From Saccharopolyspora erythraea NRRL 2338 (GTDB taxonomy: Bacteria > Actinomycetota > Actinomycetes > Mycobacteriales > Pseudonocardiaceae), in assembly GCF_000062885.1 (NCBI RefSeq), contig NC_009142.1:4949584-5013583 (forward strand): 64,000 nucleotides of DNA, in the 5' to 3' direction. Every line of letters starts with the position of its first letter. The first letter of the stretch is position 1. Below the pieces are notes generated by a model. The model searched no databases. It was not told the DNA's origin and saw nothing but the letters and a program-made list of their open reading frames with translations. Positions 1 through 64,000 of this stretch are shown here, piece after piece. The translations under genes were made by a program, and so were the position numbers.

Positions 1-208
1 CACCGGGCGCGCCGTAGGGGCAGCGGACCACGACGCCGATGTCGTCGCCGGGCTGGGGCCGGCCATCGGCGGTGATGTGGATCTGCGGAGACGGCGGCGG
101 ATAGGGCGAGGTCGTCTCGATCGTGGGCTCGGCGGCGGCCACCGGCCCGACCGACATCGCGGCGACGATGCCGAGCATGGTCAGCATCGGCAAACTGCGT
201 TGAGGCAT
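1..208 (-). CDS. Secreted protein, N-terminal fragment
   Basis: This reading frame starts with ATG at 208 and runs off the left edge, so only about 69 residues are visible. The first 25 or so residues look like a Sec signal peptide: a short basic start (MPQRS), a hydrophobic core (MLGIVAAMSVGPVAA) and an Ala-X-Ala-like cleavage site. A threonine- and proline-rich stretch follows (TTSPYPPPSP). The next visible part reads like the start of a beta-sandwich or extracellular domain. The function is unknown. It is transcribed leftwards, away from the DoxX gene. Confidence 0.6.
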   Translation of the reverse strand, partial: MPQRSLPMLTMLGIVAAMSVGPVAAAEPTIETTSPYPPPSPQIHITADGRPQPGDDIGVVVRCPYGAPG

Positions 209-745
209 GGCTCTTCTCCCTCACTTCCACCCGTGCGGCGGAGCGCCTGCGGGTGATGCATGGGAAACCGCCCGTGCGGCGAAACGGTTGGCTCCGATGC
301 GCAGCTGTGATGAAGAGTCCGCTCATCGAGCGGACTTCACGTGCGCAGGGCAACCGCCGGCTGGGTAGGAACGTTCGGGCACAGAAGCACGGCGGCGGTG
401 AACCCAGCGTCACCGCAAGCCCGAAAATCGTTCGACTTGGTAATCATTGGCCCATGCGCACGAACTCTCCGAGGAGACGCCGGCCCCACCGCGCGCGGTG
501 TCGCTGGCGACGCATCGGCTTGTTGGCCACAGCCGTGCTGTTGCCGCGCACCCGCCACTCATGGCGCCAACGACCACAGCCGCCGCGCTGCGCTGCTCGA
601 ACGGCTTTTCCGCCCGCCGGACCAGGAAGAGGACGTTCTCCTCTTAACTCGATCCCGATCGGTCTGAGAGCTTGTCGTCAGCACATGCATGCGAGTTCCA
701 ACCCTGAAGGGCAGGAGAGCTCCACACCACGAGGGGGCGACGGAT
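209..745. other. Intergenic region, no supported gene
   Basis: About 540 bases lie between the divergent secreted-protein and DoxX genes. A perfect 9-bp stem with a 3-base loop lies at 316-336 (AGTCCGCTC / GAGCGGACT) and could be a terminator or mRNA structure. The open frames here are arginine/proline-rich and have no convincing ribosome site. No gene is called. Confidence 0.5.
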
Positions 746-1189
746 GTGACGTGGGAGCCTCCAGAACGCATCCGCGGAATCGTTCTGTCCGTGGTACGCA
801 TCGTCGTGTCGTTCATGTTCCTCCTGCACGGGGTGGCAACCCTCTTCGGCCCGTTCACCCCGCACGGCGAGTCAACGCCCGTGGGCCAGTGGCCGTCGTG
901 GTGGGCCGGGCTGATCCAGTTCGTCGGAGGCGGGCTGGTTCTGCTCGGGCTGTTCACCCGGCCGGCCGCGCTGGTGTGCTCCGGGGCGATGGCGTTCGCC
1001 TACTTCAAGGTGCACCAGCCCCGCGGGCTTTTCCCGATCCAGAACGCCGGCGAGCTGGCCGCCATGTACTCCTGGACGTTCCTCCTGATCGCGGCACTCG
1101 GGGCCGGGCCGTTCGCCCTCGACGCGCTGATCCGGCAACGGAGGAGAGCGCCTGAGCCCGGATCCACGGCCGGCGCCCGCGAAAGATGA
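746..1189 (+). CDS. DoxX family membrane protein
   Basis: A 147-residue membrane protein of the DoxX/MauE-like superfamily, which has four transmembrane helices. Helices are visible at roughly residues 10-30, 50-70, 75-95 and 105-130, and the family signature appears in the GLIQFVGGGLVLLGLFTRPA stretch. The GTG at 746 is chosen because GAGGGGG sits 8 bases upstream; an ATG at 689 in the same frame has no such site. DoxX proteins are linked to redox or thiol stress functions, but the role here is not known. The gene ends 99 bases before pqqA1 on the same strand and might share its transcript. Confidence 0.8.
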   Translation: MTWEPPERIRGIVLSVVRIVVSFMFLLHGVATLFGPFTPHGESTPVGQWPSWWAGLIQFVGGGLVLLGLFTRPAALVCSGAMAFAYFKVHQPRGLFPIQNAGELAAMYSWTFLLIAALGAGPFALDALIRQRRRAPEPGSTAGARER

Positions 1190-1288
1190 AGAACACTCAC
1201 GCAGCCCGGCCGTTCGGGGAAGCGCACCATGGAGGTGTGACCGAGCCACCGAGGGAGTTGCCGGAACACGAAGAGAGGAGGTGCAGCC

Positions 1289-1426
1289 ATGGAATCCGAC
1301 GCCACTCGTTCCGTTCTCACGTGGGAGCCCCCCGAGTTCGAAGAGGCCGAATGGGAGGCCCCTGAGTTCGAAGAGCTCATGTGCGCATCCGAGGTCACGA
1401 TGTACATCGCGCGCATGGAGGGCTGA
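1289..1426 (+). CDS. pqqA: PQQ precursor peptide PqqA, copy 1, with duplicated segment
   Basis: A 45-residue peptide after a strong ribosome site (AGAGGAGGT at 1273-1282). Near the C-terminus it carries EVTMY, matching the conserved Glu-X3-Tyr of PqqA, whose Glu and Tyr are cross-linked by PqqE to form the PQQ skeleton. It shares CASEVTMY with pqqA2 at 24908-25018. A ten-residue unit is repeated in tandem just upstream (WEPPEFEEAE then WEAPEFEELM), whereas pqqA2 has this unit once. pqqD and pqqE follow directly, so the peptide is probably their substrate. It is longer than the usual PqqA of 23-30 residues. Confidence 0.85.
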   Translation: MESDATRSVLTWEPPEFEEAEWEAPEFEELMCASEVTMYIARMEG

Positions 1427-1532
1427 CGCCGCGAGGAACCGACAGCCGAGTGACGAACGGGCGCCGGAGGTGGAGTCCGGCGCCCGGCCCCGGTCGGCGC
1501 CGAGCAACGAAGACGAGAGAATCGAGACGGCG

Positions 1533-1814
1533 ATGACTGCGGCACTGCGATCGTCGAGCCGGCCCAGGCTGGCGTCGCACGTGCGCCTGGGCATGGATCG
1601 GGTGCGCAAGCAGTACATGCTGCTGGGGCCCGAGTCGGTCATGCTCCTGAACTCGACGGGCGCGTCGGTGCTGGACCTGTGCGACGGGCGGCGGACGGTC
1701 GGCGAGATCGCCGAGGAGTTGCGCCGCCGCTACGACCGCGTGGCCGAGGACGAGGTGACGAGCTTCCTCGGGCGCCTGGTCACCAAGCGGTGGGTGGAGC
1801 TCGACGATGACTAG
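1533..1814 (+). CDS. pqqD: PQQ peptide chaperone PqqD
   Basis: A 93-residue PqqD-type RiPP recognition element. Family proteins bind PqqA and present it to the radical SAM enzyme PqqE. Typical features are visible: a YMLLGPESVMLLN strand pair, then LDLCDGRRTVGEIAEEL and a C-terminal helix. Length is normal (about 90). The ATG at 1533 has only a weak upstream GAGACGG site; the frame is open further upstream, so an earlier start is possible. Its stop overlaps the start of pqqE by 8 bases, which implies translational coupling. Confidence 0.88.
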   Translation: MTAALRSSSRPRLASHVRLGMDRVRKQYMLLGPESVMLLNSTGASVLDLCDGRRTVGEIAEELRRRYDRVAEDEVTSFLGRLVTKRWVELDDD

Positions 1815-2898
1815 GCCCTTCGGACTGCTGGCCGAGCTCACCTACGCGTGCCCGCTGCACTGCCCGTACTGCTCCAACCCGCTCAACCTCGGCGACTACC
1901 GCGAGGAGCTGACCACGCAGCAGTGGCGACAGGTGATCTCCGAGGCCTGCGAGCTGGGCGTGGTGCAGCTCCACCTCTCCGGCGGTGAACCCCTCCAGCG
2001 CCGCGACCTGGTGGAGATCGTGCGCAGCGCCGCCGAACGCGGCCTGTACACCAACCTCATCACGAGCGCGCTCGGTCTCTCCGCCCGTCGCGCGGAGCAG
2101 CTTCGCGAGGGCGGTCTCGACCACGTGCAGATCAGCATCCAGTCCGACGAGCCGACCGCGTCCGACCGTATCGCGGGCACACCGTCGTTCGACCGCAAGA
2201 TCGCGGCGGCCCGGCTGGTCAAGCGCCTGGGCTGGCCGCTCACGCTCAACTTCGTCCTGCACCGCGGCAACATCGACCGGATCGCCGGTGTCCTGGCCCT
2301 GGCCGAGGAGCTGGACGCCGACCGCGTCGAACTGGCCAACACCCAGTACTACGGCTGGGCCTGGCACAACCGCGCCGCCCTCCTGCCCAGCCGGGAACAA
2401 CTCGAACGGGCCGAGACGATCGTGCGCGCCGAACGCGACCGCCTCGAGGGACGGATCGAGATCACCTACGTCCTGCCCGACTACTACAACAAGTACCCCA
2501 AGCCCTGCATGGGCGGCTGGGCCCACCACCAGTTCACCGTCTCCCCCAACGGGGATGCCCTGCCCTGCCCCGCCGCACAGCCGCTCCCGCTACCGCGCGC
2601 GAACGTGCGCGAGCACTCCCTCGACTGGATCTGGAACGAGTCGCCTCTCTTCCAGCGCTTCCGCGGCACCGACTGGATGCCCGAACCGTGCCGGAGCTGC
2701 CCCCGCCGCGAGATCGACTTCGGCGGATGCCGCTGCCAGGCCTTCCTCCTCACCGGCGACGCGGCCCGCACCGACCCCGTCTGCGTCCTCTCCCCCGACC
2801 ACGGCATCGTCGCCGAAGCGGTGCGAGCGGCGAACGAGCCGAGGCGGCCGGTCGCAGCGGCACTCACACCCCGGCCACATCCACGGGACGCCGGGTAG
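1807..2898 (+). CDS. pqqE: PqqA peptide cyclase PqqE (radical SAM)
   Basis: A 363-residue radical SAM enzyme that forms the Glu-Tyr carbon-carbon bond in PqqA, the first committed step of PQQ synthesis. The CX3CX2C cluster motif is Cys15, Cys19 and Cys22 (CPLHCPYC), followed by the SAM-contacting LSGGEPL. The C-terminal SPASM domain supplies auxiliary-cluster cysteines (KPCMGGW, LPCPAA, PCRSCPRR, GGCRC, VCVL). Length is normal for the family. It overlaps pqqD. pqqB and pqqC are not here but at 23235-24820, so the pathway is split between two loci. Confidence 0.92.
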   Translation: MTRPFGLLAELTYACPLHCPYCSNPLNLGDYREELTTQQWRQVISEACELGVVQLHLSGGEPLQRRDLVEIVRSAAERGLYTNLITSALGLSARRAEQLREGGLDHVQISIQSDEPTASDRIAGTPSFDRKIAAARLVKRLGWPLTLNFVLHRGNIDRIAGVLALAEELDADRVELANTQYYGWAWHNRAALLPSREQLERAETIVRAERDRLEGRIEITYVLPDYYNKYPKPCMGGWAHHQFTVSPNGDALPCPAAQPLPLPRANVREHSLDWIWNESPLFQRFRGTDWMPEPCRSCPRREIDFGGCRCQAFLLTGDAARTDPVCVLSPDHGIVAEAVRAANEPRRPVAAALTPRPHPRDAG

Positions 2899-3253
2899 GA
2901 AACGACCGCACGACCAACCGGGGCGTCGGCGGGGAGCAGAGCCCTTCACACACACCCCGGTCGGAACTGCCTTCTTCTCATCCGCTCAGCGGGGCCGGGG
3001 AAGGGCGAGCTTCGCCCGCAGCGCAGCCAACCCCCGTGAGGACCGCTCGTCGCGGCTGTCCTCGACGTGGGCGTGGAGCGCGAGCCCGAGAGCCTGCGGC
3101 CGCGCTCGTACCGCTCGTCGCTCCGGTTCTTCAGACGCTCCAGTCCGTCGGGAGGCAGCGGAAGCGCGTCTCCATGGGAGTCCATCGGTCCTGTCGCTGC
3201 GTTCTCGCGGGAATGCTTCCGCGCGAGCATGCCAGCAGCGGCCGACAACGTTC
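2899..3253. other. Intergenic region, possibly decayed DNA
   Basis: About 355 bases between pqqE and a dispersed 45-bp repeat. The open frames are arginine-rich with no ribosome site and no recognisable domain. The repeat at its right edge suggests that part of this stretch could be the relic of a mobile element, but no transposase sequence was recognised. Confidence 0.4.
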
Positions 3254-3298
3254 CGCCAGGCGACCCAGTACGCAAGCCACGTCCGAAACACGTCCTAG
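3254..3298 (+). repeat. Dispersed 45-bp repeat, copy A
   Basis: This segment, beginning CGCCAGGCGACCCAGTACGC and ending CCGAAACACGTCCTAG, matches the reverse complement of 45183-45227 at about 42 of 45 positions. Copy A overlaps the stop codon of the yceI-like gene. No coding role is apparent. It could be the end of a lost insertion sequence, a MITE or a REP-like element. Confidence 0.75.
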
Positions 3299-3840
3299 TC
3301 GCTCAGCGCGACATCGAACTCGACGGTGACCTCGTCCTTCACCCGCAGTGCGCCGAAGAACGCGGAGTAGGGCTCGATCCCCCACTCGCTCTGGACGACT
3401 TCCGCCGAACCCCGGACGCGGTCGCCGTCGCGGTGGCACACAAGCCGAACCGGCCGCGCCACGCCCACTATGGACAGCGTCCCGGACACGACGATCGCCT
3501 CCCTCTCCTCGGCCACACCGGTGGAGGCGAACTCGATCTCCGGATGGTCCTCGGCCGCGAGCACGCCGCGGATGTTGCCTTCGATGCTTCGCTTGTCCGA
3601 GTCGGTGAGCGGCTTCGCTCCGCCTTCACCGCTGCGCACTTGCAGCCCGTCGACATCGATCCGCACGTGCACCGAGCAGACGGCGAGGTCCGACTCATCG
3701 ACCTCGGCGCGCCCCCGCCACCGGGTGGCGACGAGCGTGAGGTCGTGACCGACCCTCGCGCCCACGCCCGCGCGGAACGTCCGCACGAGCAGAGTGCCGA
3801 CGTCGGGCCCGAGCTGGAAACTCCCCGCACGTACAGCCAT
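3295..3840 (-). CDS. YceI family lipocalin-like protein
   Basis: A 181-residue protein of the YceI family, whose members form a lipocalin-like barrel and bind isoprenoid or amphiphilic ligands. Hallmarks are a start resembling the family opening (FQLGPDVGTLLVRT), a long middle with SDKRSIEGNIRGVL and HPEIEFAST, and a C-terminal EWGIEPYSAFFGALRVKDEV resembling the usual WGI..Y....G..V.D.V ending. No signal peptide is visible, unlike E. coli YceI, so it is probably cytoplasmic. It is divergent from mug (77-base gap). The stop codon lies in the 45-bp repeat. Confidence 0.85.
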   Translation of the reverse strand: MAVRAGSFQLGPDVGTLLVRTFRAGVGARVGHDLTLVATRWRGRAEVDESDLAVCSVHVRIDVDGLQVRSGEGGAKPLTDSDKRSIEGNIRGVLAAEDHPEIEFASTGVAEEREAIVVSGTLSIVGVARPVRLVCHRDGDRVRGSAEVVQSEWGIEPYSAFFGALRVKDEVTVEFDVALSD

Positions 3841-3917
3841 CAGCTCATGGTATTACCAGGCTGGCGGAAAGGTGACGTCCGCGCGGAGCGTCGGCGGCAC
3901 GGGAAGGACGGTGCGAG

Positions 3918-4469
3918 ATGAGCACGAGGCCCAGCGCCCAGGAGCTGGCGGCCGCCGACGGCACGACTGTGCCCGACGTGCTCGCGCCGGGGTTGCGCGT
4001 GCTGTTCTGCGGCATCAACCCCGGCCTGTACTCGGCGGCCACCGGCCACCACTTCGCCCGCCCCGGCAACAGGTTCTGGCCCGCCCTGCACGTTTCCGGC
4101 TTCACATCACGGCAATACCGCCCGGACGAGCAGGAAAGCCTGCTCGACCACGGGCTCGGCATCACCAACCTCGTCGCCCGCGCCAGCGCCCGCGCCGATC
4201 AGCTCAGCGCCGGGGAACTGCGGGCCGGAGGCGCGCGGTTGCAGGACACCGTGCGCCGAACGCGCCCGGCGTGGTTGGCGGTCGTCGGCGTCACCGCCTA
4301 CCGCACCGCCTTCGACGAGCGCCGCGCCGCGGTCGGCCCCCAGCGGCGCACCATCGGTCCCACCCGGCTGTGGGTCCTGCCGAACCCGAGCGGGCTCAAC
4401 GCGCACTACAACCTCGACCGGCTGGCCGAGGAGTTCGCCCGGCTACGCAACGCCGTGGAAAGCTCGTAG
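3918..4469 (+). CDS. mug: G/U mismatch-specific uracil-DNA glycosylase (Mug)
   Basis: A 183-residue base-excision repair enzyme of the MUG/TDG branch of uracil-DNA glycosylases, which removes uracil or ethenocytosine from mispairs. The catalytic motif is seen as GINPGLYSAATGHHFARPGN, where the Asn of GINPG positions the water, followed by FWPAL. The second motif appears near the C-terminus as VLPNPSGLNAHY. Length fits the family (about 170-190). The ATG is at 3918. A UUCG-loop hairpin follows the gene. Confidence 0.92.
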   Translation: MSTRPSAQELAAADGTTVPDVLAPGLRVLFCGINPGLYSAATGHHFARPGNRFWPALHVSGFTSRQYRPDEQESLLDHGLGITNLVARASARADQLSAGELRAGGARLQDTVRRTRPAWLAVVGVTAYRTAFDERRAAVGPQRRTIGPTRLWVLPNPSGLNAHYNLDRLAEEFARLRNAVESS

Positions 4470-4486
4470 CCGCAAGACCACCCGCA

Positions 4487-4503
4487 CAGTCCCTTCGGGA
4501 CTG
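4487..4503. terminator. Hairpin between convergent mug and SseB-like genes
   Basis: CAGTCCC-TTC-GGGACTG is a perfect 7-bp stem with a tight CUUCGG loop between two converging genes. No U-tract follows, which is usual in high-GC actinomycetes. It may serve both directions. Confidence 0.55.
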
Positions 4504-4516
4504 CGAGTCACCTGGT

Positions 4517-4939
4517 TCAGGCCTCGCCATCCGCTCCGCTCGCGCCGCCGGCGAAAACGGGCAGCATCCGCACCACATCCGGCGGCAGACCGATGCCGTT
4601 CTCGCTGGCCGGGTTCACCGCGAGCCACATGTCCTCCGACGGCCAGTTCGCGGCCAGCTCGGCAAGCGGGACCCGGATCGCGGTACTGACATCCGCTCCG
4701 GCCTCCTCCAGCGCTTCTTCGGAGGTGAAAACCGGGATGTACTTCTGGCCTTCCTGTTCGATGACGGGCAGCGCGACCGTCCCCTCCGGCTGCTCCTCGC
4801 CTTCCTCGGACGGGGCCTGCGGCAGCAAGGCGGAACTGGTCGCGAGCTCCTGCAAGACGGACTGGGTCTCGTCCTGATCCGCGCCCGCGGGCACCGCTTC
4901 TTCGGCGGACGCGCGCTCATCGGGAGCTGAAGATGTCAT
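4517..4939 (-). CDS. SseB N-terminal-domain protein
   Basis: A 140-residue acidic protein. After an Ala/Glu/Gln-rich N-terminal 50 residues comes an SseB-type domain: TVALPVIEQEGQKYIPVFTS, then EEALEEAGADVSTAIRVPLAELA and a closing NPASENGIGLPPDVVRML. In actinomycetes such proteins are single-domain and of unknown function. The start ATG at 4939 has GAAAGGA 10 bases upstream. It converges on mug. Nothing indicates a pathway. Confidence 0.8.
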   Translation of the reverse strand: MTSSAPDERASAEEAVPAGADQDETQSVLQELATSSALLPQAPSEEGEEQPEGTVALPVIEQEGQKYIPVFTSEEALEEAGADVSTAIRVPLAELAANWPSEDMWLAVNPASENGIGLPPDVVRMLPVFAGGASGADGEA

Positions 4940-5232
4940 GGCTGGGTCCTTTCCTCGACGGGTGCTCCTGGCGACTTGCCCACGCTCTCACACCAGCACG
5001 CGCACCGGCACACGAGGCACGGATTCCGGGCGACTGCTCCGAGCCGGTCGGGGCGCCCGCTATGCGGTTGATCGCGGGACGTGCGCCGGAGCCACCATCG
5101 GTGTCCGATGCCGCCTTCGCCGGTACCGGAATCGACCGGACACGCACCCACCGCCAACCCTACGGCGCTGCGAGCACGAACGCGAACGCCGTGCGCCACC
5201 AGACGGGACCTCAGGTCGTCGAACCCAGTCGC
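4940..5232. other. Intergenic region
   Basis: About 290 bases between the start of the SseB-like gene and the end of the formylglycine-enzyme pseudogene. It contains the promoter region for the SseB-like gene. No gene or clear structure was seen. Confidence 0.5.
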
Positions 5233-6184
5233 TCAGGCGGCGCCGGTACAGCGGAAACCGGTGTTGCCGCTGGTGCTGTCGGGAGAGTTGTGCGTGCGGG
5301 CGGCGACCCGTAGCGGTTGCAGTAGCTCTCGTGGCAGAGGTAGGACCCGCCGCGCAACACCTTGTCGACCACGAGGTCCGCGCCCGGGCGGTCGCCCTGG
5401 GGCGCGCGGAGCCGGAACGCTCGACGGTCCACCGGTCCGCGCACCACTCCCAGAAGTTGCCGGCCATGTTGTAGAGCCCGAAGCCGTTGGGCCTGTAGGC
5501 GTCGGCCGGTGCGGTGCCGCGAAAGCCGTCCTCGGCGGTGTTCCTGGTGGGAAAATGTCCCTGCCAGATGTTGCAACGGTGCCCACCACCGGGGGCGAGC
5601 TCGTCGCCCCACGGGTAACGGCGTCGTACCGGTCCCCCTCGGGCCGCGTACTCCCATTCGACCTCTGTGGGCAGCCGCAGCCCCGCCCAGTCGCAGTAGG
5701 CGGCAGCGTCGTTCCAGGACACCTGCACCACCGGATGCTCCTCGCGGCCGCGCGTCGAACTGCCGGGCCCTTCGGTGCCGCCCAGCACGCGCTTTCGACA
5801 CCGCACCACCACGGTGCAGCGGCCGGCCGTGGCGACGCTCGGCGGAGCGCACCGGGGAGGAAGGCGGCGAACACGTACGACCAACCGAACCGCTCGGCCT
5901 CGGTGCGATAACCCGTGTCCTTCGCGAACCGGGCGAACTGCTCGTTGGTCACGACCCGCGGAGCCATCTGGAACGGGGCGACCCGCACCTGCCGGACCGG
6001 CCCTTCACCGTCGCCGGGATCCCTCGGCATCGTCGGTTCCCATCAGGAACTCGCCGCCCTCCAACGTCACCATGCCCGCCACCGCACCGCCGTGCCAACC
6101 GGCCGGAGCTGGTCCGGTCTGCGCTGCGACCGCGCCACGGGCGGGAGTGCAGCACCGCCGGCCGGACCGGTTCGACATCGACAT
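5233..6184 (-). pseudogene. Formylglycine-generating enzyme, broken by frameshifts
   Basis: The translation matches a full-length formylglycine-generating enzyme (SUMF1/EgtB-like family), which converts the Cys of CxPxR in sulfatases to formylglycine. It needs at least four frame changes: near 6017, about 5762-5785, about 5400-5440, and 5310/5311. Recognisable pieces in order are [79 protein letters not shown] and [14 protein letters not shown]. Both copper-binding catalytic cysteines are kept in SYLCHESYC. The last break looks like loss of one C in TAC(C)GGGTC. The ATG at 6184 has GGAG upstream. It is the distal gene of the sulfatase locus. Real decay and assembly error both remain possible. 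Confidence 0.85.
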
Positions 6185-6242
6185 GGGAGAACTCCTGCAA
6201 CCGTCGTCACGTCGGTGCCCCTGCGACCCGGCACAGGGTCGA

Positions 6243-8600
6243 TCAGCCGGTGGCGGTCCGGAAGGTGTGCAGGTAGTCGAACACCGCCGTGGCACCGGTC
6301 GCGTTCATCGACACCAGGCCGATCCTGAGCGGGCCCCTGCGCGGCATCGACCAGGTTCCGCCCCAGGTCCAGTGCACGCCGTCGGTGCTGGACGCCGCGC
6401 GGACGTCGTGGGCACCGGTGGCGGAGTTGTGGTGGTACGCCAGCCGCAGCCAGGTCACCGCCGCGGGAGGGCCGCCGAACATCGGTCCGTAGAAGACCGG
6501 CGTCGGGGGCGTCGTCGTCGGTCGTTCCCCTTCCTTGGCGAACTCGGTCTGGTGGAAGACCGCCCCGTCGCCCTCGGTGACCGGCAGGACGGAGTGGACC
6601 AGTTTGAAGTACCGGTCGTCGTTCTCGTACAACAGGATCCCCGCCTGCTGGGCCGGTTTCGTGCCGTCGAAGGCGAGCTTGGTCTCGACGATGAAGTCGC
6701 CGGCCGGTGCGTCGCGCAGCAGCACCGGAGCGGTGTTGGTGCTGTTGAACAACTCCGCCCCCTGGGTGGGCCAGGTGAGCACGCCGCCGGCCTCGGTGGC
6801 CGAGCCCGCGGCACGGCGGATCCAGCTCCACGCGGGATCGCTCCCTTCGGGACTGCCGGTTCCGCTGAACTCGTCGGAGTGGGCGGGCAGCGGAGTTCCG
6901 GGGAGCGGGTCGGGAACCCGGGTGGTGACGGGCTTGTGGAGCGGTGCCGCGCTGAGGTTGTCGGCCACGGCCGGCGCACCCCTCGACGCCACCCCCACCC
7001 TGCCTGCCTGGAGCTCGGAGTCGGGCAGCGGCACGGACACGGTCGCCTGCGCATCACCCAGACTGTCTTCGGACACCTCGGCGGTCAGCGTTGAGCCTCG
7101 CACTTCCACAGCGACGTCGTGCCACGTCCGGTGGTCGAAGGTGGCCGGCAGCGCCGCGCGGCTCGTCGTGGTGGCACCGTCGTCCGTGACCGACACCGCC
7201 AGCGCGTGCTCGGCCCGATCGAGCCACGCGGTGATGGAATCACGCGGGCTGCGAGCCGAGATGACGAGGCCGACCGAGCCGCCGGCGCCCGCATCGGTGA
7301 GCTTCAGCCTCGCCCCGGCCCGGATGTCGCCGCCGATCCGGCCCGGGGCGAGGAGGAAAGATGTCCCGGCCGGCGATGCGGACTGGGTGAGGACGCCGCC
7401 GGACGCGGGTTCCTCGGCCAGGGACCAGCGTGCGGCCGGGTCCCCACCTGATGTCCAGCCGGCCAGTCCTGCGGGACCGTTGAAGGTGCTGCCGGCAACC
7501 GCTCTGGTGACCGGCGCCCGCTGCGGACCGCTCGACGGGCCTGCCCCGCCCCGCAGCACCGGCCAGCCGTCGATCCAGTCGAGCCGGTCGATCAGCATCG
7601 GCCGCCTGCTGAGGGCGGGCTTGACCCCGTCGGCGGTGTCGACCGGCGGGAAGTCCGGGTCCGCGGCGGGAATGGCGTGGTACACCAGCCAGTCCTGCCC
7701 CGACAGGTCGGTCTGCACGGCGTTGTGGCCGGGGCCGACGAAGCCGTTCCCGTTGGCCGCCGCCACGATGCCGCCCTTGCTCGAGTAGTCGGTCAGCGAC
7801 TGGCCGTCCTGGGTGACGAACGGGCCGAGCGGGTTGTCCGCGCGCCCGACCTTGACCGTGTACCCGCTGAACGCGCCCTGGCAGCAACCGCCGTCGGAGA
7901 AGAACAGGTAGTAGAAGTCCCCGCGCCGCACCGGGAACGCGCCCTCCGCGCGGCGGCCGCGCGCGACGATCGTGGTGGGTCCGGCGAGCCGGGTCGCGTC
8001 GGCGTTCATGGGCGCGACGCACATGGTGTCGTAGCTGCCCCAGTACAGGTGGTGGGTTCCGCCGCCGTCGGTCACCATCGCCTGGTCGATCGTGCCGATG
8101 GGGTTGGTGGGGCAGCCGTCGGCGAGGGTGACGACCAGGCCGCGGTCGGTCCACGGTCCGGTGGGCGCCGGGGCGGTGGCGAGCGCGACCCCGCCACCGG
8201 ACAGGCCGTAGGTCAGGTGGTAGGAACCCGCGACGTAGCGGATGTCGGGCGCGAACGGCCTGGTCCCGTCCGGCCACCACGCCGGGCGATCGCTCGCGGT
8301 GAACACGTCGCCCGCGTAGGACCAGTTGACCATGTCGGCGGACCTCAGCACGGGCAGGACGTGCTCACCGGACTCCCCGCGGCTGTTGAAGATGGGGTTG
8401 GTCGTGCCGTAGGCGTACCAGTCGCCGTCGCCACCGCGGATCATCGTCGGGTCCGGGAACGTGTCGACGACGCCTTCGGTGACCGGGTTGGTGTAGGTGC
8501 CAGTGGTGGCCGGCACGGCCGAAACCGCTTCGGGCGCGGTGGTCAGCAGCGGCACGATGACGACAGCCGCCAGCAAGCGGGCCACACGTGGGAATCTCAC
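6243..8600 (-). CDS. Secreted GH43-type glycosidase with C-terminal accessory domains
   Basis: A 785-residue exported enzyme. Residues 1-30 form a signal peptide (MRFPRVARLLAAVVIVPLL). Residues about 35-340 form a five-bladed propeller of the GH43/GH-F type with the expected acids: base Asp in TFPDPTMI, pKa-tuning Asp in RPFAPDIRYV and acid Glu in GRRAEGAFPV. Such enzymes remove arabinose, xylose or galactose from polysaccharides. Residues about 370-560 and 570-785 are beta-sandwich modules; the last, with DEFSGTG and YFKLVHSV, resembles the DUF1349/concanavalin-like fold. It is 54 bases downstream of the sulfatase on the same strand. Sugar specificity cannot be read from sequence. Confidence 0.85.
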   Translation of the reverse strand: MRFPRVARLLAAVVIVPLLTTAPEAVSAVPATTGTYTNPVTEGVVDTFPDPTMIRGGDGDWYAYGTTNPIFNSRGESGEHVLPVLRSADMVNWSYAGDVFTASDRPAWWPDGTRPFAPDIRYVAGSYHLTYGLSGGGVALATAPAPTGPWTDRGLVVTLADGCPTNPIGTIDQAMVTDGGGTHHLYWGSYDTMCVAPMNADATRLAGPTTIVARGRRAEGAFPVRRGDFYYLFFSDGGCCQGAFSGYTVKVGRADNPLGPFVTQDGQSLTDYSSKGGIVAAANGNGFVGPGHNAVQTDLSGQDWLVYHAIPAADPDFPPVDTADGVKPALSRRPMLIDRLDWIDGWPVLRGGAGPSSGPQRAPVTRAVAGSTFNGPAGLAGWTSGGDPAARWSLAEEPASGGVLTQSASPAGTSFLLAPGRIGGDIRAGARLKLTDAGAGGSVGLVISARSPRDSITAWLDRAEHALAVSVTDDGATTTSRAALPATFDHRTWHDVAVEVRGSTLTAEVSEDSLGDAQATVSVPLPDSELQAGRVGVASRGAPAVADNLSAAPLHKPVTTRVPDPLPGTPLPAHSDEFSGTGSPEGSDPAWSWIRRAAGSATEAGGVLTWPTQGAELFNSTNTAPVLLRDAPAGDFIVETKLAFDGTKPAQQAGILLYENDDRYFKLVHSVLPVTEGDGAVFHQTEFAKEGERPTTTPPTPVFYGPMFGGPPAAVTWLRLAYHHNSATGAHDVRAASSTDGVHWTWGGTWSMPRRGPLRIGLVSMNATGATAVFDYLHTFRTATG

Positions 8601-8654
8601 GCTCGTCCCTCCCGGGTGATGGGCGGGTGCCGCCCGGCATGCACTGCGGACCGC

Positions 8655-10163
8655 TCAGGGCTTGGTGTTCTGGTAAGTCGACTCGTCCAGACCGCTCAGC
8701 GTCGGGTCGTACTCGACGTCCCCGACGTCGTACATCGATGTCATCCAGTGGTAGAAGTTGTCGCCGCGCCGCCGCAGGATCTCGTAGAGCCTGCGCATCA
8801 GCCGCGTCCGCACCGGCTCCAGTTCCGGGTGCGGATAGCGGTTGACCAGCTCGTCCGGGTCGTCGTCCAGGTCGTACAGCTCGTTCACCGAGTCCGGGTT
8901 GACCACGAGCTTGTACCGGTCGGTGCGCAGCATCCGTTGCGGGTACGGGAAGTGGTGGCCGTGGAACTCGCAGACGATGTCCTCGTCCCACCCGCCGGCA
9001 CTGTCCGAATCGGACACCAGCGGCAGCAGGCTGCGCGAGTCCACCGCGGGTCCGGGATCGATGCCCGCGAGGTCGAGGATCGTCGCGGTGCAGTCGAGGA
9101 GGCTGACGAACTCCGAGCGCACCACTCCCCCCGGCCCGCCGGGCACCCGGACGATCCCCGGTGTCCGGTAGATGTCCTCGTACATGGCGGGACCCTTGTC
9201 GTGCAGGCGGTGTGCGCCGGTGAACTCGCCGTGGTCGCACGTGAAGAAGACCGCCGTCTCGTCGGCGAGGCCCAGGCGCCGCATCGCGGCCATGACCCGG
9301 CCGATCTCGTGGTCGATGAGCGCGACATAGCCCCAGTAGACCGCGATCAGCTTGCGGGTCGTCTCGATCGGCATCGTGTCGAACGTCCAGTGCGCGCTGT
9401 AGTTCCGCTGCACCGGCGGCTTGCCGTGGAAGGTCTCGGCGACCGACCTCGGCAACGGCACGTCCGCGGGATCGAACAGGTCGAAGTAGGAGTCGGGGAT
9501 GATGTAGGGCAGGTGCGGGCCGAAGAAGTGCAGTGCGAGGAAGAACGGCTTGTCCCGCTCGCTCGCGTCCGCGGCGTAGCGCTCCATCATCTCGATGGCC
9601 CGTGTCGCGAGGTAGTGCTCGAAGGTCGCTTCGACGGGCTGGTGGAGCCGGGCGGCGAGCAGGTTCCCGGGGCCGCCGTTGGGCAGCGTGCCACGGATCC
9701 GGTCGCTGATCTCGTAGGGCGGGAACCCGTTCCCGGCCAGGTAGGCGAGGTAGTCCGGGTGCTCGACCGGGTTGTGCCACCCCGGCAGGTCGGGGCCGTC
9801 GAACCCGAAGTCCCCCGCGGACCTGTCCGTGCCGACGTGCCACTTGCCGATCAGCCCGCAGTTGTAGCCGTTGTCGCGCAACGCCTCGGAGAACGTGAAC
9901 TGCCCGTCCGGCAGATCCTCGATGTAGCCGACGTTGCGCTCGTGGTTGGCGAGCAGCTTGTGCCGGAACGGCGCCTTGCCGGTGAGCAGGCTGGCGCGAG
10001 CGGGCGTGCAGATGGCGGTCGGGGTGTACCAGCGGTCGAACCTGGTCCCGGTGCTCGCGAGCTCGTCGAGGTTGGGCGTGGCGGCCCGGGGGTTGCCGTA
10101 CGCGCCGAGCGTGTCCGCGCGGTGCTGGTCGGTCATCAGGAACAGGATGTTCGGCTGCTTCAT
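8655..10163 (-). CDS. Cys-type arylsulfatase-family sulfatase
   Basis: A 502-residue type I sulfatase that hydrolyses sulfate esters, probably on a sugar. The active-site motif C-T-P-A-R is in AICTPARASLLTG; its Cys must become formylglycine. Metal ligands are seen in NILFLMTDQHRADTL (Asp) and FFTCDHGE (Asp-His). HFFGPHLPY holds a conserved His. No signal peptide is visible, so the enzyme looks cytoplasmic, matching uptake of sulfated sugars by the adjacent importer. The ATG at 10163 overlaps the preceding binding-protein stop as ATGA, implying coupling. Confidence 0.92.
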   Translation of the reverse strand: MKQPNILFLMTDQHRADTLGAYGNPRAATPNLDELASTGTRFDRWYTPTAICTPARASLLTGKAPFRHKLLANHERNVGYIEDLPDGQFTFSEALRDNGYNCGLIGKWHVGTDRSAGDFGFDGPDLPGWHNPVEHPDYLAYLAGNGFPPYEISDRIRGTLPNGGPGNLLAARLHQPVEATFEHYLATRAIEMMERYAADASERDKPFFLALHFFGPHLPYIIPDSYFDLFDPADVPLPRSVAETFHGKPPVQRNYSAHWTFDTMPIETTRKLIAVYWGYVALIDHEIGRVMAAMRRLGLADETAVFFTCDHGEFTGAHRLHDKGPAMYEDIYRTPGIVRVPGGPGGVVRSEFVSLLDCTATILDLAGIDPGPAVDSRSLLPLVSDSDSAGGWDEDIVCEFHGHHFPYPQRMLRTDRYKLVVNPDSVNELYDLDDDPDELVNRYPHPELEPVRTRLMRRLYEILRRRGDNFYHWMTSMYDVGDVEYDPTLSGLDESTYQNTKP

Positions 10164-11155
10164 GGCCGGCCCGCCGAGGTGAACAGGTCGCCGGTGTAGT
10201 AGTTCGCGGGCCCGACGCTCTGCTTGAGCTGGCCCGTCCCGGCGAAGTAGCCGTCCATCCCGGACATCCACCGCTGGATGGTTCCGTCGCCGGTCATCCG
10301 GTCGAGGTCCTCGACGCCGAGGATCCTCACGTTGGCCGCGTCGGCCCTCACCTGGGACTCGTCGACCTTGAGCAGTTTCGCGGTGAGCTTGATGGTCTGG
10401 TCGAGGTCGGCCGACCGGTATGCCATCGCGTCGCGGAGGACGGCGATCACCTTCCTGGCCTTGTCCGGCTGTCCGGTCACGACGTCGTTGCCCGCGACGA
10501 ACGCCGTCGGGAACTCGAGCCGGCCGGCGAAATCGGAGTTCTTCGCCAGTTCGACGAGGCCGGGTACCTGCTTCTTGATCGTGGCGATGGCGGGGTACCA
10601 GAACCCGGCCGCGTCGATCCTCCTCGACGAGAACGCCGACACGATCGTCGAGGCGTCCATCGGAACCACCCTGACGTCGTTCTTCGTCAGCCCGGCCTGC
10701 CGGAGTGCGAGGTCGAGGATCATCTCCCCGGACGTGCCCTGCGGGACACCGACCGTCTTGCCCCTGAGATCGGCGATGGTGGCCGTGCCGGGCTGGGCGA
10801 TGACCCGGTCCGCGTTGCCGAGGGTGTTCAGCGCCACCACCTTGGCCTGGCCGGAGGCGGGCAGCCACATCGCCCCCGGACCGATGTAGCCGAAGTCGAG
10901 GTCGCCGCTGCCCAGCGCCTGGATCTGCAGCGGGCCGTTGGTGAACACGCTGGTGCTGGCCTCCAGCCCGTGCTTCTCCCACAGGCCCTGGTCCTCGGCG
11001 ACGGCGAGCAGGCTGGCGCCGTTGAAGTCGCCGATGTAGCCGAACCGGACCTCGTCGGGCCCCGCCGAGCCGGATCCGCTGCCGCACCCGGTGAGCGCGG
11101 CGGCGGCCACGATCCCGGCGAGCAGCGCGCCGAGCAGCCGCTTCCTGATGGCCAT
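10160..11155 (-). CDS. ABC transporter substrate-binding lipoprotein, SsuA/TauA type
   Basis: A 331-residue periplasmic-type binding protein anchored as a lipoprotein: a signal peptide ends in the lipobox LTGC. The fold matches the sulfonate/nitrate/taurine group: FGYIGDFNGASLLAVAEDQG, then DLDFGYIGPGAMWLP and LRGKTVGVPQGTSGEMIL. It should capture a small organosulfur or sulfated ligand and pass it to the permease upstream in the operon. It overlaps the sulfatase gene by 4 bases. The ligand is not known. The neighbouring sulfatase suggests a sulfate ester. Confidence 0.88.
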   Translation of the reverse strand: MAIRKRLLGALLAGIVAAAALTGCGSGSGSAGPDEVRFGYIGDFNGASLLAVAEDQGLWEKHGLEASTSVFTNGPLQIQALGSGDLDFGYIGPGAMWLPASGQAKVVALNTLGNADRVIAQPGTATIADLRGKTVGVPQGTSGEMILDLALRQAGLTKNDVRVVPMDASTIVSAFSSRRIDAAGFWYPAIATIKKQVPGLVELAKNSDFAGRLEFPTAFVAGNDVVTGQPDKARKVIAVLRDAMAYRSADLDQTIKLTAKLLKVDESQVRADAANVRILGVEDLDRMTGDGTIQRWMSGMDGYFAGTGQLKQSVGPANYYTGDLFTSAGRP

Positions 11156-11171
11156 GGTGCCCCTTCCTGGG

Positions 11172-11987
11172 TCAGTCCGTCGTCGACGGCGCGGGACCCG
11201 GTTCCTGGTGGTAGACCGAGTTCCACACGCGGTTGCGCAGGACGGTGAACTCGGGGCTGAGCCGGACCTCTTCGGTGCGCAGATGGGGCAGGTCGACCTC
11301 GACGACGTCGAAGACGCGACCCGGCCGGGATGCCATGACGACCACCCGGTTGGCCAGGAACACGGCTTCGTCGACGTCGTGGGTGATGAACAGGACCGTG
11401 CGCCGTTCCCTGCCCCACGCCCGCAGCAACTGCTCCTGGAGCTTGACCCTGGTCAGGGCGTCGAGCGCGCCGAAAGGCTCGTCCATCAACAGGATCTCGG
11501 GGTCCACGGCGTAGGCGCGGGCGATCGCGCACCGCTGGCGCATGCCGCCGGAAAGGGCCTTCGGCAGCACGTCGGCGAAGTCGGTCAGCCCGACGACGTC
11601 GATGAAGTAGTCGGCCCGCTCGCGCCGCTCCTTCTTCGGCACGCCGGCGATCTTCAGGCCGAACTCGACGTTCTTGCGCACGCTCAGCCAGGGGAACAGG
11701 GCGTACTGCTGGAAGATCACCCCGCGTTCGGGGCCGGGGCCCGCGACCGGGACACCGTCGACGAGTGCGCTGCCCGAGGTCGGCTCCTCCAGCCCGGCGA
11801 GGATGTTCAGCAGGGTGCTCTTGCCGCACCCGGAGGGGCCGACAACCGTGACGAACTCGTTGTCGGCGATGTCCAGCGAGACGTCGTCGAGCGCGACGAA
11901 CCGGTCCCGCCCGAGGGTGAAGGTCTTGGTCACGCCGGTCACCGCGATCTTCGCGGGCCGCGCGGTCTGCGTGCTCCTGGGGTTCAC
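11172..11987 (-). CDS. ABC transporter ATP-binding protein, SsuB/TauB type
   Basis: A 271-residue nucleotide-binding subunit. Walker A is GPSGCGKST, the Q-loop is in [10 protein letters not shown], the signature is LSGGMRQR, Walker B is [12 protein letters not shown] and the switch His is in [21 protein letters not shown] and [13 protein letters not shown] are typical of the sulfonate/nitrate subfamily. The start is GTG at 11987, overlapping the permease stop as GTGA. The binding-protein gene starts 16 bases downstream. Confidence 0.92.
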
Positions 11988-12793
11988 GGCCGCTCCTGCC
12001 ATCCGGTCAGCCGGCGTTCGGCGAGCAGGAGCAGCCGGTCCATGACCAGGCCGAGGATCCCGATCGTGATCAGGCTGACGAATATCGTCGGGAGGTCGTA
12101 GTAGAGCTGGGCGTTCTGCATGCGGTAGCCGAGGCCTTCCTGCGCCGCGATGAGCTCCGCGGCCACCAGCGTCGCCCACGCCGAGCCGAGCCCGACGCGC
12201 ATCCCGACGAGGATGAACGGCGACGACGCGGGAACGACGACCCGGCGGAAGATCGTCGCGTCGCCCGCGCCGAGCACCCGCGCGGCGTTGATCAGCGTCC
12301 GGTCCACGGTGACCACCCCCTGCAGCGTCGAGATGACGCAGGCGAGGAAGGCGGCCAGGAAGATCACGAAGATCTTCGGCACCTCGCCGATGCCCATCAG
12401 CACGATCGCGAGGGGGATGATCGCCAGCGGTGGGATGGTGCGGAAGAACTGCACCCACGGCTCGGTCAGGCTGCGCACGAGCCCGTACCAGCCCATGAGG
12501 AAGCCGAGCAGGATCGCCAGCGCCGTGCCCAGCGCGAAACCCGCGAGGACCCGGGCGAGGCTGGCCGAGGTGTCCTTCAACAGCGTGCCGTCCGCGATCA
12601 TCTCCCCGGCCTTGCCCGCCACTTCCGGTGGCGCCGGGATCTCGACCCCCAGCGCCGCCAGCGCCCACCACAGCCCGGTGCCGAGCAGGATCGACACGGC
12701 GTTGAGTGCCAACGGCACCGCGAACCGGCGGCGCCGCGGCGAGGGAGCGGATTCGGCTTCCAGCACCGCGCTTCGCTCGCTGAGAACGGCCAT
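11984..12793 (-). CDS. ABC transporter permease, SsuC/TauC type
   Basis: A 269-residue integral membrane protein with about six helices. The cytoplasmic coupling loop carries the EAA-like motif: [20 protein letters not shown] followed by [18 protein letters not shown]. The long amphipathic N-terminus and the [10 protein letters not shown] helix fit the BPD_transp_1 family. It is cotranscribed with the ATPase (4-base overlap) and starts 12 bases after the ROK regulator stop. It forms the channel of the putative sulfate-ester importer. Confidence 0.9.
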
Positions 12794-12805
12794 GGTGGGA
12801 GCTCC

Positions 12806-14041
12806 TTACGCCGGCAGTGCGCTGATCCTCGACGCGGCCGGCTCCGGATAGCCGGCGAACAGCGGCGAGCTGTGGAAGAGCGCGGCGAGCGCACCGAGGG
12901 CACCGTCGTCGTCGGAGAGCTGGGCGCACCGGATCGCCGGCTTCGCCGCGGCCCACGGGAACAGCTCGGTGGCGACGGTCGCGGTGACCTGGCCGACGAT
13001 CACCGGCGCCAGGTGGGCGATCTCGCCGCCGATCACGACCTCGGCGGGGTTGAACGCCATCGCCACCATGCCGACGACCCTGCCGAGCGCCGAGGCCGCA
13101 TCGCGCAGCACCTGCTCGACGGCCGGGTCCCCGCGCTCGACCGCTGACCGCAGCTCGTCCAGGGAGCCGACATCGGCGCCGCGCACGCGGCAGGCCGCCA
13201 TGATCGCAGGCACCGACGCGACCGTTTCGAGGCACCCGGCCTTGCCGCACCGGCACAACGGGCCTCCGGGCTCGATCGTCACGTGGCCGAGTTCGCCCGC
13301 CAGTCCCGTCGCGCCCCCGACCAGGCGGCCACCGACCACGAGGGCGCCGCCGACTCCGTCGGACAGGCGGACGTAGAGCAGGTCATCGACCGCGCCGCCG
13401 CCGGTGATCGCCTCGGCGAGAGCGGCGAACCGGGTGTTGTTGTCCACGATCACCGAGGCGCCGAAGCGCTCCGCGAAGGAGACGTCCACGTCGTCGCGCG
13501 CGGCGGCGAACCCGGGCCCGAACGCGCCTTCCGGTGCGTGCGGCGCCGAAGATCTCGGGTAGGGCCCGGTGACCCCGATACCGATGCCCTGCAGGGCGTG
13601 GAAGTGCACTCCGCACTCGTCGCCGAGCCGGTCGATGAGCCCGAAAGCAGCCGAGATCCGCTCCGGCCAGCCGGCATCCTCCTGGTAGCGCTGCCGACCC
13701 GACGCGACGATCTCGTGCGCGGCGTCGGCGACGGCCACCCGCACCCGGCGGTGCCCGAAGTCCACGCCCATGAACTGCGCGGACCTCGGATCGAGCGCGA
13801 GCCGCTCGGCGGGCCTGCCGCTGCCCTCTCGGACCGCCGCGTCGGTGTCGACGACCACGATCGCGCCGCGCCGCAGGAGGTCCCGCGTGATCTCCGAGAC
13901 CGTGGTGCGGGACAGCCCGACGATCTTGGCGATCTCGCCCCGGCTCAGCGCACCCCGCTCGCGGAGCGCGCGCAGCACGCGCTCCTTGTGCGTGCGGCGC
14001 ACGAGCGCGTGCACCTCGGTGGGCGTTTCCATGCTGACCAT
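12806..14041 (-). CDS. ROK family transcriptional regulator
   Basis: About 411 residues. The N-terminus is a winged helix-turn-helix (ALSRGEIAKIVGLSRTTVSE). The C-terminal half is a sugar-kinase-like ROK domain with MGVDFGHRRVRVAVADA, GIGIGVTGPY and the zinc-binding ROK signature CRCGKAGCLE preceded by ELGHVTIEPGG. ROK repressors usually respond to a sugar or sugar phosphate. As first gene of the importer-sulfatase operon it is the likely local regulator. The start is uncertain: TTG 14056, GTG 14050, ATG 14041 or ATG 14032 are all in frame, and an AT-rich stretch just upstream suggests a very short leader. Confidence 0.87.
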   Translation of the reverse strand: MVSMETPTEVHALVRRTHKERVLRALRERGALSRGEIAKIVGLSRTTVSEITRDLLRRGAIVVVDTDAAVREGSGRPAERLALDPRSAQFMGVDFGHRRVRVAVADAAHEIVASGRQRYQEDAGWPERISAAFGLIDRLGDECGVHFHALQGIGIGVTGPYPRSSAPHAPEGAFGPGFAAARDDVDVSFAERFGASVIVDNNTRFAALAEAITGGGAVDDLLYVRLSDGVGGALVVGGRLVGGATGLAGELGHVTIEPGGPLCRCGKAGCLETVASVPAIMAACRVRGADVGSLDELRSAVERGDPAVEQVLRDAASALGRVVGMVAMAFNPAEVVIGGEIAHLAPVIVGQVTATVATELFPWAAAKPAIRCAQLSDDDGALGALAALFHSSPLFAGYPEPAASRISALPA

Positions 14042-14289
14042 GCTCGGCACGGCCAATTATTCAGGCAAGGCTCCGACAGAATTCGCTCGCGATGTGGTCC
14101 TGCCGTCCCCGTCGAGGCCGTGGGTGCGTCCGTCGCCGGCAGGCCTGGGGTGACAGGCCGTGTACCGACCCCTTCGACCGGTCAGGGCAAGCGCCCTCAA
14201 GGGCTTTTCCATGCCCAGTCGTTCCGCCCTGTCCAGGGCTCGGACTATTGGGAATGCGGGATGGACCGCGATGTTTCCGCGGTGCGGCT
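14042..14289. other. Upstream region of the ROK operon
   Basis: About 250 bases that should hold the promoter of the sulfatase locus. The AT-rich CAATTATTCAGG at 14053-14064 is the only non-GC-rich patch and on the minus strand could supply a -10-like element. No gene was recognised. Confidence 0.4.
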
Positions 14290-14478
14290 TCAGGCCGTTT
14301 CCACCAGGTCGGTACGAGAGACGAGCTCGGTGAAGGTGCAACGCTGTCCACTGCTTTCCTCGCGGTACAGCTCGCCCGACAGGTGAACCCACGTGCGGGC
14401 GTGGTTGTCGGTTACGTGCGGGTGGTCGGCGGGAGCGGAAGCGGCCTCTCCGGCCAACCAGCAACGTCGTGCAGACAT
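14290..14478 (-). CDS. Small hypothetical protein (62 aa)
   Basis: A 62-residue frame beginning MSARRCWLAGE and ending FTELVSRTDLVETA. An AGGAG lies upstream but about 15 bases from the ATG, farther than usual. The composition (balanced acidic and polar residues, no arginine run) looks more coding-like than other frames here. No family was recognised. It sits in an otherwise decayed stretch and may be a remnant. Confidence 0.35.
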   Translation of the reverse strand: MSARRCWLAGEAASAPADHPHVTDNHARTWVHLSGELYREESSGQRCTFTELVSRTDLVETA

Positions 14479-14676
14479 GAGCCGTTCGTCTTTCTCCTGG
14501 GCGTAGCGGAGTCCGTTCAGTGCGATTCACCGGTGTCCGGGCCTCGCGTGAACTCAAGCACAGTGCCGAAAACGTACGCCGTCGCAGCGCCCGCCGACGT
14601 TGTCGCATCACACGACATCTGGCCGTTTCGGTCGTGGAGCCGAACAACGGGGAGCCACCCTCACCGCCGAACGTCC

Positions 14677-14775
14677 CTCGGCCGCCGCGCGAACGCCGAT
14701 GAGCTCGCCGCGGCCGTCGCCTTGCTGGTCAGCGACAACGCCGGCTTCGTCACCGGAACCGCAACGCGAGGTGAC
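14677..14775 (+). pseudogene. C-terminal remnant of a short-chain dehydrogenase
   Basis: About 33 codons translate to a segment with ANADELAAAVALLVSDNAGF and VTGT, matching the end of classical SDR enzymes, where an E-(V/L)-A..V..L.S..A.F(V/I)TG stretch precedes the substrate loop. The catalytic Tyr-X3-Lys and nucleotide-binding parts are absent upstream, and the frame does not end in the usual VDGG. It is therefore a gene fragment left by deletion. Confidence 0.6.
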
Positions 14776-14789
14776 TCCAACGACAGGAC

Positions 14790-15539
14790 TCAAGCCAGGG
14801 CGCGGTGGAGGAGGGAGAGCAGGCGGTCCCAATGGCGCTGCAGCGCGGCGGGGTTGAAGGCGGCGGTGTCGGACATGGTGAAGCCGTGGATGGTGCCGGG
14901 GTAGATCTCGGTGCTGTAGCCGACACCCGCGGCATCCATGGCGTGGTTGAGCTCGCTGATGGCCGAGGGCGACATGTCGCCCTCGGCGAGTCCGAGGTGG
15001 ACCTGGGCGGTGAGCTCGGGAATGCGGCGGTGCGGGCTGTCGGGCTCGTCGGTGACCAGGAAGCCGGGGTGGAATCCGGCGACGGCGGCCACCTGGCCGG
15101 GATGGGCTGTCGCGGTCCGCATCGCGAAGGCGGCGCCTATGCAGTAGCCGATCACGGCGACCGGTCCCGCGCCGACCTCGGACTGGGTGGTGAGGAAGCC
15201 GAGGTACGCGTCGGCGTCGCGCAGGGCGTCTTCGGTGGTGTGCGCCGCGAGCAAGGGCATCAGCCGGGCGATGACCGCGGGCCTGATGTCTTCTCCGATG
15301 TGCTCGGGAAGTTCGACCACCGGTGCCGGACCGTGCCGGTAGTAGATGTTGGGGACGAGCACGTAGTACCCGTGCTCGGCCAGTTCGCGGGCCCTCTGCT
15401 CCAGCTCGGGCCGCAGGCCGAAGGCGTCCGTGTACAGCAGCACCCCCGGGTGCCGCCGGCCATCGTCGGGGAAGGCGGCGAAAGCGTCGGCCTGGCCGTC
15501 CGCGGTGGGAATCCGCAGCGTCTTGGTGGGCATGAACAC
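14790..15539 (-). CDS. Dienelactone hydrolase family protein
   Basis: A 249-residue alpha/beta hydrolase of the DLH family, which opens dienelactones or related lactones with a Cys-His-Asp triad. The nucleophile elbow is GYCIGA (Cys nucleophile), the Asp lies in the LGLAEGDMSPS region and the His in PGTIHGFTM. The N-terminal PTADGQADAFAAFP is the usual strand entry. Length fits (about 230-250). No aromatic-degradation genes are adjacent, so the substrate is unknown. A near-palindrome lies just upstream. Confidence 0.88.
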   Translation of the reverse strand: MFMPTKTLRIPTADGQADAFAAFPDDGRRHPGVLLYTDAFGLRPELEQRARELAEHGYYVLVPNIYYRHGPAPVVELPEHIGEDIRPAVIARLMPLLAAHTTEDALRDADAYLGFLTTQSEVGAGPVAVIGYCIGAAFAMRTATAHPGQVAAVAGFHPGFLVTDEPDSPHRRIPELTAQVHLGLAEGDMSPSAISELNHAMDAAGVGYSTEIYPGTIHGFTMSDTAAFNPAALQRHWDRLLSLLHRALA

Positions 15540-15543
15540 TCCT

Positions 15544-15580
15544 GTCGTGGTTGATGTGTCGACCTCGTGATCAACACGAC
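15544..15580. promoter_or_regulatory. Imperfect dyad upstream of the dienelactone hydrolase gene
   Basis: GTCGTGGTTGAT and ATCAACACGAC form 11-12 base arms with one bulge, separated by 14 bases, immediately upstream of the start codon. This could be an operator, but no regulator gene is adjacent. Confidence 0.35.
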
Positions 15581-15786
15581 GGAGGCGGAGCCCGCGCAGC
15601 AGCGGGAGATCCTCGATCGAACAACGGGCCGGCCCCGGCCCCCGCGGCGCTCAGAAGAGCACCGGGTCACCAATCCGTGCGTGGCGCGATGCCGTCCCGG
15701 TAGTCATCGCCGCACAACATAGCCCGCCGGACGATGCCGACGCCAGCACGCCGGACAACCGCGCCCTCCCGAAGGCGCACGGCCCG

Positions 15787-16983
15787 TCACCGGCACGTGG
15801 CGTGAGCGCGAGGTCTGGCCGCAGGGACGGCCATCGCCGAGGGCACCAGCAGCACGGCGACGACGAGCAGCGCCTGCAGCGTGCCGACCCGGTCGCCCAG
15901 GTAGCCCAGCAGCGGAGGTCCCGCGAGGAAGGCGGTGTAGCCGATCGTGGACACCACGCTGACCCGCGCCGCGGCGTGCTCGGGGTCGTCGGCCGCCGCG
16001 CTCATCCCGACGGGAAAGCCGAGCGAGGCGCCGAGCCCCCACAGCACCGCACCGAGCAGCGCGATCGGCAGCCACGTTCCGAAGACCAGGAGCACGACCC
16101 CGAGACCGGCCGTGGCCATGGTCGCCCACAGCACCCGCAGCCGGCCGAACCGGTCGAGCAGCGCCGTGCCCGCGACGCGGCCTGCCGTCATCGCGGTGAG
16201 GAAGACCGCGAACCCGGCGGCACCCAGCCAGGCGGGCACGCCGTAGCCGTCGACCAGGGCCACCGCGAGCCAGTCGTTGGCGGTGCCCTCGGTGAGCGCG
16301 AGGGCCAGCACCATCAGACCGATGACCAGCGTCCTGGGGTCGGTCCAGGCCCGCCACGGCTTCGCGCCCTTGTCGCCGCCTCCGTCGTCGGCTCCCTCGC
16401 GGATGAACGACCGTGCGGCGAACGCCGGCAGCACCGCGACGATGAGCGCGGCCGCGATCAGGTGCGTCGCGACCGGGACCGCCCACGCCGCGGCGACCGC
16501 GCCCACCCCGGCCGCAACGACGGTGCCGAGGCTGAACGCGGCGTGGAAGCGAGGCATGATCGTGCGTTCGAGAGCACGTTCGACCGCTGCGCCCTCGATG
16601 TTCATCGCCACGTCCCAGACGCCGGAACCCAGGCCCATGCAGACCAGTCCGAGCGCGGTCAGCCAGTAGTCGCCGAGCGCCGCCGCTCCTACGCCGCTGC
16701 ACGCCACACCCGCCGCGTCGAGCACGGCGGCGCCGGTGATGACCGCCCGCGCGCCGAACCGGTGGACGAGGCTGCCCGCCAGCGGCAGGGCGGCCATCGC
16801 ACCCACCGAGATCGACAGGAGCAGCGCCCCGAGTTGACCGGGCGTGATGCTCAGCGCGTCCCGGGCTTCGGGGATGCGCGACATCCAGCTGGCGATGGCG
16901 AAGCCGTTGACGGCGAACACCGCGGTGACGGCGTTGCGCGCGCGCAACACGGCCGGTCGGGAAGTGCGCGACTCCACGGCCAC
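15787..16983 (-). CDS. MFS transporter, YbjJ-like
   Basis: About 398 residues with 12 predicted helices of the major facilitator superfamily. Features include ARNAVTAVFAVNGFAIASWM at helix 1, the motif-A-like GRVAGTALLDRFGRLRVLW between helices 8 and 9 and MPRFHAAFSLGT after helix 4, a pattern of the FucP/YbjJ-like branch often tied to sugars or amino-alcohol efflux. GTG at 16983 is chosen because longer frames would run through the operator and into lacI. It is divergent from the LacI regulator with a palindrome between, so it is probably the regulator's target. The substrate is unknown. Confidence 0.83.
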   Translation of the reverse strand: MAVESRTSRPAVLRARNAVTAVFAVNGFAIASWMSRIPEARDALSITPGQLGALLLSISVGAMAALPLAGSLVHRFGARAVITGAAVLDAAGVACSGVGAAALGDYWLTALGLVCMGLGSGVWDVAMNIEGAAVERALERTIMPRFHAAFSLGTVVAAGVGAVAAAWAVPVATHLIAAALIVAVLPAFAARSFIREGADDGGGDKGAKPWRAWTDPRTLVIGLMVLALALTEGTANDWLAVALVDGYGVPAWLGAAGFAVFLTAMTAGRVAGTALLDRFGRLRVLWATMATAGLGVVLLVFGTWLPIALLGAVLWGLGASLGFPVGMSAAADDPEHAAARVSVVSTIGYTAFLAGPPLLGYLGDRVGTLQALLVVAVLLVPSAMAVPAARPRAHATCR

Positions 16984-17000
16984 GAGCTGGCCCCCCAGTG

Positions 17001-17014
17001 TCGAATCGATTCGA
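17001..17014. promoter_or_regulatory. Palindromic LacI-type operator
   Basis: TCGAATCGATTCGA is a perfect 14-base palindrome with the central CG typical of LacI/GalR operators. It lies 17 bases from the MFS start and 58 bases from the regulator start, between the divergent genes. Binding by the adjacent regulator is inferred. Confidence 0.7.
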
Positions 17015-17072
17015 TCCCGTCGGGTCGGTAGTCTTCCGGCAGCCCGTCGAGACGTCAAGGAAGTACTCGCGC

Positions 17073-18158
17073 ATGCCCCGATCACGGACCGGCACAGCCG
17101 CCCGCCCGACGCTGTCCAAGGTCGCCGAAGCGGCCGGTGTCGCGGTGTCCACGGCGTCGCTCGTCTTCTCCGGTTCCGGCCCGGTCTCCGACGCGACCCG
17201 CCGGCGCGTCCTCGACGCCGCCGACAGGCTCGGCTACGCGGGTCCGGACCCGGTCGCCCGGTCGTTGCGGCAGGGCAGGTCCGGGATCGTCGGCGTGGTG
17301 ATCGGTGAGCGGTTGCTCTACGCGTTCCGCGACCCGGTGGCGGTCGCGCTGCTCGACGGCCTCACCGAGGAGCTCGCGCCGGCCGGGTTCGGGTTGCTGC
17401 TGCTGTCGGGCAGCAGCGGGCGAACGGGACCGGCGCCGGAGCAGGTCGAGCGGGCCCCGCTGGACGCCGTGGTGGTGGAGAGCTGCGGCGGGGACGACGC
17501 GCCGGCGGTGTCCACCCTGCACCACCGGGGGGTGCCGATCATCGGGGTGGAGGGCACCCGCCTGCCGGACGTGCCGATGGTGAGCATCGACAACCACGGC
17601 GCCACCGTGGAGCTGACCCGGCACCTCGTGGAGCTGGGGCACCGCAGGATCAGCGTGGTCACGCTGCCGATGCGCCAACCCGGAACGCACCGCGGCCCGC
17701 TGGACGACTCCCGCCGCGCCACGGCCACCTCGACCACCGGCATCGACCGGCTCCGCGGGGTCGAGGACGCCCTCGGCCACGCCGTCGCGGCCTGGGAGGC
17801 GAGCGACGGGCTGATCGAGGAAGGCCACCGCGCCGGGCTGGAGCTGCTGGCCGGATCGCCGCACCAGCGCCCCACCGCTGTCGTGGCGCAGAGCGACCTG
17901 CTCGCGGTCGGCGTCGTCCACGCCGCGCGCGAGCTCGGCCTGCGGATCCCGCAGGACCTCAGCGTCACCGGCTTCGACGGGATCGACACCCCGTGGCTGG
18001 GAGACCTGCGGCTGACCACGGTGGAACAGCCCATGACAGAGAAGGGCCGCGCGGCGGGGAGGATGGTCGTCGACGTGCTCGCCGGCGCCCGCCCGGACCC
18101 GGTGATGCTGCCGACCACCCTGCGCGTGAGGTCCAGCACCGGGCCCGCGCCCGAGTAA
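17073..18158 (+). CDS. LacI family transcriptional regulator
   Basis: A 361-residue regulator. The N-terminal helix-turn-helix is TLSKVAEAAGVAVSTASLVF with the hinge following (GYAGPDPVARSLRQGRSGIV). The remainder is a periplasmic-binding-protein-like effector domain ending in DLSVTGFDGIDTPWLGDLRL and TVEQP, standard for the family. ATG 17073 has AAGGAAG about 10 bases upstream. It probably represses the divergent MFS gene, and itself, through the 14-bp palindrome. The effector is unknown. Confidence 0.9.
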   Translation: MPRSRTGTAARPTLSKVAEAAGVAVSTASLVFSGSGPVSDATRRRVLDAADRLGYAGPDPVARSLRQGRSGIVGVVIGERLLYAFRDPVAVALLDGLTEELAPAGFGLLLLSGSSGRTGPAPEQVERAPLDAVVVESCGGDDAPAVSTLHHRGVPIIGVEGTRLPDVPMVSIDNHGATVELTRHLVELGHRRISVVTLPMRQPGTHRGPLDDSRRATATSTTGIDRLRGVEDALGHAVAAWEASDGLIEEGHRAGLELLAGSPHQRPTAVVAQSDLLAVGVVHAARELGLRIPQDLSVTGFDGIDTPWLGDLRLTTVEQPMTEKGRAAGRMVVDVLAGARPDPVMLPTTLRVRSSTGPAPE

Positions 18159-18295
18159 CCGGCACATCCGCTGTCGCCGGTGACACGACCCACCGCGCAG
18201 ACGCGGGGACCACTCGCGTCCGATGGGTCGTCCGTCGCGAACCGTGCGGTAACCTGCCGGGGCATCATGATCATGGACTGGCGGAGGGCGCGCGC

Positions 18296-19168
18296 ATGCA
18301 CACCCCGGAAACGCCGAGCCCGGAGCACTCCGGCAAACCCGGCACCGCGGTGGACCACACCGTGCCGAGCGTCGCCCGCATCTACGACTACGCCATCGGC
18401 GGCAAGGACAACTTCAAGGTGGACCGGGACGTCGCGCACGCGCTGGTCGCCGAGGTCCCTGAGGCGTTGCTGTTCGCCCGCGAGAACCGGTCCTTCCTGC
18501 GCAGGGCGGTGCGCTTCCTGGCCTCCGAGTGCGGAGTCCGCCAGTTCGTCGACAACGGCAGCGGCCTGCCGACCGCGGACAACGTGCACCAGATCGCCCA
18601 ACGCTGCGAGCCGGGGGCGCGGGTGGTCTACATCGACAACGACCCGGTGGTGCTGGCCTACGGGCGGGCGCTGCTCGCCGACGACGGCAACACCGCGGTG
18701 CTGCAGGCGGACATGACCTCACCCGGCAAGATCATCGCCGACGCCCGGACCAGGCAGCTCATCGACTTCACCGAGCAGACCGCCGTTCTCTACGTGTCGG
18801 TCCTGCACTGCGTTCCCGACGAGGCCGCACCCCGCGACGTGGTCGCGCGGATGCTCGACGCGGTTCCGTCCGGCAGCTACCTCGTGCTCTCGCACATCGT
18901 CAGCGACGACCGGGAAGCCGCGCAGCGCTTCACCGAGTTCATGACCAGCAGCACGGACTGGGGCCGGGTGCGCAGCCCGCAGGAGGTCGCCGAGATCTTC
19001 GACGGACTGGAGCTCCTGGAGCCGGGGCTGGTCGACGTGGTGGACTGGCGTCCCGAATCCTCCGAGCCCGTGTGGTCGGTGACCGGCTCACCGTTCGGGG
19101 AGTTCCCGGCCGACCCGGAGGGCCCCAAGAAGCTCTGGGAGCTGGGCGGGATCGCTCGCAAGCCCTGA
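18296..19168 (+). CDS. SAM-dependent methyltransferase, DUF574 type
   Basis: A 290-residue protein of the actinobacterial DUF574 (Methyltransf_19) family. Typical markers are PSVARIYDYAIGGKDNF near the N-terminus, the variant SAM loop FVDNGSGLPTADNVHQIA, VVYIDNDPVVLAYGRALL and LYVSVLHCVPD. The C-terminus ends with the characteristic LWELGGIARKP. Members are abundant in actinomycetes and their substrates are mostly unknown. The ATG at 18296 fits the conserved N-terminus; longer in-frame starts have no support. A hairpin follows the stop. Confidence 0.9.
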   Translation: MHTPETPSPEHSGKPGTAVDHTVPSVARIYDYAIGGKDNFKVDRDVAHALVAEVPEALLFARENRSFLRRAVRFLASECGVRQFVDNGSGLPTADNVHQIAQRCEPGARVVYIDNDPVVLAYGRALLADDGNTAVLQADMTSPGKIIADARTRQLIDFTEQTAVLYVSVLHCVPDEAAPRDVVARMLDAVPSGSYLVLSHIVSDDREAAQRFTEFMTSSTDWGRVRSPQEVAEIFDGLELLEPGLVDVVDWRPESSEPVWSVTGSPFGEFPADPEGPKKLWELGGIARKP

Positions 19169-19169
19169 G

Positions 19170-19192
19170 CCCGGGGCCCACCGGGCCGGGGG
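19170..19192. terminator. Hairpin between convergent genes
   Basis: CCCGGGGCCC-ACC-GGGCCGGGGG pairs at 8 of 10 positions around a 3-base loop, directly between the methyltransferase stop and the stop of the converging SnoaL-like gene. Confidence 0.5.
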
Positions 19193-19567
19193 TCAGCGGA
19201 TGTCCGAGGGACCCCAGTAGGCCCACATGCGCGTGATCCGGCACGCGTCGTTGATCTCGAACACGTCGACGGAGTTGACGACGCTGGCTTTCCCCCCGAT
19301 CGTCGCGGTCACGACGATCGGCAGCGCCACGAAGGTGTCCTCGTGGCTGCCCCGGGCCTCGCCGGTCTCGATGCGGGACCCGTAGTTGTCGACGATGTTG
19401 CGGTAGTACTCGCGCAGCGCGTCGTGGCCGGCGACGGGCCCCGTGCCGACCGGGTCCTCGATCACCGCGTCCGGTTCGAACAGCTCCAGGATGCCCTCGA
19501 CGTCTCCGGCTGTGACTCGCTCGCAATAGGCGATCGCGACTTTCTTGCGCTCTGGCTCACTCGGCAT
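19193..19567 (-). CDS. SnoaL-like / ketosteroid isomerase-fold protein
   Basis: A 124-residue NTF2-fold protein. GDVEGILELFEPDAVIEDPV followed by AGHDALREYYRNI is the standard N-terminal helix-strand pattern of steroid delta-isomerase/limonene-epoxide-hydrolase relatives, and DVFEINDACRITRMWAYWGP closes the barrel. The Asp of IEDP and the late Asp are in places used for catalysis in ketosteroid isomerase. ATG 19567 is preferred over the more upstream codon because the homologous region starts there. The substrate is unknown. Confidence 0.82.
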   Translation of the reverse strand: MPSEPERKKVAIAYCERVTAGDVEGILELFEPDAVIEDPVGTGPVAGHDALREYYRNIVDNYGSRIETGEARGSHEDTFVALPIVVTATIGGKASVVNSVDVFEINDACRITRMWAYWGPSDIR

Positions 19568-19653
19568 GCGGCGAGTGTGGCCGATCTCGATCACGAGAAG
19601 ATCGCCGGGACCTCAACGGCCGGTGCCGCACGAGGCCGTCCGCGACGGGGCGG

Positions 19654-20283
19654 TCAGTGCCCCCGGTCGATCCACTCCTGCAGGTGCGGCTTCTCCGCGG
19701 CGATGGTCGTGGTGTCCCCGTGGCCGGGGTGCACGGTGGTCTCGCCGGGCAGGGACAGCAGCCGGTCGCGGATCGAGTCGATGATGGTCGGGAAGTCGGA
19801 GTAGGAGCGCCCGGTCGCCCCCGGACCTCCGGCGAACAGGGTGTCGCCGGTGAAGACCGCACGCAGCTCGGGGACGTGGAAGCACACCGCGCCCGGCGCA
19901 TGCCCCGGCGTGTGCAGCACCTCGACCTCGGTGCCCGCGATGGTCAGCCGCTGGCCGTCGGCGAGCGCTCCGTCCGGATCGCGCTGCGGATGGGTCATGC
20001 GCCAGAGCACCATGTCGTCCGGGTGCAGCAACACCGGGGCGCGCAGGGCGTCGGCGAGCTCGGGTGCGACCCGGACGTGGTCGTCGTGGGCGTGCGTGGC
20101 CAGGATCGCTCGCACCGTGCGTGTTCCGACGAGGTCCCGGATCGCCCCGGCGTCGTGCGGAGCGTCGATCACGAAGCATTCCTCGTCGTCGCCGACGATC
20201 CACACGTTGTTGTCGACGTCGAAGGTCTGACCGTCCAGGGAGAACGTGCCGGAGGTGGTCGCGTGGTCGATGCGCGCGGTCAT
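19654..20283 (-). CDS. Metallo-beta-lactamase-fold hydrolase, likely S-formylmycothiol hydrolase
   Basis: A 209-residue glyoxalase II-like enzyme. The metal motif is THAHDDH, with further ligands in HTPGHAPGAV (His), TGDTLF (Asp) and HPGHGDTTT (His). It starts at ATG 20283, overlapping the mscR stop as TGATG, so the two are translationally coupled. In actinomycetes this pairing is proposed to hydrolyse S-formylmycothiol made by MscR, giving formate and mycothiol. That role is inferred from context. A second, similar protein is cut by the right end of the window. Confidence 0.87.
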   Translation of the reverse strand: MTARIDHATTSGTFSLDGQTFDVDNNVWIVGDDEECFVIDAPHDAGAIRDLVGTRTVRAILATHAHDDHVRVAPELADALRAPVLLHPDDMVLWRMTHPQRDPDGALADGQRLTIAGTEVEVLHTPGHAPGAVCFHVPELRAVFTGDTLFAGGPGATGRSYSDFPTIIDSIRDRLLSLPGETTVHPGHGDTTTIAAEKPHLQEWIDRGH

Positions 20284-21365
20284 CACAGCACCACCACCGA
20301 TCGCAGCACCTCGCCCCGCTCCATCTTGGCGAACGCCTCCTCGACGTGGTCGAGCCCGATCTCCTCGGTGACGAACTTCTCCAGCGGCAGCCTGCCCTGC
20401 AGGTACAGGTCCACCAGCTCGGGGAAGTCGCGGGTGGGCAGGCAGTCGCCGTACCAGCTGGACTTCAGCGCACCGCCGCGCGCGAAGACGTCCAGCAGCG
20501 GCAGCTCCAGGCGCATGTCCGGCGTCGGGACCCCCACCAGCACGAGCCGGCCGGCCAGGTCGCGCGCGTAGAAGGCCTGCTTGTAGGTCTCGGGGCGTCC
20601 CACGGCTTCGACGACCACATCCGCACCGTTGCCGCCGGTCAGGGCGCGGATGGCCTCGACCGGGTCGGTCTCGGCCGCGTTCACGGTGTCGGTGGCGCCG
20701 AAGTCGACCGCCCAGTCCAGCTTCTTGGGGTCGACGTCGACGGCGATGATGCGGGTGGCCCCGGCCAGGCGCGCCCCGGCCACCGCCCCGGCCCCGACGC
20801 CGCCGCAGCCGATCACGGCCACCGACTCACCGCGGCCGACCTCACCGGTGTTGACGGCGGCTCCGATGCCGGCCATCACCCCGCACCCGAGCAGACCCGC
20901 CACGGCCGGGCGGGCGGCGGGGTCGACCTTGGTGCACTGGCCGGAATGCACGAGCGTGCGCTCGGTGAAGGCGCCGATGCCCAGTGCCGGGGACAGCTCG
21001 GTGCCGTCCTCGAGCGTCATCGGACGCGACGCGTTGCGGGTGTCGAAGCAGTACCACGGACGTCCCCTGCGGCAAGCGCGGCACACCCCGCAGACCGCGC
21101 GCCAGTTCAGCACGACGAAGTCGCCCTCGGCGAGCTCCTCCACCCCGGCGCCGACCGCCTCGACGATCCCGGCCGCCTCGTGCCCCAGCAGGAACGGGAA
21201 CTCGTCGTTGATGCCACCTTCCCGGTAGTGCAGATCCGTGTGGCACACGCCGCACGCCTGCACCCGCACCACGGCCTCCCCCGGGCCGGGGTCCGGTACC
21301 TCGATGGTCACCACCTCGACCGGCACGCCCTTCGCCGGTGCGATCACGGCACGACTCGAAGTCAT
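20283..21365 (-). CDS. mscR: S-(hydroxymethyl)mycothiol dehydrogenase (formaldehyde dehydrogenase)
   Basis: A 360-residue zinc alcohol dehydrogenase of the mycothiol-dependent formaldehyde dehydrogenase / S-nitrosomycothiol reductase type. Catalytic zinc ligands are seen in [14 protein letters not shown] and GHEAAG, structural zinc cysteines in [15 protein letters not shown], and the NAD loop in [20 protein letters not shown] followed by the Asp of [20 protein letters not shown] and SALGIGAF-like segments match the class III-like subgroup. ATG 21365 has GGGAGA upstream. It oxidises the formaldehyde-mycothiol adduct, and the coupled MBL hydrolase completes the route. Alcohol oxidation by the nearby PQQ enzyme could be a formaldehyde source. 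Confidence 0.9.
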
Positions 21366-21506
21366 CGTTCTCCCCACTGGATCAACGGCTCGTCCGGTTC
21401 CGTCGAGGCTTCGAAGCGCGCACCGCCCCGGCTCCCCCAGTATCCGAGCGTCGGTCGCTCATCGCCAGAGCGTCGATCGTGGGCGCGAATCCCCACGGCC
21501 CGCTGA

Positions 21507-21959
21507 TCATTCGGGGCCGGTTTCACGAGGCCGGGGCCGGTCTTCGCGGTCGGCCGGGGAGTACCCGGCGAGGCGCTGCACCGCGGCGAGCCCGTCGGGG
21601 CTGCCCGGCCACCGCCGGCGGACGATGTCGATCCCGGCCCGGCGCACGACCATGCGAAGCACGCAGGCGACGATGATGGCGTCGTCCACGTGTCCCACCA
21701 CCGGGATGAAGTCGGGCACGAGGTCGAACGGCATGGCCAGGTACACCAGCAGCAGCGCCAGCCAGACGCGCGCACCACGGGGCAGCGAACGGTCCCGGGC
21801 CAGGCGGGTCAGCAGCCGCACCAGGTCGGGGGCCAGCCGGACCGCTTCCTTCAGCAGACCGCCCTTCGGGCGCGCGACCAGCAACAGCACGACCAGCGCC
21901 AGCCACAGCACGAGCAGGCCGAGGCCGACCCCGATGAGCACTCGACCCACTGTTGACAT
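21507..21959 (-). CDS. DUF1232 (YkvA-like) membrane protein
   Basis: A 150-residue protein with a N-terminal transmembrane helix (GVGLGLLVLWLALVVLLLVA) and a DUF1232 domain, recognised from YLAMPFDLVPDFIPVVGHVD followed by DAIIVACVLRMVV. DUF1232 proteins are widespread small membrane proteins of unknown function. The start at ATG 21959 is supported by the position of the helix. The neighbours give no functional clue. Confidence 0.87.
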   Translation of the reverse strand: MSTVGRVLIGVGLGLLVLWLALVVLLLVARPKGGLLKEAVRLAPDLVRLLTRLARDRSLPRGARVWLALLLVYLAMPFDLVPDFIPVVGHVDDAIIVACVLRMVVRRAGIDIVRRRWPGSPDGLAAVQRLAGYSPADREDRPRPRETGPE

Positions 21960-22194
21960 CTCCGGGCCTGTCCGCTGACGCGCGTTCGCGGCCAGGCACC
22001 GCCCCACCGGAGCGTCGTGCTCGGCCTTGTCGACACCCCGATGCTACCGACCGGACGCGAACGTGCCAGGGGACCTATCCTGCGTCACCATTTCAAAGCC
22101 CTGTTCTGAACTACCGCGGAGAAGGTGATCGGCGAACGACCGCGGGTGAACCGCCACCCGGGAGGTCGGGATGGGATGAGGAGGGGCCACCGGC

Positions 22195-23223
22195 ATGACC
22201 TCGATCTTCATCTTCATCTCCGGGGCGGTGCTGCTGATCTACAGCGCCGAAAAGCTGGTCGGCTACCTCGTGGGAGCGGCGAGCGGGCTCAGGATCCCGG
22301 TGTTCCTCCTCGCCATCATCTTCACGGGCATCGAGTTCGACGACGTGGTCCTCGGTACCGTCCTGAACCGCGAGGAGCTCCAGGACGTCGCGCTCGGCCT
22401 CGTGTTCGGCACCGCGATCTCGTTCACCGGGCTCGTGCTCGCGCTCGCGGCGGTCCTCACCCCCTCCCGGATCCGCGTCCCGCCCGACTACCTCGCCATC
22501 TTCGCCGCCGCACCGCTCGTGATGGTCGTGTTCACGCTGACCTCCCCGATCACCGTCGTCGACGGCGCGCTGCTGCTCGGGCTCTTCGCGCTGTTCGTCG
22601 CCTACGTCACCGCCCGGGAGCTCAGGCGCGAGGTCGCGACCTTCCGGAATGCGGATTTCTACGAAGAAATGCTGGAATCCGACGGTGGACGAGATCCGGC
22701 AGACGGGAAGACGTCGTCCGCAGAGACGCCCTTCGCCGAGGCGCGCAGGCTCCCCGGCTGGGCCTGCCTGGGCCTGGCGGTCCTAGCGCTCGCCGGGCTC
22801 GTCATCGGAGCGTCGACCACCAGCACCGGAACCAGCGGAATCCTGGAGGACTTCGGGATCGAAGGCACCGTCTTCGGCGCCACCATCGTCACCCTCGCGC
22901 TGACCATCGAGGACTTCTTCCTGACCGTGGAACCCGTCCGCAAGGGCGTGCCCGCGATCGGGATCGGCAACGTCGTCGGGAGCCTCGTCTTCTCGGTCAC
23001 GGGCAAGCTCGGAATCATCGTCCTCGCGGGCGGCAGCATCGTGGTCGAGCCGGAGGTGCCGACCTGGCACCTGCCGGTGCTCATCGTGCTGACCGTCCTC
23101 GCCGCGTACTTCCTCCACACCGGCCGGCTGCGGCGCTGGCACGGGTACACGCTGCTCGGCCTCTACGCCGTCTACTGGGTCGTCAGCTTCGCCGTCTTCG
23201 GAGGTGCTCCGGTCGAGGCGTGA
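22195..23223 (+). CDS. Cation-exchanger-like membrane protein (CaCA-type)
   Basis: A 342-residue protein with about ten helices in two halves split by a hydrophilic loop (residues about 150-190). Each half has an alpha-repeat-like segment: FTGIEFDDVVLGTVLN in the first, TLALTIEDFFLTVEPVRKG and GIGNVVGSLVF in the second. This matches the internal symmetry of Na+/Ca2+ exchangers, but the usual G(T/S)S.PE motif is replaced by acidic IEFDD and IEDFF. The transported cation is therefore uncertain. The ATG has GGGGCCACC upstream. It converges on pqqC with an 11-base gap. Confidence 0.75.
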   Translation: MTSIFIFISGAVLLIYSAEKLVGYLVGAASGLRIPVFLLAIIFTGIEFDDVVLGTVLNREELQDVALGLVFGTAISFTGLVLALAAVLTPSRIRVPPDYLAIFAAAPLVMVVFTLTSPITVVDGALLLGLFALFVAYVTARELRREVATFRNADFYEEMLESDGGRDPADGKTSSAETPFAEARRLPGWACLGLAVLALAGLVIGASTTSTGTSGILEDFGIEGTVFGATIVTLALTIEDFFLTVEPVRKGVPAIGIGNVVGSLVFSVTGKLGIIVLAGGSIVVEPEVPTWHLPVLIVLTVLAAYFLHTGRLRRWHGYTLLGLYAVYWVVSFAVFGGAPVEA

Positions 23224-23234
23224 CGACGCGCCGC

Positions 23235-23924
23235 TCAGTCGGCGTACGCGTGGTCGATGGCATCGAGAATGCTCCACAGGACATCGCATTTGAACGACAG
23301 GGCCGCCACGGCTCGTGCCTGCTCGTCGGCCGACCGGCAGTGTTCGGTCACCACCTGCAGGGCGTGTTCGGAGTCGCGGGGAGCCTGCTCCAGGCGGGCC
23401 CGGAAGTAACCGAGACCGCCGGGGTCGATCCACGGATAGCAGCGCTCGAACGCGGCGAGGCGCTGCGCCATCAGGTCCGGTGCGAACAGCTCGGTCAACG
23501 ACGACGCCACCGCCTCGGTCCACGGCCGGGTGCGGGCGAAGGTGACGTAGGCGTCGACGGCGAACCGCACGCCGGGGACGACATGCCGTTCGTCGAGCAC
23601 TTCCTCGCGGGTCAGGCCGACCGCCTCGGCCAGGTGCAACCAGGCGTCGATACCGCCTCGCCCGCCCGGCGCGCCGTCGTGGTCGAGGATCCGCCGCACC
23701 CAGCGCCTGCGCACCTCGCGGTCGGGGCAGTTGGACAGGATCGCGGCGTCCTTGAGCGGGATGCTCTCCTGGTAGTAGAAGCGGTTGGCCACCCACCCCT
23801 GGATCTGGCGGCGGCTCAGCCGTCCCCCGTTCATCCTGACGTGGAACGGGTGCTGGTCGTGGTAGCGCCGCGACTGCGCGCGCAACGCCGCGACGAAGCC
23901 GTCGGTGCCGGTGAGCGCCGCCAT
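23235..23924 (-). CDS. pqqC: PQQ synthase PqqC
   Basis: A 229-residue all-helical cofactorless oxidase that catalyses the last step of PQQ synthesis, closing and oxidising AHQQ to PQQ. Family markers are [40 protein letters not shown] and a late [17 protein letters not shown]. Length is slightly below the usual 235-255. It begins 2 bases after the pqqB stop, so it is coupled to it. It is the final gene of the second PQQ block. Confidence 0.92.
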
Positions 23925-23926
23925 GG

Positions 23927-24820
23927 CTAGATCCGCACCTCCAGCCCGTCCTCGGCCACTTCCATGCCGCGCTTCTCCACGACCTCCCGCTCGGGCGCGT
24001 CGTCCATCAGGATCGGGTTGCTGTTGTTGACGTGCACGTAGATCTTGCGCTCGATGGGAAGCGATGACAGTTGTTCGAGGCTGCCACCGGCACCGCCGAC
24101 CGGCAGGTGCCCCATGTCGCGCGCCGTCTTGCCGGCCAGGCCGAGCCTGATCAGTTCGTCGTCGTGCCAGCAGGTCCCGTCGACGAACAGGCACGCGCAG
24201 TCGTCCAGCTCCGCGCGCACCTCCGCGGTGAGCTCCTGCACGCCCGGCAGGTACACGGCCGCACGGCCGGTGGCCTCCTCGGTCACGCGGTACCCCACGA
24301 CCCGCCCCTGCTGCCCGCCCGCCCCGAAGCGGGCCGCCTTGGTGGTCGGGACCTCGAAGGCCCGGTAGGACAGCCCGGCTCCCAGCGACGCGTCGGCGCC
24401 GGGAACCACTGGTCGCCACTCGACTCGGCAGTAGGCCTCGAGCGTCCGGAGTATCGCCGTCCCGTCGCACAACGTCTCCCGCACCGCAGGAGTCGCGTGC
24501 AGTTCGAGCGCCCGTCCCTCCCGCAACAGCAGCAGGCCGAGCGTGTGGTCGATCTCGGCATCGGTGAGCAGCACCGCCCGCAGCGGCGTCGCTCTTCCCG
24601 CGCCCGGCTGCAGCGCGGGAAAGGACTCGATCTGGGCGCGGATGTCCGGAGAGGCGTTGAGCAGGAACCAGCGCTGGTAGTCAGCGCTCACCGCGAGCGC
24701 CGACTGCGTGCGGGGGCGGCAGGGCCGGGAGCCGTCGCGAACGGCGCGGCAGCCCGGGCAGGCGCAGTTCCACTGCGGAAACCCTCCCCCAGCAGCCGAT
24801 CCCAGCACCCGCAACCACAT
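23927..24820 (-). CDS. pqqB: PQQ biosynthesis protein PqqB
   Basis: A 297-residue metallo-beta-lactamase-fold protein. The family start [18 protein letters not shown] is intact, with a Cys pair in [26 protein letters not shown] as the degenerate metal motif and [19 protein letters not shown] near the end. PqqB is proposed to hydroxylate the tyrosine of the cross-linked peptide. ATG 24820 is chosen because it matches the conserved N-terminus; the open frame extends 28 codons further without homology. A strong hairpin separates it from pqqA2. Confidence 0.93.
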
Positions 24821-24867
24821 ACCCAGGCCCCCATCACACGCAGCCGGTACCCGCGCCCGACGACCGA

Positions 24868-24896
24868 CGGGCGCCGGATCGCGCATCCGGCGCCCG
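24868..24896. terminator. Strong hairpin between pqqA2 and pqqB, probable attenuator
   Basis: CGGGCGCCGGAT-CGCGC-ATCCGGCGCCCG is a perfect 12-bp stem with a 5-base loop, located 11 bases after the pqqA2 stop and 47 bases before pqqB. It would stop or process most transcripts after the precursor peptide gene, giving more peptide than enzyme, as described for pqqA in other bacteria. The function here is inferred. Confidence 0.75.
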
Positions 24897-24907
24897 TGCG
24901 GCAACCG

Positions 24908-25018
24908 CTAGTCCTCCAACTGCGCGACGTACATCGTCACCTCGGAAGCGCACCCGATCTCCTCGAACTCGGGAGGCTCCCACTCAAGACGCTCGGGTCC
25001 GGCGGCAGCGGACTCCAT
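24908..25018 (-). CDS. pqqA: PQQ precursor peptide PqqA, copy 2
   Basis: A 36-residue peptide with an excellent ribosome site (GAGGAGGTG). It has WEPPEFEEIGCASEVTMY, in which the Glu and Tyr of EVTMY are the residues joined during PQQ synthesis. It is the single-unit counterpart of pqqA1 at 1289-1426. It lies 32 bases after the quinoprotein gene, so precursor and PQQ-using enzyme are on one transcript. No pqqD or pqqE lies nearby, so it must depend on those encoded at 1533-2898 or elsewhere. Confidence 0.88.
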   Translation of the reverse strand: MESAAAGPERLEWEPPEFEEIGCASEVTMYVAQLED

Positions 25019-25050
25019 GACCGACACCTCCTCTCCGCCGATCTCGGGTG

Positions 25051-26739
25051 CTACTCCTGCGGCAACGCGAAGGCGAACAGGGCGTCGCCGTGCGGCGCGC
25101 CGAGCATCCCGGGCAGGAACCCCTCGACCCAGCTGCCCCATCCGACCGGCACCGCGATGTACTGCCTCCCGTCGACGCTGTAGGTCGTCGGGCTGCTGTG
25201 GTGGCCGCAGCCGGTCTGGAACTGCCACAGCAGCTCCCCGCTCCGCGCGTCGTAGGCGTTGAACTCGCCGGTGGGTTCACCGGTGAACACCAGGTCGCCC
25301 CCGGTGGCCAGCACCGAGCCGCACATCGGCACGTCGTTGCTCCAGCGCCACACCTCCCGGCCCGTGGACGGGTCGAAGGCCGACACCGAACCCGCCATGT
25401 CGTCGGAGTCCACGGTCACGCTCGCTCCCCAATAGGGAATGCTCTCCTTGAACTCCCTGCGCCGCCGGGTGACCATCGCGCCGACGTCCTGCACCGGCGC
25501 GTAGAACAACTGCGTCCGCGGGCTGTAGGCCGCGTGCGTCCACTCCTTGCCCCCGGCGGGCCCGGGCCAGAAGTGCACCTCGTCCCCCTCCTTGTCGGGG
25601 AACACCTTGGGCGTCACCTTCCCGTTGGAGTCGATCTCGCCCCAGGTGACCCGGTCGACGAAGGGAACCACCCGGACCAGCTCGCCGTTCGTGCGGTCGA
25701 GGACGAAGAAGTACCCGTTCTTGTCGAAGTGACCGAGCAGCTTGCGGCCGTCCTGGTCGAACAGGATGTTCTCCATCGTGCTGTCGTAGTCCCACAGGTC
25801 GTGCGGGTTGTACTGGTAGTGCCAGCGGATCTCGCCGTTGTCCGGGTCCACGGCGATGACGCTGTCGGTGTAGAGGTTGTCCCCTTCCCGCACACCTCCG
25901 TCGAAGTCGGGCGCCGGGTTCCCGGTGCCCCAGTACATGAGGTTCAGCTCCGGGTCGAAGGTGCCCGTGACCCAGCAGTTCCCGCCGCCCCGCGTCCAGG
26001 CCGGGCCTTCCGGCCAGGTCTCGGACCCGGGCTCGCCGGGCTTGGGAATGGTGTAGGTCCGCCAGACGTGCCGCCCCGTCTCCAGGTCGAAGGCGTCGAG
26101 GTGACCCCGCACGCCGAACTCCCCGCCGGAGCTGCCCACGACGACCATGTCCTTGACGACCAGCGGAGCGACCGTGGCGCTCTCACCGGCCCGCACGTCG
26201 CCGTAGATCGAGTCCCACAGGCACTTGCCGGTGACCGCGTCGAGCGCGATCACGTGGGCGTTGAGGGTGACGACGAAGACCTTGCCCTTCGCCACCGCGA
26301 CCCCGCGGTTCACGTTGCCGCAGCACAGCGACGTGTCGTACGGGACCTCGTGCTTGTACCGCCACAGCTCCTGACCCGTCCGGGCGTCGATGGACCAGAC
26401 CCAGCCGTCCCAGCCGGAGACGTACATGACTCCGTCCACCACGATCGGGGCGGCTTCGAACGAGTACGTCGAAGGCCCCGCGTGCATACCGGCCGAGCCG
26501 GACTGGAAGACCCACGCGGGAACGAGGCGGTGGACGTTCTCCGTGTTGATCTGGTCCAGCGGGCTGTACCGCTGCCCGTCGTAGGCACCGTAGTAGGTGA
26601 GCCAGTTCTGCGGTTCCGAGCGGGCGTCGAGGATGCGTTCGTAGGTGACGTCCTGCACCACCGGCGGCGCGCTCCCGACCAGGCCGCTCAACGACGACTG
26701 GCTCACGGCGTGCCCGGCCTGTACGTATTCGGTCATCAT
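25051..26739 (-). CDS. PQQ-dependent alcohol dehydrogenase-like quinoprotein
   Basis: A 562-residue eight-bladed propeller quinoprotein of the methanol/ethanol dehydrogenase family. Seen are NWLTYYGAYDGQRYSPLDQI at the start, repeated W-motif blades (for example GQELWRY, GEIRWHYQ, GREVWRW, GELLWQF), the vicinal cysteine pair in DTSLCCGNVNRG that stacks on PQQ, and the active-site acidic motif NPHDLWDYDST. The two aspartates in WDYD are spaced as in lanthanide-type enzymes, which remains to be aligned. There is no Sec or Tat signal peptide, unusual for this periplasmic family, and no fused cytochrome c. It is in one operon with pqqA2, pqqB and pqqC. Confidence 0.88.
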   Translation of the reverse strand: MMTEYVQAGHAVSQSSLSGLVGSAPPVVQDVTYERILDARSEPQNWLTYYGAYDGQRYSPLDQINTENVHRLVPAWVFQSGSAGMHAGPSTYSFEAAPIVVDGVMYVSGWDGWVWSIDARTGQELWRYKHEVPYDTSLCCGNVNRGVAVAKGKVFVVTLNAHVIALDAVTGKCLWDSIYGDVRAGESATVAPLVVKDMVVVGSSGGEFGVRGHLDAFDLETGRHVWRTYTIPKPGEPGSETWPEGPAWTRGGGNCWVTGTFDPELNLMYWGTGNPAPDFDGGVREGDNLYTDSVIAVDPDNGEIRWHYQYNPHDLWDYDSTMENILFDQDGRKLLGHFDKNGYFFVLDRTNGELVRVVPFVDRVTWGEIDSNGKVTPKVFPDKEGDEVHFWPGPAGGKEWTHAAYSPRTQLFYAPVQDVGAMVTRRRREFKESIPYWGASVTVDSDDMAGSVSAFDPSTGREVWRWSNDVPMCGSVLATGGDLVFTGEPTGEFNAYDARSGELLWQFQTGCGHHSSPTTYSVDGRQYIAVPVGWGSWVEGFLPGMLGAPHGDALFAFALPQE

Positions 26740-26749
26740 CCGCTCCTTC

Positions 26750-27214
26750 CTAGGGTCGCGGCTGGGCCGGACGGTCGAGCCGGGCCTGCTCCGGGACGTC
26801 GCCGAGCACGACGATCGCCCCGACCATGCCCCGCCCCTCGTCGTTGCCGATGGGTGAGCTGAACCAGTAGTAGCCCGGGCCGTCCAGGTTCAGGCTGGCC
26901 GTTGCCCGGGACTGGACCGGCAGCCACACGAACTGCCGGTCGCCGTTGCTCGGCAGGAGCGCGCAGTGGGTGTTCTGATCATCGTTGAAGATCTCGAGCT
27001 CGAGATCGCCCGAGTGCGGCATCACGAGGATCGACGGGTCCCACACCAGTTCGTCGATCGGGATCCGGATCTGGGCGTGCAGCCGCCCGTCCGACCCCTC
27101 CTCGGCGTACTTGAGGTTTCCGTGGGCGAGAATCCGCCCCAGCGTCGCCTGGTTCTGCTTGTCCAACCCGAGCTCGCTCACCAGTGCCGACAGCTCCCCT
27201 GCTGTGGTCGCCAT
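26750..27214 (-). CDS. Cupredoxin-like partner of the quinoprotein
   Basis: A 154-residue protein starting after a strong GAGGAGGTG site and ending 10 bases before the quinoprotein gene. The second half resembles a cupredoxin sandwich: LELEIFNDDQNTHCALLP then GPGYYWFSSPIGNDEGRGM and VGAIVVLGD. Only the first His and the Met of the usual His-Cys-His-Met copper set can be placed; the Cys and second His positions read as Ser and Asn/Asp. It also lacks a signal peptide. It may be an electron-transfer or assembly partner that no longer binds copper; this is inference. Confidence 0.65.
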   Translation of the reverse strand: MATTAGELSALVSELGLDKQNQATLGRILAHGNLKYAEEGSDGRLHAQIRIPIDELVWDPSILVMPHSGDLELEIFNDDQNTHCALLPSNGDRQFVWLPVQSRATASLNLDGPGYYWFSSPIGNDEGRGMVGAIVVLGDVPEQARLDRPAQPRP

Positions 27215-27940
27215 CGGCCTCACCTCCTCATGGATCCCGACCACGTGCGCCACGGCGGAATCGCCGCCGCATGCGCGGCCGGAGAATCTTGTCCGCCTCG
27301 TCCGTGCCCGTCGACGGGCCGGACGTACTGGGGTCGAACCGCTTCAGGGCGCCCGGTCGGTGCGAACGGGCGTGATCGGCGGGACTGCGGCCCCCCGGCC
27401 GGCATGCTGACGCGCCGGCCGCACAGCGTGCTCATCCGTCATAGCGCCCCCGTTCCCGGGAAAAGTCCCCTCGCGGCGGGAGCTGCCGCCCAGAAACCCG
27501 CGAGCACGCCCCGCTCTCGATCGAGGTGGATGCGGGTACCGCTCGATCGCGGTCGCGCGGATGCCACTGGCTGCGCTTCGGCCGCGCCGAGGTCCGATGG
27601 TCCGTGCTGCGACTGCTGCGGGCCGGCGGCGCGCTCAAGTCGACCGGCAGGGCGGGCTCGCTGAACATCGCAAAGCCCCCTGCGCCGGTCGCGCCCTGCG
27701 CGGCCGGTGTCTCCCAGTGCCTCGCCCGGGCCACCCGACGCCTCCTGCCGCGTGTTCCCACCGCAGGTGGAGCGTAACCCCCGCGTCACGCTCGCGTAAG
27801 TCGAACTTCCTGGCGGGCGGCCGGAAAACAAAAAATCAGGGAAGGGGACCGGGGACGGACGCGGCCGCGCAGGCGCTGTCCCGGCGCACCACCGATCACA
27901 TCGGCACCGCCCGCAACACCCGGCCCCCTTGGACGAGCGG
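27215..27940. other. Long intergenic region, no supported gene
   Basis: About 725 bases between the PQQ operon start and the repeat-rich membrane protein. Several frames are open but all are arginine/proline-rich shadows without ribosome sites or domains. The part next to 27215 must contain the promoter of the PQQ operon. Nothing else was recognised. Confidence 0.45.
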
Positions 27941-28816
27941 TCAGGCGCAGAGCTTCCAGTCGCCGTCTTCCTTGGTCAGCTTCAGGTTCGTGCTCTGCGG
28001 GGGCTGGCCCGGGATCGTCGACTCCAGAGCGGCGGTCCCCGAGTCACCGTTCTCCTGAACGCTCTTCACCGACGTCTTCACCGCCCTGAGCTGTTCCAGG
28101 TCCTGCGGCTGCGCCACCTTGAGGAACTCGTTCTTCTCCTGCTGGAGCTGCTCGATCGCCGGCATGACCTGCGAGCACACGAAGGGCCGGTAGCTCTCGG
28201 CCGTCACGCTGCGCGGGTCCTGAGTCTCCTGCGTCGCGAGCGCCGCGTAGTCCTCGGCGACCGACTGCGCCGAGGCACCCCAGAGGTAGACGTAGCCCGC
28301 TGCCGCGCCCCCGGCGAGAACCAGAACCGCCGCGGCGATGCCGACGACCAGGCCGGTCTTCCTCTTCCCGGCCGGGACCGCGTCGGCTTCTCCAGCCTGG
28401 TCCGCCTCATGCTGATCGGTGCCCTGCTGGTCGGTGCCCTGCTCGTTGGCGTCCTGCTGATCGGCGCCCTGCTGATCGGCGCCCTGCTGGTCCGCCTCAT
28501 GCTGATCGGCGCCCTGCTCGTTGGCGTCCTGCTCGTTGGCGTCCTGCTCGTTGGCGTCCTGCTCGTTGGCGTCCTGCTGGTCCGCTGCCTGCTGGTCGAT
28601 GCCCTGCTCGCCCGCCGCCTGCTGGTCGTCGTCCTGCTGGTCGGCGTCCTGCGGTTCCTCGGACTCAGCGGGCGTGGGGTGCTCCTCCGAGTCGGCCGCC
28701 TGGTTGTCAGGCTGCTCGCCCGAGGCCTCGGGCTGCTCGCCCGAGTTGTCGGAGCCGCCCGGGTTCTCGGGCTCCTCCGAACCGTCGCGGCCGGGCTCTT
28801 GCGGTGCAGGTGTCAT
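27941..28816 (-). CDS. Membrane-anchored protein with low-complexity repeat N-terminus
   Basis: A 291-residue protein. Residues 1-50 are Glu/Pro/Ser-rich. Residues about 55-145 are a tandem array of acidic-Gln pentapeptides (DANEQ, GADQQ, HEADQ variants). A single transmembrane helix follows (GLVVGIAAAVLVLAGGAAAG) after KRK, then an extracellular domain of about 110 residues containing AEDYAALATQETQDPRSV and ending in DGDWKLC. The last part resembles the DUF4878/lumazine-binding-like folds found behind transmembrane helices in actinomycetes. Function is unknown. The ATG has AGGAAGGA upstream. Confidence 0.8.
   Translation of the reverse strand: MTPAPQEPGRDGSEEPENPGGSDNSGEQPEASGEQPDNQAADSEEHPTPAESEEPQDADQQDDDQQAAGEQGIDQQAADQQDANEQDANEQDANEQDANEQGADQHEADQQGADQQGADQQDANEQGTDQQGTDQHEADQAGEADAVPAGKRKTGLVVGIAAAVLVLAGGAAAGYVYLWGASAQSVAEDYAALATQETQDPRSVTAESYRPFVCSQVMPAIEQLQQEKNEFLKVAQPQDLEQLRAVKTSVKSVQENGDSGTAALESTIPGQPPQSTNLKLTKEDGDWKLCA
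28396..28655 (-). repeat. 15-bp period tandem repeat inside a coding region
   Basis: A 15-base unit of the form GCTSRTYGGYGYCCT repeats about 17 times, including four perfect copies of GCTCGTTGGCGTCCT at 28516-28575. It encodes the pentapeptide array of the membrane protein. Frame is kept because the period is five codons, so copy number can vary without breaking the gene. Confidence 0.88.
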
Positions 28817-28995
28817 GCAAATCCTTCCTGGTCCGACTGGAACTGCCTCTCCCCACTTGTACTTGACCGGATACCGCGCGTTCCAAGCGGCTGGGTCCCC
28901 ACTCCGCGTACGTCAAGCGGCGCACTGGGTGAAGTGCCCGTGAGATTGCGCTCAGCGGTACCAGTCGGTCGTCCGGGTGTGCCAGGGTCTCGCGC

Positions 28996-29724
28996 ATGCG
29001 GATCGAGGAGGTGGCCACGTGGGCCGCGGCCGGTCTGGCGCTCATCGCCGTCGGACTCGCATGGTGGCAGTTCTGGCTGGCCCGCCAGGAGGCCAAGCAG
29101 GCGGAGCAGCGAACGGAGGCGATGCGCCGTCTGGCCGGCGCCGCCGAGCGCGATGCCGCGAAGGCGGCGGAGGCCGCCCGGAACGCGCATGAGCAGGCCG
29201 AACGCGCCTGGGAACAGGTCAAGCTGTCCAGGAATCAGCTCGAGGAGGCCCGGCAGGAACACCGGGCCAGCGCGCAGACCGAGCAGTGGGAGTGGGCCTA
29301 CGCGGTGACCAAGGCCGCCCGCGAGCTCGTCGACACCAGCCAGGAGCTCATCCGCATCGCCCTGGACCCCCAGGTGGCACCGCACTACCGGACGGCCGCG
29401 GACCGCCACTACCGCCACGCCGCCCAGCGCTGGCAGGACACCATGATCAAGGCGGTGGCCCGCACGTCTCCGCCCCTGGAGATGCAGCAGCAGGTCGTCA
29501 CGTTCGCCGAAGTCCAGCAGCGCCTGCACGGCACCCTCGGCGTGCTGCTGCGCGCCGTCGAGACGAACACGCTGGCCGACGGCGACGCGCTGACCAAGCA
29601 GGTCCACGGCCTGCGCCATGAGCTCAACAACGCGAACCGGCACCTGCAGCGGATCGTCAGCGCGAACCTGACCACTACGGACACTCCGACCCAGCAGATC
29701 ACCGGCGGTTTGCCATCCGCCTGA
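28996..29724 (+). CDS. Hypothetical membrane-anchored coiled-coil protein
   Basis: A 242-residue protein. A N-terminal helix (WAAAGLALIAVGLAWWQFWL) is followed by a long charged Ala/Glu/Arg region (about residues 30-95) with heptad character, likely a coiled coil. The C-terminal half is helical with no recognised domain. The layout resembles small actinomycete proteins of unknown role with one membrane anchor and a cytoplasmic coil. ATG 28996 sits directly before the hydrophobic segment. Its neighbours do not suggest a pathway. Confidence 0.7.
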   Translation: MRIEEVATWAAAGLALIAVGLAWWQFWLARQEAKQAEQRTEAMRRLAGAAERDAAKAAEAARNAHEQAERAWEQVKLSRNQLEEARQEHRASAQTEQWEWAYAVTKAARELVDTSQELIRIALDPQVAPHYRTAADRHYRHAAQRWQDTMIKAVARTSPPLEMQQQVVTFAEVQQRLHGTLGVLLRAVETNTLADGDALTKQVHGLRHELNNANRHLQRIVSANLTTTDTPTQQITGGLPSA

Positions 29725-29766
29725 TCGACCGCGCGGCCCCGGCCTGCCAGTAGCGCGAGCGGCTGG

Positions 29767-30636
29767 TCAGCCGCGCCGGGGCCGGCGGTGCAGCAGGCCG
29801 AAGCGCGCCCACTGCGCCTCGGCCGCCTCGATCGACCGCCTGGTCCGCTCGGGATCCACTGTGGACAAGTGCGCGACGATCGCCTGCGCGACGGCCATGC
29901 CCGGCGCGAGCGACGGGAAGAACGCCACGCCTTCGGCGGGTATGAGCACGACCTGCTCGGCGGCCTCGACCAGCGCGGGGCTGGCCGCGTCGGTGAGGAC
30001 GAACACCCGCGCACCCCGGCTGCTCGCCTCCTCGGCAGCGGTCACCGTGCTCTGGTAGAGCCGCCAGAAGCTGATCGCCACCAGCACGTCGCCCGGCTCG
30101 AGCCGGGACACCGAGTTGGCCAGGTCGGCGTCGTCGCGGACCACGCTCGCCTGGTACCCGGCCAGCCCGACGTTGTGCCCGAGCGCGGAGCCGACAGCCA
30201 CGTAGCTGCCGTTGGCGACGATCAGCGTGCGCCGGGCCGCGGCGATCGCCTCGGCGATCGTGCGCACCAGGCCGTCGTCGAGCCGCCGGGACAGCACCGC
30301 CATCGACTCCAGGTCGCGGCGCAGCGAGGCCGCGCCCAGCTCGCCCTCGGTGCGGTGCGCCGCGGCGACCTCGGGCGCGCTCAGCGAGGACAGGTAGCGC
30401 GCCCGCAGCTCCTGCTGGAGGTCGACCCAGCCGGTGAAGCCGAGCGCCTGCGCGGTGCGGCTGACCGTCGCGACGTTGACCCCGGCCAGCTCAGCGGCCT
30501 CTGCGGCCGACGCGTAGGAGGCCCGCCGGGGCTGGGTGAGCAGCACCTCCAGCACCGCCGCCCCCTTCGGGCGCAGCCCGCGCTCGGGCACCCGGTCCCG
30601 CAGCCAGGCCTCGAAGCCGTCCGGATCGCCGCTCAT
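29767..30636 (-). CDS. RpiR/MurR family transcriptional regulator
   Basis: About 289 residues. The N-terminal HTH_6 domain is visible as SAAEAAELAGVNVATVSRTA with QALGFTGWVDLQQELR. The C-terminal half is a SIS sugar-phosphate-binding domain: TLIVANGSYVAVGSALGHNV, LEPGDVLVAISFWRLYQSTV and GARVFVLTDAASPALVEAAE. Such regulators usually sense a phosphosugar. It is divergent from the MFS-amidohydrolase operon with a large dyad between, so it probably controls that operon. The start at ATG 30636 is chosen over a frame that extends through the dyad. Confidence 0.87.
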   Translation of the reverse strand: MSGDPDGFEAWLRDRVPERGLRPKGAAVLEVLLTQPRRASYASAAEAAELAGVNVATVSRTAQALGFTGWVDLQQELRARYLSSLSAPEVAAAHRTEGELGAASLRRDLESMAVLSRRLDDGLVRTIAEAIAAARRTLIVANGSYVAVGSALGHNVGLAGYQASVVRDDADLANSVSRLEPGDVLVAISFWRLYQSTVTAAEEASSRGARVFVLTDAASPALVEAAEQVVLIPAEGVAFFPSLAPGMAVAQAIVAHLSTVDPERTRRSIEAAEAQWARFGLLHRRPRRG

Positions 30637-30655
30637 CTCCCGCACCCCCCGTAGC

Positions 30656-30697
30656 GCAACAGGTATTGCACATTTCAAAAAATGCACTATATGTTGC
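30656..30697. promoter_or_regulatory. 42-bp AT-rich dyad, likely RpiR operator
   Basis: Outer arms GCAACA and TGTTGC and inner TTGCA/TGCA..ATTT elements pair at about 15 of 21 positions around a C/AAAAAA centre. It is one of the few AT-rich patches in the window and lies 19 bases from the regulator start and 39 bases from the MFS start. Confidence 0.65.
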
Positions 30698-30736
30698 CAC
30701 CCACTTCGTTCGGTGCTGGAGCGCTGGAGGCACCTG

Positions 30737-32113
30737 GTGACCCTGCTGGCACGTCTGGACCGGCTTCCGCTGAGCCGGCCGCACTACCTCCTGCTGCTGC
30801 TCGGCGGCCTCGGCTACACCTTCGACGGGATGGACTCCGCGGTCGTGGCGTTCCTGCTGCCCAGCGTGCAGGAGGTCTGGGGGCTCACCAACGCCCAGCT
30901 CGGCCTGATCGGCTCGGCCACCCCGTTCGGCTTCCTGTTCGGCGCCACCTGCGCGGGCCTGCTGGGCGACCGCATCGGCCGCCGCCAGGTGATGATGTGG
31001 GCGCTGGCGGTCTACGCGCTGTTCTCGGTGGTCGGCGCGCTGGCCCCGAACTACGGGATCTTCCTCGGCGCGCGGGTGCTCGCCGGATTCGGCGCCGGGG
31101 CCGAGAGCGCGATCATCGCGCCGTTCCTGTCCGAGTTCGTCCCGGCCGCGCGCCGGGGCTGGTTCGTCGGCGCACTGGCAGGCTTCTTCTCCTTCGGCTT
31201 CGTCGCCGCGGCGCTGCTGGGGCGGTTCGTGGTGCAGCCGCTGCCGGAGGGCTGGCGTTGGGCGCAGGTGATCACCGCCGCGCCGATCGTGATGCTGCTG
31301 TGGTGGCGGCGTTCGCTGCCCGAGTCGCCGCGCTTCCTGCTCGCCAACGGCCGCGCCGACGAGGCCGAGCGCGTGGTCGCCGACCTGGAGCGCAGGGTGC
31401 TCGCCGCGACCGGCGCGGAGCTCCCGCCTGTGCCCGAGGTAGCGGTGGAGCGCCCGGCGCGGACCCGCAGGATCGGGCTGCTCTCCGCGCTGAGGTACCT
31501 GTGGAGCGGGGCGATGGCGGGCCGCACGGCGATCACGTGGCTGATCTGGTTCGTGATCACCTTCTCCTACTACGGGTTCTTCACCTGGATCCCGACCCTG
31601 CTGGTGCAGCAGGGCATCACGGTCACCCGCAGCTTCGAGTTCTCGATCATCATCTACCTCGCGCAGGTGCCGGGGTACTTCTCGGCCGCATGGCTGGGCG
31701 AGCTGCTCGACCGCAAGAACACCATCGCGCTGTACCTGGCCGGGGCCGCTGCCGGCGCGTACTGGATGTCGCAGATGACCGACCCGGTGCTGATCACCAC
31801 CTCGGCGGCGGTCCTGTCGTTCTTCCTCAACGGCACCTACGCGGCGGTCTACTCCTACACGCCGGAGGTCTTCCCCACCTGGATCCGGGCCTCCGGCACC
31901 GGACTGTCCAGCGCCTTCGGCCGCGTCGGCAGCATCATCGCGCCGTCGGTGATCGGCATGTCGGCCGCGACGCTCGGCTTCGCGGGCGTGTTCGGCATGA
32001 CCACCGCGGTGCTGGCCGCCGGCGTGGTGTGCACGCTGCTGTTCGGGGTGTCGACCGCGGGCCGCTCGCTGGAGGACCTGACCGAATCCGAGCCGCAAGG
32101 CGCGACCCGATGA
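30737..32113 (+). CDS. MFS transporter, sugar/organic-acid porter type
   Basis: A 458-residue twelve-helix transporter. Motif A-like loops are GLLGDRIGRRQVMMW (after helix 2) and AWLGELLDRKNTIAL (after helix 8). SLPESPRFLLANGRADEAER follows helix 6, and EVFPTWIRASGTGLSSAFGR sits before helix 11; these are hallmarks of the sugar porter / metabolite:H+ symporter branch. GTG 30737 has GGAGG 7 bases upstream. It heads an operon with a 36-codon ORF and an amidohydrolase and probably imports that enzyme's substrate. Confidence 0.88.
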   Translation: MTLLARLDRLPLSRPHYLLLLLGGLGYTFDGMDSAVVAFLLPSVQEVWGLTNAQLGLIGSATPFGFLFGATCAGLLGDRIGRRQVMMWALAVYALFSVVGALAPNYGIFLGARVLAGFGAGAESAIIAPFLSEFVPAARRGWFVGALAGFFSFGFVAAALLGRFVVQPLPEGWRWAQVITAAPIVMLLWWRRSLPESPRFLLANGRADEAERVVADLERRVLAATGAELPPVPEVAVERPARTRRIGLLSALRYLWSGAMAGRTAITWLIWFVITFSYYGFFTWIPTLLVQQGITVTRSFEFSIIIYLAQVPGYFSAAWLGELLDRKNTIALYLAGAAAGAYWMSQMTDPVLITTSAAVLSFFLNGTYAAVYSYTPEVFPTWIRASGTGLSSAFGRVGSIIAPSVIGMSAATLGFAGVFGMTTAVLAAGVVCTLLFGVSTAGRSLEDLTESEPQGATR

Positions 32114-32220
32114 ACGCGGCGTGGCCGGACCGCCGCATGCACCGGCCGCCGACCGACTTCGGGCCCGCGCCTACCGAACCCGTCTCCCACCTCGACGACC
32201 AGGAGGAACCTGCCCCGTGA
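32110..32220 (+). CDS. Small wedged ORF (36 aa)
   Basis: ATG at 32110 overlaps the MFS stop (ATGA), and its TGA at 32218-32220 overlaps the amidohydrolase start (GTGA). The 36 residues begin MNAAWPDRRMHRPPTDFG and end HLDDQEEPAP; they are polar, with no transmembrane segment. The amidohydrolase ribosome site AGGAGGA lies inside this ORF. The fit of both overlaps suggests real translation, at least as a coupling device. No family was recognised. Confidence 0.55.
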   Translation: MNAAWPDRRMHRPPTDFGPAPTEPVSHLDDQEEPAP

Positions 32221-33425
32221 CCGCCCTGCTGCTGCGCAACGGCACCCTGCTCGACGTCGACACCGGTGAGTACGCCGAAGGCGACGTGCTCTGCGACGAC
32301 GGCCGCATCGCCGAGACCGGTCCAGGCCTCACCGCGCCGGGAGGAGCGCGCACCGTCGAGCTGGCAGGCGCCACGGTGCTGCCCGGACTCATCGACGCCC
32401 ACGTGCACGTCACCGCCGCGACCGCCGACCTCGGCGCGCTGCCGTCCTGGTCGCCCTCCTACGCCGCCGCGCACGCCGCCCGGATCATGAGCGGGATGCT
32501 CGACCGCGGCTTCACCACCGTCCGGGACGCCTCCGGCGCCGACTTCGGCCTCGCCGATGCCCAGGCCGAGGGCCTGATCCGGGGGCCGAGGCTGATGTTC
32601 TGCGGCAAGGCGCTGAGCCAGACCGGCGGGCACGGCGACAGCAGGCCGCGCGGCACCCGCGTGCACGACGGGCACCAGTGCTGCGCGGGGCTGGGCCGGA
32701 TCGCCGACGGCGTCGACGCGGTGCGCGCCGCCGCCCGCGACGAGCTGCGCAAGGGCGCTCACCACATCAAGGTCATGGCCGGCGGCGGCGTGGCCTCGCC
32801 GACGGACCGCATCGACTCGACCCAGTACTCCACCGACGAGCTGCGCGCCATCGTCGAGGAGGCCGAGGCCGCCAACCGCTACGTCGCCGCGCACGCCTAC
32901 ACCGCGCGGTCGGTCAGCCGGGCGCTGCGGGCGGGGGTGCGCTCCATCGAGCACGGCAACCTCATCGATGAGTCCACTGTGGAGGAATTCGTCGCGCACG
33001 ACGCGTTCCTGGTGCCGACGCTGGTGACCTACTGGGCGCTCAAGACCGAGGGCCGCGAGTTCGGTCTACCGGAGAGCAGCTGGCGCAAGGTCGACGAGGT
33101 GCTCGACGCCGGGCTGGCCGCGCTGGAACGCGCGCACCGGGGCGGGGTGCGCCTGGCCTACGGCACCGACCTGCTCGGTGGGATGCACCGCCACCAGAAC
33201 GAGGAGTTCCGCATCCGCGCCGAGGTCCAGCCTCCGCTGGCGGTGCTGCGCGCGGCCACCAGCGCGGCGGCCGACCTGCTCGGCATGACCGGGGAGCTCG
33301 GCACCCTGCGCCCGGGCGCGCTGGCCGACCTGGTCGTCGTCGAGGGCGACCCGCTGACCGACATCTCCGCGGTCGCCGACCCCTCGCGCATCCGCCACGT
33401 CGTGCAGAGCGGTGTCCTGGCGTAG
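32217..33425 (+). CDS. Amidohydrolase family metallo-enzyme, prolidase-like
   Basis: A 402-residue TIM-barrel amidohydrolase. Metal-binding residues are seen as H-X-H in LPGLIDAHVHVTAAT, Lys in HHIKVMAGGGVASP, His in YVAAHAYT, His in SIEHGN and Asp in LAYGTDLLGG. The C-terminal LGTLRPGALADLVVVEGDPL is the usual strand return. The closest described group is the Xaa-Pro/Xaa-Arg dipeptidase or imidazolonepropionase-like set. GTG 32217 follows AGGAGGA. Uptake by the MFS gene followed by hydrolysis in the cytoplasm is the likely logic. The actual amide or cyclic substrate is unknown. Confidence 0.87.
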   Translation: MTALLLRNGTLLDVDTGEYAEGDVLCDDGRIAETGPGLTAPGGARTVELAGATVLPGLIDAHVHVTAATADLGALPSWSPSYAAAHAARIMSGMLDRGFTTVRDASGADFGLADAQAEGLIRGPRLMFCGKALSQTGGHGDSRPRGTRVHDGHQCCAGLGRIADGVDAVRAAARDELRKGAHHIKVMAGGGVASPTDRIDSTQYSTDELRAIVEEAEAANRYVAAHAYTARSVSRALRAGVRSIEHGNLIDESTVEEFVAHDAFLVPTLVTYWALKTEGREFGLPESSWRKVDEVLDAGLAALERAHRGGVRLAYGTDLLGGMHRHQNEEFRIRAEVQPPLAVLRAATSAAADLLGMTGELGTLRPGALADLVVVEGDPLTDISAVADPSRIRHVVQSGVLA

Positions 33426-33440
33426 CCCCGGCGGCCTGAC

Positions 33441-33483
33441 GAACATCGCCCCGGCCCGCTCGTGGCGGACCGGGGCGATGTTC
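33441..33483. terminator. Bidirectional hairpin terminator
   Basis: GAACATCGCCCCGG and CCGGGGCGATGTTC form a perfect 14-bp stem around a 15-base loop, between the converging amidohydrolase and secreted-protein genes. This is the longest perfect stem noticed in the window. Confidence 0.8.
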
Positions 33484-33494
33484 GGTGCCGCGGC

Positions 33495-33812
33495 TCAGTC
33501 GCCGATGGACTCGCCGCCACTCGCCGGCCGCGTCGTCGGTTCGGAGTCACCCTGCTCCTGCTGCCCGTCGCTGCTCTGCGAGGTGGTGTCCTGCTGCTGA
33601 TCGTCCTTGGTCGACGTGCGCTCGTCTCCGCTCTGCTGGACGCTCGTCTCCGACTTGCCCGGTTCGCTCTTGCCGGGCTGGCCTTCTTGGAGCTTGGACA
33701 GCTCGGACAGGCCCGGGATCGGGAGCTCATTGGCGAAGGCGGCGCCTCCGGCCAGGCCCAGCCCGAGGGCGAGAGTGGTGGCCACGGTCACCCGAACTAT
33801 GGTGCGCGACAC
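33495..33812 (-). CDS. Small secreted low-complexity protein
   Basis: A 105-residue protein with a signal peptide (VTVATTLALGLGLAGGAAFA, cleavage after AFA). The mature part is short, starting NELPIPGLSELSKL and continuing as a Ser/Gln/Asp/Glu-rich disordered tail (KSEPGKSETSVQQSGDE, DDQQQDTTSQ). It resembles short chaplin-independent secreted proteins of actinomycetes with no known function. The stop is beside a strong terminator. Confidence 0.65.
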   Translation of the reverse strand: MSRTIVRVTVATTLALGLGLAGGAAFANELPIPGLSELSKLQEGQPGKSEPGKSETSVQQSGDERTSTKDDQQQDTTSQSSDGQQEQGDSEPTTRPASGGESIGD

Positions 33813-34175
33813 GGTTCCTCCTGATCAGGTAGGTTGATCGGTTGCATTTCGACCCTCGGGCAGCACGGCAGTGCCCGCATCCGGAACCAGGCGATCTCCG
33901 TCGAACGAGATCACCCGGTACCCCGAAGGTGCCACTCGCACGCTGGTCTACCGATCCCTCAACGCGCTGCGCCGGAACGCTGCCGCCACAACGGAACCCG
34001 GCCACGCCCGGCGAGTCCTCGCCTCCGCGGCTGACGAAAGCCGCCTTTGCTTGGCACGCAACCACATTCGCCGGGGCGTTCCGACCTCAGCATTCCCCAC
34101 TCACACCGAGAAGGAGATTTCCCGCCTCCCACAACGAGAAACTTCCCTTCCGCCGACCGGGTCGGCTGACTCCGG
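33813..34175. other. Intergenic region, no supported gene
   Basis: About 360 bases upstream of the small secreted-protein gene. Open frames lack ribosome sites and domains. An AT-richer strip at 33825-33850 probably contains the promoter of the secreted-protein gene. Confidence 0.4.
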
Positions 34176-34660
34176 TCATGAAGTTCCCGCCCGCAGCGGA
34201 CCGTCGACACCGCCACGGACCCACGCCGTGCGGATCGGAGCGTCGTCGCCCGGCAAGGTGAAGCTGACGGACGTGGCCCGCGCGGGTCCCTCGGTCTTGC
34301 GCCCGCTGAGGTGGGCGACAGCCGGCTGCTCCTCGGCCACGACGACCTGTCCCCCGCTACCCGGCGGAGGCAGCTCGACGGTGACCGGCAGCGCGCCGCT
34401 CTGAGGAACGCTCGGGCGTCCATGGCAAAGCACCGGTTCGCGCGCTTGCTACCGGGACGCCGATCCGCCGCGTGAGACGCGTCCCCGTCGTTTTCCTTGG
34501 CTTCCGCGCCGGAAAGACGCTCGATCAGGCGTTCCACGTCGCGCACGGGTATGCGCCGGCGGTGGTGCGCGAACACGGCGAGCAGGAACAACGCCGGGCG
34601 GCCCAAGCCGAGGGCCGCACTCGCCAGCAGGATTCCGATGAGCTGCCAGGGGTCTGTCAC
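34176..34660 (-). pseudogene. Possible small membrane-protein gene with a frameshift
   Basis: A GTG at 34660 after GGAAGG starts a frame with a clear helix (IGILLASAALGLGRPALFLL) then HHRRRIPVRDVERLIERLSG. About 75 codons in, this frame turns into arginine-rich noise, while the -1/+2 frame at 34176-34433 continues with a plausible beta-rich sequence (VTVELPPPGSGGQVVVAEEQ, SVSFTLPGDDAPIRTAW). A single indel near 34430 would join them. Neither part was assigned to a family. Confidence 0.35.
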
Positions 34661-34812
34661 GCCTTCCGAACACGCGACGGAGCGCCATGTGACGGCATGA
34701 CGCCCACCTCCGCCACAAGATCACTCGGATGGGCGTACGGCTCTCGCTTCATGACGTGGAGCCGGCGGTGTTCCGTTGTCAACCAGTGCTGTCACCACAG
34801 GAGCGAAGCGGT

Positions 34813-35739
34813 ATGGCCGAGCGCAAGTACGTTCCGGGACCCAGCGACCGGGAGCTGATCAGCGCAGTGCGCGCGGGCGGCGCCGACGCGTACGGGATGC
34901 TCTACCAGCGGCACAGTGCCGCGGCCCGCAACCTCGCGCGGCAGCTGGCCTGGTCGTCGCGCGAAGCCGACGACCACGTCGCCGAGGCGTTCGCCCGGGT
35001 GCTGGACGCGCTGCGCGCCGGCCGCGGGCCCGACGAGGCGTTTCCGCCCTTACCTGCTGGTCACGGTCAGGCACGTCGCCTACAACCGGGCCCGCAAGGA
35101 CCGGCCGCTGCGGCCGGCCGAGGACGTGACCACGACGCTGGGCGTCCGGCTGGAGGCCATCAGCGGGTCGTTCGAGGACACCGCGGTCGCGAAGCTGGAA
35201 CGTTCGCCGGCCTTGCGCGCCTTCGCCCGCCTGCCGGAGCGCTGGCAGACCGTGCTGTGGCACACCGTGGTCGAGGGCGAGTCGCCCCAGCGGCTCGCGC
35301 CGCTCCTCGGTCTCACGCCCAAGGCATGGCCGCGCTGACCTACCGCGCCCGGGAGGGCCTGCGCATGGCGTATCTCCAGGTGCACGTGGCCGGCAACCCG
35401 CCGGACGACTGCCACCCCACCGTGGACCGCCTCGGCGGCTGGACCCGCGGCGGCCTGTCCGAGCGGGAAACCGATCAGGTCCAAGAGCATCTGGACAACT
35501 GCGAGCGCTGCCGCGGGCTGGCCGGCGAACTGGCGGACGTGAACCACTCGCTGCGCGTGTTCCTGGCCCCGCTCGTGCTCGGTGTTCCCGCGTTCACCTA
35601 CCTGGCCGGCTACCACGAACACGCCCCGGCCGAGGCAGCCGATCCACGGCACCAGCCCAGCAGCAGGGGCTGCTCCGACCGGCCTACGGAGCCTGAGCCG
35701 GGGCGGCCACACCCCGCAGCCTGTCGACCGGGGACTTGA
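34813..35739 (+). pseudogene. Sigma factor fused to zinc-binding anti-sigma domain, two frameshifts
   Basis: ATG 34813 opens an ECF-type sigma factor: region 2 is SDRELISAVRAGGADAYGML and LAWSSREADDHVAEAFARVL. At 35041-35043 (GCGTTTCCGCCC) an extra T shifts the frame; the true continuation FRPYLLVTVRHVAYNRARKD is one frame over, through the region-4-like LPERWQTVLWHTVVEGESPQ. Near 35321 a missing base returns to the first frame: ALTYRAREGLRMAYLQVHV, then a C-terminal ZAS-like motif HLDNCERC (HX3CX2C) and a hydrophobic segment LAPLVLGVPAFTYLAG. The two errors compensate. It may be a decayed gene or an assembly artefact. Confidence 0.75.
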
Positions 35740-35841
35740 ATCGTTTAGCACCTCGGTCCCACGGGGAAGCCGAAGTTACCGACAGCCGCTGGCGTCGACT
35801 CCCACGCATCTCGCTGATCGAAAGATCGTCAGGAGGCACCA

Positions 35842-36297
35842 GTGACGGACCACTACGACTTACCCGCACCGCAGCAGGGACTGGTCGTCACGCACTTCCT
35901 GACCGTGCGTGACGTCAGCGTCTCCCGGGAGTTCTACGCCGACATCTTCGGCGGGCAGGTCGTGTTGGCCGAGAACCCCGCCATCGTGCGGATCGCCAAC
36001 AGCTGGATCATCATGAACCCCGGCGGCGGACCCACACCCGACAAGCCCGACATCGTGCTGACCCCGCCGCAGCCCGAGGATCCGGTGTCGGCCTTCCTCA
36101 ACATCCGGGTCGCCGACATCGCCGCGTTCTACGCGGACGCCCGCGCGAAAGGCGCGCACTTCCTCACCGAACCCAAGGACCGCAAGGCCGAGGTGCGGTG
36201 CTATCTCCGCGACCCCGACGGCTACCTGATCGAGATCGGAGAAGCCACCGGGATGCTCCACGGTGTGTTCGCCGACCGGCCCGCCACCTCGAGCTGA
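35842..36297 (+). CDS. VOC family (glyoxalase/bleomycin-resistance-like) protein
   Basis: A 151-residue vicinal-oxygen-chelate protein with two beta-alpha-beta-beta-beta modules. Seen are VVTHFLTVRDVSVSREFYAD as module 1 with the metal-position His, and FLNIRVADIAAFYADARAKG with CYLRDPDGYLIEIGE as module 2 with its late Glu. GTG 35842 has AGGAGG 7 bases upstream. The family includes dioxygenases, isomerases and drug-binding proteins, so activity cannot be assigned. Confidence 0.87.
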   Translation: MTDHYDLPAPQQGLVVTHFLTVRDVSVSREFYADIFGGQVVLAENPAIVRIANSWIIMNPGGGPTPDKPDIVLTPPQPEDPVSAFLNIRVADIAAFYADARAKGAHFLTEPKDRKAEVRCYLRDPDGYLIEIGEATGMLHGVFADRPATSS

Positions 36298-36333
36298 TTC
36301 CGACGCCGAGAGGCCGGCGCTGTCGCTGTCGCA

Positions 36334-36633
36334 TCACGAGCCGGCCAGTTCAGCGCTTGGTGCGCTGCTGGATCGTCGTGCCACAGCGGCGCCCGCCACT
36401 ATGGCCGCCGCCACGGGCCACTCGACCATCTCCAGCACGGCCAGCGCGCCCAGAGCGCCGTAGAAGACCATCATCCTGGGGGAAGGCAGATATCCCCGAA
36501 CGATGTTGAGCACGAACACGAGTTCGTCTCGCGTGGGAATGCGGCGATCGGACTGGTCGAGCTCGGTGGCGATATCCCGGAGGTTCCCCGTCGCCGCCTC
36601 ACGCCCCGTCGGCCTCCGCTGCTTCGCAGCCAT
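36334..36633 (-). CDS. Small single-helix membrane protein, paralogue A
   Basis: A 99-residue protein beginning MAAKQRRPTGREAATGNL. A conserved middle (IPTRDELVFVLNIVRGYLPS) leads to a transmembrane helix (RMMVFYGALGALAVLEMVEW then PVAAAIVAGAAVA). It is clearly homologous to 38497-38820 and on the same strand. No characterised family was recognised. The paralogues flank a GAF protein, a DinB protein and a helix-bundle protein. Confidence 0.72.
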   Translation of the reverse strand: MAAKQRRPTGREAATGNLRDIATELDQSDRRIPTRDELVFVLNIVRGYLPSPRMMVFYGALGALAVLEMVEWPVAAAIVAGAAVARRSSSAPSAELAGS

Positions 36634-36828
36634 GTTCTCTCCTCGAACCTCAGGGCAACGCCCGGTGCCGGCCGACAATCGGGTACCACCCCGAGGACCG
36701 CGGCAACCCTCCGTGTCCCGGCTACCCGCCGGGTGGGTTCTCGTGCCGGAGTTCGGGGTACTGCCTTGGCAAGCCTCGAGGCCGCGTTCCGTGGTGCTCG
36801 TGGCGCTTGGGCAGACAGAGGGGGGCAC

Positions 36829-37362
36829 ATGGGACGGCTCCGGGACAGCGCCGACGAGTTCGCGTTCACCATGGCCGAGGTCGCACGCGAGCTGATGCAG
36901 GCACGGACGGTGACCGAAACCCTCGTCCGGGTCTCGCAGTTGTGCGTCGAGACCGTGCCCGGGTGCGACCACGCCGGCGTGCTGCTCGTCCGCGGGGAGC
37001 AGGTGCAGACGTTGGCCTCGACGAGTCAGCTCGTGGTCGATTCCGACAGAGCCCAGGGCGAGCTGCGCGAGGGACCGTGCTACGACGCCGCTCGCGACGC
37101 GACGTGGTTCCGCGTCGTGCACATGGGCGCCGAGAAGCGCTGGCCGCGCTACGCGCCCCGGGCCCGCGAACTCGGTATCGGGGCCATGATGGGCTTCCAG
37201 CTCTTCACCGACTCCGACCAGCTCGGCGCCCTGGACATGTACGCGGACCAACCCTACGGTTTCACCGCGATGAGCGAGCAACTCGCCTGGATCTTCGCCT
37301 CGCACGCCACCGTGGCGGTCGCGGCATCACGCGCGGGAGACCAGCTACGGCTGAGCGAATGA
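36829..37362 (+). CDS. GAF domain protein
   Basis: A 177-residue protein that is nearly all one GAF domain: FAFTMAEVARELMQARTVTE, TVPGCDHAGVLLV, QGELREGPCYDAARDATWFR, and GFQLFTDSDQLGALDMYAD. This is the type usually found in actinomycete GAF-ANTAR RNA-binding antiterminators, but the ANTAR domain is absent because the protein stops after ASRAGDQLRLSE. It may be a sensor working with a separate partner or a shortened gene. ATG 36829 has a GAGGGGGG site upstream. Confidence 0.82.
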   Translation: MGRLRDSADEFAFTMAEVARELMQARTVTETLVRVSQLCVETVPGCDHAGVLLVRGEQVQTLASTSQLVVDSDRAQGELREGPCYDAARDATWFRVVHMGAEKRWPRYAPRARELGIGAMMGFQLFTDSDQLGALDMYADQPYGFTAMSEQLAWIFASHATVAVAASRAGDQLRLSE

Positions 37363-37382
37363 GCGCCCCCGACCCGTGCCCC

Positions 37383-37940
37383 TCAACCCATGCTCCTGGC
37401 ACCGTCCAGGGACTCGCGGATGATGTCGGCGTGGCCCGCGTGCTGGGCGGTCTCGGTGATGATGTGCAGCAGCACCCGGCGAGCCGACCACCGCTCGTCG
37501 GCCTCGAACCAGGGAGCCTTCGGCAGCGGCTGGGTGGCATCCAGGTCGGGCAGGGTGGCGACCAGCTCGTCGGTCCGGCGAGCCGCCTCGGCGTAGTCGG
37601 CCAGCACGCCGGCCAGGGTCTCACCCGGCAGCATGCGGAACCCGTCGACCCACCGGGCCTGTTCGGCCTCGGTCATGGTGCTGAAGTCACCGATCGCTGA
37701 CGGGCCGTCCAGGATGAAGCCCACCCAGTTGCGCTCGACCGCGGTCACGTGCTTGATCAGACCGCCCAGGCACAGCTCGCTGACGGTGGTCCGCCGCCCG
37801 GCCTGCTCGTCGGTGAGCTCACGGGTGGTGAAGCGCAGGAAGTGCCGGTGCTTGGCCAGCATCGCCAGCAGGTCGGCGCGCTCACCGGTCACCTCCGGCG
37901 CGTCGGCCTGGTCGCGGGTGGCCAGTTCGTCGAAGGTCAT
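37383..37940 (-). CDS. DinB/DUF664 family protein
   Basis: A 185-residue four-helix DinB-fold protein. Three metal-binding histidines can be placed: GGLIKHVTAVERNWVGF, then LLHIITETAQHAGHADIIRE near the C-terminus (two His). ERADLLAMLAKHRHFLRFTT is the usual first helix. In actinomycetes these are thought to be thiol-dependent (mycothiol or bacillithiol) S-transferases or hydrolases. ATG 37940 follows GGCGGAG. It converges on the GAF gene with a 20-base gap. Confidence 0.87.
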   Translation of the reverse strand: MTFDELATRDQADAPEVTGERADLLAMLAKHRHFLRFTTRELTDEQAGRRTTVSELCLGGLIKHVTAVERNWVGFILDGPSAIGDFSTMTEAEQARWVDGFRMLPGETLAGVLADYAEAARRTDELVATLPDLDATQPLPKAPWFEADERWSARRVLLHIITETAQHAGHADIIRESLDGARSMG

Positions 37941-38118
37941 GATCTCCGCCCTCCGTTGTTCCACTTCCCTCGATCACGGCCCACGCTAGAGGCGGTATCG
38001 GCCAGTTCCTGACCTACTTGCGGGAGGGAATCGGGGAGAAGCACCCGCGCTGCCGGCGCCCTCAGCCGGGACCTCGGTCCCTGACGACGCCGGATGCGGC
38101 AACGCTTGCCCTGGTGGT

Positions 38119-38439
38119 GTGAAGGGGCGAATCATCCAGTCCGTTCCGCTTCGCTCCGATATTCCACCCATGGACGGCGACCCACCCGCCGCGCAGGCCC
38201 ATCGGGAGATCGCTGCCGCCCGACAGCGAGGTTCAGGCGTGATCGATCACGAGTGGCTCGAACGGGAACTCGCGCTGGTCAACGACGAGCTTGCCCGCAG
38301 GTTTCCGTCGGTGCCCAGGGAGCGGGTGTCCTCGGCGGTCGACGTCGCGGCATCCGAGTACCTGCCCACGGCGCGGATCACGAACTACCTCCCGATCCTC
38401 ATCGAACGCCGCGCGCGGACCTACCTGTCCAACCTGTGA
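38119..38439 (+). CDS. Three-helix-bundle dimerization domain protein
   Basis: A 106-residue protein (88 if it starts at ATG 38170). The C-terminal half, LARRFPSVPRERVSSAVDVA then TARITNYLPILIERRARTYL, matches the short three-helix dimerization domain found in many actinomycete small proteins: an F(P/G) turn, V..AV..A and a closing (V/I)L(I/V)ER.AR..L. Function is unknown. The upstream GTG start at 38119 and the internal ATG are both possible. Confidence 0.68.
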   Translation: MKGRIIQSVPLRSDIPPMDGDPPAAQAHREIAAARQRGSGVIDHEWLERELALVNDELARRFPSVPRERVSSAVDVAASEYLPTARITNYLPILIERRARTYLSNL

Positions 38440-38496
38440 CGGCCCGCTGACACGGGCCACCGAGCGTCGGCTCGACGGCCCGAATACCTGTTCCGC

Positions 38497-38820
38497 TCAA
38501 CTCGGCTGCGCAGGCGACCGCCGGCCACCGGCAGAACCCGGGCCGCCCTCCGCCGCGCTCTGCTGAGCCAACGCCGTCCCCACTCCGATCGCCGCCGCCA
38601 CGGGCCACGCGAGCACGTCGAACACCGCCAGCGCGCCCAGACCGCCGTAGAAGACCATCGACCTGCCGGACGGAAGACGGCTCCGCACGGTGTTCACCGC
38701 GCCCGCGAGATCATCGCGCGTGGGGATGTAGTGGTCAGGCTGGTGGAACTCGGCGGTCACGCCCGGCAGGTTCACCGTCGTGCCCTCACGCCCTCCCGAT
38801 CTCCGTTGCTTGGTGGCCAT
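38497..38820 (-). CDS. Small single-helix membrane protein, paralogue B
   Basis: A 107-residue paralogue of 36334-36633. It starts MATKQRRSGGREGTTVNL, keeps YIPTRDDLAGAVNTVRSRLP and SGRSMVFYGGLGALAVFDVL, and ends with a glycine/serine-rich tail. The shared core lets both be read as one family, probably arising from an old local duplication. Confidence 0.72.
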   Translation of the reverse strand: MATKQRRSGGREGTTVNLPGVTAEFHQPDHYIPTRDDLAGAVNTVRSRLPSGRSMVFYGGLGALAVFDVLAWPVAAAIGVGTALAQQSAAEGGPGSAGGRRSPAQPS

Positions 38821-39239
38821 GACCCCTCCTCAGCGCACCGGGCCAACACCGGAGCAGCATCAGCGAACCTTCGCGTGGTCGCCACTCTTGCCACCCCGGA
38901 ATGCCGAACAGCCCACCGGACTGCGGTTATGCGCAAGCCGGCGACTGCCGCGACAGCGTGCTCCGCGCCAACGGACTTAAGCCCCTGTCTGCACCGCCGA
39001 CCCCGCGTCCAGCCTGTGTGCGGTAGGTGAAAGCCCCAGCGCCTCCGCCACGGACAACGCCGCGGCCTCGCCCGGCGCCGGTCCGCCGGTTGCCACGCGG
39101 CCACGAGGTCCGGGGATGCCAGGCGATCTTGACGGCGGGCCTCAGCGCCCTCGAAGACGCCCAGTCACCGCGGCAGCCGAGCACACCCGGCGGAGAGCTC
39201 ACATCGGCGGCAGCCCCACAAGCGCGAAGGAGAGCCGCA
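38821..39239. other. Intergenic region before the Pao operon
   Basis: About 420 bases with no supported gene. It should contain the promoters of the divergent small membrane gene and of the aldehyde oxidoreductase operon. No operator-like palindrome was noticed. Confidence 0.45.
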
Positions 39240-39848
39240 ATGGGCGAGTCAACGACCGGTACCCGTCAGTCGTCCGGCCCGGTCGGCGGTACGTGGACCG
39301 CGGTGGAGCCGGGGCAGCAGGAGACCATTCCGCTCTCGACGATCACGTTGCACGTCAACGGCCGTGAGCGCCGCCTCGAGCTGGATCCGCGCACGTCGCT
39401 GCTCGACGCGCTGCGCGAACACCTGCGCATGGGCGGGACGAAGAAGGGCTGCGACCACGGGCAGTGCGGCGCCTGCACGGTGCTGGTCAACGGCCGGCGC
39501 ATCAACTCCTGCCTGACGCTGGCCGTCATGCACGAAGGCGACGAGATCGTGACGATCGAAGGTCTGGGCTCGCCCGGCGCCCTGCACCCCATGCAGTCCG
39601 CCTTCGTCGAGCGCGACGGTTTCCAGTGCGGCTACTGCACGCCCGGCCAGATCTGTTCGGCTGTCGGCATGCTCGCCGAAGCGGAGGCGGGTTGGCCCAG
39701 CCACGTCACCGCGGACGTGGCCTCCGCCCAGATCGCGCTGACCGACGAGGAGATCCGCGAGCGGATGAGCGGCAACATCTGCCGGTGCGCGGCCTACCCG
39801 AACATCGTCGCCGCCATCCGCTCCGTCGCCGAGGGAGGCCGGCCATGA
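39240..39848 (+). CDS. paoA: Aldehyde oxidoreductase iron-sulfur subunit (PaoA/YagT-like)
   Basis: A 202-residue [2Fe-2S] subunit of a molybdenum hydroxylase. The plant-type cluster is [15 protein letters not shown] with a further Cys in INSCLTLA; the second cluster is [12 protein letters not shown] and SGNICRC. The N-terminal 35 residues are Ser/Gly-rich and show no Tat motif, unlike E. coli PaoA. ATG 39240 has GAAGGAG upstream. It overlaps the FAD subunit gene as ATGA. Three successive genes give a complete enzyme. Confidence 0.9.
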
Positions 39849-40828
39849 GGCCCTTCACCTACGAGCGAGCGACGGACGAGCACGCCGCGGTCGCCGCGGT
39901 GGCCCAGCCCGGCGCGAAGTTCATCAGCGGCGGTACGAACCTGCTCGATCTGATGAAGATCGATGTCGAGCGGCCCAGCCATCTGGTCGACATCAGCCGT
40001 CTGCCGCTGACCGACCTCGAGGAGCAGGACGACGGCGGACTGCGCATCGGCGCCCAGGTGTCGAACTCCGACCTCGCCGCCGACACCCGGGTGCGCGAGC
40101 GGTATCCGGTGCTGTCGCAGGCGCTGCTCGCCGGTGCGTCGGGCCAGTTGCGCAACAAGGCCTCGGTCGGCGGGAACCTGTTGCAGCGCACGCGATGCCC
40201 GTACTTCTACTACGCGGCCTCGGGTTGCAACAAGCGCGAGCCCGGTTCCGGCTGCTCGGCGATCGGTGGCTACAACCGCATACACGCGATCCTCGGCGCC
40301 AGCGACGCGTGCATCGCCACCCACCCGTCCGACATGGCCGTCGCGATGGCGGTCCTGGAGGCGCAGATCGAGCTGCTCGACGCCGAAGGGTCGGTGCGCC
40401 GCGTCGCCATCGCGGACTTCCACCGCCTACCGGGCGACACGCCGCACATCGAGACCGTCCTGCGGCCGGGCGAGATGATCACAGCGGTGATCCTCCCCGC
40501 GCCCCCGCCGGGACGCCAGCTCTACCGCAAGGTGCGCGACCGCGCGTCCTACGAGTTCGCGCTGGTTTCCGTGGCGGTCATCGTCTCGACGGACGGCGGG
40601 GCGATCAGCGGGGCCCGAGTCGTGTTCGGCAGTGTGGCGCACAAGCCCTGGCGATCGATCGAGGCGGAGGCCGCCCTGATAGGCAACCCCGCCACGACGG
40701 CCACGTACCGCGCCGCAGGCGAGGCGGCGATGCGCAACGCCGTGGGGCAGGGCGACAACGACTTCAAGATCGAGCTGGCCAAGCGCACGCTGTGCCGCAC
40801 GCTGGCGCAGGCGGCCGAGGCGAGCTGA
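39845..40828 (+). CDS. paoB: Aldehyde oxidoreductase FAD subunit (PaoB/YagS-like)
   Basis: A 327-residue FAD-binding subunit. [20 protein letters not shown] and [16 protein letters not shown] are the FAD-binding segments. Cysteines at about 118, 128, 137 and 156 ([34 protein letters not shown]) match the extra [4Fe-4S] site known in E. coli PaoB but lacking in most xanthine-dehydrogenase-type subunits. This places the enzyme in the periplasmic-aldehyde-oxidoreductase branch. It is coupled to paoA by overlap and to paoC by a 10-base gap. Confidence 0.9.
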
Positions 40829-40838
40829 GGAGGCGACG

Positions 40839-43067
40839 ATGATCGGGCAAGCGCTCAACCGCGTCGACGGACAGCTGAAGGTCTCCGGCCGCGCCCCCTA
40901 CGCCTACGAGCAGTGGGACGGCGGTCAGCCGCTGTACGGGTTCATCGTCGGCGCGACGATCGGCAAGGGCCGCATCACCCGCATCGACACCGAAGCCGCC
41001 GAACGCGCACCGGGCGTGCGCATGGTGATGACGCATCACAACGCTCCAGCGCAAGGTGCCCCCGACCTGTCCGTCCCCGCGGAGTACTGGCGCGCCTACC
41101 CGGCGTTGGCCGACCCCGACGTCCACCACTACGGCGAGCCCGTGGCACTGGTCGTCGCCACCACCTTCGAGCAGGCACGCGCGGCGGCCCGTCTCGTCGA
41201 GGTCGCATACGCCGAGGAACCGGGGCGCTTCGACTTCGCCGCGCACGAGGACGAGGCCTACGCCCCGGAGGCGGTGAACGCCGGACTGCCTACCGACACC
41301 GCGGTGGGCGATTTCGACGCCGCGTTCGAGACCGCCGCGGTCAGGATCGACCAGCGCTACACGACGCCGTACGTGTTCTCCCAGCCGATGGAACCGCAGG
41401 CGTGCCTCGCGGTTCCGCAGGGCGAGCACCTGACGGTCTACGCCAGCTGCCAGATCGTCGACTCGGCGCACTCCTCGCTCGCCGCCACCCTCCAGCTCGA
41501 CGGCGAGCGGATCCACGTCGTCACCCCCTACATCGGCGGTGGGTTCGGCTCCAAGCTGCGCGTCCACCAGGAGACGACCCTGGCCGCGCTCGCCGCCCGC
41601 ACGCTGGGCCTGCCGGTCAAGGTCGCGCAGACCCGCCAGCAGATCTTCGAGCTCGTCGGCCTGCGGCCCACATCGGACCAGCGGGTCCGGCTGGGCGCGG
41701 GACGGGACGGGCGGCTGGTCGCCCTCGCCCACGAGGTCACGATGTTCACCAGCCCGCGCATCGAGTACGCCGAGCAGAGCGCCGCCACGACCCGGCCCCT
41801 CTACGCCGCGCCCAACCGGTTGACGCGACACCGGCTGGTACCACTCGACCTGCCGCGCGGCGAGGACGTCCGCGCGCCCGGGGAAGCGCCGGGCATGCTG
41901 GCGGTCGAGTCGGCCATGGACGAGCTCGCCCACGTGCTCGGGATGGACCCGGTCGAGCTGCGGATCCGCAACGAGCCCGAGGTCGACCCCGAACGGGGCG
42001 TGCCGTTCAGCGACCGGCGCACCGTCGACTGCCTGCGCGAAGGCGCCCGCCGGTTCGGCTGGGAGCAGCGACCCACCACGCCCGGGAGCCGGCGCGACGG
42101 GCGCTGGCTGGTCGGCTACGGCATGTCCGCCGCCATCCGCGGGCACTTCCAGCTACCGATGAGGGCGCGGGTCCGGTTGGAGGCGGACGGGACCGCCGTC
42201 GTCCAGTCGGACATGACCGACATCGGCACCGGTACCTACACGATCCTCAGCCAGGTCGCCGCCGACGGGCTCGGCCTGCCGGTCGACCGCGTGCGGGTCG
42301 ATCTCGGCTCGTCGGAATTCCCCACCAGCTCCGGCTCCGGAGGCTCGTGGGGCGCGGGTGGCGCCGGCACCGCGGTCCACCGCGCGTGCCAGGCCCTGCG
42401 CGAGATGCTGCTGGAGGCGGCGCGCGGCGACACGCGTTCCCCGCTGCACGGCCTGAACACCGCGGAGGCGGTGTTCGCCGATGGCAGCGTGCGCGTCGGC
42501 AGCGCTTCCGAGGAGCTGCGCGAGCTCGTGGCACGTCACCACCCCGAAGGCGTGGAGGCGGAGGGCGAGACCCAGTCCATGGCCGACGACCCGAACTACA
42601 AGGAGTACTCGATCAACACCTACGGCGCCCACTTCGCCGAAGTCGGCGTCGACGCCGACACCGCCGAGATCCGCCTGCGCAGGATGCTGGGCGTGTTCAC
42701 CGCCGGTCGCGTCCTCAACGCCAAGACCGCCCGCTCGCAACTCATCGGCGGCATGATCTGGGGACTGAGCGCGGCCCTGGACGAGGACGCCGTCGTCGAC
42801 ACGCGGTCCGGCGCGTTCGTCAACCGGGATCTCGCGCACTACCTGGTGCCGGTCCACGCCGACGTCCCCGATGTCGACGCCGTCATCATCGAGAGCTTCG
42901 ACGACAAGGCCAACGTCCTCGGCGCCAAGGGGCTCGGCGAGCTGGGTATCTGCGGAGCCGGTGCGTCGGTGGCCAACGCGGTGTTCAACGCCACCGGGAT
43001 ACGCGTGCGCGACTTCCCCATCACGCTCGACAAACTGCTGCCCGAGCTGCCGCTCGTGGACAGCTGA
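40839..43067 (+). CDS. paoC: Aldehyde oxidoreductase molybdopterin subunit (PaoC/YagR-like)
   Basis: A 742-residue catalytic subunit of the xanthine oxidase family. Visible are AYEQWDGGQPLYGFIVGATI, TPYVFSQPMEPQACLA, TPYIGGGFGSKL (cofactor loop), GSGGSWGAGGAGTAVHR and the C-terminal GAKGLGELGICGAGASVANA holding the base Glu of the GxGE motif. Family members oxidise aromatic and aliphatic aldehydes to acids with a molybdenum cytosine dinucleotide cofactor. No maturation gene of the PaoD type is adjacent, so insertion must be provided elsewhere. Length is normal (about 730). Confidence 0.92.
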   Translation: MIGQALNRVDGQLKVSGRAPYAYEQWDGGQPLYGFIVGATIGKGRITRIDTEAAERAPGVRMVMTHHNAPAQGAPDLSVPAEYWRAYPALADPDVHHYGEPVALVVATTFEQARAAARLVEVAYAEEPGRFDFAAHEDEAYAPEAVNAGLPTDTAVGDFDAAFETAAVRIDQRYTTPYVFSQPMEPQACLAVPQGEHLTVYASCQIVDSAHSSLAATLQLDGERIHVVTPYIGGGFGSKLRVHQETTLAALAARTLGLPVKVAQTRQQIFELVGLRPTSDQRVRLGAGRDGRLVALAHEVTMFTSPRIEYAEQSAATTRPLYAAPNRLTRHRLVPLDLPRGEDVRAPGEAPGMLAVESAMDELAHVLGMDPVELRIRNEPEVDPERGVPFSDRRTVDCLREGARRFGWEQRPTTPGSRRDGRWLVGYGMSAAIRGHFQLPMRARVRLEADGTAVVQSDMTDIGTGTYTILSQVAADGLGLPVDRVRVDLGSSEFPTSSGSGGSWGAGGAGTAVHRACQALREMLLEAARGDTRSPLHGLNTAEAVFADGSVRVGSASEELRELVARHHPEGVEAEGETQSMADDPNYKEYSINTYGAHFAEVGVDADTAEIRLRRMLGVFTAGRVLNAKTARSQLIGGMIWGLSAALDEDAVVDTRSGAFVNRDLAHYLVPVHADVPDVDAVIIESFDDKANVLGAKGLGELGICGAGASVANAVFNATGIRVRDFPITLDKLLPELPLVDS

Positions 43068-43202
43068 CCCGGGAGAAGGCCTCGCGATGCCGGTAATCGA
43101 GGGGTAGTCGCTCGTCGGCTCCGACTCGCCCTCCGTCGAACCGTTGGTGATCAACGAAGAGCGAAGGCCACGAGCGTTGCCGGGGCATTGAGGCGCGCAG
43201 GC

Positions 43203-43237
43203 TAGATACAATACAGCGCTGCTCTGTATTGCATCTA
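43203..43237. promoter_or_regulatory. TetR operator at the start codon
   Basis: TAGATACAATACAG and CTGTATTGCATCTA are 14-base arms that pair at 13 positions with a 7-base spacer. The element ends 2 bases before the TetR GTG start, so a bound repressor would sit on the transcription start or leader. It is the AT-richest patch in this region. Confidence 0.85.
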
Positions 43238-43239
43238 TC

Positions 43240-43872
43240 GTGAAGTCTGACGACGGCGCGCTGCGCGGCCGGCCTCCCGGGCGGCCACGCAGCGCCGAGG
43301 CGGACGAGGCGATCCTCGCCGCCGCGACGGAACTGCTGATCGAGCGCGGTGTCGGCCAGGTCAGCGTCGAACAGGTGGCGCGGCGCGCCGGAGTCACCCG
43401 TGCCACGGTGTACCGGCGGTTCCCGAACCTGACCGCGCTGCTGGTGGGCGCGGTCGAGTGGGAGTACCGCGACGCGGACACCGGCGGGCTGGAGTGGCCC
43501 GACGTCGACGCCATGGTCGCGCACTGGGCGGCACTGCTGGCGCATCCCCGCGACCGCAAGCTGATGCGTCGCCTGTACGCCGCGGCCGATGACTACCCGG
43601 AACTGCTGCGGGCATACGCCGACGCGCACGGCCGACGCGGTGTCGAGGCGGTGCGCGCCACCCTGGACCGGGCGCGTGAGGCCGGCGAGCTGCCACCGCA
43701 CGTGGACTCCGCCGTCCTGCAGCAGATGTTCGCCGGCGCGGCGCTGCTCTACGTGAGCGTGCACCCGGACGACAGCGGCGAGGACGCGATCAAGGGCCAT
43801 TTCACCGACATCCTCCGGCAGGTCGGCTACCGGCCCGCCGCATCGCGCGAAGGAGCGCACGACGATGAATGA
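43240..43872 (+). CDS. TetR family transcriptional regulator
   Basis: A 210-residue repressor. The N-terminal DNA-binding helices are EAILAAATELLIERGVGQVS and VARRAGVTRATVYRRFPNLT. The C-terminal ligand domain is unremarkable. The GTG at 43240 lies directly after a 35-bp dyad with no ribosome site, so the mRNA may be leaderless or very short. Its stop overlaps the glycosyltransferase start by 8 bases. It probably represses itself and that enzyme. The Pao operon upstream on the same strand could be a second target. Confidence 0.88.
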   Translation: MKSDDGALRGRPPGRPRSAEADEAILAAATELLIERGVGQVSVEQVARRAGVTRATVYRRFPNLTALLVGAVEWEYRDADTGGLEWPDVDAMVAHWAALLAHPRDRKLMRRLYAAADDYPELLRAYADAHGRRGVEAVRATLDRAREAGELPPHVDSAVLQQMFAGAALLYVSVHPDDSGEDAIKGHFTDILRQVGYRPAASREGAHDDE

Positions 43873-45163
43873 CAGCGCAACCGGTCCGCCCGACGTCCGC
43901 CCCGCGAACCAGGAAAAGGCGGGCGGTGCGGGTCGAATTGCCGTGGTGGGCATGCCGGCTGCCGGCCACGTCAACCCGAGCCTGCCGATCGTGCGTGAAC
44001 TGACCAGTCGCGGCGTGGAGGTCGCCTACTACACCAGCGACGAGTTCCGATCGGCGGTCGAGGACACCGGCTGCGAGTTCCGCGCCTACCCGGCGGGCGC
44101 GCTCGGGTCGGCCGACATCGCGAAGGCCACGCGGACCGGCGGCCCGGTCCGGGTCGTCGCCCGGATCCTGAAGGCCACCGAGACGCTGCTGCCGTTCCTG
44201 CTCTCCGAAACGAAGTCGGAACGTCCTGACGCGATCGTCTTCGACTCCAACGCGATCTGGGGCCGCATGGCCGCGGCGAGCCTCGGCCTGCCCATGATCT
44301 CGCTGATGACGACCATCATGGTCGGCGGCAAGGACTTCTCCACCCTGACCGCACGCGAATGGCTCCACTTCCTCCGCGAGGCCCTCCCCGGTGTGCCTGC
44401 CGCGCGGTCGGCGAAGCGCCGCGTGGTGCAACGGTTCGGCAAGCAGCCCTACCCGCCGGCACCGAGCCTGCCGATGCGCGGCGACCTGACGATCTTCCCG
44501 GTGCCGAGCTGGATGCAGTCACCGAACGCGCGTCTCGACGAGCACTGCCGGTTCGTCGGACCCACGATCTCCGCGGAGAGCCGCGACCACCGCCTCGACC
44601 CCGAACTCGCCGCCTTCGTCGACGGCCCCGAGCCGCTGACCCTGGTGTCCCTGGGCACCCTGCACACCGGCAGCGAGGCGTTCTTCCGCGCCTGCTTCGA
44701 AGCTCAGGCGGCACTGCCGACACGTGTCGTGCTCACGGTCGGCTCGCACACCGATCCGGCGAAGCTGGGACCGCCGCCGTCGAACACCCTGATCCGCACC
44801 TCGGTGCCGCAGCTCGACGTCCTGCGGCGCGCGGACGTGTTCGTCACGCACGGAGGGATGAACAGCGCGCTGGAAGGACTGGCGTGCGGGGTGCCGCTCG
44901 TCGTCGTCCCGCAGCAGTCCGAGCAACTGGTCATCGGCCGGGCCGTCGCCGACCGCGGTGCCGGAGTCGTGCTGCGCCACAACCTGTCGAACCGGCCGGT
45001 GCCCGCCGCGGAACTGCGCGCCGCCGTCGACCGCGCCCTGACCGACTCGTCCCTGCGCGCAGCGGCGCGGGAAGCGGGCGCGTCCTTCGGCGAGGAAGGC
45101 GGAGCGGTCGCGGCGGCCGACGCCATCCAGGACCACCTGCGGGCCCGGAGCACGCACCGGTGA
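43865..45163 (+). CDS. Macrolide-type UDP-glycosyltransferase (MGT/GT1)
   Basis: A 432-residue GT-B enzyme of family GT1. The acceptor half begins IAVVGMPAAGHVNPSLPIVR with the catalytic His of AGHVNP. The donor half has SLGTLHTGSEAFF and the nucleotide-sugar site VPQLDVLRRADVFVTHGGMN, SALEGLACGVPLVVVPQQSE and Q at the sugar contact. These enzymes glucosylate macrolides or other hydrophobic hydroxyl compounds, often for self-resistance. Coupled to TetR, it looks like an inducible detoxification unit. Whether it belongs to the PKS cluster across the 45-bp repeat is unclear. Confidence 0.88.
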   Translation: MNDSATGPPDVRPANQEKAGGAGRIAVVGMPAAGHVNPSLPIVRELTSRGVEVAYYTSDEFRSAVEDTGCEFRAYPAGALGSADIAKATRTGGPVRVVARILKATETLLPFLLSETKSERPDAIVFDSNAIWGRMAAASLGLPMISLMTTIMVGGKDFSTLTAREWLHFLREALPGVPAARSAKRRVVQRFGKQPYPPAPSLPMRGDLTIFPVPSWMQSPNARLDEHCRFVGPTISAESRDHRLDPELAAFVDGPEPLTLVSLGTLHTGSEAFFRACFEAQAALPTRVVLTVGSHTDPAKLGPPPSNTLIRTSVPQLDVLRRADVFVTHGGMNSALEGLACGVPLVVVPQQSEQLVIGRAVADRGAGVVLRHNLSNRPVPAAELRAAVDRALTDSSLRAAAREAGASFGEEGGAVAAADAIQDHLRARSTHR

Positions 45164-45182
45164 TCCGGGCTGAACCGCGAGC

Positions 45183-45227
45183 TAAGACGTGTTTCGGATG
45201 TGGCTTGCGTAGTGGGTCGCCTGGCGG
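45183..45227 (-). repeat. Dispersed 45-bp repeat, copy B
   Basis: TAAGACGTGTTTCGGATGTG through GGGTCGCCTGGCGG is the inverted counterpart of 3254-3298 (about 42 of 45 identical). It fills the gap between the converging glycosyltransferase and thioesterase genes, ending next to the thioesterase stop codon. It is the likely boundary of the biosynthetic cluster. Confidence 0.75.
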
Positions 45228-45228
45228 C

Positions 45229-45849
45229 CTAGCGGAGCTTCACGCCGAGGAACCGGCCCTCGGCGGAGACGAGAGCGGTGTCCGCCGCGGCGGCCGTGGC
45301 GATCGTGGCGCGGCCGATCGGGTGGTCACCGGACTCGTCCAGCCACGCCTTGAGCCGCAGAGGCGTCTGAAGCGGCACCGGCCGCCGGTACCGCACGGAC
45401 AACGTCACCGTCACCCCCGGGCGTCCGTTCGCCGCGTGGGCACGGCCGAGGATCTGGTCCAGCAGCAGTGCGCTGATCCCGCCGTGGGCGTAGCGCGCCG
45501 GGCCCTCGTAGGCCAACCCGAGCGTGCACGTTCCGACCGCGACGCCGTCGACGACCTCCACGGTCATCGGTGGTGCCATCGGGTTCCCCGGCCCGACGAC
45601 CGGGTTGTACATGTACGGCCCCGAGCTGACCGCGTCGGCGGACGCGGGCTCCCCCGGCGTTCTCGTCGCCGTGTTCAGCTCCGGGATCAACGCACGTGCG
45701 CGCTCGGCGACACCGAGCAGGGCATCCGTTCCAGCCTCCGTGGAGACCGCCGCATCGGCCAGTTCCCGCAGCGCCGCGCCCAGTTCGGCCGCGGCCGGCC
45801 GTCGCCTCTGCACCGGCGCGGCCTGCGCCTGCGGGCTCAGTTGGTCCAT
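45229..45849 (-). CDS. PaaI-like hotdog thioesterase
   Basis: A 206-residue hotdog-fold protein. The first 85 residues are an N-terminal helical extension; the fold proper starts at MAPPMTVEVVDGVAVGTCTL and contains YEGPARYAHGGISALLLDQI, the hallmark helix with the conserved H-GG motif, then VTLSVRYRRPVPLQTPLRLK. PaaI-type enzymes hydrolyse acyl-CoA or acyl-ACP thioesters. It lies at the end of the PKS gene set on the same strand and may clear stalled chains. The link is inferred. Confidence 0.82.
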   Translation of the reverse strand: MDQLSPQAQAAPVQRRRPAAAELGAALRELADAAVSTEAGTDALLGVAERARALIPELNTATRTPGEPASADAVSSGPYMYNPVVGPGNPMAPPMTVEVVDGVAVGTCTLGLAYEGPARYAHGGISALLLDQILGRAHAANGRPGVTVTLSVRYRRPVPLQTPLRLKAWLDESGDHPIGRATIATAAAADTALVSAEGRFLGVKLR

Positions 45850-45889
45850 CCGCCTACTCTCCCGGATCGGTTGCTACGCGAGTTGTCGA

Positions 45890-46840
45890 TCAGGGCCGCG
45901 CAGCGAGCCTTTCGCGCCACCACGTGACCGTCGCGGCGAGCGCGTCCTGCGCTGGTGTGGCCTCCTCCGAGAACGTCTCGCAGTAGGAACCGGAATCCAC
46001 CACGAACGGCTCGTCGAACTGGTAGCGGATCTCCACCAGCTCGCGCAGCAGCGGCGACACCAGACCACCGAGGCGCACCATCGCCCACGGCGTCGCGGCA
46101 ACCCTGACCGGTGCGATGCCGGCGATCCGGCACATGGTCTCGACCGCCTCCCGCGCCGAGTACGGCGGCGGTGTGGGGACGTGCCACACGCGGCCCCACG
46201 CCCGCTCCTCCTCGGCCAGGCGGACCAGCGTGCGCGCGATGTCGGGCACGTAAGTCCAGCTGTGCGGCGCGTCCGGATCACCGAGGACGCGGACCGTGCG
46301 GCCCTTGAGCAGCGCGGGCACCGCCCGCTCGGCCAGGTGCCCGCCCGCCGTCACGCCGGGGCCGACGAAGTCCGAGGCACGGGCTTCGGTGACCCGGACA
46401 CGTCCCGCCTCGTGGCGCCGCAGGGCGTCCTGCCAGACGCGGGCGCGGACCCGTCCCTTGCGGGTGTTCGCCGCGGCGGGCAGGTCCTCGGTCAGCACCG
46501 CCTCGGTCGGACCGTAGGCGTAGAGGTTGCCCGCGAGGACCAGGACCGCACCGCTGCGCTCGGCCGCGTCGAGCAGCGCCGCCGACAGCGCCGGCCACTC
46601 CTCGACCCACCGGTGGTAGGGCGGCGCCGCGCAGCCGTAGACGGCCACCGCACCCTCGCACGCCTCGCCGAGCCGGACGCCGTCGGAGGCGTCGAGCGCG
46701 ACCTGCTCGACCGAGCCGTCGGTCCGGCTGGCGGGACCGCCCGACCGGCTGATCAGGCGCACCGCGTGGCCCCGGTCGGCGAGGAGTTCGGCGGTGGCCG
46801 CGCCGACCGGGCCCTTGCCGACGACGACGTGGAGGGACAT
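45890..46840 (-). CDS. NAD-dependent epimerase/dehydratase family protein
   Basis: A 316-residue Rossmann-fold protein of the extended or atypical SDR type. The dinucleotide loop is VVVGKGPVGAATAELLADRG. The usual Tyr-X3-Lys is not clear: the region after VLAGNLYAYGPTEAVLTEDL carries the Tyr but a Lys follows only at NTRKGRVRA. AERAVPALLKGRTVRVLGDP and APHSWTYVPDIARTLVRLAE match NAD(P)H-binding reductases such as SDR_a. It could reduce the amino ketone expected from the oxoamine synthase. This is inference from position. Confidence 0.78.
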   Translation of the reverse strand: MSLHVVVGKGPVGAATAELLADRGHAVRLISRSGGPASRTDGSVEQVALDASDGVRLGEACEGAVAVYGCAAPPYHRWVEEWPALSAALLDAAERSGAVLVLAGNLYAYGPTEAVLTEDLPAAANTRKGRVRARVWQDALRRHEAGRVRVTEARASDFVGPGVTAGGHLAERAVPALLKGRTVRVLGDPDAPHSWTYVPDIARTLVRLAEEERAWGRVWHVPTPPPYSAREAVETMCRIAGIAPVRVAATPWAMVRLGGLVSPLLRELVEIRYQFDEPFVVDSGSYCETFSEEATPAQDALAATVTWWRERLAARP

Positions 46841-46922
46841 TTGCGTCTCCTGGAGTTGGGGTACGGCGGAACTGCATCAGAAGCCGCCGACAGCATCACC
46901 GCTCGCGAGGGATGCTGTCAGC

Positions 46923-47258
46923 TCATTTGCCATTGTGGTCGGCGAAGCTCACCGTGCGGACGATGCGCGCGTCGACGGCCTTGCCGATCGGTTCGAGCGC
47001 CTGCTCGTGCACCGGGCGGTCCACGCGCAGCAGCATGATCGCGTCCGATCCTCCGGAGGTCTGGCTCACCGCGGCCGCGTGGATGTTGGCGCCGGCCTCG
47101 CGCAGCGCGGAGTCCACGTACGGCGAAGGCGCTTTCTCGATGAGCTTCTGGTGCCGTCGTTGCACCGAGCAGTCCCGCTCGCCCAGGTGCACCGCCGCGC
47201 CGTACTCGTCGTCGGAGCCGGTCTTGTCGGTTCGGGAACGGGACGCGGTGTTCTGCAT
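46923..47258 (-). CDS. Chimeric ORF: biotin-carboxylase fragment joined to an ACT-domain fragment
   Basis: A 111-residue frame with a GGGAGA site before ATG 47258. Residues about 20-50 ([24 protein letters not shown]) are a strongly conserved internal piece of biotin carboxylase. Residues about 54-108 ([51 protein letters not shown]) are the C-terminal ACT domain of 3-phosphoglycerate dehydrogenase. Neither fragment can fold as its full parent domain. The ORF lies between the enoyl-reductase-like and epimerase-like genes, with short gaps, on the same strand. It may be a recombination relic or a new small protein. Confidence 0.7.
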
Positions 47259-47272
47259 GATCGTCTCCCAAG

Positions 47273-48223
47273 TCACCGGGTCGGATCGAGCACGAGCTTG
47301 CCGATGCTGCGACGCGACCTCAGATCGACGTGGGCCGCGGCGGCCTGGGTGAGCGGGTAGTCGCCGCCGATCAACGGCCGCAGCCTGCCCTCGGCCGCCA
47401 GGCCGAAGACCTCGGCGACCGTGTCGGCGAGCAGCGCGGGCTCCCGCACGACGTGGTTGAGCCAGAAGCCGACCACGCTGCGCGACTGCCGCATCAGGGA
47501 GCTGATCGACACCGGCCGGTCCGTCCGCGACGCCATGCCGTAGGTGACCACCCGGCCGAACGGCGCGAGCGCGGCGAAGGAGGCGTCGAACACCTCGCCG
47601 CCGACCATCTCCAGCACCACGTCCACGCCCTTGCCGTTGTTGGCCTGCCGCAGCCGCCCGGTCAGCCCCTCCGGCGCCGAGTCGACGACCTCGTCGGCAC
47701 CGAGCTCCGCGGCGATCCGGCGCTTGTGCTCGGAGGAGGCGGTCGCGATGACCCGGCCCGCACCCAGCTCCCGGGCGAGCTGGACCGCCAGCGACCCGAC
47801 CCCGCCGGCCGCGGCCTGCACCACGACGGACTCGCCGGGCGCGAGCCGTGCCGAGGTCCGCAGCAGGTGCGACGCGGTCACGCCCTGCAGCAGCAGGGCG
47901 AGCGCGTGGTCGTCGCTGAGCTCGTCCGGCACGTCGAAGGACAGGTCGTGCCACACCGCGGCGAGCTGTGCGTAGCCGGCGCGCGGGATCAGCGCGGCCA
48001 GACGCCTGCCTTCCGGGGTGCGGCCCACGACCTCGGTGCCCGGCACGAACGGCAGCCTCGCGCGTTCCAGGTAGGAGTTCTCCACCAGGTGGATGTCGGC
48101 GTAGTTGACGCCGGCGCGGTCCACGCGCAGCAGCACCTGGTCGCTGCCCACCGACGGCTCCGGCAGGTCCACCACGTTGAGGACCTCCGGACCGCCGTAC
48201 TTCTCGATCTGGATGGCTTGCAC
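47273..48223 (-). CDS. Quinone oxidoreductase-like MDR enzyme, probable trans enoyl reductase
   Basis: A 316-residue zinc-free medium-chain dehydrogenase/reductase. Typical parts are [57 protein letters not shown] and the NADPH loop [40 protein letters not shown] is family-like. The PKS proteins next door contain ketoreductase and dehydratase domains but no enoyl reductase, so this enzyme may supply that step in trans. It starts 17 bases after the KS gene stop. The role is inferred from context. Confidence 0.83.
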
Positions 48224-48240
48224 TGGGGTTTCCCTTCGCT

Positions 48241-51009
48241 CTAGGCGGTCGCGGCCGGGCTCGGCGCGGCGGTGTCCCCGGCCGACCGGAGCAGCTTCAG
48301 CGCCACGGTGGCCTTGCGCGCGAGCTCGTCGTCCGAGCTGTGCGCGATGCCCAGCCGGTAGCCGAGGTGCCCGTCGGCCGGGACGGCCGGGAGCGGCCGG
48401 GCAGCGCCGGCCGCGACGCGCTCCAGCTCCGCGAGCAGGTCGGTGGCGGTGCGCCCGACGACGAACCCGATGCCGTCCTCGGCTGCCGCGTCGCCGCCCT
48501 GCGCCGGTTCCTCGCCCTGCGGGGTGAGGCGGACCTGGTAGCCCTGCGGACCGCCGTCGAGCTGCGGGGTGCGCACCCAGCGGGCCTCCCCCGACTTGCC
48601 CATCCCCGTGACGGCGTCGAGCATCTGCAACGCGCCCTGGGCGCCGAAGTAGAACGGCTCGCCGTCCGGCCGTGCCGACGCGTCCACGCTCGCGCGACCG
48701 GCCTCGGTGATCACGCCGTGCACGTACTCGTCCTCACCGACCTGCTCCAGCGGCTTGATGACGAAGAAGACCGCGGCTTCGGCGGGCACGAGCTCCCCGG
48801 TCTGCTGCCCCGACTCGCGGATGCGGCGGGCGAACAGCTCGGTGAACTCCGGCGCCAGGTTCGCGTGCGCGCCGCCCACCAGCGCGACCGGGCACTCGCC
48901 CTGCTCCAGGTACCGGGCCGCGATGTCCAGGGACGCGCCGAAGGAGCACGCGTCGTCGTCCACCACCAGTCCCGGTCCCCTGGCGTCGAGCAGGTTGCAG
49001 ATCCGGCCCGCGACGATGTTGTCCATGTAGCCGGGAAGCGCGTTCTCCCGCGTCGCCGGGATCTGCGCCAGCACCTCATCCGTGCAGGCCGCCGCGATGC
49101 GGTCGCGGGTGGCCTGGTCGAGCGCCTGGAACTCGGGGACCTGTTCGAGCGCGCTCAGGTACTCCACGAGGCGGATCCGCAGGTTGCGGGTGAGGCCGGC
49201 CTCGGTGCCGCAGGTCGCGCCGATGAACACCCCGGCGTCGCGGCGCGCATCCTGGTCGAGGCCGGCGTCCTCGAACGCCTGCCCCGCCGCCATCACCGCG
49301 AGCAGCTGGGAGCGGTCCAGCTCCGCCACGACGCTCGGCGGGAGGCGGTACTGCTTCCACGGGAAGTCCAGGTCGTCGATCACGCCGCCGCGCCAGGTCC
49401 GCTCGGCGTCCCAGACCCCTTCGGTCGTCCGGTGCCAGCGGTCACCCGGGAACCCGGTGACCCCGGCGCCGGCCGCGCGGTCCTCGTCGAACTCCGAGAC
49501 GTCGACGGCGAACGGCGTGACGCAGCCGACGCCGACCACGGCCAGCGGGCCGAACCGGCGGTCGCGTGCTTCGGCCTCGGCCGGTCGGTGGTGTTCCGGC
49601 TCGTACTGCTCCAGGCAGACACTGCTGTTGACACCGCCGAAACCGAAGGCGTTGGACAGCACCCGGCGCGGCCGGTCCTCGCGCCGCGCCCACGTCTCGG
49701 GGCTGGTCGGCACCCGGAACGGCGACTGCTCCAGGTCCATCGACTCCCGCGGCGCGGTGTAGGAGTGGGTCGGCGGCAGCGTGTCGTGCTCGAAGGCGAG
49801 CAGGACCTTGATCAGGTTCGCCATCCCGGCCGCGGAGAAGGTGTGGCCGGTCAGCGCCTTGACCGAGCCCAGCGTCACCTCCTGCTCCGGCAGCGGCCTG
49901 CCGTCGAAGAGGTCCTTCAGCGACTCGACCTCCACCTGGTCGCCGTGCGGCGTCGAGGTCGCGTGGGTCTCGATGTGGTCGAGCTCCTCGGGCCGCACGT
50001 CCGCCAGCTCGAGCGCCCGGCGCATGGCCGACACCTGGCCAAGCGAGGACGGCGCGTAGATCGCCTTGCCCTTGCCGTCGCAGCGGGTGGCGATGCCGCG
50101 GATGACACCGGCGATGCGGTCGCCGTCGCGGACCGCGTCGTCGAGCCGCTTGAGCACCACGGTTCCCACGCCCTCGCCGGGGATCAGCCCGTTCGCGCTG
50201 GCGTCCAGCGGCGCGCTGTGGGTCTCGGAGAGCCCGCCGATCTTGGCGAAGGCGACGTTGCCCGTGACGCTCATGTTGCCCAGCGCGCCGCTGGCCAGCA
50301 CCGTGTGGTGGGTGCGGTCCTGCAGGTAGCGCACCGCCACGTCGATGACGGCCAGCCCCGCCGCGCACGCGGCGTCGCACACCAGGCCGGGCCCGGACAG
50401 GCCGAGCACGCGGCTGACCGCCTTGGCGAGCTCGACCTCGAAGACGTTGGTCGCCGACACGCCGTCGGGGTCGGGGAAGCGGGCGTGCACCGCGTCGAAG
50501 AAGCCGGCCTCGATCGCGTCCCGCTGCTCCGGGGCGAGCGCGCGGAACGCCTCGTCCTCGTTGACGTAGGGGAAGATCTCGCGCGCCTTGGCCGCGATCG
50601 AGGTGTCCAGCAGCAGGTCGTCGCCGAGCATGTTGCCGACGAACAGCGCGGTGCCCTCGGCTTCCAGCCGCTCCGGTGTGCAGCCGGCCGAGGTGATCGC
50701 ACGCAGCGTGGTGTCGAGGATCATCAGCTGCGTCCGGTTGAGATCCCCGACGGCGTCCTCGTCCACTCCCAGCAGCTCGGCCGGGAACCGGTAGTCGTCG
50801 ACGAAACCGCCGAACTTGCAGTAGGTCTTGTCCTCGGCACCGCGGTCTTCGGCGTAGTACTTCTGCCATTCCCAGCGCCGCGGTGGCGGGGTCGAGATCC
50901 CACTGCGGCCGGAGAGCAGGTTCTCCCAGTACGACTCGGTGTCGTAGCCGTCCGGCGGGAACACGCAGCCGTACCCGGTGATGGCCACGGGCTCGAAGTC
51001 GGTTGTCAC
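48241..51009 (-). CDS. Iterative beta-ketoacyl synthase with chain-length-factor-like second half
   Basis: A 922-residue protein with two ketosynthase folds, as in the KS-CLF pair of PfaC from polyunsaturated-fatty-acid synthases but without dehydratases. Unit 1 (about residues 5-470) has the active Cys near 215 in [12 protein letters not shown], His in [14 protein letters not shown] and Lys/His in [15 protein letters not shown]. Unit 2 (about 485-900) keeps a Cys in [14 protein letters not shown] but shows neither catalytic His motif, so it is probably a chain-length factor. GTG 51009 follows AAAGGA. It works with the AT-ACP-KR-DH protein encoded just upstream. Confidence 0.88.
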
Positions 51010-51154
51010 GCGGAAGTCCTTTCGTGTGTCGCCTCGCGGGCGCGGACGCGCTCGGCGCGGGTCAGCCGGCCGGAGCGCCGGTGGCGAAGTGGCCGGCATC
51101 GGACGGGGACCCGGTGCGGTCACCACGCGGCGACCGCACCGGGCTCGGATGGCG

Positions 51155-54100
51155 TCAGCGCCGCGGCTCGACAGCGTCCTCGGCGACCTTGGTCAGCACG
51201 AGGTCGGTGATGTCGCACAGCAGCCGGCCTGCGTCGTCGATGATCTGGGTGTCCACGTGGATCGGGACCTCGGCCGAGGTCTCCATCCTGGTGACCCTGC
51301 TGAACGCGTAGACCCGCTCGGTGGGCAGCGGCGAGCGGTGGAACCGCATCGTCCCGATCGAGACCGGCACGCAGAACCTGCCCGTCTCCTCGTAGATCCA
51401 CATCAGCGGGGCCCGCCACGCGTTGTCGATCACCGTCGGCATCGCGCTGAACCGCGGTGAGGTCCCGAAGGAGAACAGCCCCCTGTTGTGCGGCACCACG
51501 ATCTCGCCGACGACCGACGAGTCGCCGGTGGAGCGGACCGACCGCACGTGGCGGAACGTCGGACCGAACAGCAGGTGCCGGGACGTCCGCTCGTAGAAGG
51601 ACTCCAGGTCCATCTCGCGGCCGTCGGCCAGCAGCTCCGGCACCGACACCGCCGGCTCTCCAGCGGCCGGCGCCTGCTCGGCGAACCAGTACCTGCCCCG
51701 GGAATGCAGCCGGTCGGCCTCCAGCACCCGACCACCGGGACCGACCAGGTCCGAGCGGATCTCGGCGGAGACCTGCGTGCGGTCACCACCGTCGTCGGAC
51801 ACCTCGGCCCGGACCGAGAGCGTCAGCGGGAACTTCGGGTTGTCCTTGACGAACCTCAGCAGCTCGACGTCCTCGGCCGCCACCAGCGACCCGCCGGGCA
51901 CCGCCAGCCCGCTCGCCTCGGCATGCGCCTCGACGTGGAACACGGCGGGGAAGGTGCCCGCGCCGCGCACCGCGTGGTCCTCCAGGTACAGGTCGACGTC
52001 GCCGCGCAGCCGCTTGGCCGCGTGCACCGACGAATCGCCGCGGTGGTGGACCTCGTCGAGCAGCGGGTGGTTGAGCCGGTCGGCGACGTGGCCGGTGGGA
52101 CCGACCGGGGTCGCGATCCGCGCCTTCTCCTCGTCCAGGGCGGCGTCCATCCCTCCCCAGCTGTTGGTCCCGATGTCACCGCTGATGAAGGTCTCCGGGT
52201 CGAACCCGCCGTAGGAGAGCTCGCGGACCAGCGTCTGCACGCCCTCCTCGATGCCCACGAAGCTCATGCCGCGCTGACCTTCCTGGACCTTGCGCACCGA
52301 GTCGTCGGTGGCCATCCCGGTGCCCACCCACGCCGTCCACGCGATGGTGAACATCCGGCTGCCGGGCAGGATCCGGGCCATCTGCGCCGACATCTTGGGC
52401 ATGACGTCGGCGGCGGCGGTGTAGTCCACCTGGCCGTCCATGCCGATGCGCCCGAGGATCGAGCCGACCAGCGCGACGAACCGGGGCTCGTCGGCGGAGA
52501 CCGCCCGCCAGAGGTTGTACGCGCCGTTGACCTTGATGCGGACCAGGTCCAGCGAGTGTTCGAGGTCCTTCTTGTCCGCGGTGCGCAGGGACTGCAGGCC
52601 CGCCCCGTGCAGGACGCCGGTGATCCGGCCGTGGCGCAGGCGGATCCGCTCCATCGCCTCGGCGACCTGGCCCGCGTCGGCCACGTCGCACTCCTCGTAG
52701 GACACCTGCGGGTTGTAGGCCCGCAGTGCCACGAGGTTCTGGTACAGGGAACGGCGGTTGAGCAGCCTGCCGAACTCGGCGTTGACCTCGGCCGGGGTCA
52801 GCGAGGGGTTCTCCTTCTTGGCCCGCCGCATGTAGTCCGCGCGGTAGGAGGAGAGCTCGTCGTCGTCGAGGCCCAGCCATTCCTCGTCACCGCCGGGCAT
52901 CGGCGTCCGGCCGAGGATCACGACGGTGGCGCCGTAGGCCGCGACGAGTTCCTTGGCGCACTCGTAGGTGATGCCGCGAGAGCCACCCGAGACCACCACG
53001 ACGTCGTCGGAGTCCAGCCGCAGCGGCTCCTGGAGGTCGTTGTGCTCCAGTTCCTGCGGCATGACCAGGACGATCTTGCGAGTGCCGTCGGTGTAGGCCA
53101 CCTCGACGTTCGGCTCGGTGGTCGTGACGATCTCGTCGAACAACGCGTGCGCCACCGCCTGCGGCTCCTGCTCGGTGAAGTCGACCACCTTGGCCTTCAT
53201 CTCCGGCAGCTCGAGGGCGAGGCTCTTGACGAAGCCCGAGGTGAGGCCGCCGAGGGGATCGAGGGCGGAGGCCGACTCCAGGCCGAAGCACCCGCCGACG
53301 GCGGTGGCCGCGAAGTAGCCGCCGTCCGAGCCGGCCGCCGCCAGGCCGGGGTAGCAGGCCTTGGCGGTCAGCAGCTCCACGGCCATCCGGGTGTCGACCT
53401 CGCGCGTCCAGCTCTCGACCGGGGCGTCCAGGGTCGACTCGCCCTCCGAGGCACCTGCGAGCTGGTACAGGTTGATCACCACCTGCACCTGCTCCAGTTC
53501 GTCGCGGGCCGCGGCGAGCGCGGCCTCCAGCCGCTGGGGGTCGGAGAGGTCGACCTCGGTCGCACCGTCGATCCCGGCACCGGCGGAGCTGATCACCCGG
53601 GTCCTGGCACCGGCGTCGGTGAGCCGGGGCAGCAGCTCGCGGCAGACCTGCCCGCTCCGGTCGGCGATGACCACGACGCCCTTGCCGGACAGGGAGAAGT
53701 CCGGTTCCGCGCTCGCGGCCGGCGGCCGCTCGACCGCCACCGGCAGGTAGCGGTGCGTGACGGTCTCCAGCTCGCGCTCGAGAACCGGCGTGTAGGCCGG
53801 ACGGGTCGGCACCTCCTCGGACACCGCGGACGGCGTCCCGCCGGACTCGGGCAGGTCCGCCACGGCGATGAAGTCGATGACCTTGCGCAGGGTGTTGACC
53901 TCCGAAAGATCAACCTCCACATCCGCCGAAATACCGAAATGCCCCCGCACCGCGGTCAAAACCTCAACCTGCTTCACCGAGTCAACACCCAGATCAGCCT
54001 CAAGCTCCAGATCCAGCTCCAACAACTCCAACGGATAACCCGTCTTCGCCTGAGCCGTCTCCAACACCACACCACTGACCTCGGACACATCCCGACCAAC

Positions 54101-55861
54101 CGGGACCACCTCCGACGAGGCCCCACCAGCGGCAGGCAGATCCGCCACAGCGATGAAATCAATCACCTTCCGCAGCGTGTTGACCTCCGAAAGATCAACC
54201 TCCACATCCGCCGAAATACCGAAATGCCCCCGCACCGCGGTCAAAACCTCAACCTGCTTCACCGAGTCAACACCCAGATCAGCCTCAAGCTCCAGATCCA
54301 GCTCCAACAACTCCAACGGATAACCCGTCTTCGCCTGAGCCGTCTCCAACACCACACCACTGACCTCGGACACATCCCGACCGGCCACCGGCGCCGCACC
54401 TGCGGGGGCCGCCTCCTCCACGGTGTCCTCGACCGGCGCCGTGGCGGTGGGCAGTGCCGCGACCTGGTCGAACAGGTCGCCGAGCGTGATGTCGCCCTCG
54501 ACGGTGCAGGCGTCGACGCCCACGCCGAGGTGCTCGCCCAGCGCCCGCACGATGTCGGCGCGCACCCGGCTGCTGAACCCGAGGTCACCGGCCATCCGCT
54601 TGCCCACCCCCAGAAGGGCCGCGGGATACCCGGTGTGGCGCGCGACGACCTTGAGCAGCGCGTCGGCGTCGACGGTGACCGCCTCCGAGGTCGGCCCGGC
54701 GTTCGCGGGCTCGGCCACGTCCACCCGCTGAGCGGACTCGGACACCTCCGCCCGCTGCCCCTGCCACAAGCCGTGCACCTGGGCGAAGGTGATGAACCGG
54801 CGCACGCTCTCGACCGCGCCGACCGAGTGCACGTTGGTCGGCACCGACACCGCGTCCCGGCCGTCGAGGATCCGCTGGACCAGGCCGGACAGGATCGGCT
54901 TCGGCCCCACCTCGACGAACGCGCGCACGCCCCGGTCGTGGATGCGGGTGACCATGTCCTGGAAGCTGAACGGCGTCACCAGCTGCCTGGCCAGCAGGGC
55001 CGGGATCCGCGCGACGTCGTCTTCCCCGTAGTAGTCGCCGAAGACCGTGGACAGCACCGGAACCTGCGGCAGACGCCAGTTCAGCGACGCCAGCGTCTTC
55101 TCCAGGACCGGCACGGCCGGGGCCAGCAGCTCGGAGTGGAAGCCGTGCGACACCGGCAGCCGGGTCGTCTCCAGACCGGCCTCGCGGCACCGCGCGGCGA
55201 ACTCGTCGAGCGCGCCGCCGTGCCCGGACAGCACCGTCTGCGCGGGCGAGTTCACCAGGCTCCGGGTGACTCGCAGGTCGCCGGTGCCCGCGATCACCAG
55301 CAGCCGCTCCAGCCGGTGGCGCGCCTGGTCGTCGTCGGTCTGCACGCTCAGCATGCCGCCGCGGTCCTCCGGCTCGATGGCCTTCACCGCGACGCCGCGC
55401 CCGTGCACCGCCACGACGCCCTCCTCGAGCGAGAGCGAACCGGCGGCGACCAGGGCGCTGATCTCACCGAGGCTGTGCCCGACGAGCACCTCGGGCTCGG
55501 CGCCCAGCTCCACCACCAGCCGGTGCAGCGCGATGCTGGCCGCGAAGATCGACGGCTGCATGACCTCGGGGTCTTCCAGCTCGCTCGCCGCGTCGTCGGA
55601 GAACACCAGGCCGGTGAGGCTGCGCCCGGTGAGCTCCCCGTAGGTGGCGTCGACCCGCCGGAAGGCGTCGTCGACCACGGGATAGCGCTCGGCGAGCCCG
55701 TCGAGCATGCGCGGGTACTGGGCGCCGTGGCCCGGGAACATCAGGCAGCTGCGGAGACCGTCGCCGGGCGAGCCGAGGAAGATCCCCTGCATCTGCAGCT
55801 TGTGCTGGACATCGGGCGGGAAAGCGGTCGCGGAGTTCCGGCCCGTCGGGGTCGTTGTCAC
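51155..55861 (-). CDS. PUFA-synthase-like PKS subunit: AT-ACP-ACP-ACP-KR-DH
   Basis: A 1568-residue multidomain protein. Acyltransferase (about 35-350) has FPGHGAQYP and the active Ser near 130 in VGHSLGE. Carrier 1 (about 385-470) has an unusual GFSS where carriers normally have G-x-DS. Carriers 2 and 3 (Ser near 532 and 627 in LGVDSVKQVE) are identical over about 68 residues. Ketoreductase (about 650-1200, catalytic half from 940) has SGGSRGITYECAKEL and the Ser/Tyr pair in VGSILGR and DYTAAADVM. Dehydratase (about 1260-1568) has DHAVRGAGTFPAVFHVE and VIDNAWRAPL. No ketosynthase is present; KS is a separate protein. Start GTG 55861 with AAGGAG, 17 bases after the oxoamine synthase stop. Confidence 0.88.
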   Translation of the reverse strand: MTTTPTGRNSATAFPPDVQHKLQMQGIFLGSPGDGLRSCLMFPGHGAQYPRMLDGLAERYPVVDDAFRRVDATYGELTGRSLTGLVFSDDAASELEDPEVMQPSIFAASIALHRLVVELGAEPEVLVGHSLGEISALVAAGSLSLEEGVVAVHGRGVAVKAIEPEDRGGMLSVQTDDDQARHRLERLLVIAGTGDLRVTRSLVNSPAQTVLSGHGGALDEFAARCREAGLETTRLPVSHGFHSELLAPAVPVLEKTLASLNWRLPQVPVLSTVFGDYYGEDDVARIPALLARQLVTPFSFQDMVTRIHDRGVRAFVEVGPKPILSGLVQRILDGRDAVSVPTNVHSVGAVESVRRFITFAQVHGLWQGQRAEVSESAQRVDVAEPANAGPTSEAVTVDADALLKVVARHTGYPAALLGVGKRMAGDLGFSSRVRADIVRALGEHLGVGVDACTVEGDITLGDLFDQVAALPTATAPVEDTVEEAAPAGAAPVAGRDVSEVSGVVLETAQAKTGYPLELLELDLELEADLGVDSVKQVEVLTAVRGHFGISADVEVDLSEVNTLRKVIDFIAVADLPAAGGASSEVVPVGRDVSEVSGVVLETAQAKTGYPLELLELDLELEADLGVDSVKQVEVLTAVRGHFGISADVEVDLSEVNTLRKVIDFIAVADLPESGGTPSAVSEEVPTRPAYTPVLERELETVTHRYLPVAVERPPAASAEPDFSLSGKGVVVIADRSGQVCRELLPRLTDAGARTRVISSAGAGIDGATEVDLSDPQRLEAALAAARDELEQVQVVINLYQLAGASEGESTLDAPVESWTREVDTRMAVELLTAKACYPGLAAAGSDGGYFAATAVGGCFGLESASALDPLGGLTSGFVKSLALELPEMKAKVVDFTEQEPQAVAHALFDEIVTTTEPNVEVAYTDGTRKIVLVMPQELEHNDLQEPLRLDSDDVVVVSGGSRGITYECAKELVAAYGATVVILGRTPMPGGDEEWLGLDDDELSSYRADYMRRAKKENPSLTPAEVNAEFGRLLNRRSLYQNLVALRAYNPQVSYEECDVADAGQVAEAMERIRLRHGRITGVLHGAGLQSLRTADKKDLEHSLDLVRIKVNGAYNLWRAVSADEPRFVALVGSILGRIGMDGQVDYTAAADVMPKMSAQMARILPGSRMFTIAWTAWVGTGMATDDSVRKVQEGQRGMSFVGIEEGVQTLVRELSYGGFDPETFISGDIGTNSWGGMDAALDEEKARIATPVGPTGHVADRLNHPLLDEVHHRGDSSVHAAKRLRGDVDLYLEDHAVRGAGTFPAVFHVEAHAEASGLAVPGGSLVAAEDVELLRFVKDNPKFPLTLSVRAEVSDDGGDRTQVSAEIRSDLVGPGGRVLEADRLHSRGRYWFAEQAPAAGEPAVSVPELLADGREMDLESFYERTSRHLLFGPTFRHVRSVRSTGDSSVVGEIVVPHNRGLFSFGTSPRFSAMPTVIDNAWRAPLMWIYEETGRFCVPVSIGTMRFHRSPLPTERVYAFSRVTRMETSAEVPIHVDTQIIDDAGRLLCDITDLVLTKVAEDAVEPRR
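53892..54097 (-). repeat. 206-bp perfect direct repeat, unit encoding carrier domain 3
   Basis: These 206 bases are identical to 54177-54382 at a spacing of 285 bases, encoding the core of the tandem acyl carrier domains. Identity is complete at the DNA level, including third positions, and then drops sharply at both edges. The segment uses more A/T-ending codons than the surrounding gene. Confidence 0.95.
54177..54382 (-). repeat. 206-bp perfect direct repeat, unit encoding carrier domain 2
   Basis: Partner of 53892-54097. Perfect identity means very recent duplication or ongoing gene conversion between the two carrier-domain cassettes. Confidence 0.95.
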
Positions 55862-55878
55862 GTCGGGACTCCTTGTCC

Positions 55879-57069
55879 TCAGGAGAGAATGCCGTGTCGC
55901 TTGCCCGCCTGCCCCAGCAGCTCCAGGGCGCGGTCGATGGTCTCGTCGTCCATCGCCGCCGACACGTTGGCGCGGAAGCGGCTGGTGTTCTTCGGGACCG
56001 CCGGGGGCAGCGCGACGGTCACGTACAGCCCGTCGTCGATCAGCTCGTTGGCCAGCTTCAGCGCGACCTCGTCGTCGCCGATCATGATCGGCACGACCGG
56101 CGTGACGCTGCCCATCACCTCGTAGCCCAGCTCCAGCAGCCCGGAGCGCAGGCGGGCGGTGTTGTGCCAGAGCTTCTCGATGCGCCAGGACTCGCGCCGC
56201 ATGAGCTCCAGCGACTTCAGCACGCCCGCGACGGTCGGCGCCGGCAGGCTCGCGTTGAAGATGTAGGCGTGCGAGGTGTGGCGGATGTACTCGATCAGCC
56301 GCGTGGAACCCGCGACGAAGCCGCCCACACCCGCGAGGGACTTGCTGAAGGTGCCCATGAGGACGTCGGAGCCGATGCCGAAGTGCGCGGCGGCGCCCCG
56401 GCCGCCGTCGCCCAGCACGCCGACGGCGTGGGCCTCGTCGACCATCAGCATCGCGCCGTGCTGCTCGGCGAGCTTGCTGATGCCGTCGAGCGGGGCGATC
56501 TCGCCGTCCAGCGAGTAGACGCCGTCGACGACGATGAACTTCTTGGCGGCGTCGGCGTTGCGCTCCAGCACGTACTCCAGCTTCTCGATGGAGTTGTGCG
56601 CGAAGATCTTCACACTGCCTTCGGCCAGCCGGCACCCGTCGAGGATGCTCATGTGGTTGAACTGGTCGGTGATGATCACCGTCTCGGAGTCGCACATCGC
56701 CGAGATGGCGCCGAGGTTGGCCAGGTAGCCGGAGCTGAACAGCGCGACGGCCTCGGCGCCCAGCCACTGCGACAGGCGCTCCTCCAGCTCGTGGTGCAGC
56801 TTCGTCGTGCCGTTGCTGAGGCGGGCCCCGCAGGTGCTCGGACCGAACTGGTCCAGCGCGTCCTTCATCGCCCCGGCGATCTCGGGGTGCTCGGCCAGAC
56901 CGAGGTAGTTGCTGGTGCTCAGCATGATGACGTCGCGGTCGCGCAGCCGGGACCGCGAGGCCTGGCCGGACTCGAAGGGCGGCTCGAGGAAGTACATTCC
57001 GTTGTCGCGGGTCTGGCGGACCCAATCCGCCACAGGCGCGATGGTGCGTTCGTACGCTTCGTTGATCAC
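55879..57069 (-). CDS. PLP-dependent alpha-oxoamine synthase
   Basis: A 396-residue enzyme of the alpha-oxoamine synthase family (AONS, KBL, ALAS, serine palmitoyltransferase). These join an acyl thioester to an amino acid with loss of CO2. The PLP Lys is at about 243 in MGTFSKSLAGVGGF; Asp/His at 211/214 in MLMVDEAHAVGVLGD; the ring-stacking His in TDQFNHMSILDGC; STSNYLGLAEHPEI and LSNGTTKLHHELEERLSQWL near the N-terminus. GTG 57069 is chosen, since its upstream GGAGAGG fits and the length is usual. It probably releases the PKS chain as a 2-amino ketone. Confidence 0.88.
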   Translation of the reverse strand: MINEAYERTIAPVADWVRQTRDNGMYFLEPPFESGQASRSRLRDRDVIMLSTSNYLGLAEHPEIAGAMKDALDQFGPSTCGARLSNGTTKLHHELEERLSQWLGAEAVALFSSGYLANLGAISAMCDSETVIITDQFNHMSILDGCRLAEGSVKIFAHNSIEKLEYVLERNADAAKKFIVVDGVYSLDGEIAPLDGISKLAEQHGAMLMVDEAHAVGVLGDGGRGAAAHFGIGSDVLMGTFSKSLAGVGGFVAGSTRLIEYIRHTSHAYIFNASLPAPTVAGVLKSLELMRRESWRIEKLWHNTARLRSGLLELGYEVMGSVTPVVPIMIGDDEVALKLANELIDDGLYVTVALPPAVPKNTSRFRANVSAAMDDETIDRALELLGQAGKRHGILS

Positions 57070-57402
57070 GTGACCAAATCCCTCTCCGTGCGTTGACCGT
57101 TCGAAGGGAGCCGTTTCGCCGGTGTACCCGGCGGCGTCGTCGGCCTGGAACGTGTCAGCCCGGAGTATTTCCACGCATTCGCAGCGCTATGCCGCGGCTA
57201 TCATAGCGAGGTGCGAGGTCGAGTTGTGCGACGTTCGCCCGCGCGACGGATCTCTGACACGCGACGGGCGTTGCGCGGAAAGCGAATTCCCTGATAACCA
57301 CGCGGCGGGAGTTGACCCGGATTCGCTCTTCCGGCCGTTGACAGACTCATTGTTCCGACAACGAGCGTTGCGCAGGAGCGTTGCGGGACATTCGGGACAG
57401 CC
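57070..57402. promoter_or_regulatory. Divergent promoter region of the PKS cluster
   Basis: About 330 bases between the oxoamine synthase and the SARP promoter. The direct repeat GAGCGTTGCG occurs at 57363-57372 and 57376-57385 (13-base step), with a further GGGCGTTGCG upstream near 57267-57276. These could be SARP-type binding repeats, although the usual step is 11 or 22 bases. No gene is apparent here. Confidence 0.45.
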
Positions 57403-57430
57403 TTGACGGCTCGGCCGAGTCCTATACCCT
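57403..57430 (+). promoter_or_regulatory. Putative sigma-70-type promoter of the SARP gene
   Basis: TTGACG at 57403-57408, a 16-base spacer and TACCCT at 57425-57430 fit an actinomycete housekeeping promoter. The start would be near 57437, giving a leader of about 340 bases before the SARP start and containing a small ORF. Confidence 0.5.
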
Positions 57431-57590
57431 GATGGCCGTTCGCACAACGGAATGCAGACCCAGACCTCTGCACAACCTCCGAGGCCGCCGGTCTTTAACA
57501 ACCCGATATCCCAGCGGACGTTCCGACGGTGCAGCGTCCTCGAAGGTCCAGCATTCGAGACGACTGGACAGGTGAAAGGGGTCCCCCAGC

Positions 57591-57782
57591 ATGACGCTCC
57601 TGCGGGTTAACCCGAGGACCCGCATCCCGGACCGATCCACATGTGCACCAGCCTTCGGTTCCGCGCCGCGCGCGTCGCGCCTTCCGGCGAGTGCACCGAG
57701 CGGCCGGCGGTGCCGCACGAACCGGGCCTTCGAGGAGTCCGCGCCGGGGTTCCCTTCGCACGTCACCGGATCCGGCTCATGA
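57591..57782 (+). CDS. Upstream ORF coupled to the SARP gene (63 aa)
   Basis: ATG 57591 follows AAAGGGG at a good distance. The 63-residue frame ends with TGA at 57780-57782, which overlaps the SARP start (TCATGATG). The peptide begins MTLLRVNPRTRIP and is Ser/Arg/Pro-rich with no family match. It may act as a translational leader controlling SARP, or it may be chance. Confidence 0.4.
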   Translation: MTLLRVNPRTRIPDRSTCAPAFGSAPRASRLPASAPSGRRCRTNRAFEESAPGFPSHVTGSGS

Positions 57783-59500
57783 TGCGCTTCCGGCTGCTCG
57801 GCCCGATCGAGGCCGAGGACTCCCGCGGGCTGGTGCCGCTGGGCGGGACCAGGCAGCGGACGCTGCTGGCCGCGCTGCTGCTCGACGCCGGCCGCCCGGT
57901 CGACATCGCCAGGCTCGTCGACGCCGTGTGGCCGAACGACCCGCCCGCCACCGTCCGCACCCAGTTGCAGATCTGCGTCTCCGGGCTGCGCAGGCAGTTG
58001 CGCATGCCGATCCGGTCGAACCACGGCGGCTACACGCTGGAGGTGGACGCGAGCACCATCGACTCCGTGCGCTTCGAGGTCCTCATCCGCGAGGCCCGCC
58101 AGGCGATGTCGGAACACCGCAGCGGTTCAGCGGTCAAGGCGTTCCGCGCCGCACTCGACCTGTGGCGCGGGTCGGCCCTGCAAGGAGCGCCGGGGCTGGC
58201 CGCCGAGGCGGCGCGCCTGGAGGAGCTCAGGCTCACCGCCACCGAGCAGATGATCGACGCCGAGCTCGACCTCGGACACCACACCCAGGTCCTCGGCGAA
58301 CTGTCCGTCCTCGTCCGGGAGAACCCGCTGCACGAGCGGTTCCACGCCCAGCTCATGCTCGCGCTGTACCGCTCGTCCCGCCAGGCCGAAGCGCTCAACG
58401 TGTTCCAGGACCTGCGTTCGGTGCTCGACCACGATCTGGGCCTGGAACCCGGACCGGCCATCCAGGCGCTGCACCAGCGAATCCTGGTCCGGGACTCCAC
58501 ATTGGACTTGCCGGCGTCCGGGACGGACGGCCCGCCGCACCTGCCGGGAGAACAGCCGCCGCAACCGGCGGAGCCGGCGCAGGTGGTACCGCTGGCCGGC
58601 CGGAAGCGGGAGGTCCGCCACGTCGCGGAACTGCTGTCACGCGGCGGTCCACCGGCGGTCGTGGTCCTCACCGGACAGCCCGGTGTCGGCAAGAGCGCCG
58701 TGGCGACGGGAGTGGCGCACGAGCTTCGCGGCGTGTTCCCGGACGGCGTCGCGCACCTCGACGGTGAGGCCCTCGGTGACGACGGGGAGCACTACCCGAA
58801 CGCGGTGGGCACGCTGTTGCGGCAACTCGGCATGCCCCGGGCGCAGCTCCCGCGCGACGCCGCATCGCGGTACCGCTACCTCCACGGGAAGCTGCGGTCC
58901 ACCCGCGCACTGCTGGTCTTCGACGACGTCACCGACGAGAGCCGGGTGCGCCGGCTGGTGCCCGACTCCGCGCTGTGCTCGGTGCTGATCACGAGCAGGG
59001 ACCGGGTGTGGACGCTTCCGCGGTGCGAGGTTGTGGAGCTCGCGCCCCTCGACCTCGACACGTCGCTGGAGCTGCTGTCGAACGCGATCGGGCCCGACCG
59101 GGTCGCCGAGGCACCGGAGGACGCCCGGCAGATCGCGCTTTCCTGTGCCGGTTTCCCCTTCGCCCTGCACATCGCCGCCTCCCGGCTGCGGTCCAACCCG
59201 AACCTGACCCTGGCCCGGAGCGCTCACGAATGCCAAACCAAGGCCAGGAAGATCGGGGCGCTGGCGGGCTGCAACCCGGACGTGCTGCGCGCTTTCGCCG
59301 ACGGGTACAAGGCCATCAACGGCACGAAGAACGTTGTCGAACCGGCCCCGAACCCCGGACCCGCCGACGAGGTACCGAACGCCCGGCCCGCCGAGCCGAC
59401 GGCGCAAGGCACCGAACGGCGCCGCGCTGCGCCCGTCCAGCGGATCCCGGAGAACACGTCACCGCCCGGCCGTCCGGCGCACGCCGTGCAGGCGTATTGA
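57779..59500 (+). CDS. SARP/AfsR-type pathway regulator with NB-ARC domain
   Basis: A 573-residue regulator. Residues 1-95 are an OmpR-like winged helix (MRFRLLGPIEAE, ARLVDAVWPNDPPATVRTQL). Residues about 100-250 are the bacterial transcriptional activation domain (RQAMSEHRSGSAVKAFRAAL, NPLHERFHAQLMLALYRSSR). Residues about 300-500 are an NB-ARC ATPase with Walker A GQPGVGKSA and Walker B LLVFDDV. The TPR sensor domain of full AfsR proteins (about 1000 residues) is absent; a proline-rich tail ends the protein. It diverges from the PKS operon and is its likely activator. Confidence 0.88.
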   Translation: MMRFRLLGPIEAEDSRGLVPLGGTRQRTLLAALLLDAGRPVDIARLVDAVWPNDPPATVRTQLQICVSGLRRQLRMPIRSNHGGYTLEVDASTIDSVRFEVLIREARQAMSEHRSGSAVKAFRAALDLWRGSALQGAPGLAAEAARLEELRLTATEQMIDAELDLGHHTQVLGELSVLVRENPLHERFHAQLMLALYRSSRQAEALNVFQDLRSVLDHDLGLEPGPAIQALHQRILVRDSTLDLPASGTDGPPHLPGEQPPQPAEPAQVVPLAGRKREVRHVAELLSRGGPPAVVVLTGQPGVGKSAVATGVAHELRGVFPDGVAHLDGEALGDDGEHYPNAVGTLLRQLGMPRAQLPRDAASRYRYLHGKLRSTRALLVFDDVTDESRVRRLVPDSALCSVLITSRDRVWTLPRCEVVELAPLDLDTSLELLSNAIGPDRVAEAPEDARQIALSCAGFPFALHIAASRLRSNPNLTLARSAHECQTKARKIGALAGCNPDVLRAFADGYKAINGTKNVVEPAPNPGPADEVPNARPAEPTAQGTERRRAAPVQRIPENTSPPGRPAHAVQAY

Positions 59501-59856
59501 CCTGGCGCGGGAGCGGCCAGGACGTCGGTCTCGGATGGCCCCGTACCGGAACAGCCGCGACGCCCTGCATCCTGCGCCTGTTCGAGTATTGACATATTCC
59601 GGATGTTTTCCGCTGCCCGGATTCACATCATCTGAAAATGAATCGCTGATACTGAACCGAGTTGTGTGATTCTCCCAACCGGCGACTACTCGATCGAGCA
59701 TACGGCAACACTCGGCTCCACCATGGGCACGGCAATCACCGGCCGAACGAGTAAATCCGAAAACACCTCGCCAAGAGGCGGCTCGCCAGCACGCCTCGCC
59801 GAGTGCTCCGCACTGCCGTCCCGGCGGCCACTGCACGCCGAACGAGAGGACCTCTC
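59501..59856. other. Intergenic region after SARP
   Basis: About 355 bases with a moderately AT-rich patch at 59585-59700. TTGACA at 59590-59595 has no good -10 partner. No gene was recognised. It may hold the promoter of the following broken gene. Confidence 0.4.
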
Positions 59857-60434
59857 ATGGGTACTGTTGCGACCACGGGAATCTGGTCTTCGACCATCGG
59901 GGCGGACGGCTACCACACCTACGGCGAGGGCACCGACAACGAGTTCGACGTCGACCTCAAGGTCAACATCGCGTTCGAGGACGGCACGAAGACAGATCTC
60001 GGCTTCCGCTTCCACCACAACGAAACCGACGGCGACTACAACCCCGACCCGGTGGACCTGCCCGCTTTCATCTCACCGGAGACCGTCACCGTCGACGGGG
60101 CGAGTACAAGGTGATTCTCAGCGGCTTCAAGCGGGACGGCCAGATCGTCCGCCAGTTCGTCAGCTCCGAGGGCGGCTCGAACAGCGCCGACATCGTCGCC
60201 CTCTTCTCGCGCCTGCCCGCCAAGATGGACTTGGCGACCACCGAGGTGAACTACAAGGGCACGGGTAAGGCTCAGGCGGACGAGTTCGTCGAGATCCTCA
60301 ACCGCGGCACCGAGCCGGCCGACATCTCCGGCTGGACGCTGGGCGCCGACGACTCCGGCCAGGGCTGCTCCGGCAGCCGCGCGACGAGCGGAGACGGTCC
60401 TCACCTTGACAGGCAAGCGACTACTTGCCTATAA
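59857..60434 (+). pseudogene. Lamin-tail-domain-type protein, frameshifted and truncated
   Basis: ATG 59857 (GAGAGGA upstream) starts a protein whose first 86 codons have an acidic beta-rich pattern (NEFDVDLKVNIAFEDGTKTD, LPAFISPETVTVDG). At about 60101 the frame is lost. One frame over, the sequence continues as EYKVILSGFKRDGQIVRQFV and then a lamin-tail-like segment KAQADEFVEILNRGTEPADI, SGWTLGADDSGQ. After about 60362 it degenerates, where a lamin-tail domain would continue for another 50 residues, and it runs into the ArsR promoter. It is a decayed gene whose original role (secreted or envelope-linked) is uncertain. Confidence 0.6.
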
Positions 60435-60435
60435 C
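60406..60435 (+). promoter_or_regulatory. Promoter with built-in ArsR operator
   Basis: TTGACA (60406-60411), an 18-base spacer and TATAAC (60430-60435). The spacer carries a perfect inverted repeat AGGCAAG-N6-CTTGCCT (60411-60430), so a repressor would lie between the -35 and -10. The start would be at or next to the GTG at 60442, giving a leaderless mRNA. Confidence 0.85.
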
Positions 60436-60441
60436 TGTGCC

Positions 60442-60734
60442 GTGGACGCTGACCCCGACCTGTTCAAGGCCATCGGCGACGCGACGCGACGCACCATCCT
60501 GGACGAGCTGACCGACAAGGACGGTCAGACGCTGTTCGAGATCTGCGGCCGGCTGACCATGAAGCACGGCCTGGCCTCCTCGCGCCAGGCCATCTCGCAG
60601 CACCTCGCGGTGCTCGAACAGGCCGGCCTGGTGCACACCCGGCGGCAGGGCCGCTACAAGTTCCACCACATCGACACGGGCCCGCTGCGCTCGATCGTCG
60701 AGCGGTGGCCCATCGACCGAGAGGAACCGGACCC

Positions 60735-60738
<4 letters not shown>
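60442..60738 (+). CDS. ArsR family transcriptional regulator
   Basis: A 98-residue winged-helix repressor: DLFKAIGDATRRTILDELTD, LASSRQAISQHLAVLEQAGL (recognition helix) and VHTRRQGRYKFHHIDTGPL (wing). No CXC metal site is visible, so it is not an obvious metal sensor. This type is common beside VOC or SRPBCC genes. GTG 60442 lies 7 bases after the -10 element, so translation is probably leaderless. Its stop overlaps the VOC gene start as GTGA. It probably represses its own operon. Confidence 0.87.
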
Positions 60739-61124
<386 letters not shown>

Positions 61125-61192
61125 CCACTCCCCCGGCGCACCCCTCAGTAGTTCCGCGACCAGGTCTTCGAGGCGGCCGCCCACGCTCGTGG

Positions 61193-61525
61193 TCAGCCGA
61201 CCTTGAACGAACCTGCCGGGCGCCCGTCCGGGTTCCTGGCCGAGCCGTCCTGGCCCGGCAGGACCGTCGCGTGGGAGCTGCCCGAGCAGTCGGTCGAGTT
61301 GTAGAACACGACCTTCTTGTCGGTCGAGTTGATCGCACCGGCGACTCGGCCGCCCTCGTACGGGCTGCTGTAACAGCGACCGTCGGACGGGTCCCAGACC
61401 ACCGCCGTTCGCTGGCTGATCAGGTCCAGCTGCAACGGACCTGTCGCGGCGACCGCGGATCCCGCGGCCATGGCCAGACATCCCGCACCGACAACCACGG
61501 CCATGCTCATACGGCGCACGTGCAT
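61193..61525 (-). CDS. Small secreted protein
   Basis: A 110-residue protein with a signal peptide (MSMAVVVGAGCLAMAAGSAVA, then ATGPLQ). The mature part of about 85 residues has two cysteines (DGRCYSSPYEGG, NSTDCSGSSH) that could form one disulfide and a short beta-type pattern. It looks like a beta/gamma-crystallin-like or inhibitor-type small protein, but no family was recognised. ATG 61525 gives the shorter, positively charged N-region MHVRRMS. Confidence 0.68.
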   Translation of the reverse strand: MHVRRMSMAVVVGAGCLAMAAGSAVAATGPLQLDLISQRTAVVWDPSDGRCYSSPYEGGRVAGAINSTDKKVVFYNSTDCSGSSHATVLPGQDGSARNPDGRPAGSFKVG

Positions 61526-61685
61526 GGAGCTCTCCTCGCCCAGGTGACCAGTTCCAACGGAGCTGCGAAGAGCACACCTGCGCACGGTGGGCTCCGCACC
61601 GCCGAGCCCACGATCCGGCGACGACAACCGCTCGGCGAGCCACGGTCCGCTCCACACGCCCGGCCGGCCTGGCGGCACCGCAGAC

Positions 61686-63212
61686 CTAGGGGTTGATCCT
61701 GATCCCATGCCGGCCGGCGGCCTTGGCCTGGTACATGGCTTCATCCGCCCGAGCGAGGGCCTGGTCCGGGCTGTCGTGGTCGTCGAGTCCGACGTATCCC
61801 AAGCTGGCGCTGACCACGCGAGGAGCGCCGCAGACGAAGACGGGTTCGTCGAAAGCCGACTGGATGCGCCTGCCGAAGTCGCCGGGGTCCTCGGGCGCGG
61901 GGTCGAGGAGGATGACGAACTCGTCGCCGCCCATGCGGGCAAGCGTGTCCGTGGGCCTGATGCGGGCGTTGAGCCGGGCCGCGACCGCGCACAGCACGGC
62001 GTCTCCGGCCTCGTGCCCCAGGACGTCGTTGATCTGCTTGAAGTGGTCCAGGTCGGCGTACAGGAGCCCGAGGCTCCGGGGCGGCCAGGCTCGGGAGAGA
62101 GCCTTGTCGAGCCGGAACAGCAGGAGGTTCCGGTTCGACGCGCCGGTGAGGGGATCATGGGTGGCCTGGTGCGCCAGCTGCCGCCGGGCCACCGACAGCT
62201 GGCGCAGGGTGATGACCTGGCGCAGGACGACCAGCGCCACGACGGCGATGAGCGCGTACACCTCGCCGACATCCGGATCACCGGTGGTGGCCGTCGTGAA
62301 CACGGTGAACACGCACACCGCGGCGAACGGAACATACGGCAGGAACAACAAGGGCGTGCGGGGCGTCATTTGCGAGAACTGGCGGTTCGGAGCGAGCGCG
62401 GCCCCCAGGAACAGCATTGGCCCGACAATGTAACCGACATCCGCGACCGGCGGTGCCATCGACGAACTGCTGATCGTGTAGACGTAGACCGCATCGGAAA
62501 AACCAATGGCGAGAAGGCCCAGTACCAGCCATGCCATGGGAAGCCGCAGCAGGCCGTACAACGCGGTGGCGAAAAGGATCGCGATGACGATCAGAATCAG
62601 GTCCGCCAGCGTGTAGGAAGTCACCATGAGAAGCCTGTCGACGGGCACGCCGTCGGCATGCCGGACCGCGTCGACGGTGAGCTTCCAGCTCAATGCCACC
62701 AGGCTTCCCACGATGATCAGCCCGTCGAGCACGACGACCGCGTGCGAGGGCGCCACGTCGTGTTCCTCGACCTTTCCGTGGTCCTTCTTCGCCATGCTGA
62801 GCACAGCGAAGAAGGCGAAGAAGGGAAGCCCGAGGTAAAGGGCATTCGCGGCGTTCGGGAAGGTCGCCGGGTCGATGGCGCGGTACCAGGTCCACAGCGC
62901 GTGGGCGGTGGCGAACCAGGCGAGTGCCACGACCATCAGCCATCGCCACCGCCGCTCGGCACCGGACTCGTACCATCCCGTCCACGCGAAGGCCGCGGCC
63001 GCGGCGACGGCGCCCACGACCCCTGTCAGATCGGCGACGAGATCACTGGCGGCGGGCTCCAGCGAGCCCGACACCACCAGGCCGACGGCAGCGATGCCCA
63101 CGACGGCCACAGCGGCCGTCGTTCGACGCCAAGACTGCCCTTCGCGCATGTTGGACCTGGTCTCACCGGTCGTGGCGTCGCCGACGCCAGCTCGGGTGGT
63201 TGGACGAGTCAT
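61686..63212 (-). CDS. Membrane-bound diguanylate cyclase (GGDEF)
   Basis: About 508 residues. The N-terminal 320 residues contain about nine to ten transmembrane helices with no recognised sensor fold. The C-terminal GGDEF domain has an intact active site, ARMGGDEFVILL, and a RxxD inhibitory site (RPTD) five residues before it, so product feedback is expected. HDPLTGASNRNLLLFRLDKA and LYADLDHFKQINDVLGHEAG are the usual entry. No EAL domain follows. Start ATG 63212 or 63152; upstream in-frame codons are arginine-rich. Confidence 0.88.
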   Translation of the reverse strand: MTRPTTRAGVGDATTGETRSNMREGQSWRRTTAAVAVVGIAAVGLVVSGSLEPAASDLVADLTGVVGAVAAAAAFAWTGWYESGAERRWRWLMVVALAWFATAHALWTWYRAIDPATFPNAANALYLGLPFFAFFAVLSMAKKDHGKVEEHDVAPSHAVVVLDGLIIVGSLVALSWKLTVDAVRHADGVPVDRLLMVTSYTLADLILIVIAILFATALYGLLRLPMAWLVLGLLAIGFSDAVYVYTISSSSMAPPVADVGYIVGPMLFLGAALAPNRQFSQMTPRTPLLFLPYVPFAAVCVFTVFTTATTGDPDVGEVYALIAVVALVVLRQVITLRQLSVARRQLAHQATHDPLTGASNRNLLLFRLDKALSRAWPPRSLGLLYADLDHFKQINDVLGHEAGDAVLCAVAARLNARIRPTDTLARMGGDEFVILLDPAPEDPGDFGRRIQSAFDEPVFVCGAPRVVSASLGYVGLDDHDSPDQALARADEAMYQAKAAGRHGIRINP

Positions 63213-63453
63213 CCGGCCCGCGGATTCACGATAGCGCCTTCCTGACCCGCAACGCCCTGACCGGCGGCGGGGCAGTCCGCAACCTCGACCTGGCTCACCC
63301 GGCGCCGCGGCGACACCGGCCGGGAAGTGGATCTCCATGCCGCATGGGCGAACCGGCCCGCGCCGGAGACTCACTCGCCGGTCTCGCCGATGCTCACGCC
63401 CTGGCGGAGAAATGGCCGCCACCAGCGTGGTCACTCCTGGCGATCACTCGCCC

Positions 63454-64000
63454 TCACGCGCTTCGGACGAGCAGTTCCTCCAGGCGCGGCGACTCGGCAC
63501 CGATCGTCGTCGTGGGGCCGTGGCCCGGGTGCACGGTCGTGGCCGGGTCGAGTCCCAGCAACCGGGTGGAGATCGACCGGATGGTCACCGGGAAGTCCGA
63601 GCAGGAGCGCCCGGTGGCGCCACGGCCGTCCGCGGAGACCGTGTCGCCGGAGAACAACCACGCCTGCTCGACCGCGTGCAGGCAGACGCTTCCCCACGTG
63701 TGACCGGGCGTGTGCAGGACTTCCAGATCGATTCCGGCGACCGTGAGCACCTCGCTGTCGGACAGCGTCCAGTCCGGGGCGCGGTCCGGGTTGACCCGGT
63801 CCCAGAGCGCGCGGTCCTCCGCGTGGATCAGCACCGGGGCGCCGACCTCGTCCGCCAGCGGCACGGAGGCGTTGATGTGGTCGTTGTGCCCGTGGGTGCA
63901 CACGATCGCGGTGACCCTGCGGTCACCGATCGCGTCCAGGACCAGTTCGTGGTCGTGCGCCGCGTCGACGACCATCACCTCGCGGTCGTCGCCGACCAGC
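63454..64000 (-). CDS. Metallo-beta-lactamase-fold hydrolase, cut by window end
   Basis: The visible 182 residues are the C-terminal part of a glyoxalase II-like protein; the frame is open beyond 64000. Metal ligands are seen in CTHGHNDHINAS, HTPGHTWGSVCLH, FSGDTVSADGRG and HPGHGPTTTIGAE. It resembles the mscR-coupled hydrolase at 19654-20283 (shared THxHxDH, GATGRS.SDFP and VHPGHG.TTTI). It may therefore be another S-formylmycothiol hydrolase, with its dehydrogenase partner just outside the window. Confidence 0.85.
   Translation of the reverse strand, partial: LVGDDREVMVVDAAHDHELVLDAIGDRRVTAIVCTHGHNDHINASVPLADEVGAPVLIHAEDRALWDRVNPDRAPDWTLSDSEVLTVAGIDLEVLHTPGHTWGSVCLHAVEQAWLFSGDTVSADGRGATGRSCSDFPVTIRSISTRLLGLDPATTVHPGHGPTTTIGAESPRLEELLVRSA

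Follow-up and report, generated by a model that had tools for sequence, protein, structure and literature searches.

A PUFA-synthase-like polyketide cluster with an alpha-oxoamine synthase in Saccharopolyspora erythraea and its possible sphingoid-like product

The window is a 64,000-nucleotide stretch of Saccharopolyspora erythraea NRRL 2338 (contig NC_009142.1). At 45229-59500 it carries a cluster, probably pks5, in which an alpha-oxoamine synthase (AONS) lies with two polyketide synthase (PKS) subunits, a medium-chain-type oxidoreductase (MDR), a small ORF, an epimerase-type SDR, a hotdog thioesterase and a divergent SARP regulator. The features, in window positions, are as follows.

55879..57069, minus strand: AONS; matches Pfam Aminotran_1_2 and the NCBIfam AOS models, all under the curated NCBIfam cut-offs; forms its own clade
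51155..55861, minus strand: AT-degenerate ACP-ACP-ACP-KR-DH PKS subunit (AT-DH protein), from domain and profile searches
54452..54637, minus strand: degenerate ACP (psiACP), aa ~409-470, carrier-serine motif lost
54136..54382, minus strand: ACP 1, recent duplicate, 241/249 nt the same as ACP 2
53851..54097, minus strand: ACP 2, recent duplicate, 241/249 nt the same as ACP 1
48241..51009, minus strand: KS-CLF subunit, KS catalytic residues kept, one-stretch match to PDB 6riw
47273..48223, minus strand: MDR, PIG3/quinone-oxidoreductase-like (Pfam and NCBIfam), candidate trans-acting enoyl reductase
46923..47258, minus strand: 111-aa ORF, deletion scar, a biotin-carboxylase fragment fused in frame to a SerA C-terminal region
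45890..46840, minus strand: epimerase-type SDR (Pfam Epimerase), candidate ketone reductase
45229..45849, minus strand: hotdog thioesterase (Pfam 4HBT)
57779..59500, plus strand: SARP-family regulator, divergent, BTAD + NB-ARC, under the AfsR cut-off

The AONS, MDR, epimerase, hotdog thioesterase, KS-CLF and SARP named in the original prediction are all present at these coordinates. Its count of three ACPs holds for two real ACPs; the first is a degenerate copy that has lost the carrier-serine motif. The serine position of this psiACP is R, V or T in L056, L057 and L077 and is still S in the window. The Actinomadura relative has a single ACP where the window has the two near-identical ones. 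The AONS frame has an in-frame GTG further upstream at 57174, and comparison with L056 and L077 places the start of the relatives at the equivalent of 57069. The S. erythraea cluster contains no gene that could be recognised as ceramide-synthase-like.

The AT-DH protein aligns in one stretch (aa 377-1553) with PfaA model positions 1388-2568. Its domain order, which had been described as different from that of known PUFA synthases, is thus that of PfaA minus the KS. The KS of the KS-CLF protein retains Cys215, His349, Lys384 and His389, and the Cys in the CLF half is not conserved. A single match covers aa 6-712 of this protein and PDB 6riw (entry name 'ORF10'), which we take to be a PfaC-type KS-CLF, and both the KS and CLF halves align in the relatives. 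The cluster therefore shares with the Pfa synthases the KS-CLF, the tandem ACPs and the collinearity with PfaA from the ACPs to the C-terminal DH-like domain. It differs from them in that its KS is joined to the CLF and not to the PfaA-like protein, in the added AONS, and in that the eight cluster proteins scanned gave no Pfam match to a FabA-type DH pair and no match to a PfaD-type enoyl reductase, the MDR being the only such candidate present.

In the KS tree, built without the weak extra row L099_21338 and without the CLF row of the window, the family forms its own clade (100/96), apart from three PfaA and three PfaC rows, which are labelled by layout. It also lies outside the clade of two PKSE (enediyne) rows, L097, which has annotated enediyne neighbours, and L096, presumably also a PKSE. 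The separate clade and the missing FabA-type DH and PfaD matches in those eight proteins bear out the description of the PKS as PUFA-synthase-like rather than a true PUFA synthase. The sister group of the family is a set of six Streptomyces rows (98/97). A PfaC-type label was wrong for the two of the six that were checked (L102 and L103), which are SDR-KS-CLF-KR-DH proteins with AT and KR encoded separately. They share with the S. erythraea cluster a KS-CLF used with KR and DH, and no FabA-type DH was found in them, but their domains are split differently and there is no AONS within 15 kb of either of these two loci.

A search of genome contigs with the AONS as query gave four loci. The core of AONS, AT-ACP-KR-DH and KS-CLF genes is found in Actinomadura sp. 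KC06, in Streptomyces sp. AcH 505 and in a relative of AcH 505, and a distant version lies on a contig labelled Leuconostoc. The AONS stands beside the PKS in all four relatives found. The core genes are adjacent and co-directional in the window, L056, L057 and G683, and are present as frameshifted pieces in L059. The KS-CLF as lone query of the genome contigs, with poorly conserved patterns, gave no match, and a plasmid tblastn with KS-CLF, AONS and AT-DH gave no match above 60% identity. Since the core recurs in other genera, it is not a chance association, and the pairing of these PKS subunits with an AONS that was singled out in the original prediction exists beyond S. erythraea. A Streptomyces plasmid SDR-AONS fusion beside PKS/NRPS genes (L060) was rejected as a relative because its AONS falls outside the family in the tree.

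The AONS is a member of the alpha-oxoamine synthase family by its fold and by its PLP lysine, stacking histidine and substrate arginine, all of which are kept. These features, together with the decarboxylative condensation of an acyl thioester with an amino acid, are shared with bacterial serine palmitoyltransferases (SPTs) and TamD-type enzymes. Within the comparisons made, the cluster matched no characterised pathway with another product, which would have spoken against the original prediction, as would a grouping of the AONS with KBL or BioF and of the PKS with true PUFA synthases. In the 20-row tree the AONS lies outside the KBL and BioF-like rows, of which only L051 is confirmed by an NCBIfam cut-off, and it scores below the curated cut-offs of both. 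It is therefore highly improbable that the PKS is a genuine PUFA or enediyne-like synthase with an unrelated gene of BioF/KBL type as its neighbour. The domains do resemble the PfaA/PfaC and RerA/PKSE layouts, but the KS clade is separate from the PfaA rows, the three PfaC rows and both PKSE rows, the FabA-type DH and PfaD matches are missing from the eight proteins, and the AONS accompanies the PKS in the four relatives.

The SPT rows group together (100/98) without the window AONS, whose nearest row outside the family by path length is the SPT-like L080 (2.15), followed by L081 (2.17); TamD is not in this tree. In the SPT of S. multivorum, Asn52 is reported to contact the L-serine hydroxyl by way of water (PMC10196870). 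The equivalent residue is S, S, G and G in the four actinobacterial AONS proteins and N in L059. The NCBIfam scores are nearly equal for BioF (372), KBL (360) and SPT (358). The same machinery could thus use glycine, alanine or another amino acid and release a 1-deoxy-type long-chain amino ketone instead of a sphingoid, and the position outside the SPT rows, the unconserved Asn52 site and the near-equal scores all favour such a product. The small ORF argues against it.

This ORF (46923-47258), which the original prediction does not mention, combines part of a biotin carboxylase (aa ~17-60) with the C-terminal region of SerA, phosphoglycerate dehydrogenase (aa ~48-111). It is a deletion scar of these two genes. 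At the syntenic position, a sister species (G001) has a whole SerA and half of the carboxylase, while most of the PKS is gone. Its SerA (536 aa, 595 bits against a PGDH equivalog cut-off of 454) occupies the same slot, beside the carboxylase half. A working serine-sensing chimera was considered for the small ORF and rejected, because the sister locus has both parent genes with different junctions. Since S. erythraea has another SerA elsewhere (81% identity over 530 aa to the G001 SerA), the linked copy was an extra one. Because of the scar and the G001 SerA and carboxylase half, the ancestral cluster seems to have carried supply genes for malonyl-CoA and L-serine. Such a supply gene, although now lost, favours a serine-derived, sphingoid-like product; with an extra SerA in the ancestral locus, release with glycine, alanine or another amino acid is unlikely. 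SerA feeds glycine and cysteine as well, and it does not prove that serine is the direct substrate. As queries, the G001 SerA and carboxylase half were found in none of the eight stretches around other clusters; the Actinomadura contig stops just upstream of the AONS.

The shrinkage of the carboxylase and SerA to a scar and the loss of most of the PKS from the sister locus would also be expected if the S. erythraea cluster were decaying and now made nothing. This is unlikely, since the AONS, AT-DH and KS-CLF frames are open and intact with strong codon-position bias and conserved residues. The epimerase (91% identity to the G001 copy, dN/dS 0.31) and the hotdog thioesterase (92% identity, dN/dS 0.28) also argue against decay. 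The AT protein has a dN/dS of 0.46 over aa 570-832; rows for aa 425-585 (misaligned repeat) and aa 371-595 were set aside. The epimerase was ruled out as a CerR-type ceramide reductase, because BLAST found no significant similarity to SPT-linked SDRs, presumably CerR (best E 1.5). Its structure model, from a two-row alignment, has a mean pLDDT of 54.3 and is too poor for use.

No homologue of the MDR was found in L056, L057, L063, L064, L076, L077 or L078, and none of the epimerase or thioesterase in the stretches around the other actinobacterial clusters. Therefore, the core may give a polyene and not a saturated sphingoid. As the conserved core has no ER, it could leave the chain as a conjugated polyene, which in S. 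erythraea might then be reduced by the MDR. The layout AT-ACP(-ACP)-KR-DH without an ER is common to this cluster, the enediyne PKSs and RerA of Rhodococcus erythropolis PR4, which is reported to have the layout KS-AT-ACP-ACP-KR-DH without an ER and to form conjugated polyenes up to C22 nonaenes (PMC11563203). RerA has its KS on the same chain, whereas in S. erythraea the KS-CLF is a protein of its own and is accompanied by an AONS; RerA itself is not in the KS tree.

If the AONS acted on a beta-ketoacyl or polyenoyl chain, the amino ketone might cyclise to a pyrrole, pyrazine or similar ring, giving a heterocycle with a polyene tail instead of a lipid base. The missing ER, as in RerA, would suit such a product, and in the tambjamine pathway a serine-using AOS domain has been suggested to supply the making of the bipyrrole (TamD, PMC4698589). 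However, the S. erythraea cluster has no recognisable tailoring gene of the cyclase or pyrrole type, and the G683 cluster, which also has a classical SDR, contains a PlsC-type acyltransferase, an indication of lipid handling. A heterocyclic product is therefore improbable.

In the preferred reading, a compact PKS works iteratively and a dedicated alpha-oxoamine synthase releases its chain, most likely with L-serine; we put the probability of this only slightly above one half (about 0.55). The route that follows is inferred, from the repeated extension and the state of the chain to the amino acid, the reduction of the ketone, the regulation and the product. Malonyl units would be loaded by the AT onto the tandem ACPs and extended iteratively by the KS-CLF, with the CLF setting chain length. 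The KR and DH would act on each beta-ketone, and without an ER this would leave a conjugated polyene; in S. erythraea its double bonds may be reduced by the MDR acting in trans, in part or completely. The AONS would then join the ACP-bound acyl chain to L-serine, the most likely amino acid, and release CO2, giving a 2-amino-3-keto(-1-ol). The ketone would be reduced to the amino alcohol, possibly by the epimerase-type SDR. The hotdog thioesterase probably clears misprimed chains, and the SARP would turn the cluster on.

More tentatively, and with the odds against it, a separate actinobacterial lineage of PKS/oxoamine-synthase pathways might use a split synthase related to PUFA synthases to make sphingoid bases with a conjugated polyene chain. 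This lineage would once have had genes of its own for acetyl-CoA carboxylase and serine biosynthesis, and would be thinly spread across Actinomycetota and possibly lactic acid bacteria. To our knowledge, such a polyene-chain product class would be new, and sphingolipid-like molecules have rarely been reported from actinomycetes. If the chain is joined to an amino acid, probably serine, the product would resemble the sphingolipids of animals and fungi, and the SerA and carboxylase remnants lead to a direct prediction on the substrate.

Sphingolipids from a PKS and an oxoamine synthase are already known. In Pseudomonas fluorescens MYb115, the PKS PfSgaA and the AOS SgaB are reported to make C24-C28 sphinganines from L-serine, with release by SgaB (PMC12134224, 2025). 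In both systems the PKS gene adjoins the AOS gene; iteration would be common to both if it is correctly predicted in S. erythraea. SgaA is described as a monomodular PKS (PMC12134224), whereas S. erythraea has separate PUFA-synthase-type KS-CLF and AT-ACP-KR-DH proteins. The Sga system has a KDS-reductase-like SDR, in contrast to the epimerase-type SDR and MDR found here. If the core does join its chain to serine, bacteria would have, besides SgaAB, a second way of building sphingoids with a PKS, here in a genetically tractable erythromycin producer.

S. erythraea also has a separate pfa locus (SACE_0018-0028), which fits the Type H described by Shulse and Allen (PMC3098273). The window SARP shares 40% identity over 260 aa with a SARP near the relative in L076.

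The window (positions 4,949,584-5,013,583) lies within a single-contig genome of 8,212,805 bases. Tables in PMC2206050 and PMC3827479 assign eight genes, SACE_4471-4478, to pks5 of S. erythraea, and the matching position and gene number suggest that the cluster is pks5. The pfa cluster is placed at a separate locus, SACE_0018-0028, in passages of PMC3359211 and PMC3827479. No functional account of the window cluster was found in the open-licence literature, including under the SACE_447x locus tags and the pks5 name. The minus-strand genes, in order, and the divergent regulator are:

minus strand, alpha-oxoamine synthase (AONS)
minus strand, AT-psiACP-ACP-ACP-KR-DH protein
minus strand, KS-CLF protein
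minus strand, MDR
46923-47258, minus strand, 111-aa ORF
minus strand, epimerase-type SDR
minus strand, hotdog thioesterase (TE)
plus strand, SARP, divergent from the other cluster genes

The invariant alignment columns of the KS include Cys215, His349, Lys384 and His389 in the window protein. The AT contains GHSLGE and FHS motifs, which we take to indicate malonyl specificity. The first carrier domain, counted as an ACP in the original prediction, no longer has the motif around its carrier serine; at that position the window has S and the three actinobacterial relatives have R, V or T. The two real ACPs of the window differ at 8 of 249 nucleotides. There is one real ACP in Actinomadura sp. KC06 and two each in G683, a relative of Streptomyces sp. 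AcH 505, and in L059, a contig labelled Leuconostoc inhae; the number in AcH 505 itself is masked by a run of N.

The core family has a sparse, scattered distribution. A genome-contig scan with the AONS as query returned four loci. All three core proteins are present in KC06 (L056) and AcH 505 (L057), with identities to the window of 69% and 62% for AONS, 60% and 57% for KS-CLF, and 51% and 45% for the AT-DH protein, respectively. A distant copy in L059 (30% GC, UNVERIFIED_ORG) is in frameshift-broken pieces (KS-CLF, AONS and AT-ACP-ACP-KR-DH, L059:5160-15827); genes for the ATPase and permease of an ABC transporter come next. At L058 the AONS is the sole core gene within the 12 kb looked at, and its top model, SPT, scores below the cut-off (597 vs 640 bits). 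A KS-CLF HMM matched 18 of 392 genomes in the genus of AcH 505 (E 1e-80); only AcH 505 itself (G430) and G683 exceeded 1600 bits, the other 16 scoring at most 338. G683 has the entire core (KS-CLF 56%, AONS 64% identity to the window). KS-CLF-type searches found only the Actinomadura genome itself in its family (1/341, E 1e-110) and only the window genome in its class (1/394, E 1e-115). In the window's order, a CLF-only query at E 1e-15 hit 24 of 397 genomes, with 929 bits for the own genome and 82 for the runner-up. These genome samples overlap.

The KS tree (26 rows) bears on whether the locus is a true PUFA or PKSE synthase beside an unrelated BioF. The core-family KS, including L059, form one clade (100/96) separate from the PfaA (n=3), PfaC (n=3) and PKSE (n=2) rows, the Pfa rows being labelled by layout. 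Its sister is a group of six Streptomyces KS-CLF proteins (98/97). A PfaC-type label for these six was wrong for the two examined, which are SDR-KS-CLF-KR-DH proteins without a FabA-type DH match. Both adjoin separate AT and KR genes (L102:1417-10557, L103:3966-13967; Streptomyces-group genomes), and no AONS was found within 15 kb of these two of the six sister loci.

In the 20-row AONS tree the four actinobacterial sequences form one clade (100/100) outside the KBL (80/90), BioF-like (100/100) and SPT (100/98) rows; among ten rows scanned only L051 (KBL) and L085 (SPT) passed curated cut-offs, and L079, L084, L086 and L052 were labelled via annotation, motif or first look. The sister of the clade is an AONS pair from Thioclava and Methylocystis PKS/ACP clusters (81/86). 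The shortest path lengths to non-family rows are 2.15 (L080, SPT-like) and 2.17 (L081). Of the explanations considered, a true PUFA or PKSE synthase with an unrelated BioF ranks last.

The favoured reading, given a little better than an even chance (about 0.55), is that an iterative chain would be processed by KR and DH and then released by the AONS with L-serine. RerA, an ER-less KS-AT-ACP-ACP-KR-DH enzyme, forms polyenes according to PMC11563203, and PMC12134224 describes AOS release by SgaAB to yield sphinganines. Because of the SgaAB precedent, the cluster is a variation on a known PKS/AOS theme. Unlike SgaAB, it has a split, PUFA-like KS-CLF/AT-ACP-KR-DH synthase, a core without ER, and lost SerA and carboxylase genes. 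No homologues of the window MDR, epimerase or TE were found in the seven actinobacterial stretches searched; therefore, the common core has KR and DH and no ER.

The use of glycine or alanine in place of serine ranks second. The family AONS retain the PLP lysine, stacking histidine and substrate arginine. Asn52 of the S. multivorum SPT makes a water-mediated contact with the L-serine hydroxyl, as described in PMC10196870. This position is S in the window and L056, G in L057 and G683, N in L059, Y in L060 and L053 (two AONS associated with PKS genes or with a long open frame) and N in the remaining 12 aligned rows. The replacement would make serine use less likely, yet is compatible with it. 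Another S. erythraea AONS (L088, G000:C1:4827112-4828164), within a 2184-aa open frame, has Tyr at the equivalent position and groups apart from the window AONS.

In the 111-aa ORF, aa 17-64 match AccC and aa 50-104 match PGDH. The two halves of the ORF match neighbouring sites about 2.2 kb apart in the sister species G001, the second genome of this genus among those sampled (84% for aa 16-60, 88% for aa 48-111); a further G001 site matches the SerA part at 63%. Synteny with G001 is about 91% on both flanks (36639-47101 and 60399-64000). AONS, KS-CLF, MDR and SARP are gone from the G001 locus, as is most of the AT protein. The locus retains, in order, an in-frame fusion between an ACP-KR fragment and the C-terminal half of a biotin carboxylase, then SerA, epimerase and TE. 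The hybrid ORF formed by this fusion (L093:18209-19588, G001:C1:3626208-3627587) spans at least 459 aa and apparently arose by deletion. This SerA exceeds the PGDH equivalog cut-off (595 vs 454 bits), and another SerA elsewhere in S. erythraea shares 81% identity with it across 530 aa. The best of six S. erythraea paralogues compared with the carboxylase half has 68% identity. The deletion junctions are not the same in the two species; therefore, separate deletions are likely, from an ancestor in which carboxylase and SerA genes probably separated the MDR from the epimerase. A PKS with a serine-using AOS would be expected to draw on two building blocks, malonyl-CoA and L-serine. A search of 8 stretches around the other clusters found neither gene, which counts against a general rule.

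These losses raise the explanation that the window cluster has itself decayed, which ranks third; a heterocycle as product ranks fourth. The dN/dS values between S. erythraea and G001 are 0.28 for TE, 0.31 for epimerase and 0.46 for the retained AT fragment. The scar pieces give 0.50 for SerA (6 synonymous, 9 non-synonymous changes) and 0.21 for carboxylase (3 and 2). Neighbours, which we take from their sequences to be a glycosyltransferase, two xanthine-dehydrogenase-like subunits and a VOC protein, give 0.25, 0.14 and 0.16, and 0.10, respectively, and gene 61686-62936 gives 0.37. The TE and epimerase are therefore within the neighbour range, on small counts.

L056, L057 and G683 have in common a membrane protein of 295-305 aa directly after KS-CLF (L056:8937-9824, L057:19760-20677, L076:18541-19449; 52-81% identity), without a counterpart in the window; a Pfam scan of the L056 and G683 copies gave no match. 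AcH 505 and G683 have extra PPTase and PlsC-type acyltransferase genes, with an acyl-CoA carboxylase carboxyltransferase-type protein and an SCP2-like protein nearby. G683 also has a classical SDR where AcH 505 has a run of N. SagB-type dehydrogenase and SagD/YcaO-type genes lie near both cores (L063:5797-11188, AcH 505; L076:6993-12121, G683), the families having been scanned in the G683 copy, and the AcH 505 region has a short possible precursor ORF. These may reflect an azole peptide-PKS lipid hybrid or just an adjacent cluster. The genes that come after the core in KC06 encode an acyl-CoA-dehydrogenase-like protein, a P450, two modular-type PKS proteins and a protein of FAD-binding monooxygenase type (L064:6088-19331, L056:9860-11623).

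Elsewhere in the window, PQQ-biosynthesis-looking genes (pqqD/E, pqqB/C) and a PQQ-dependent alcohol dehydrogenase, presumptive names taken from N-terminal sequences only, occur at 1470-2898 and 23235-26739, seemingly split over about 20 kb.
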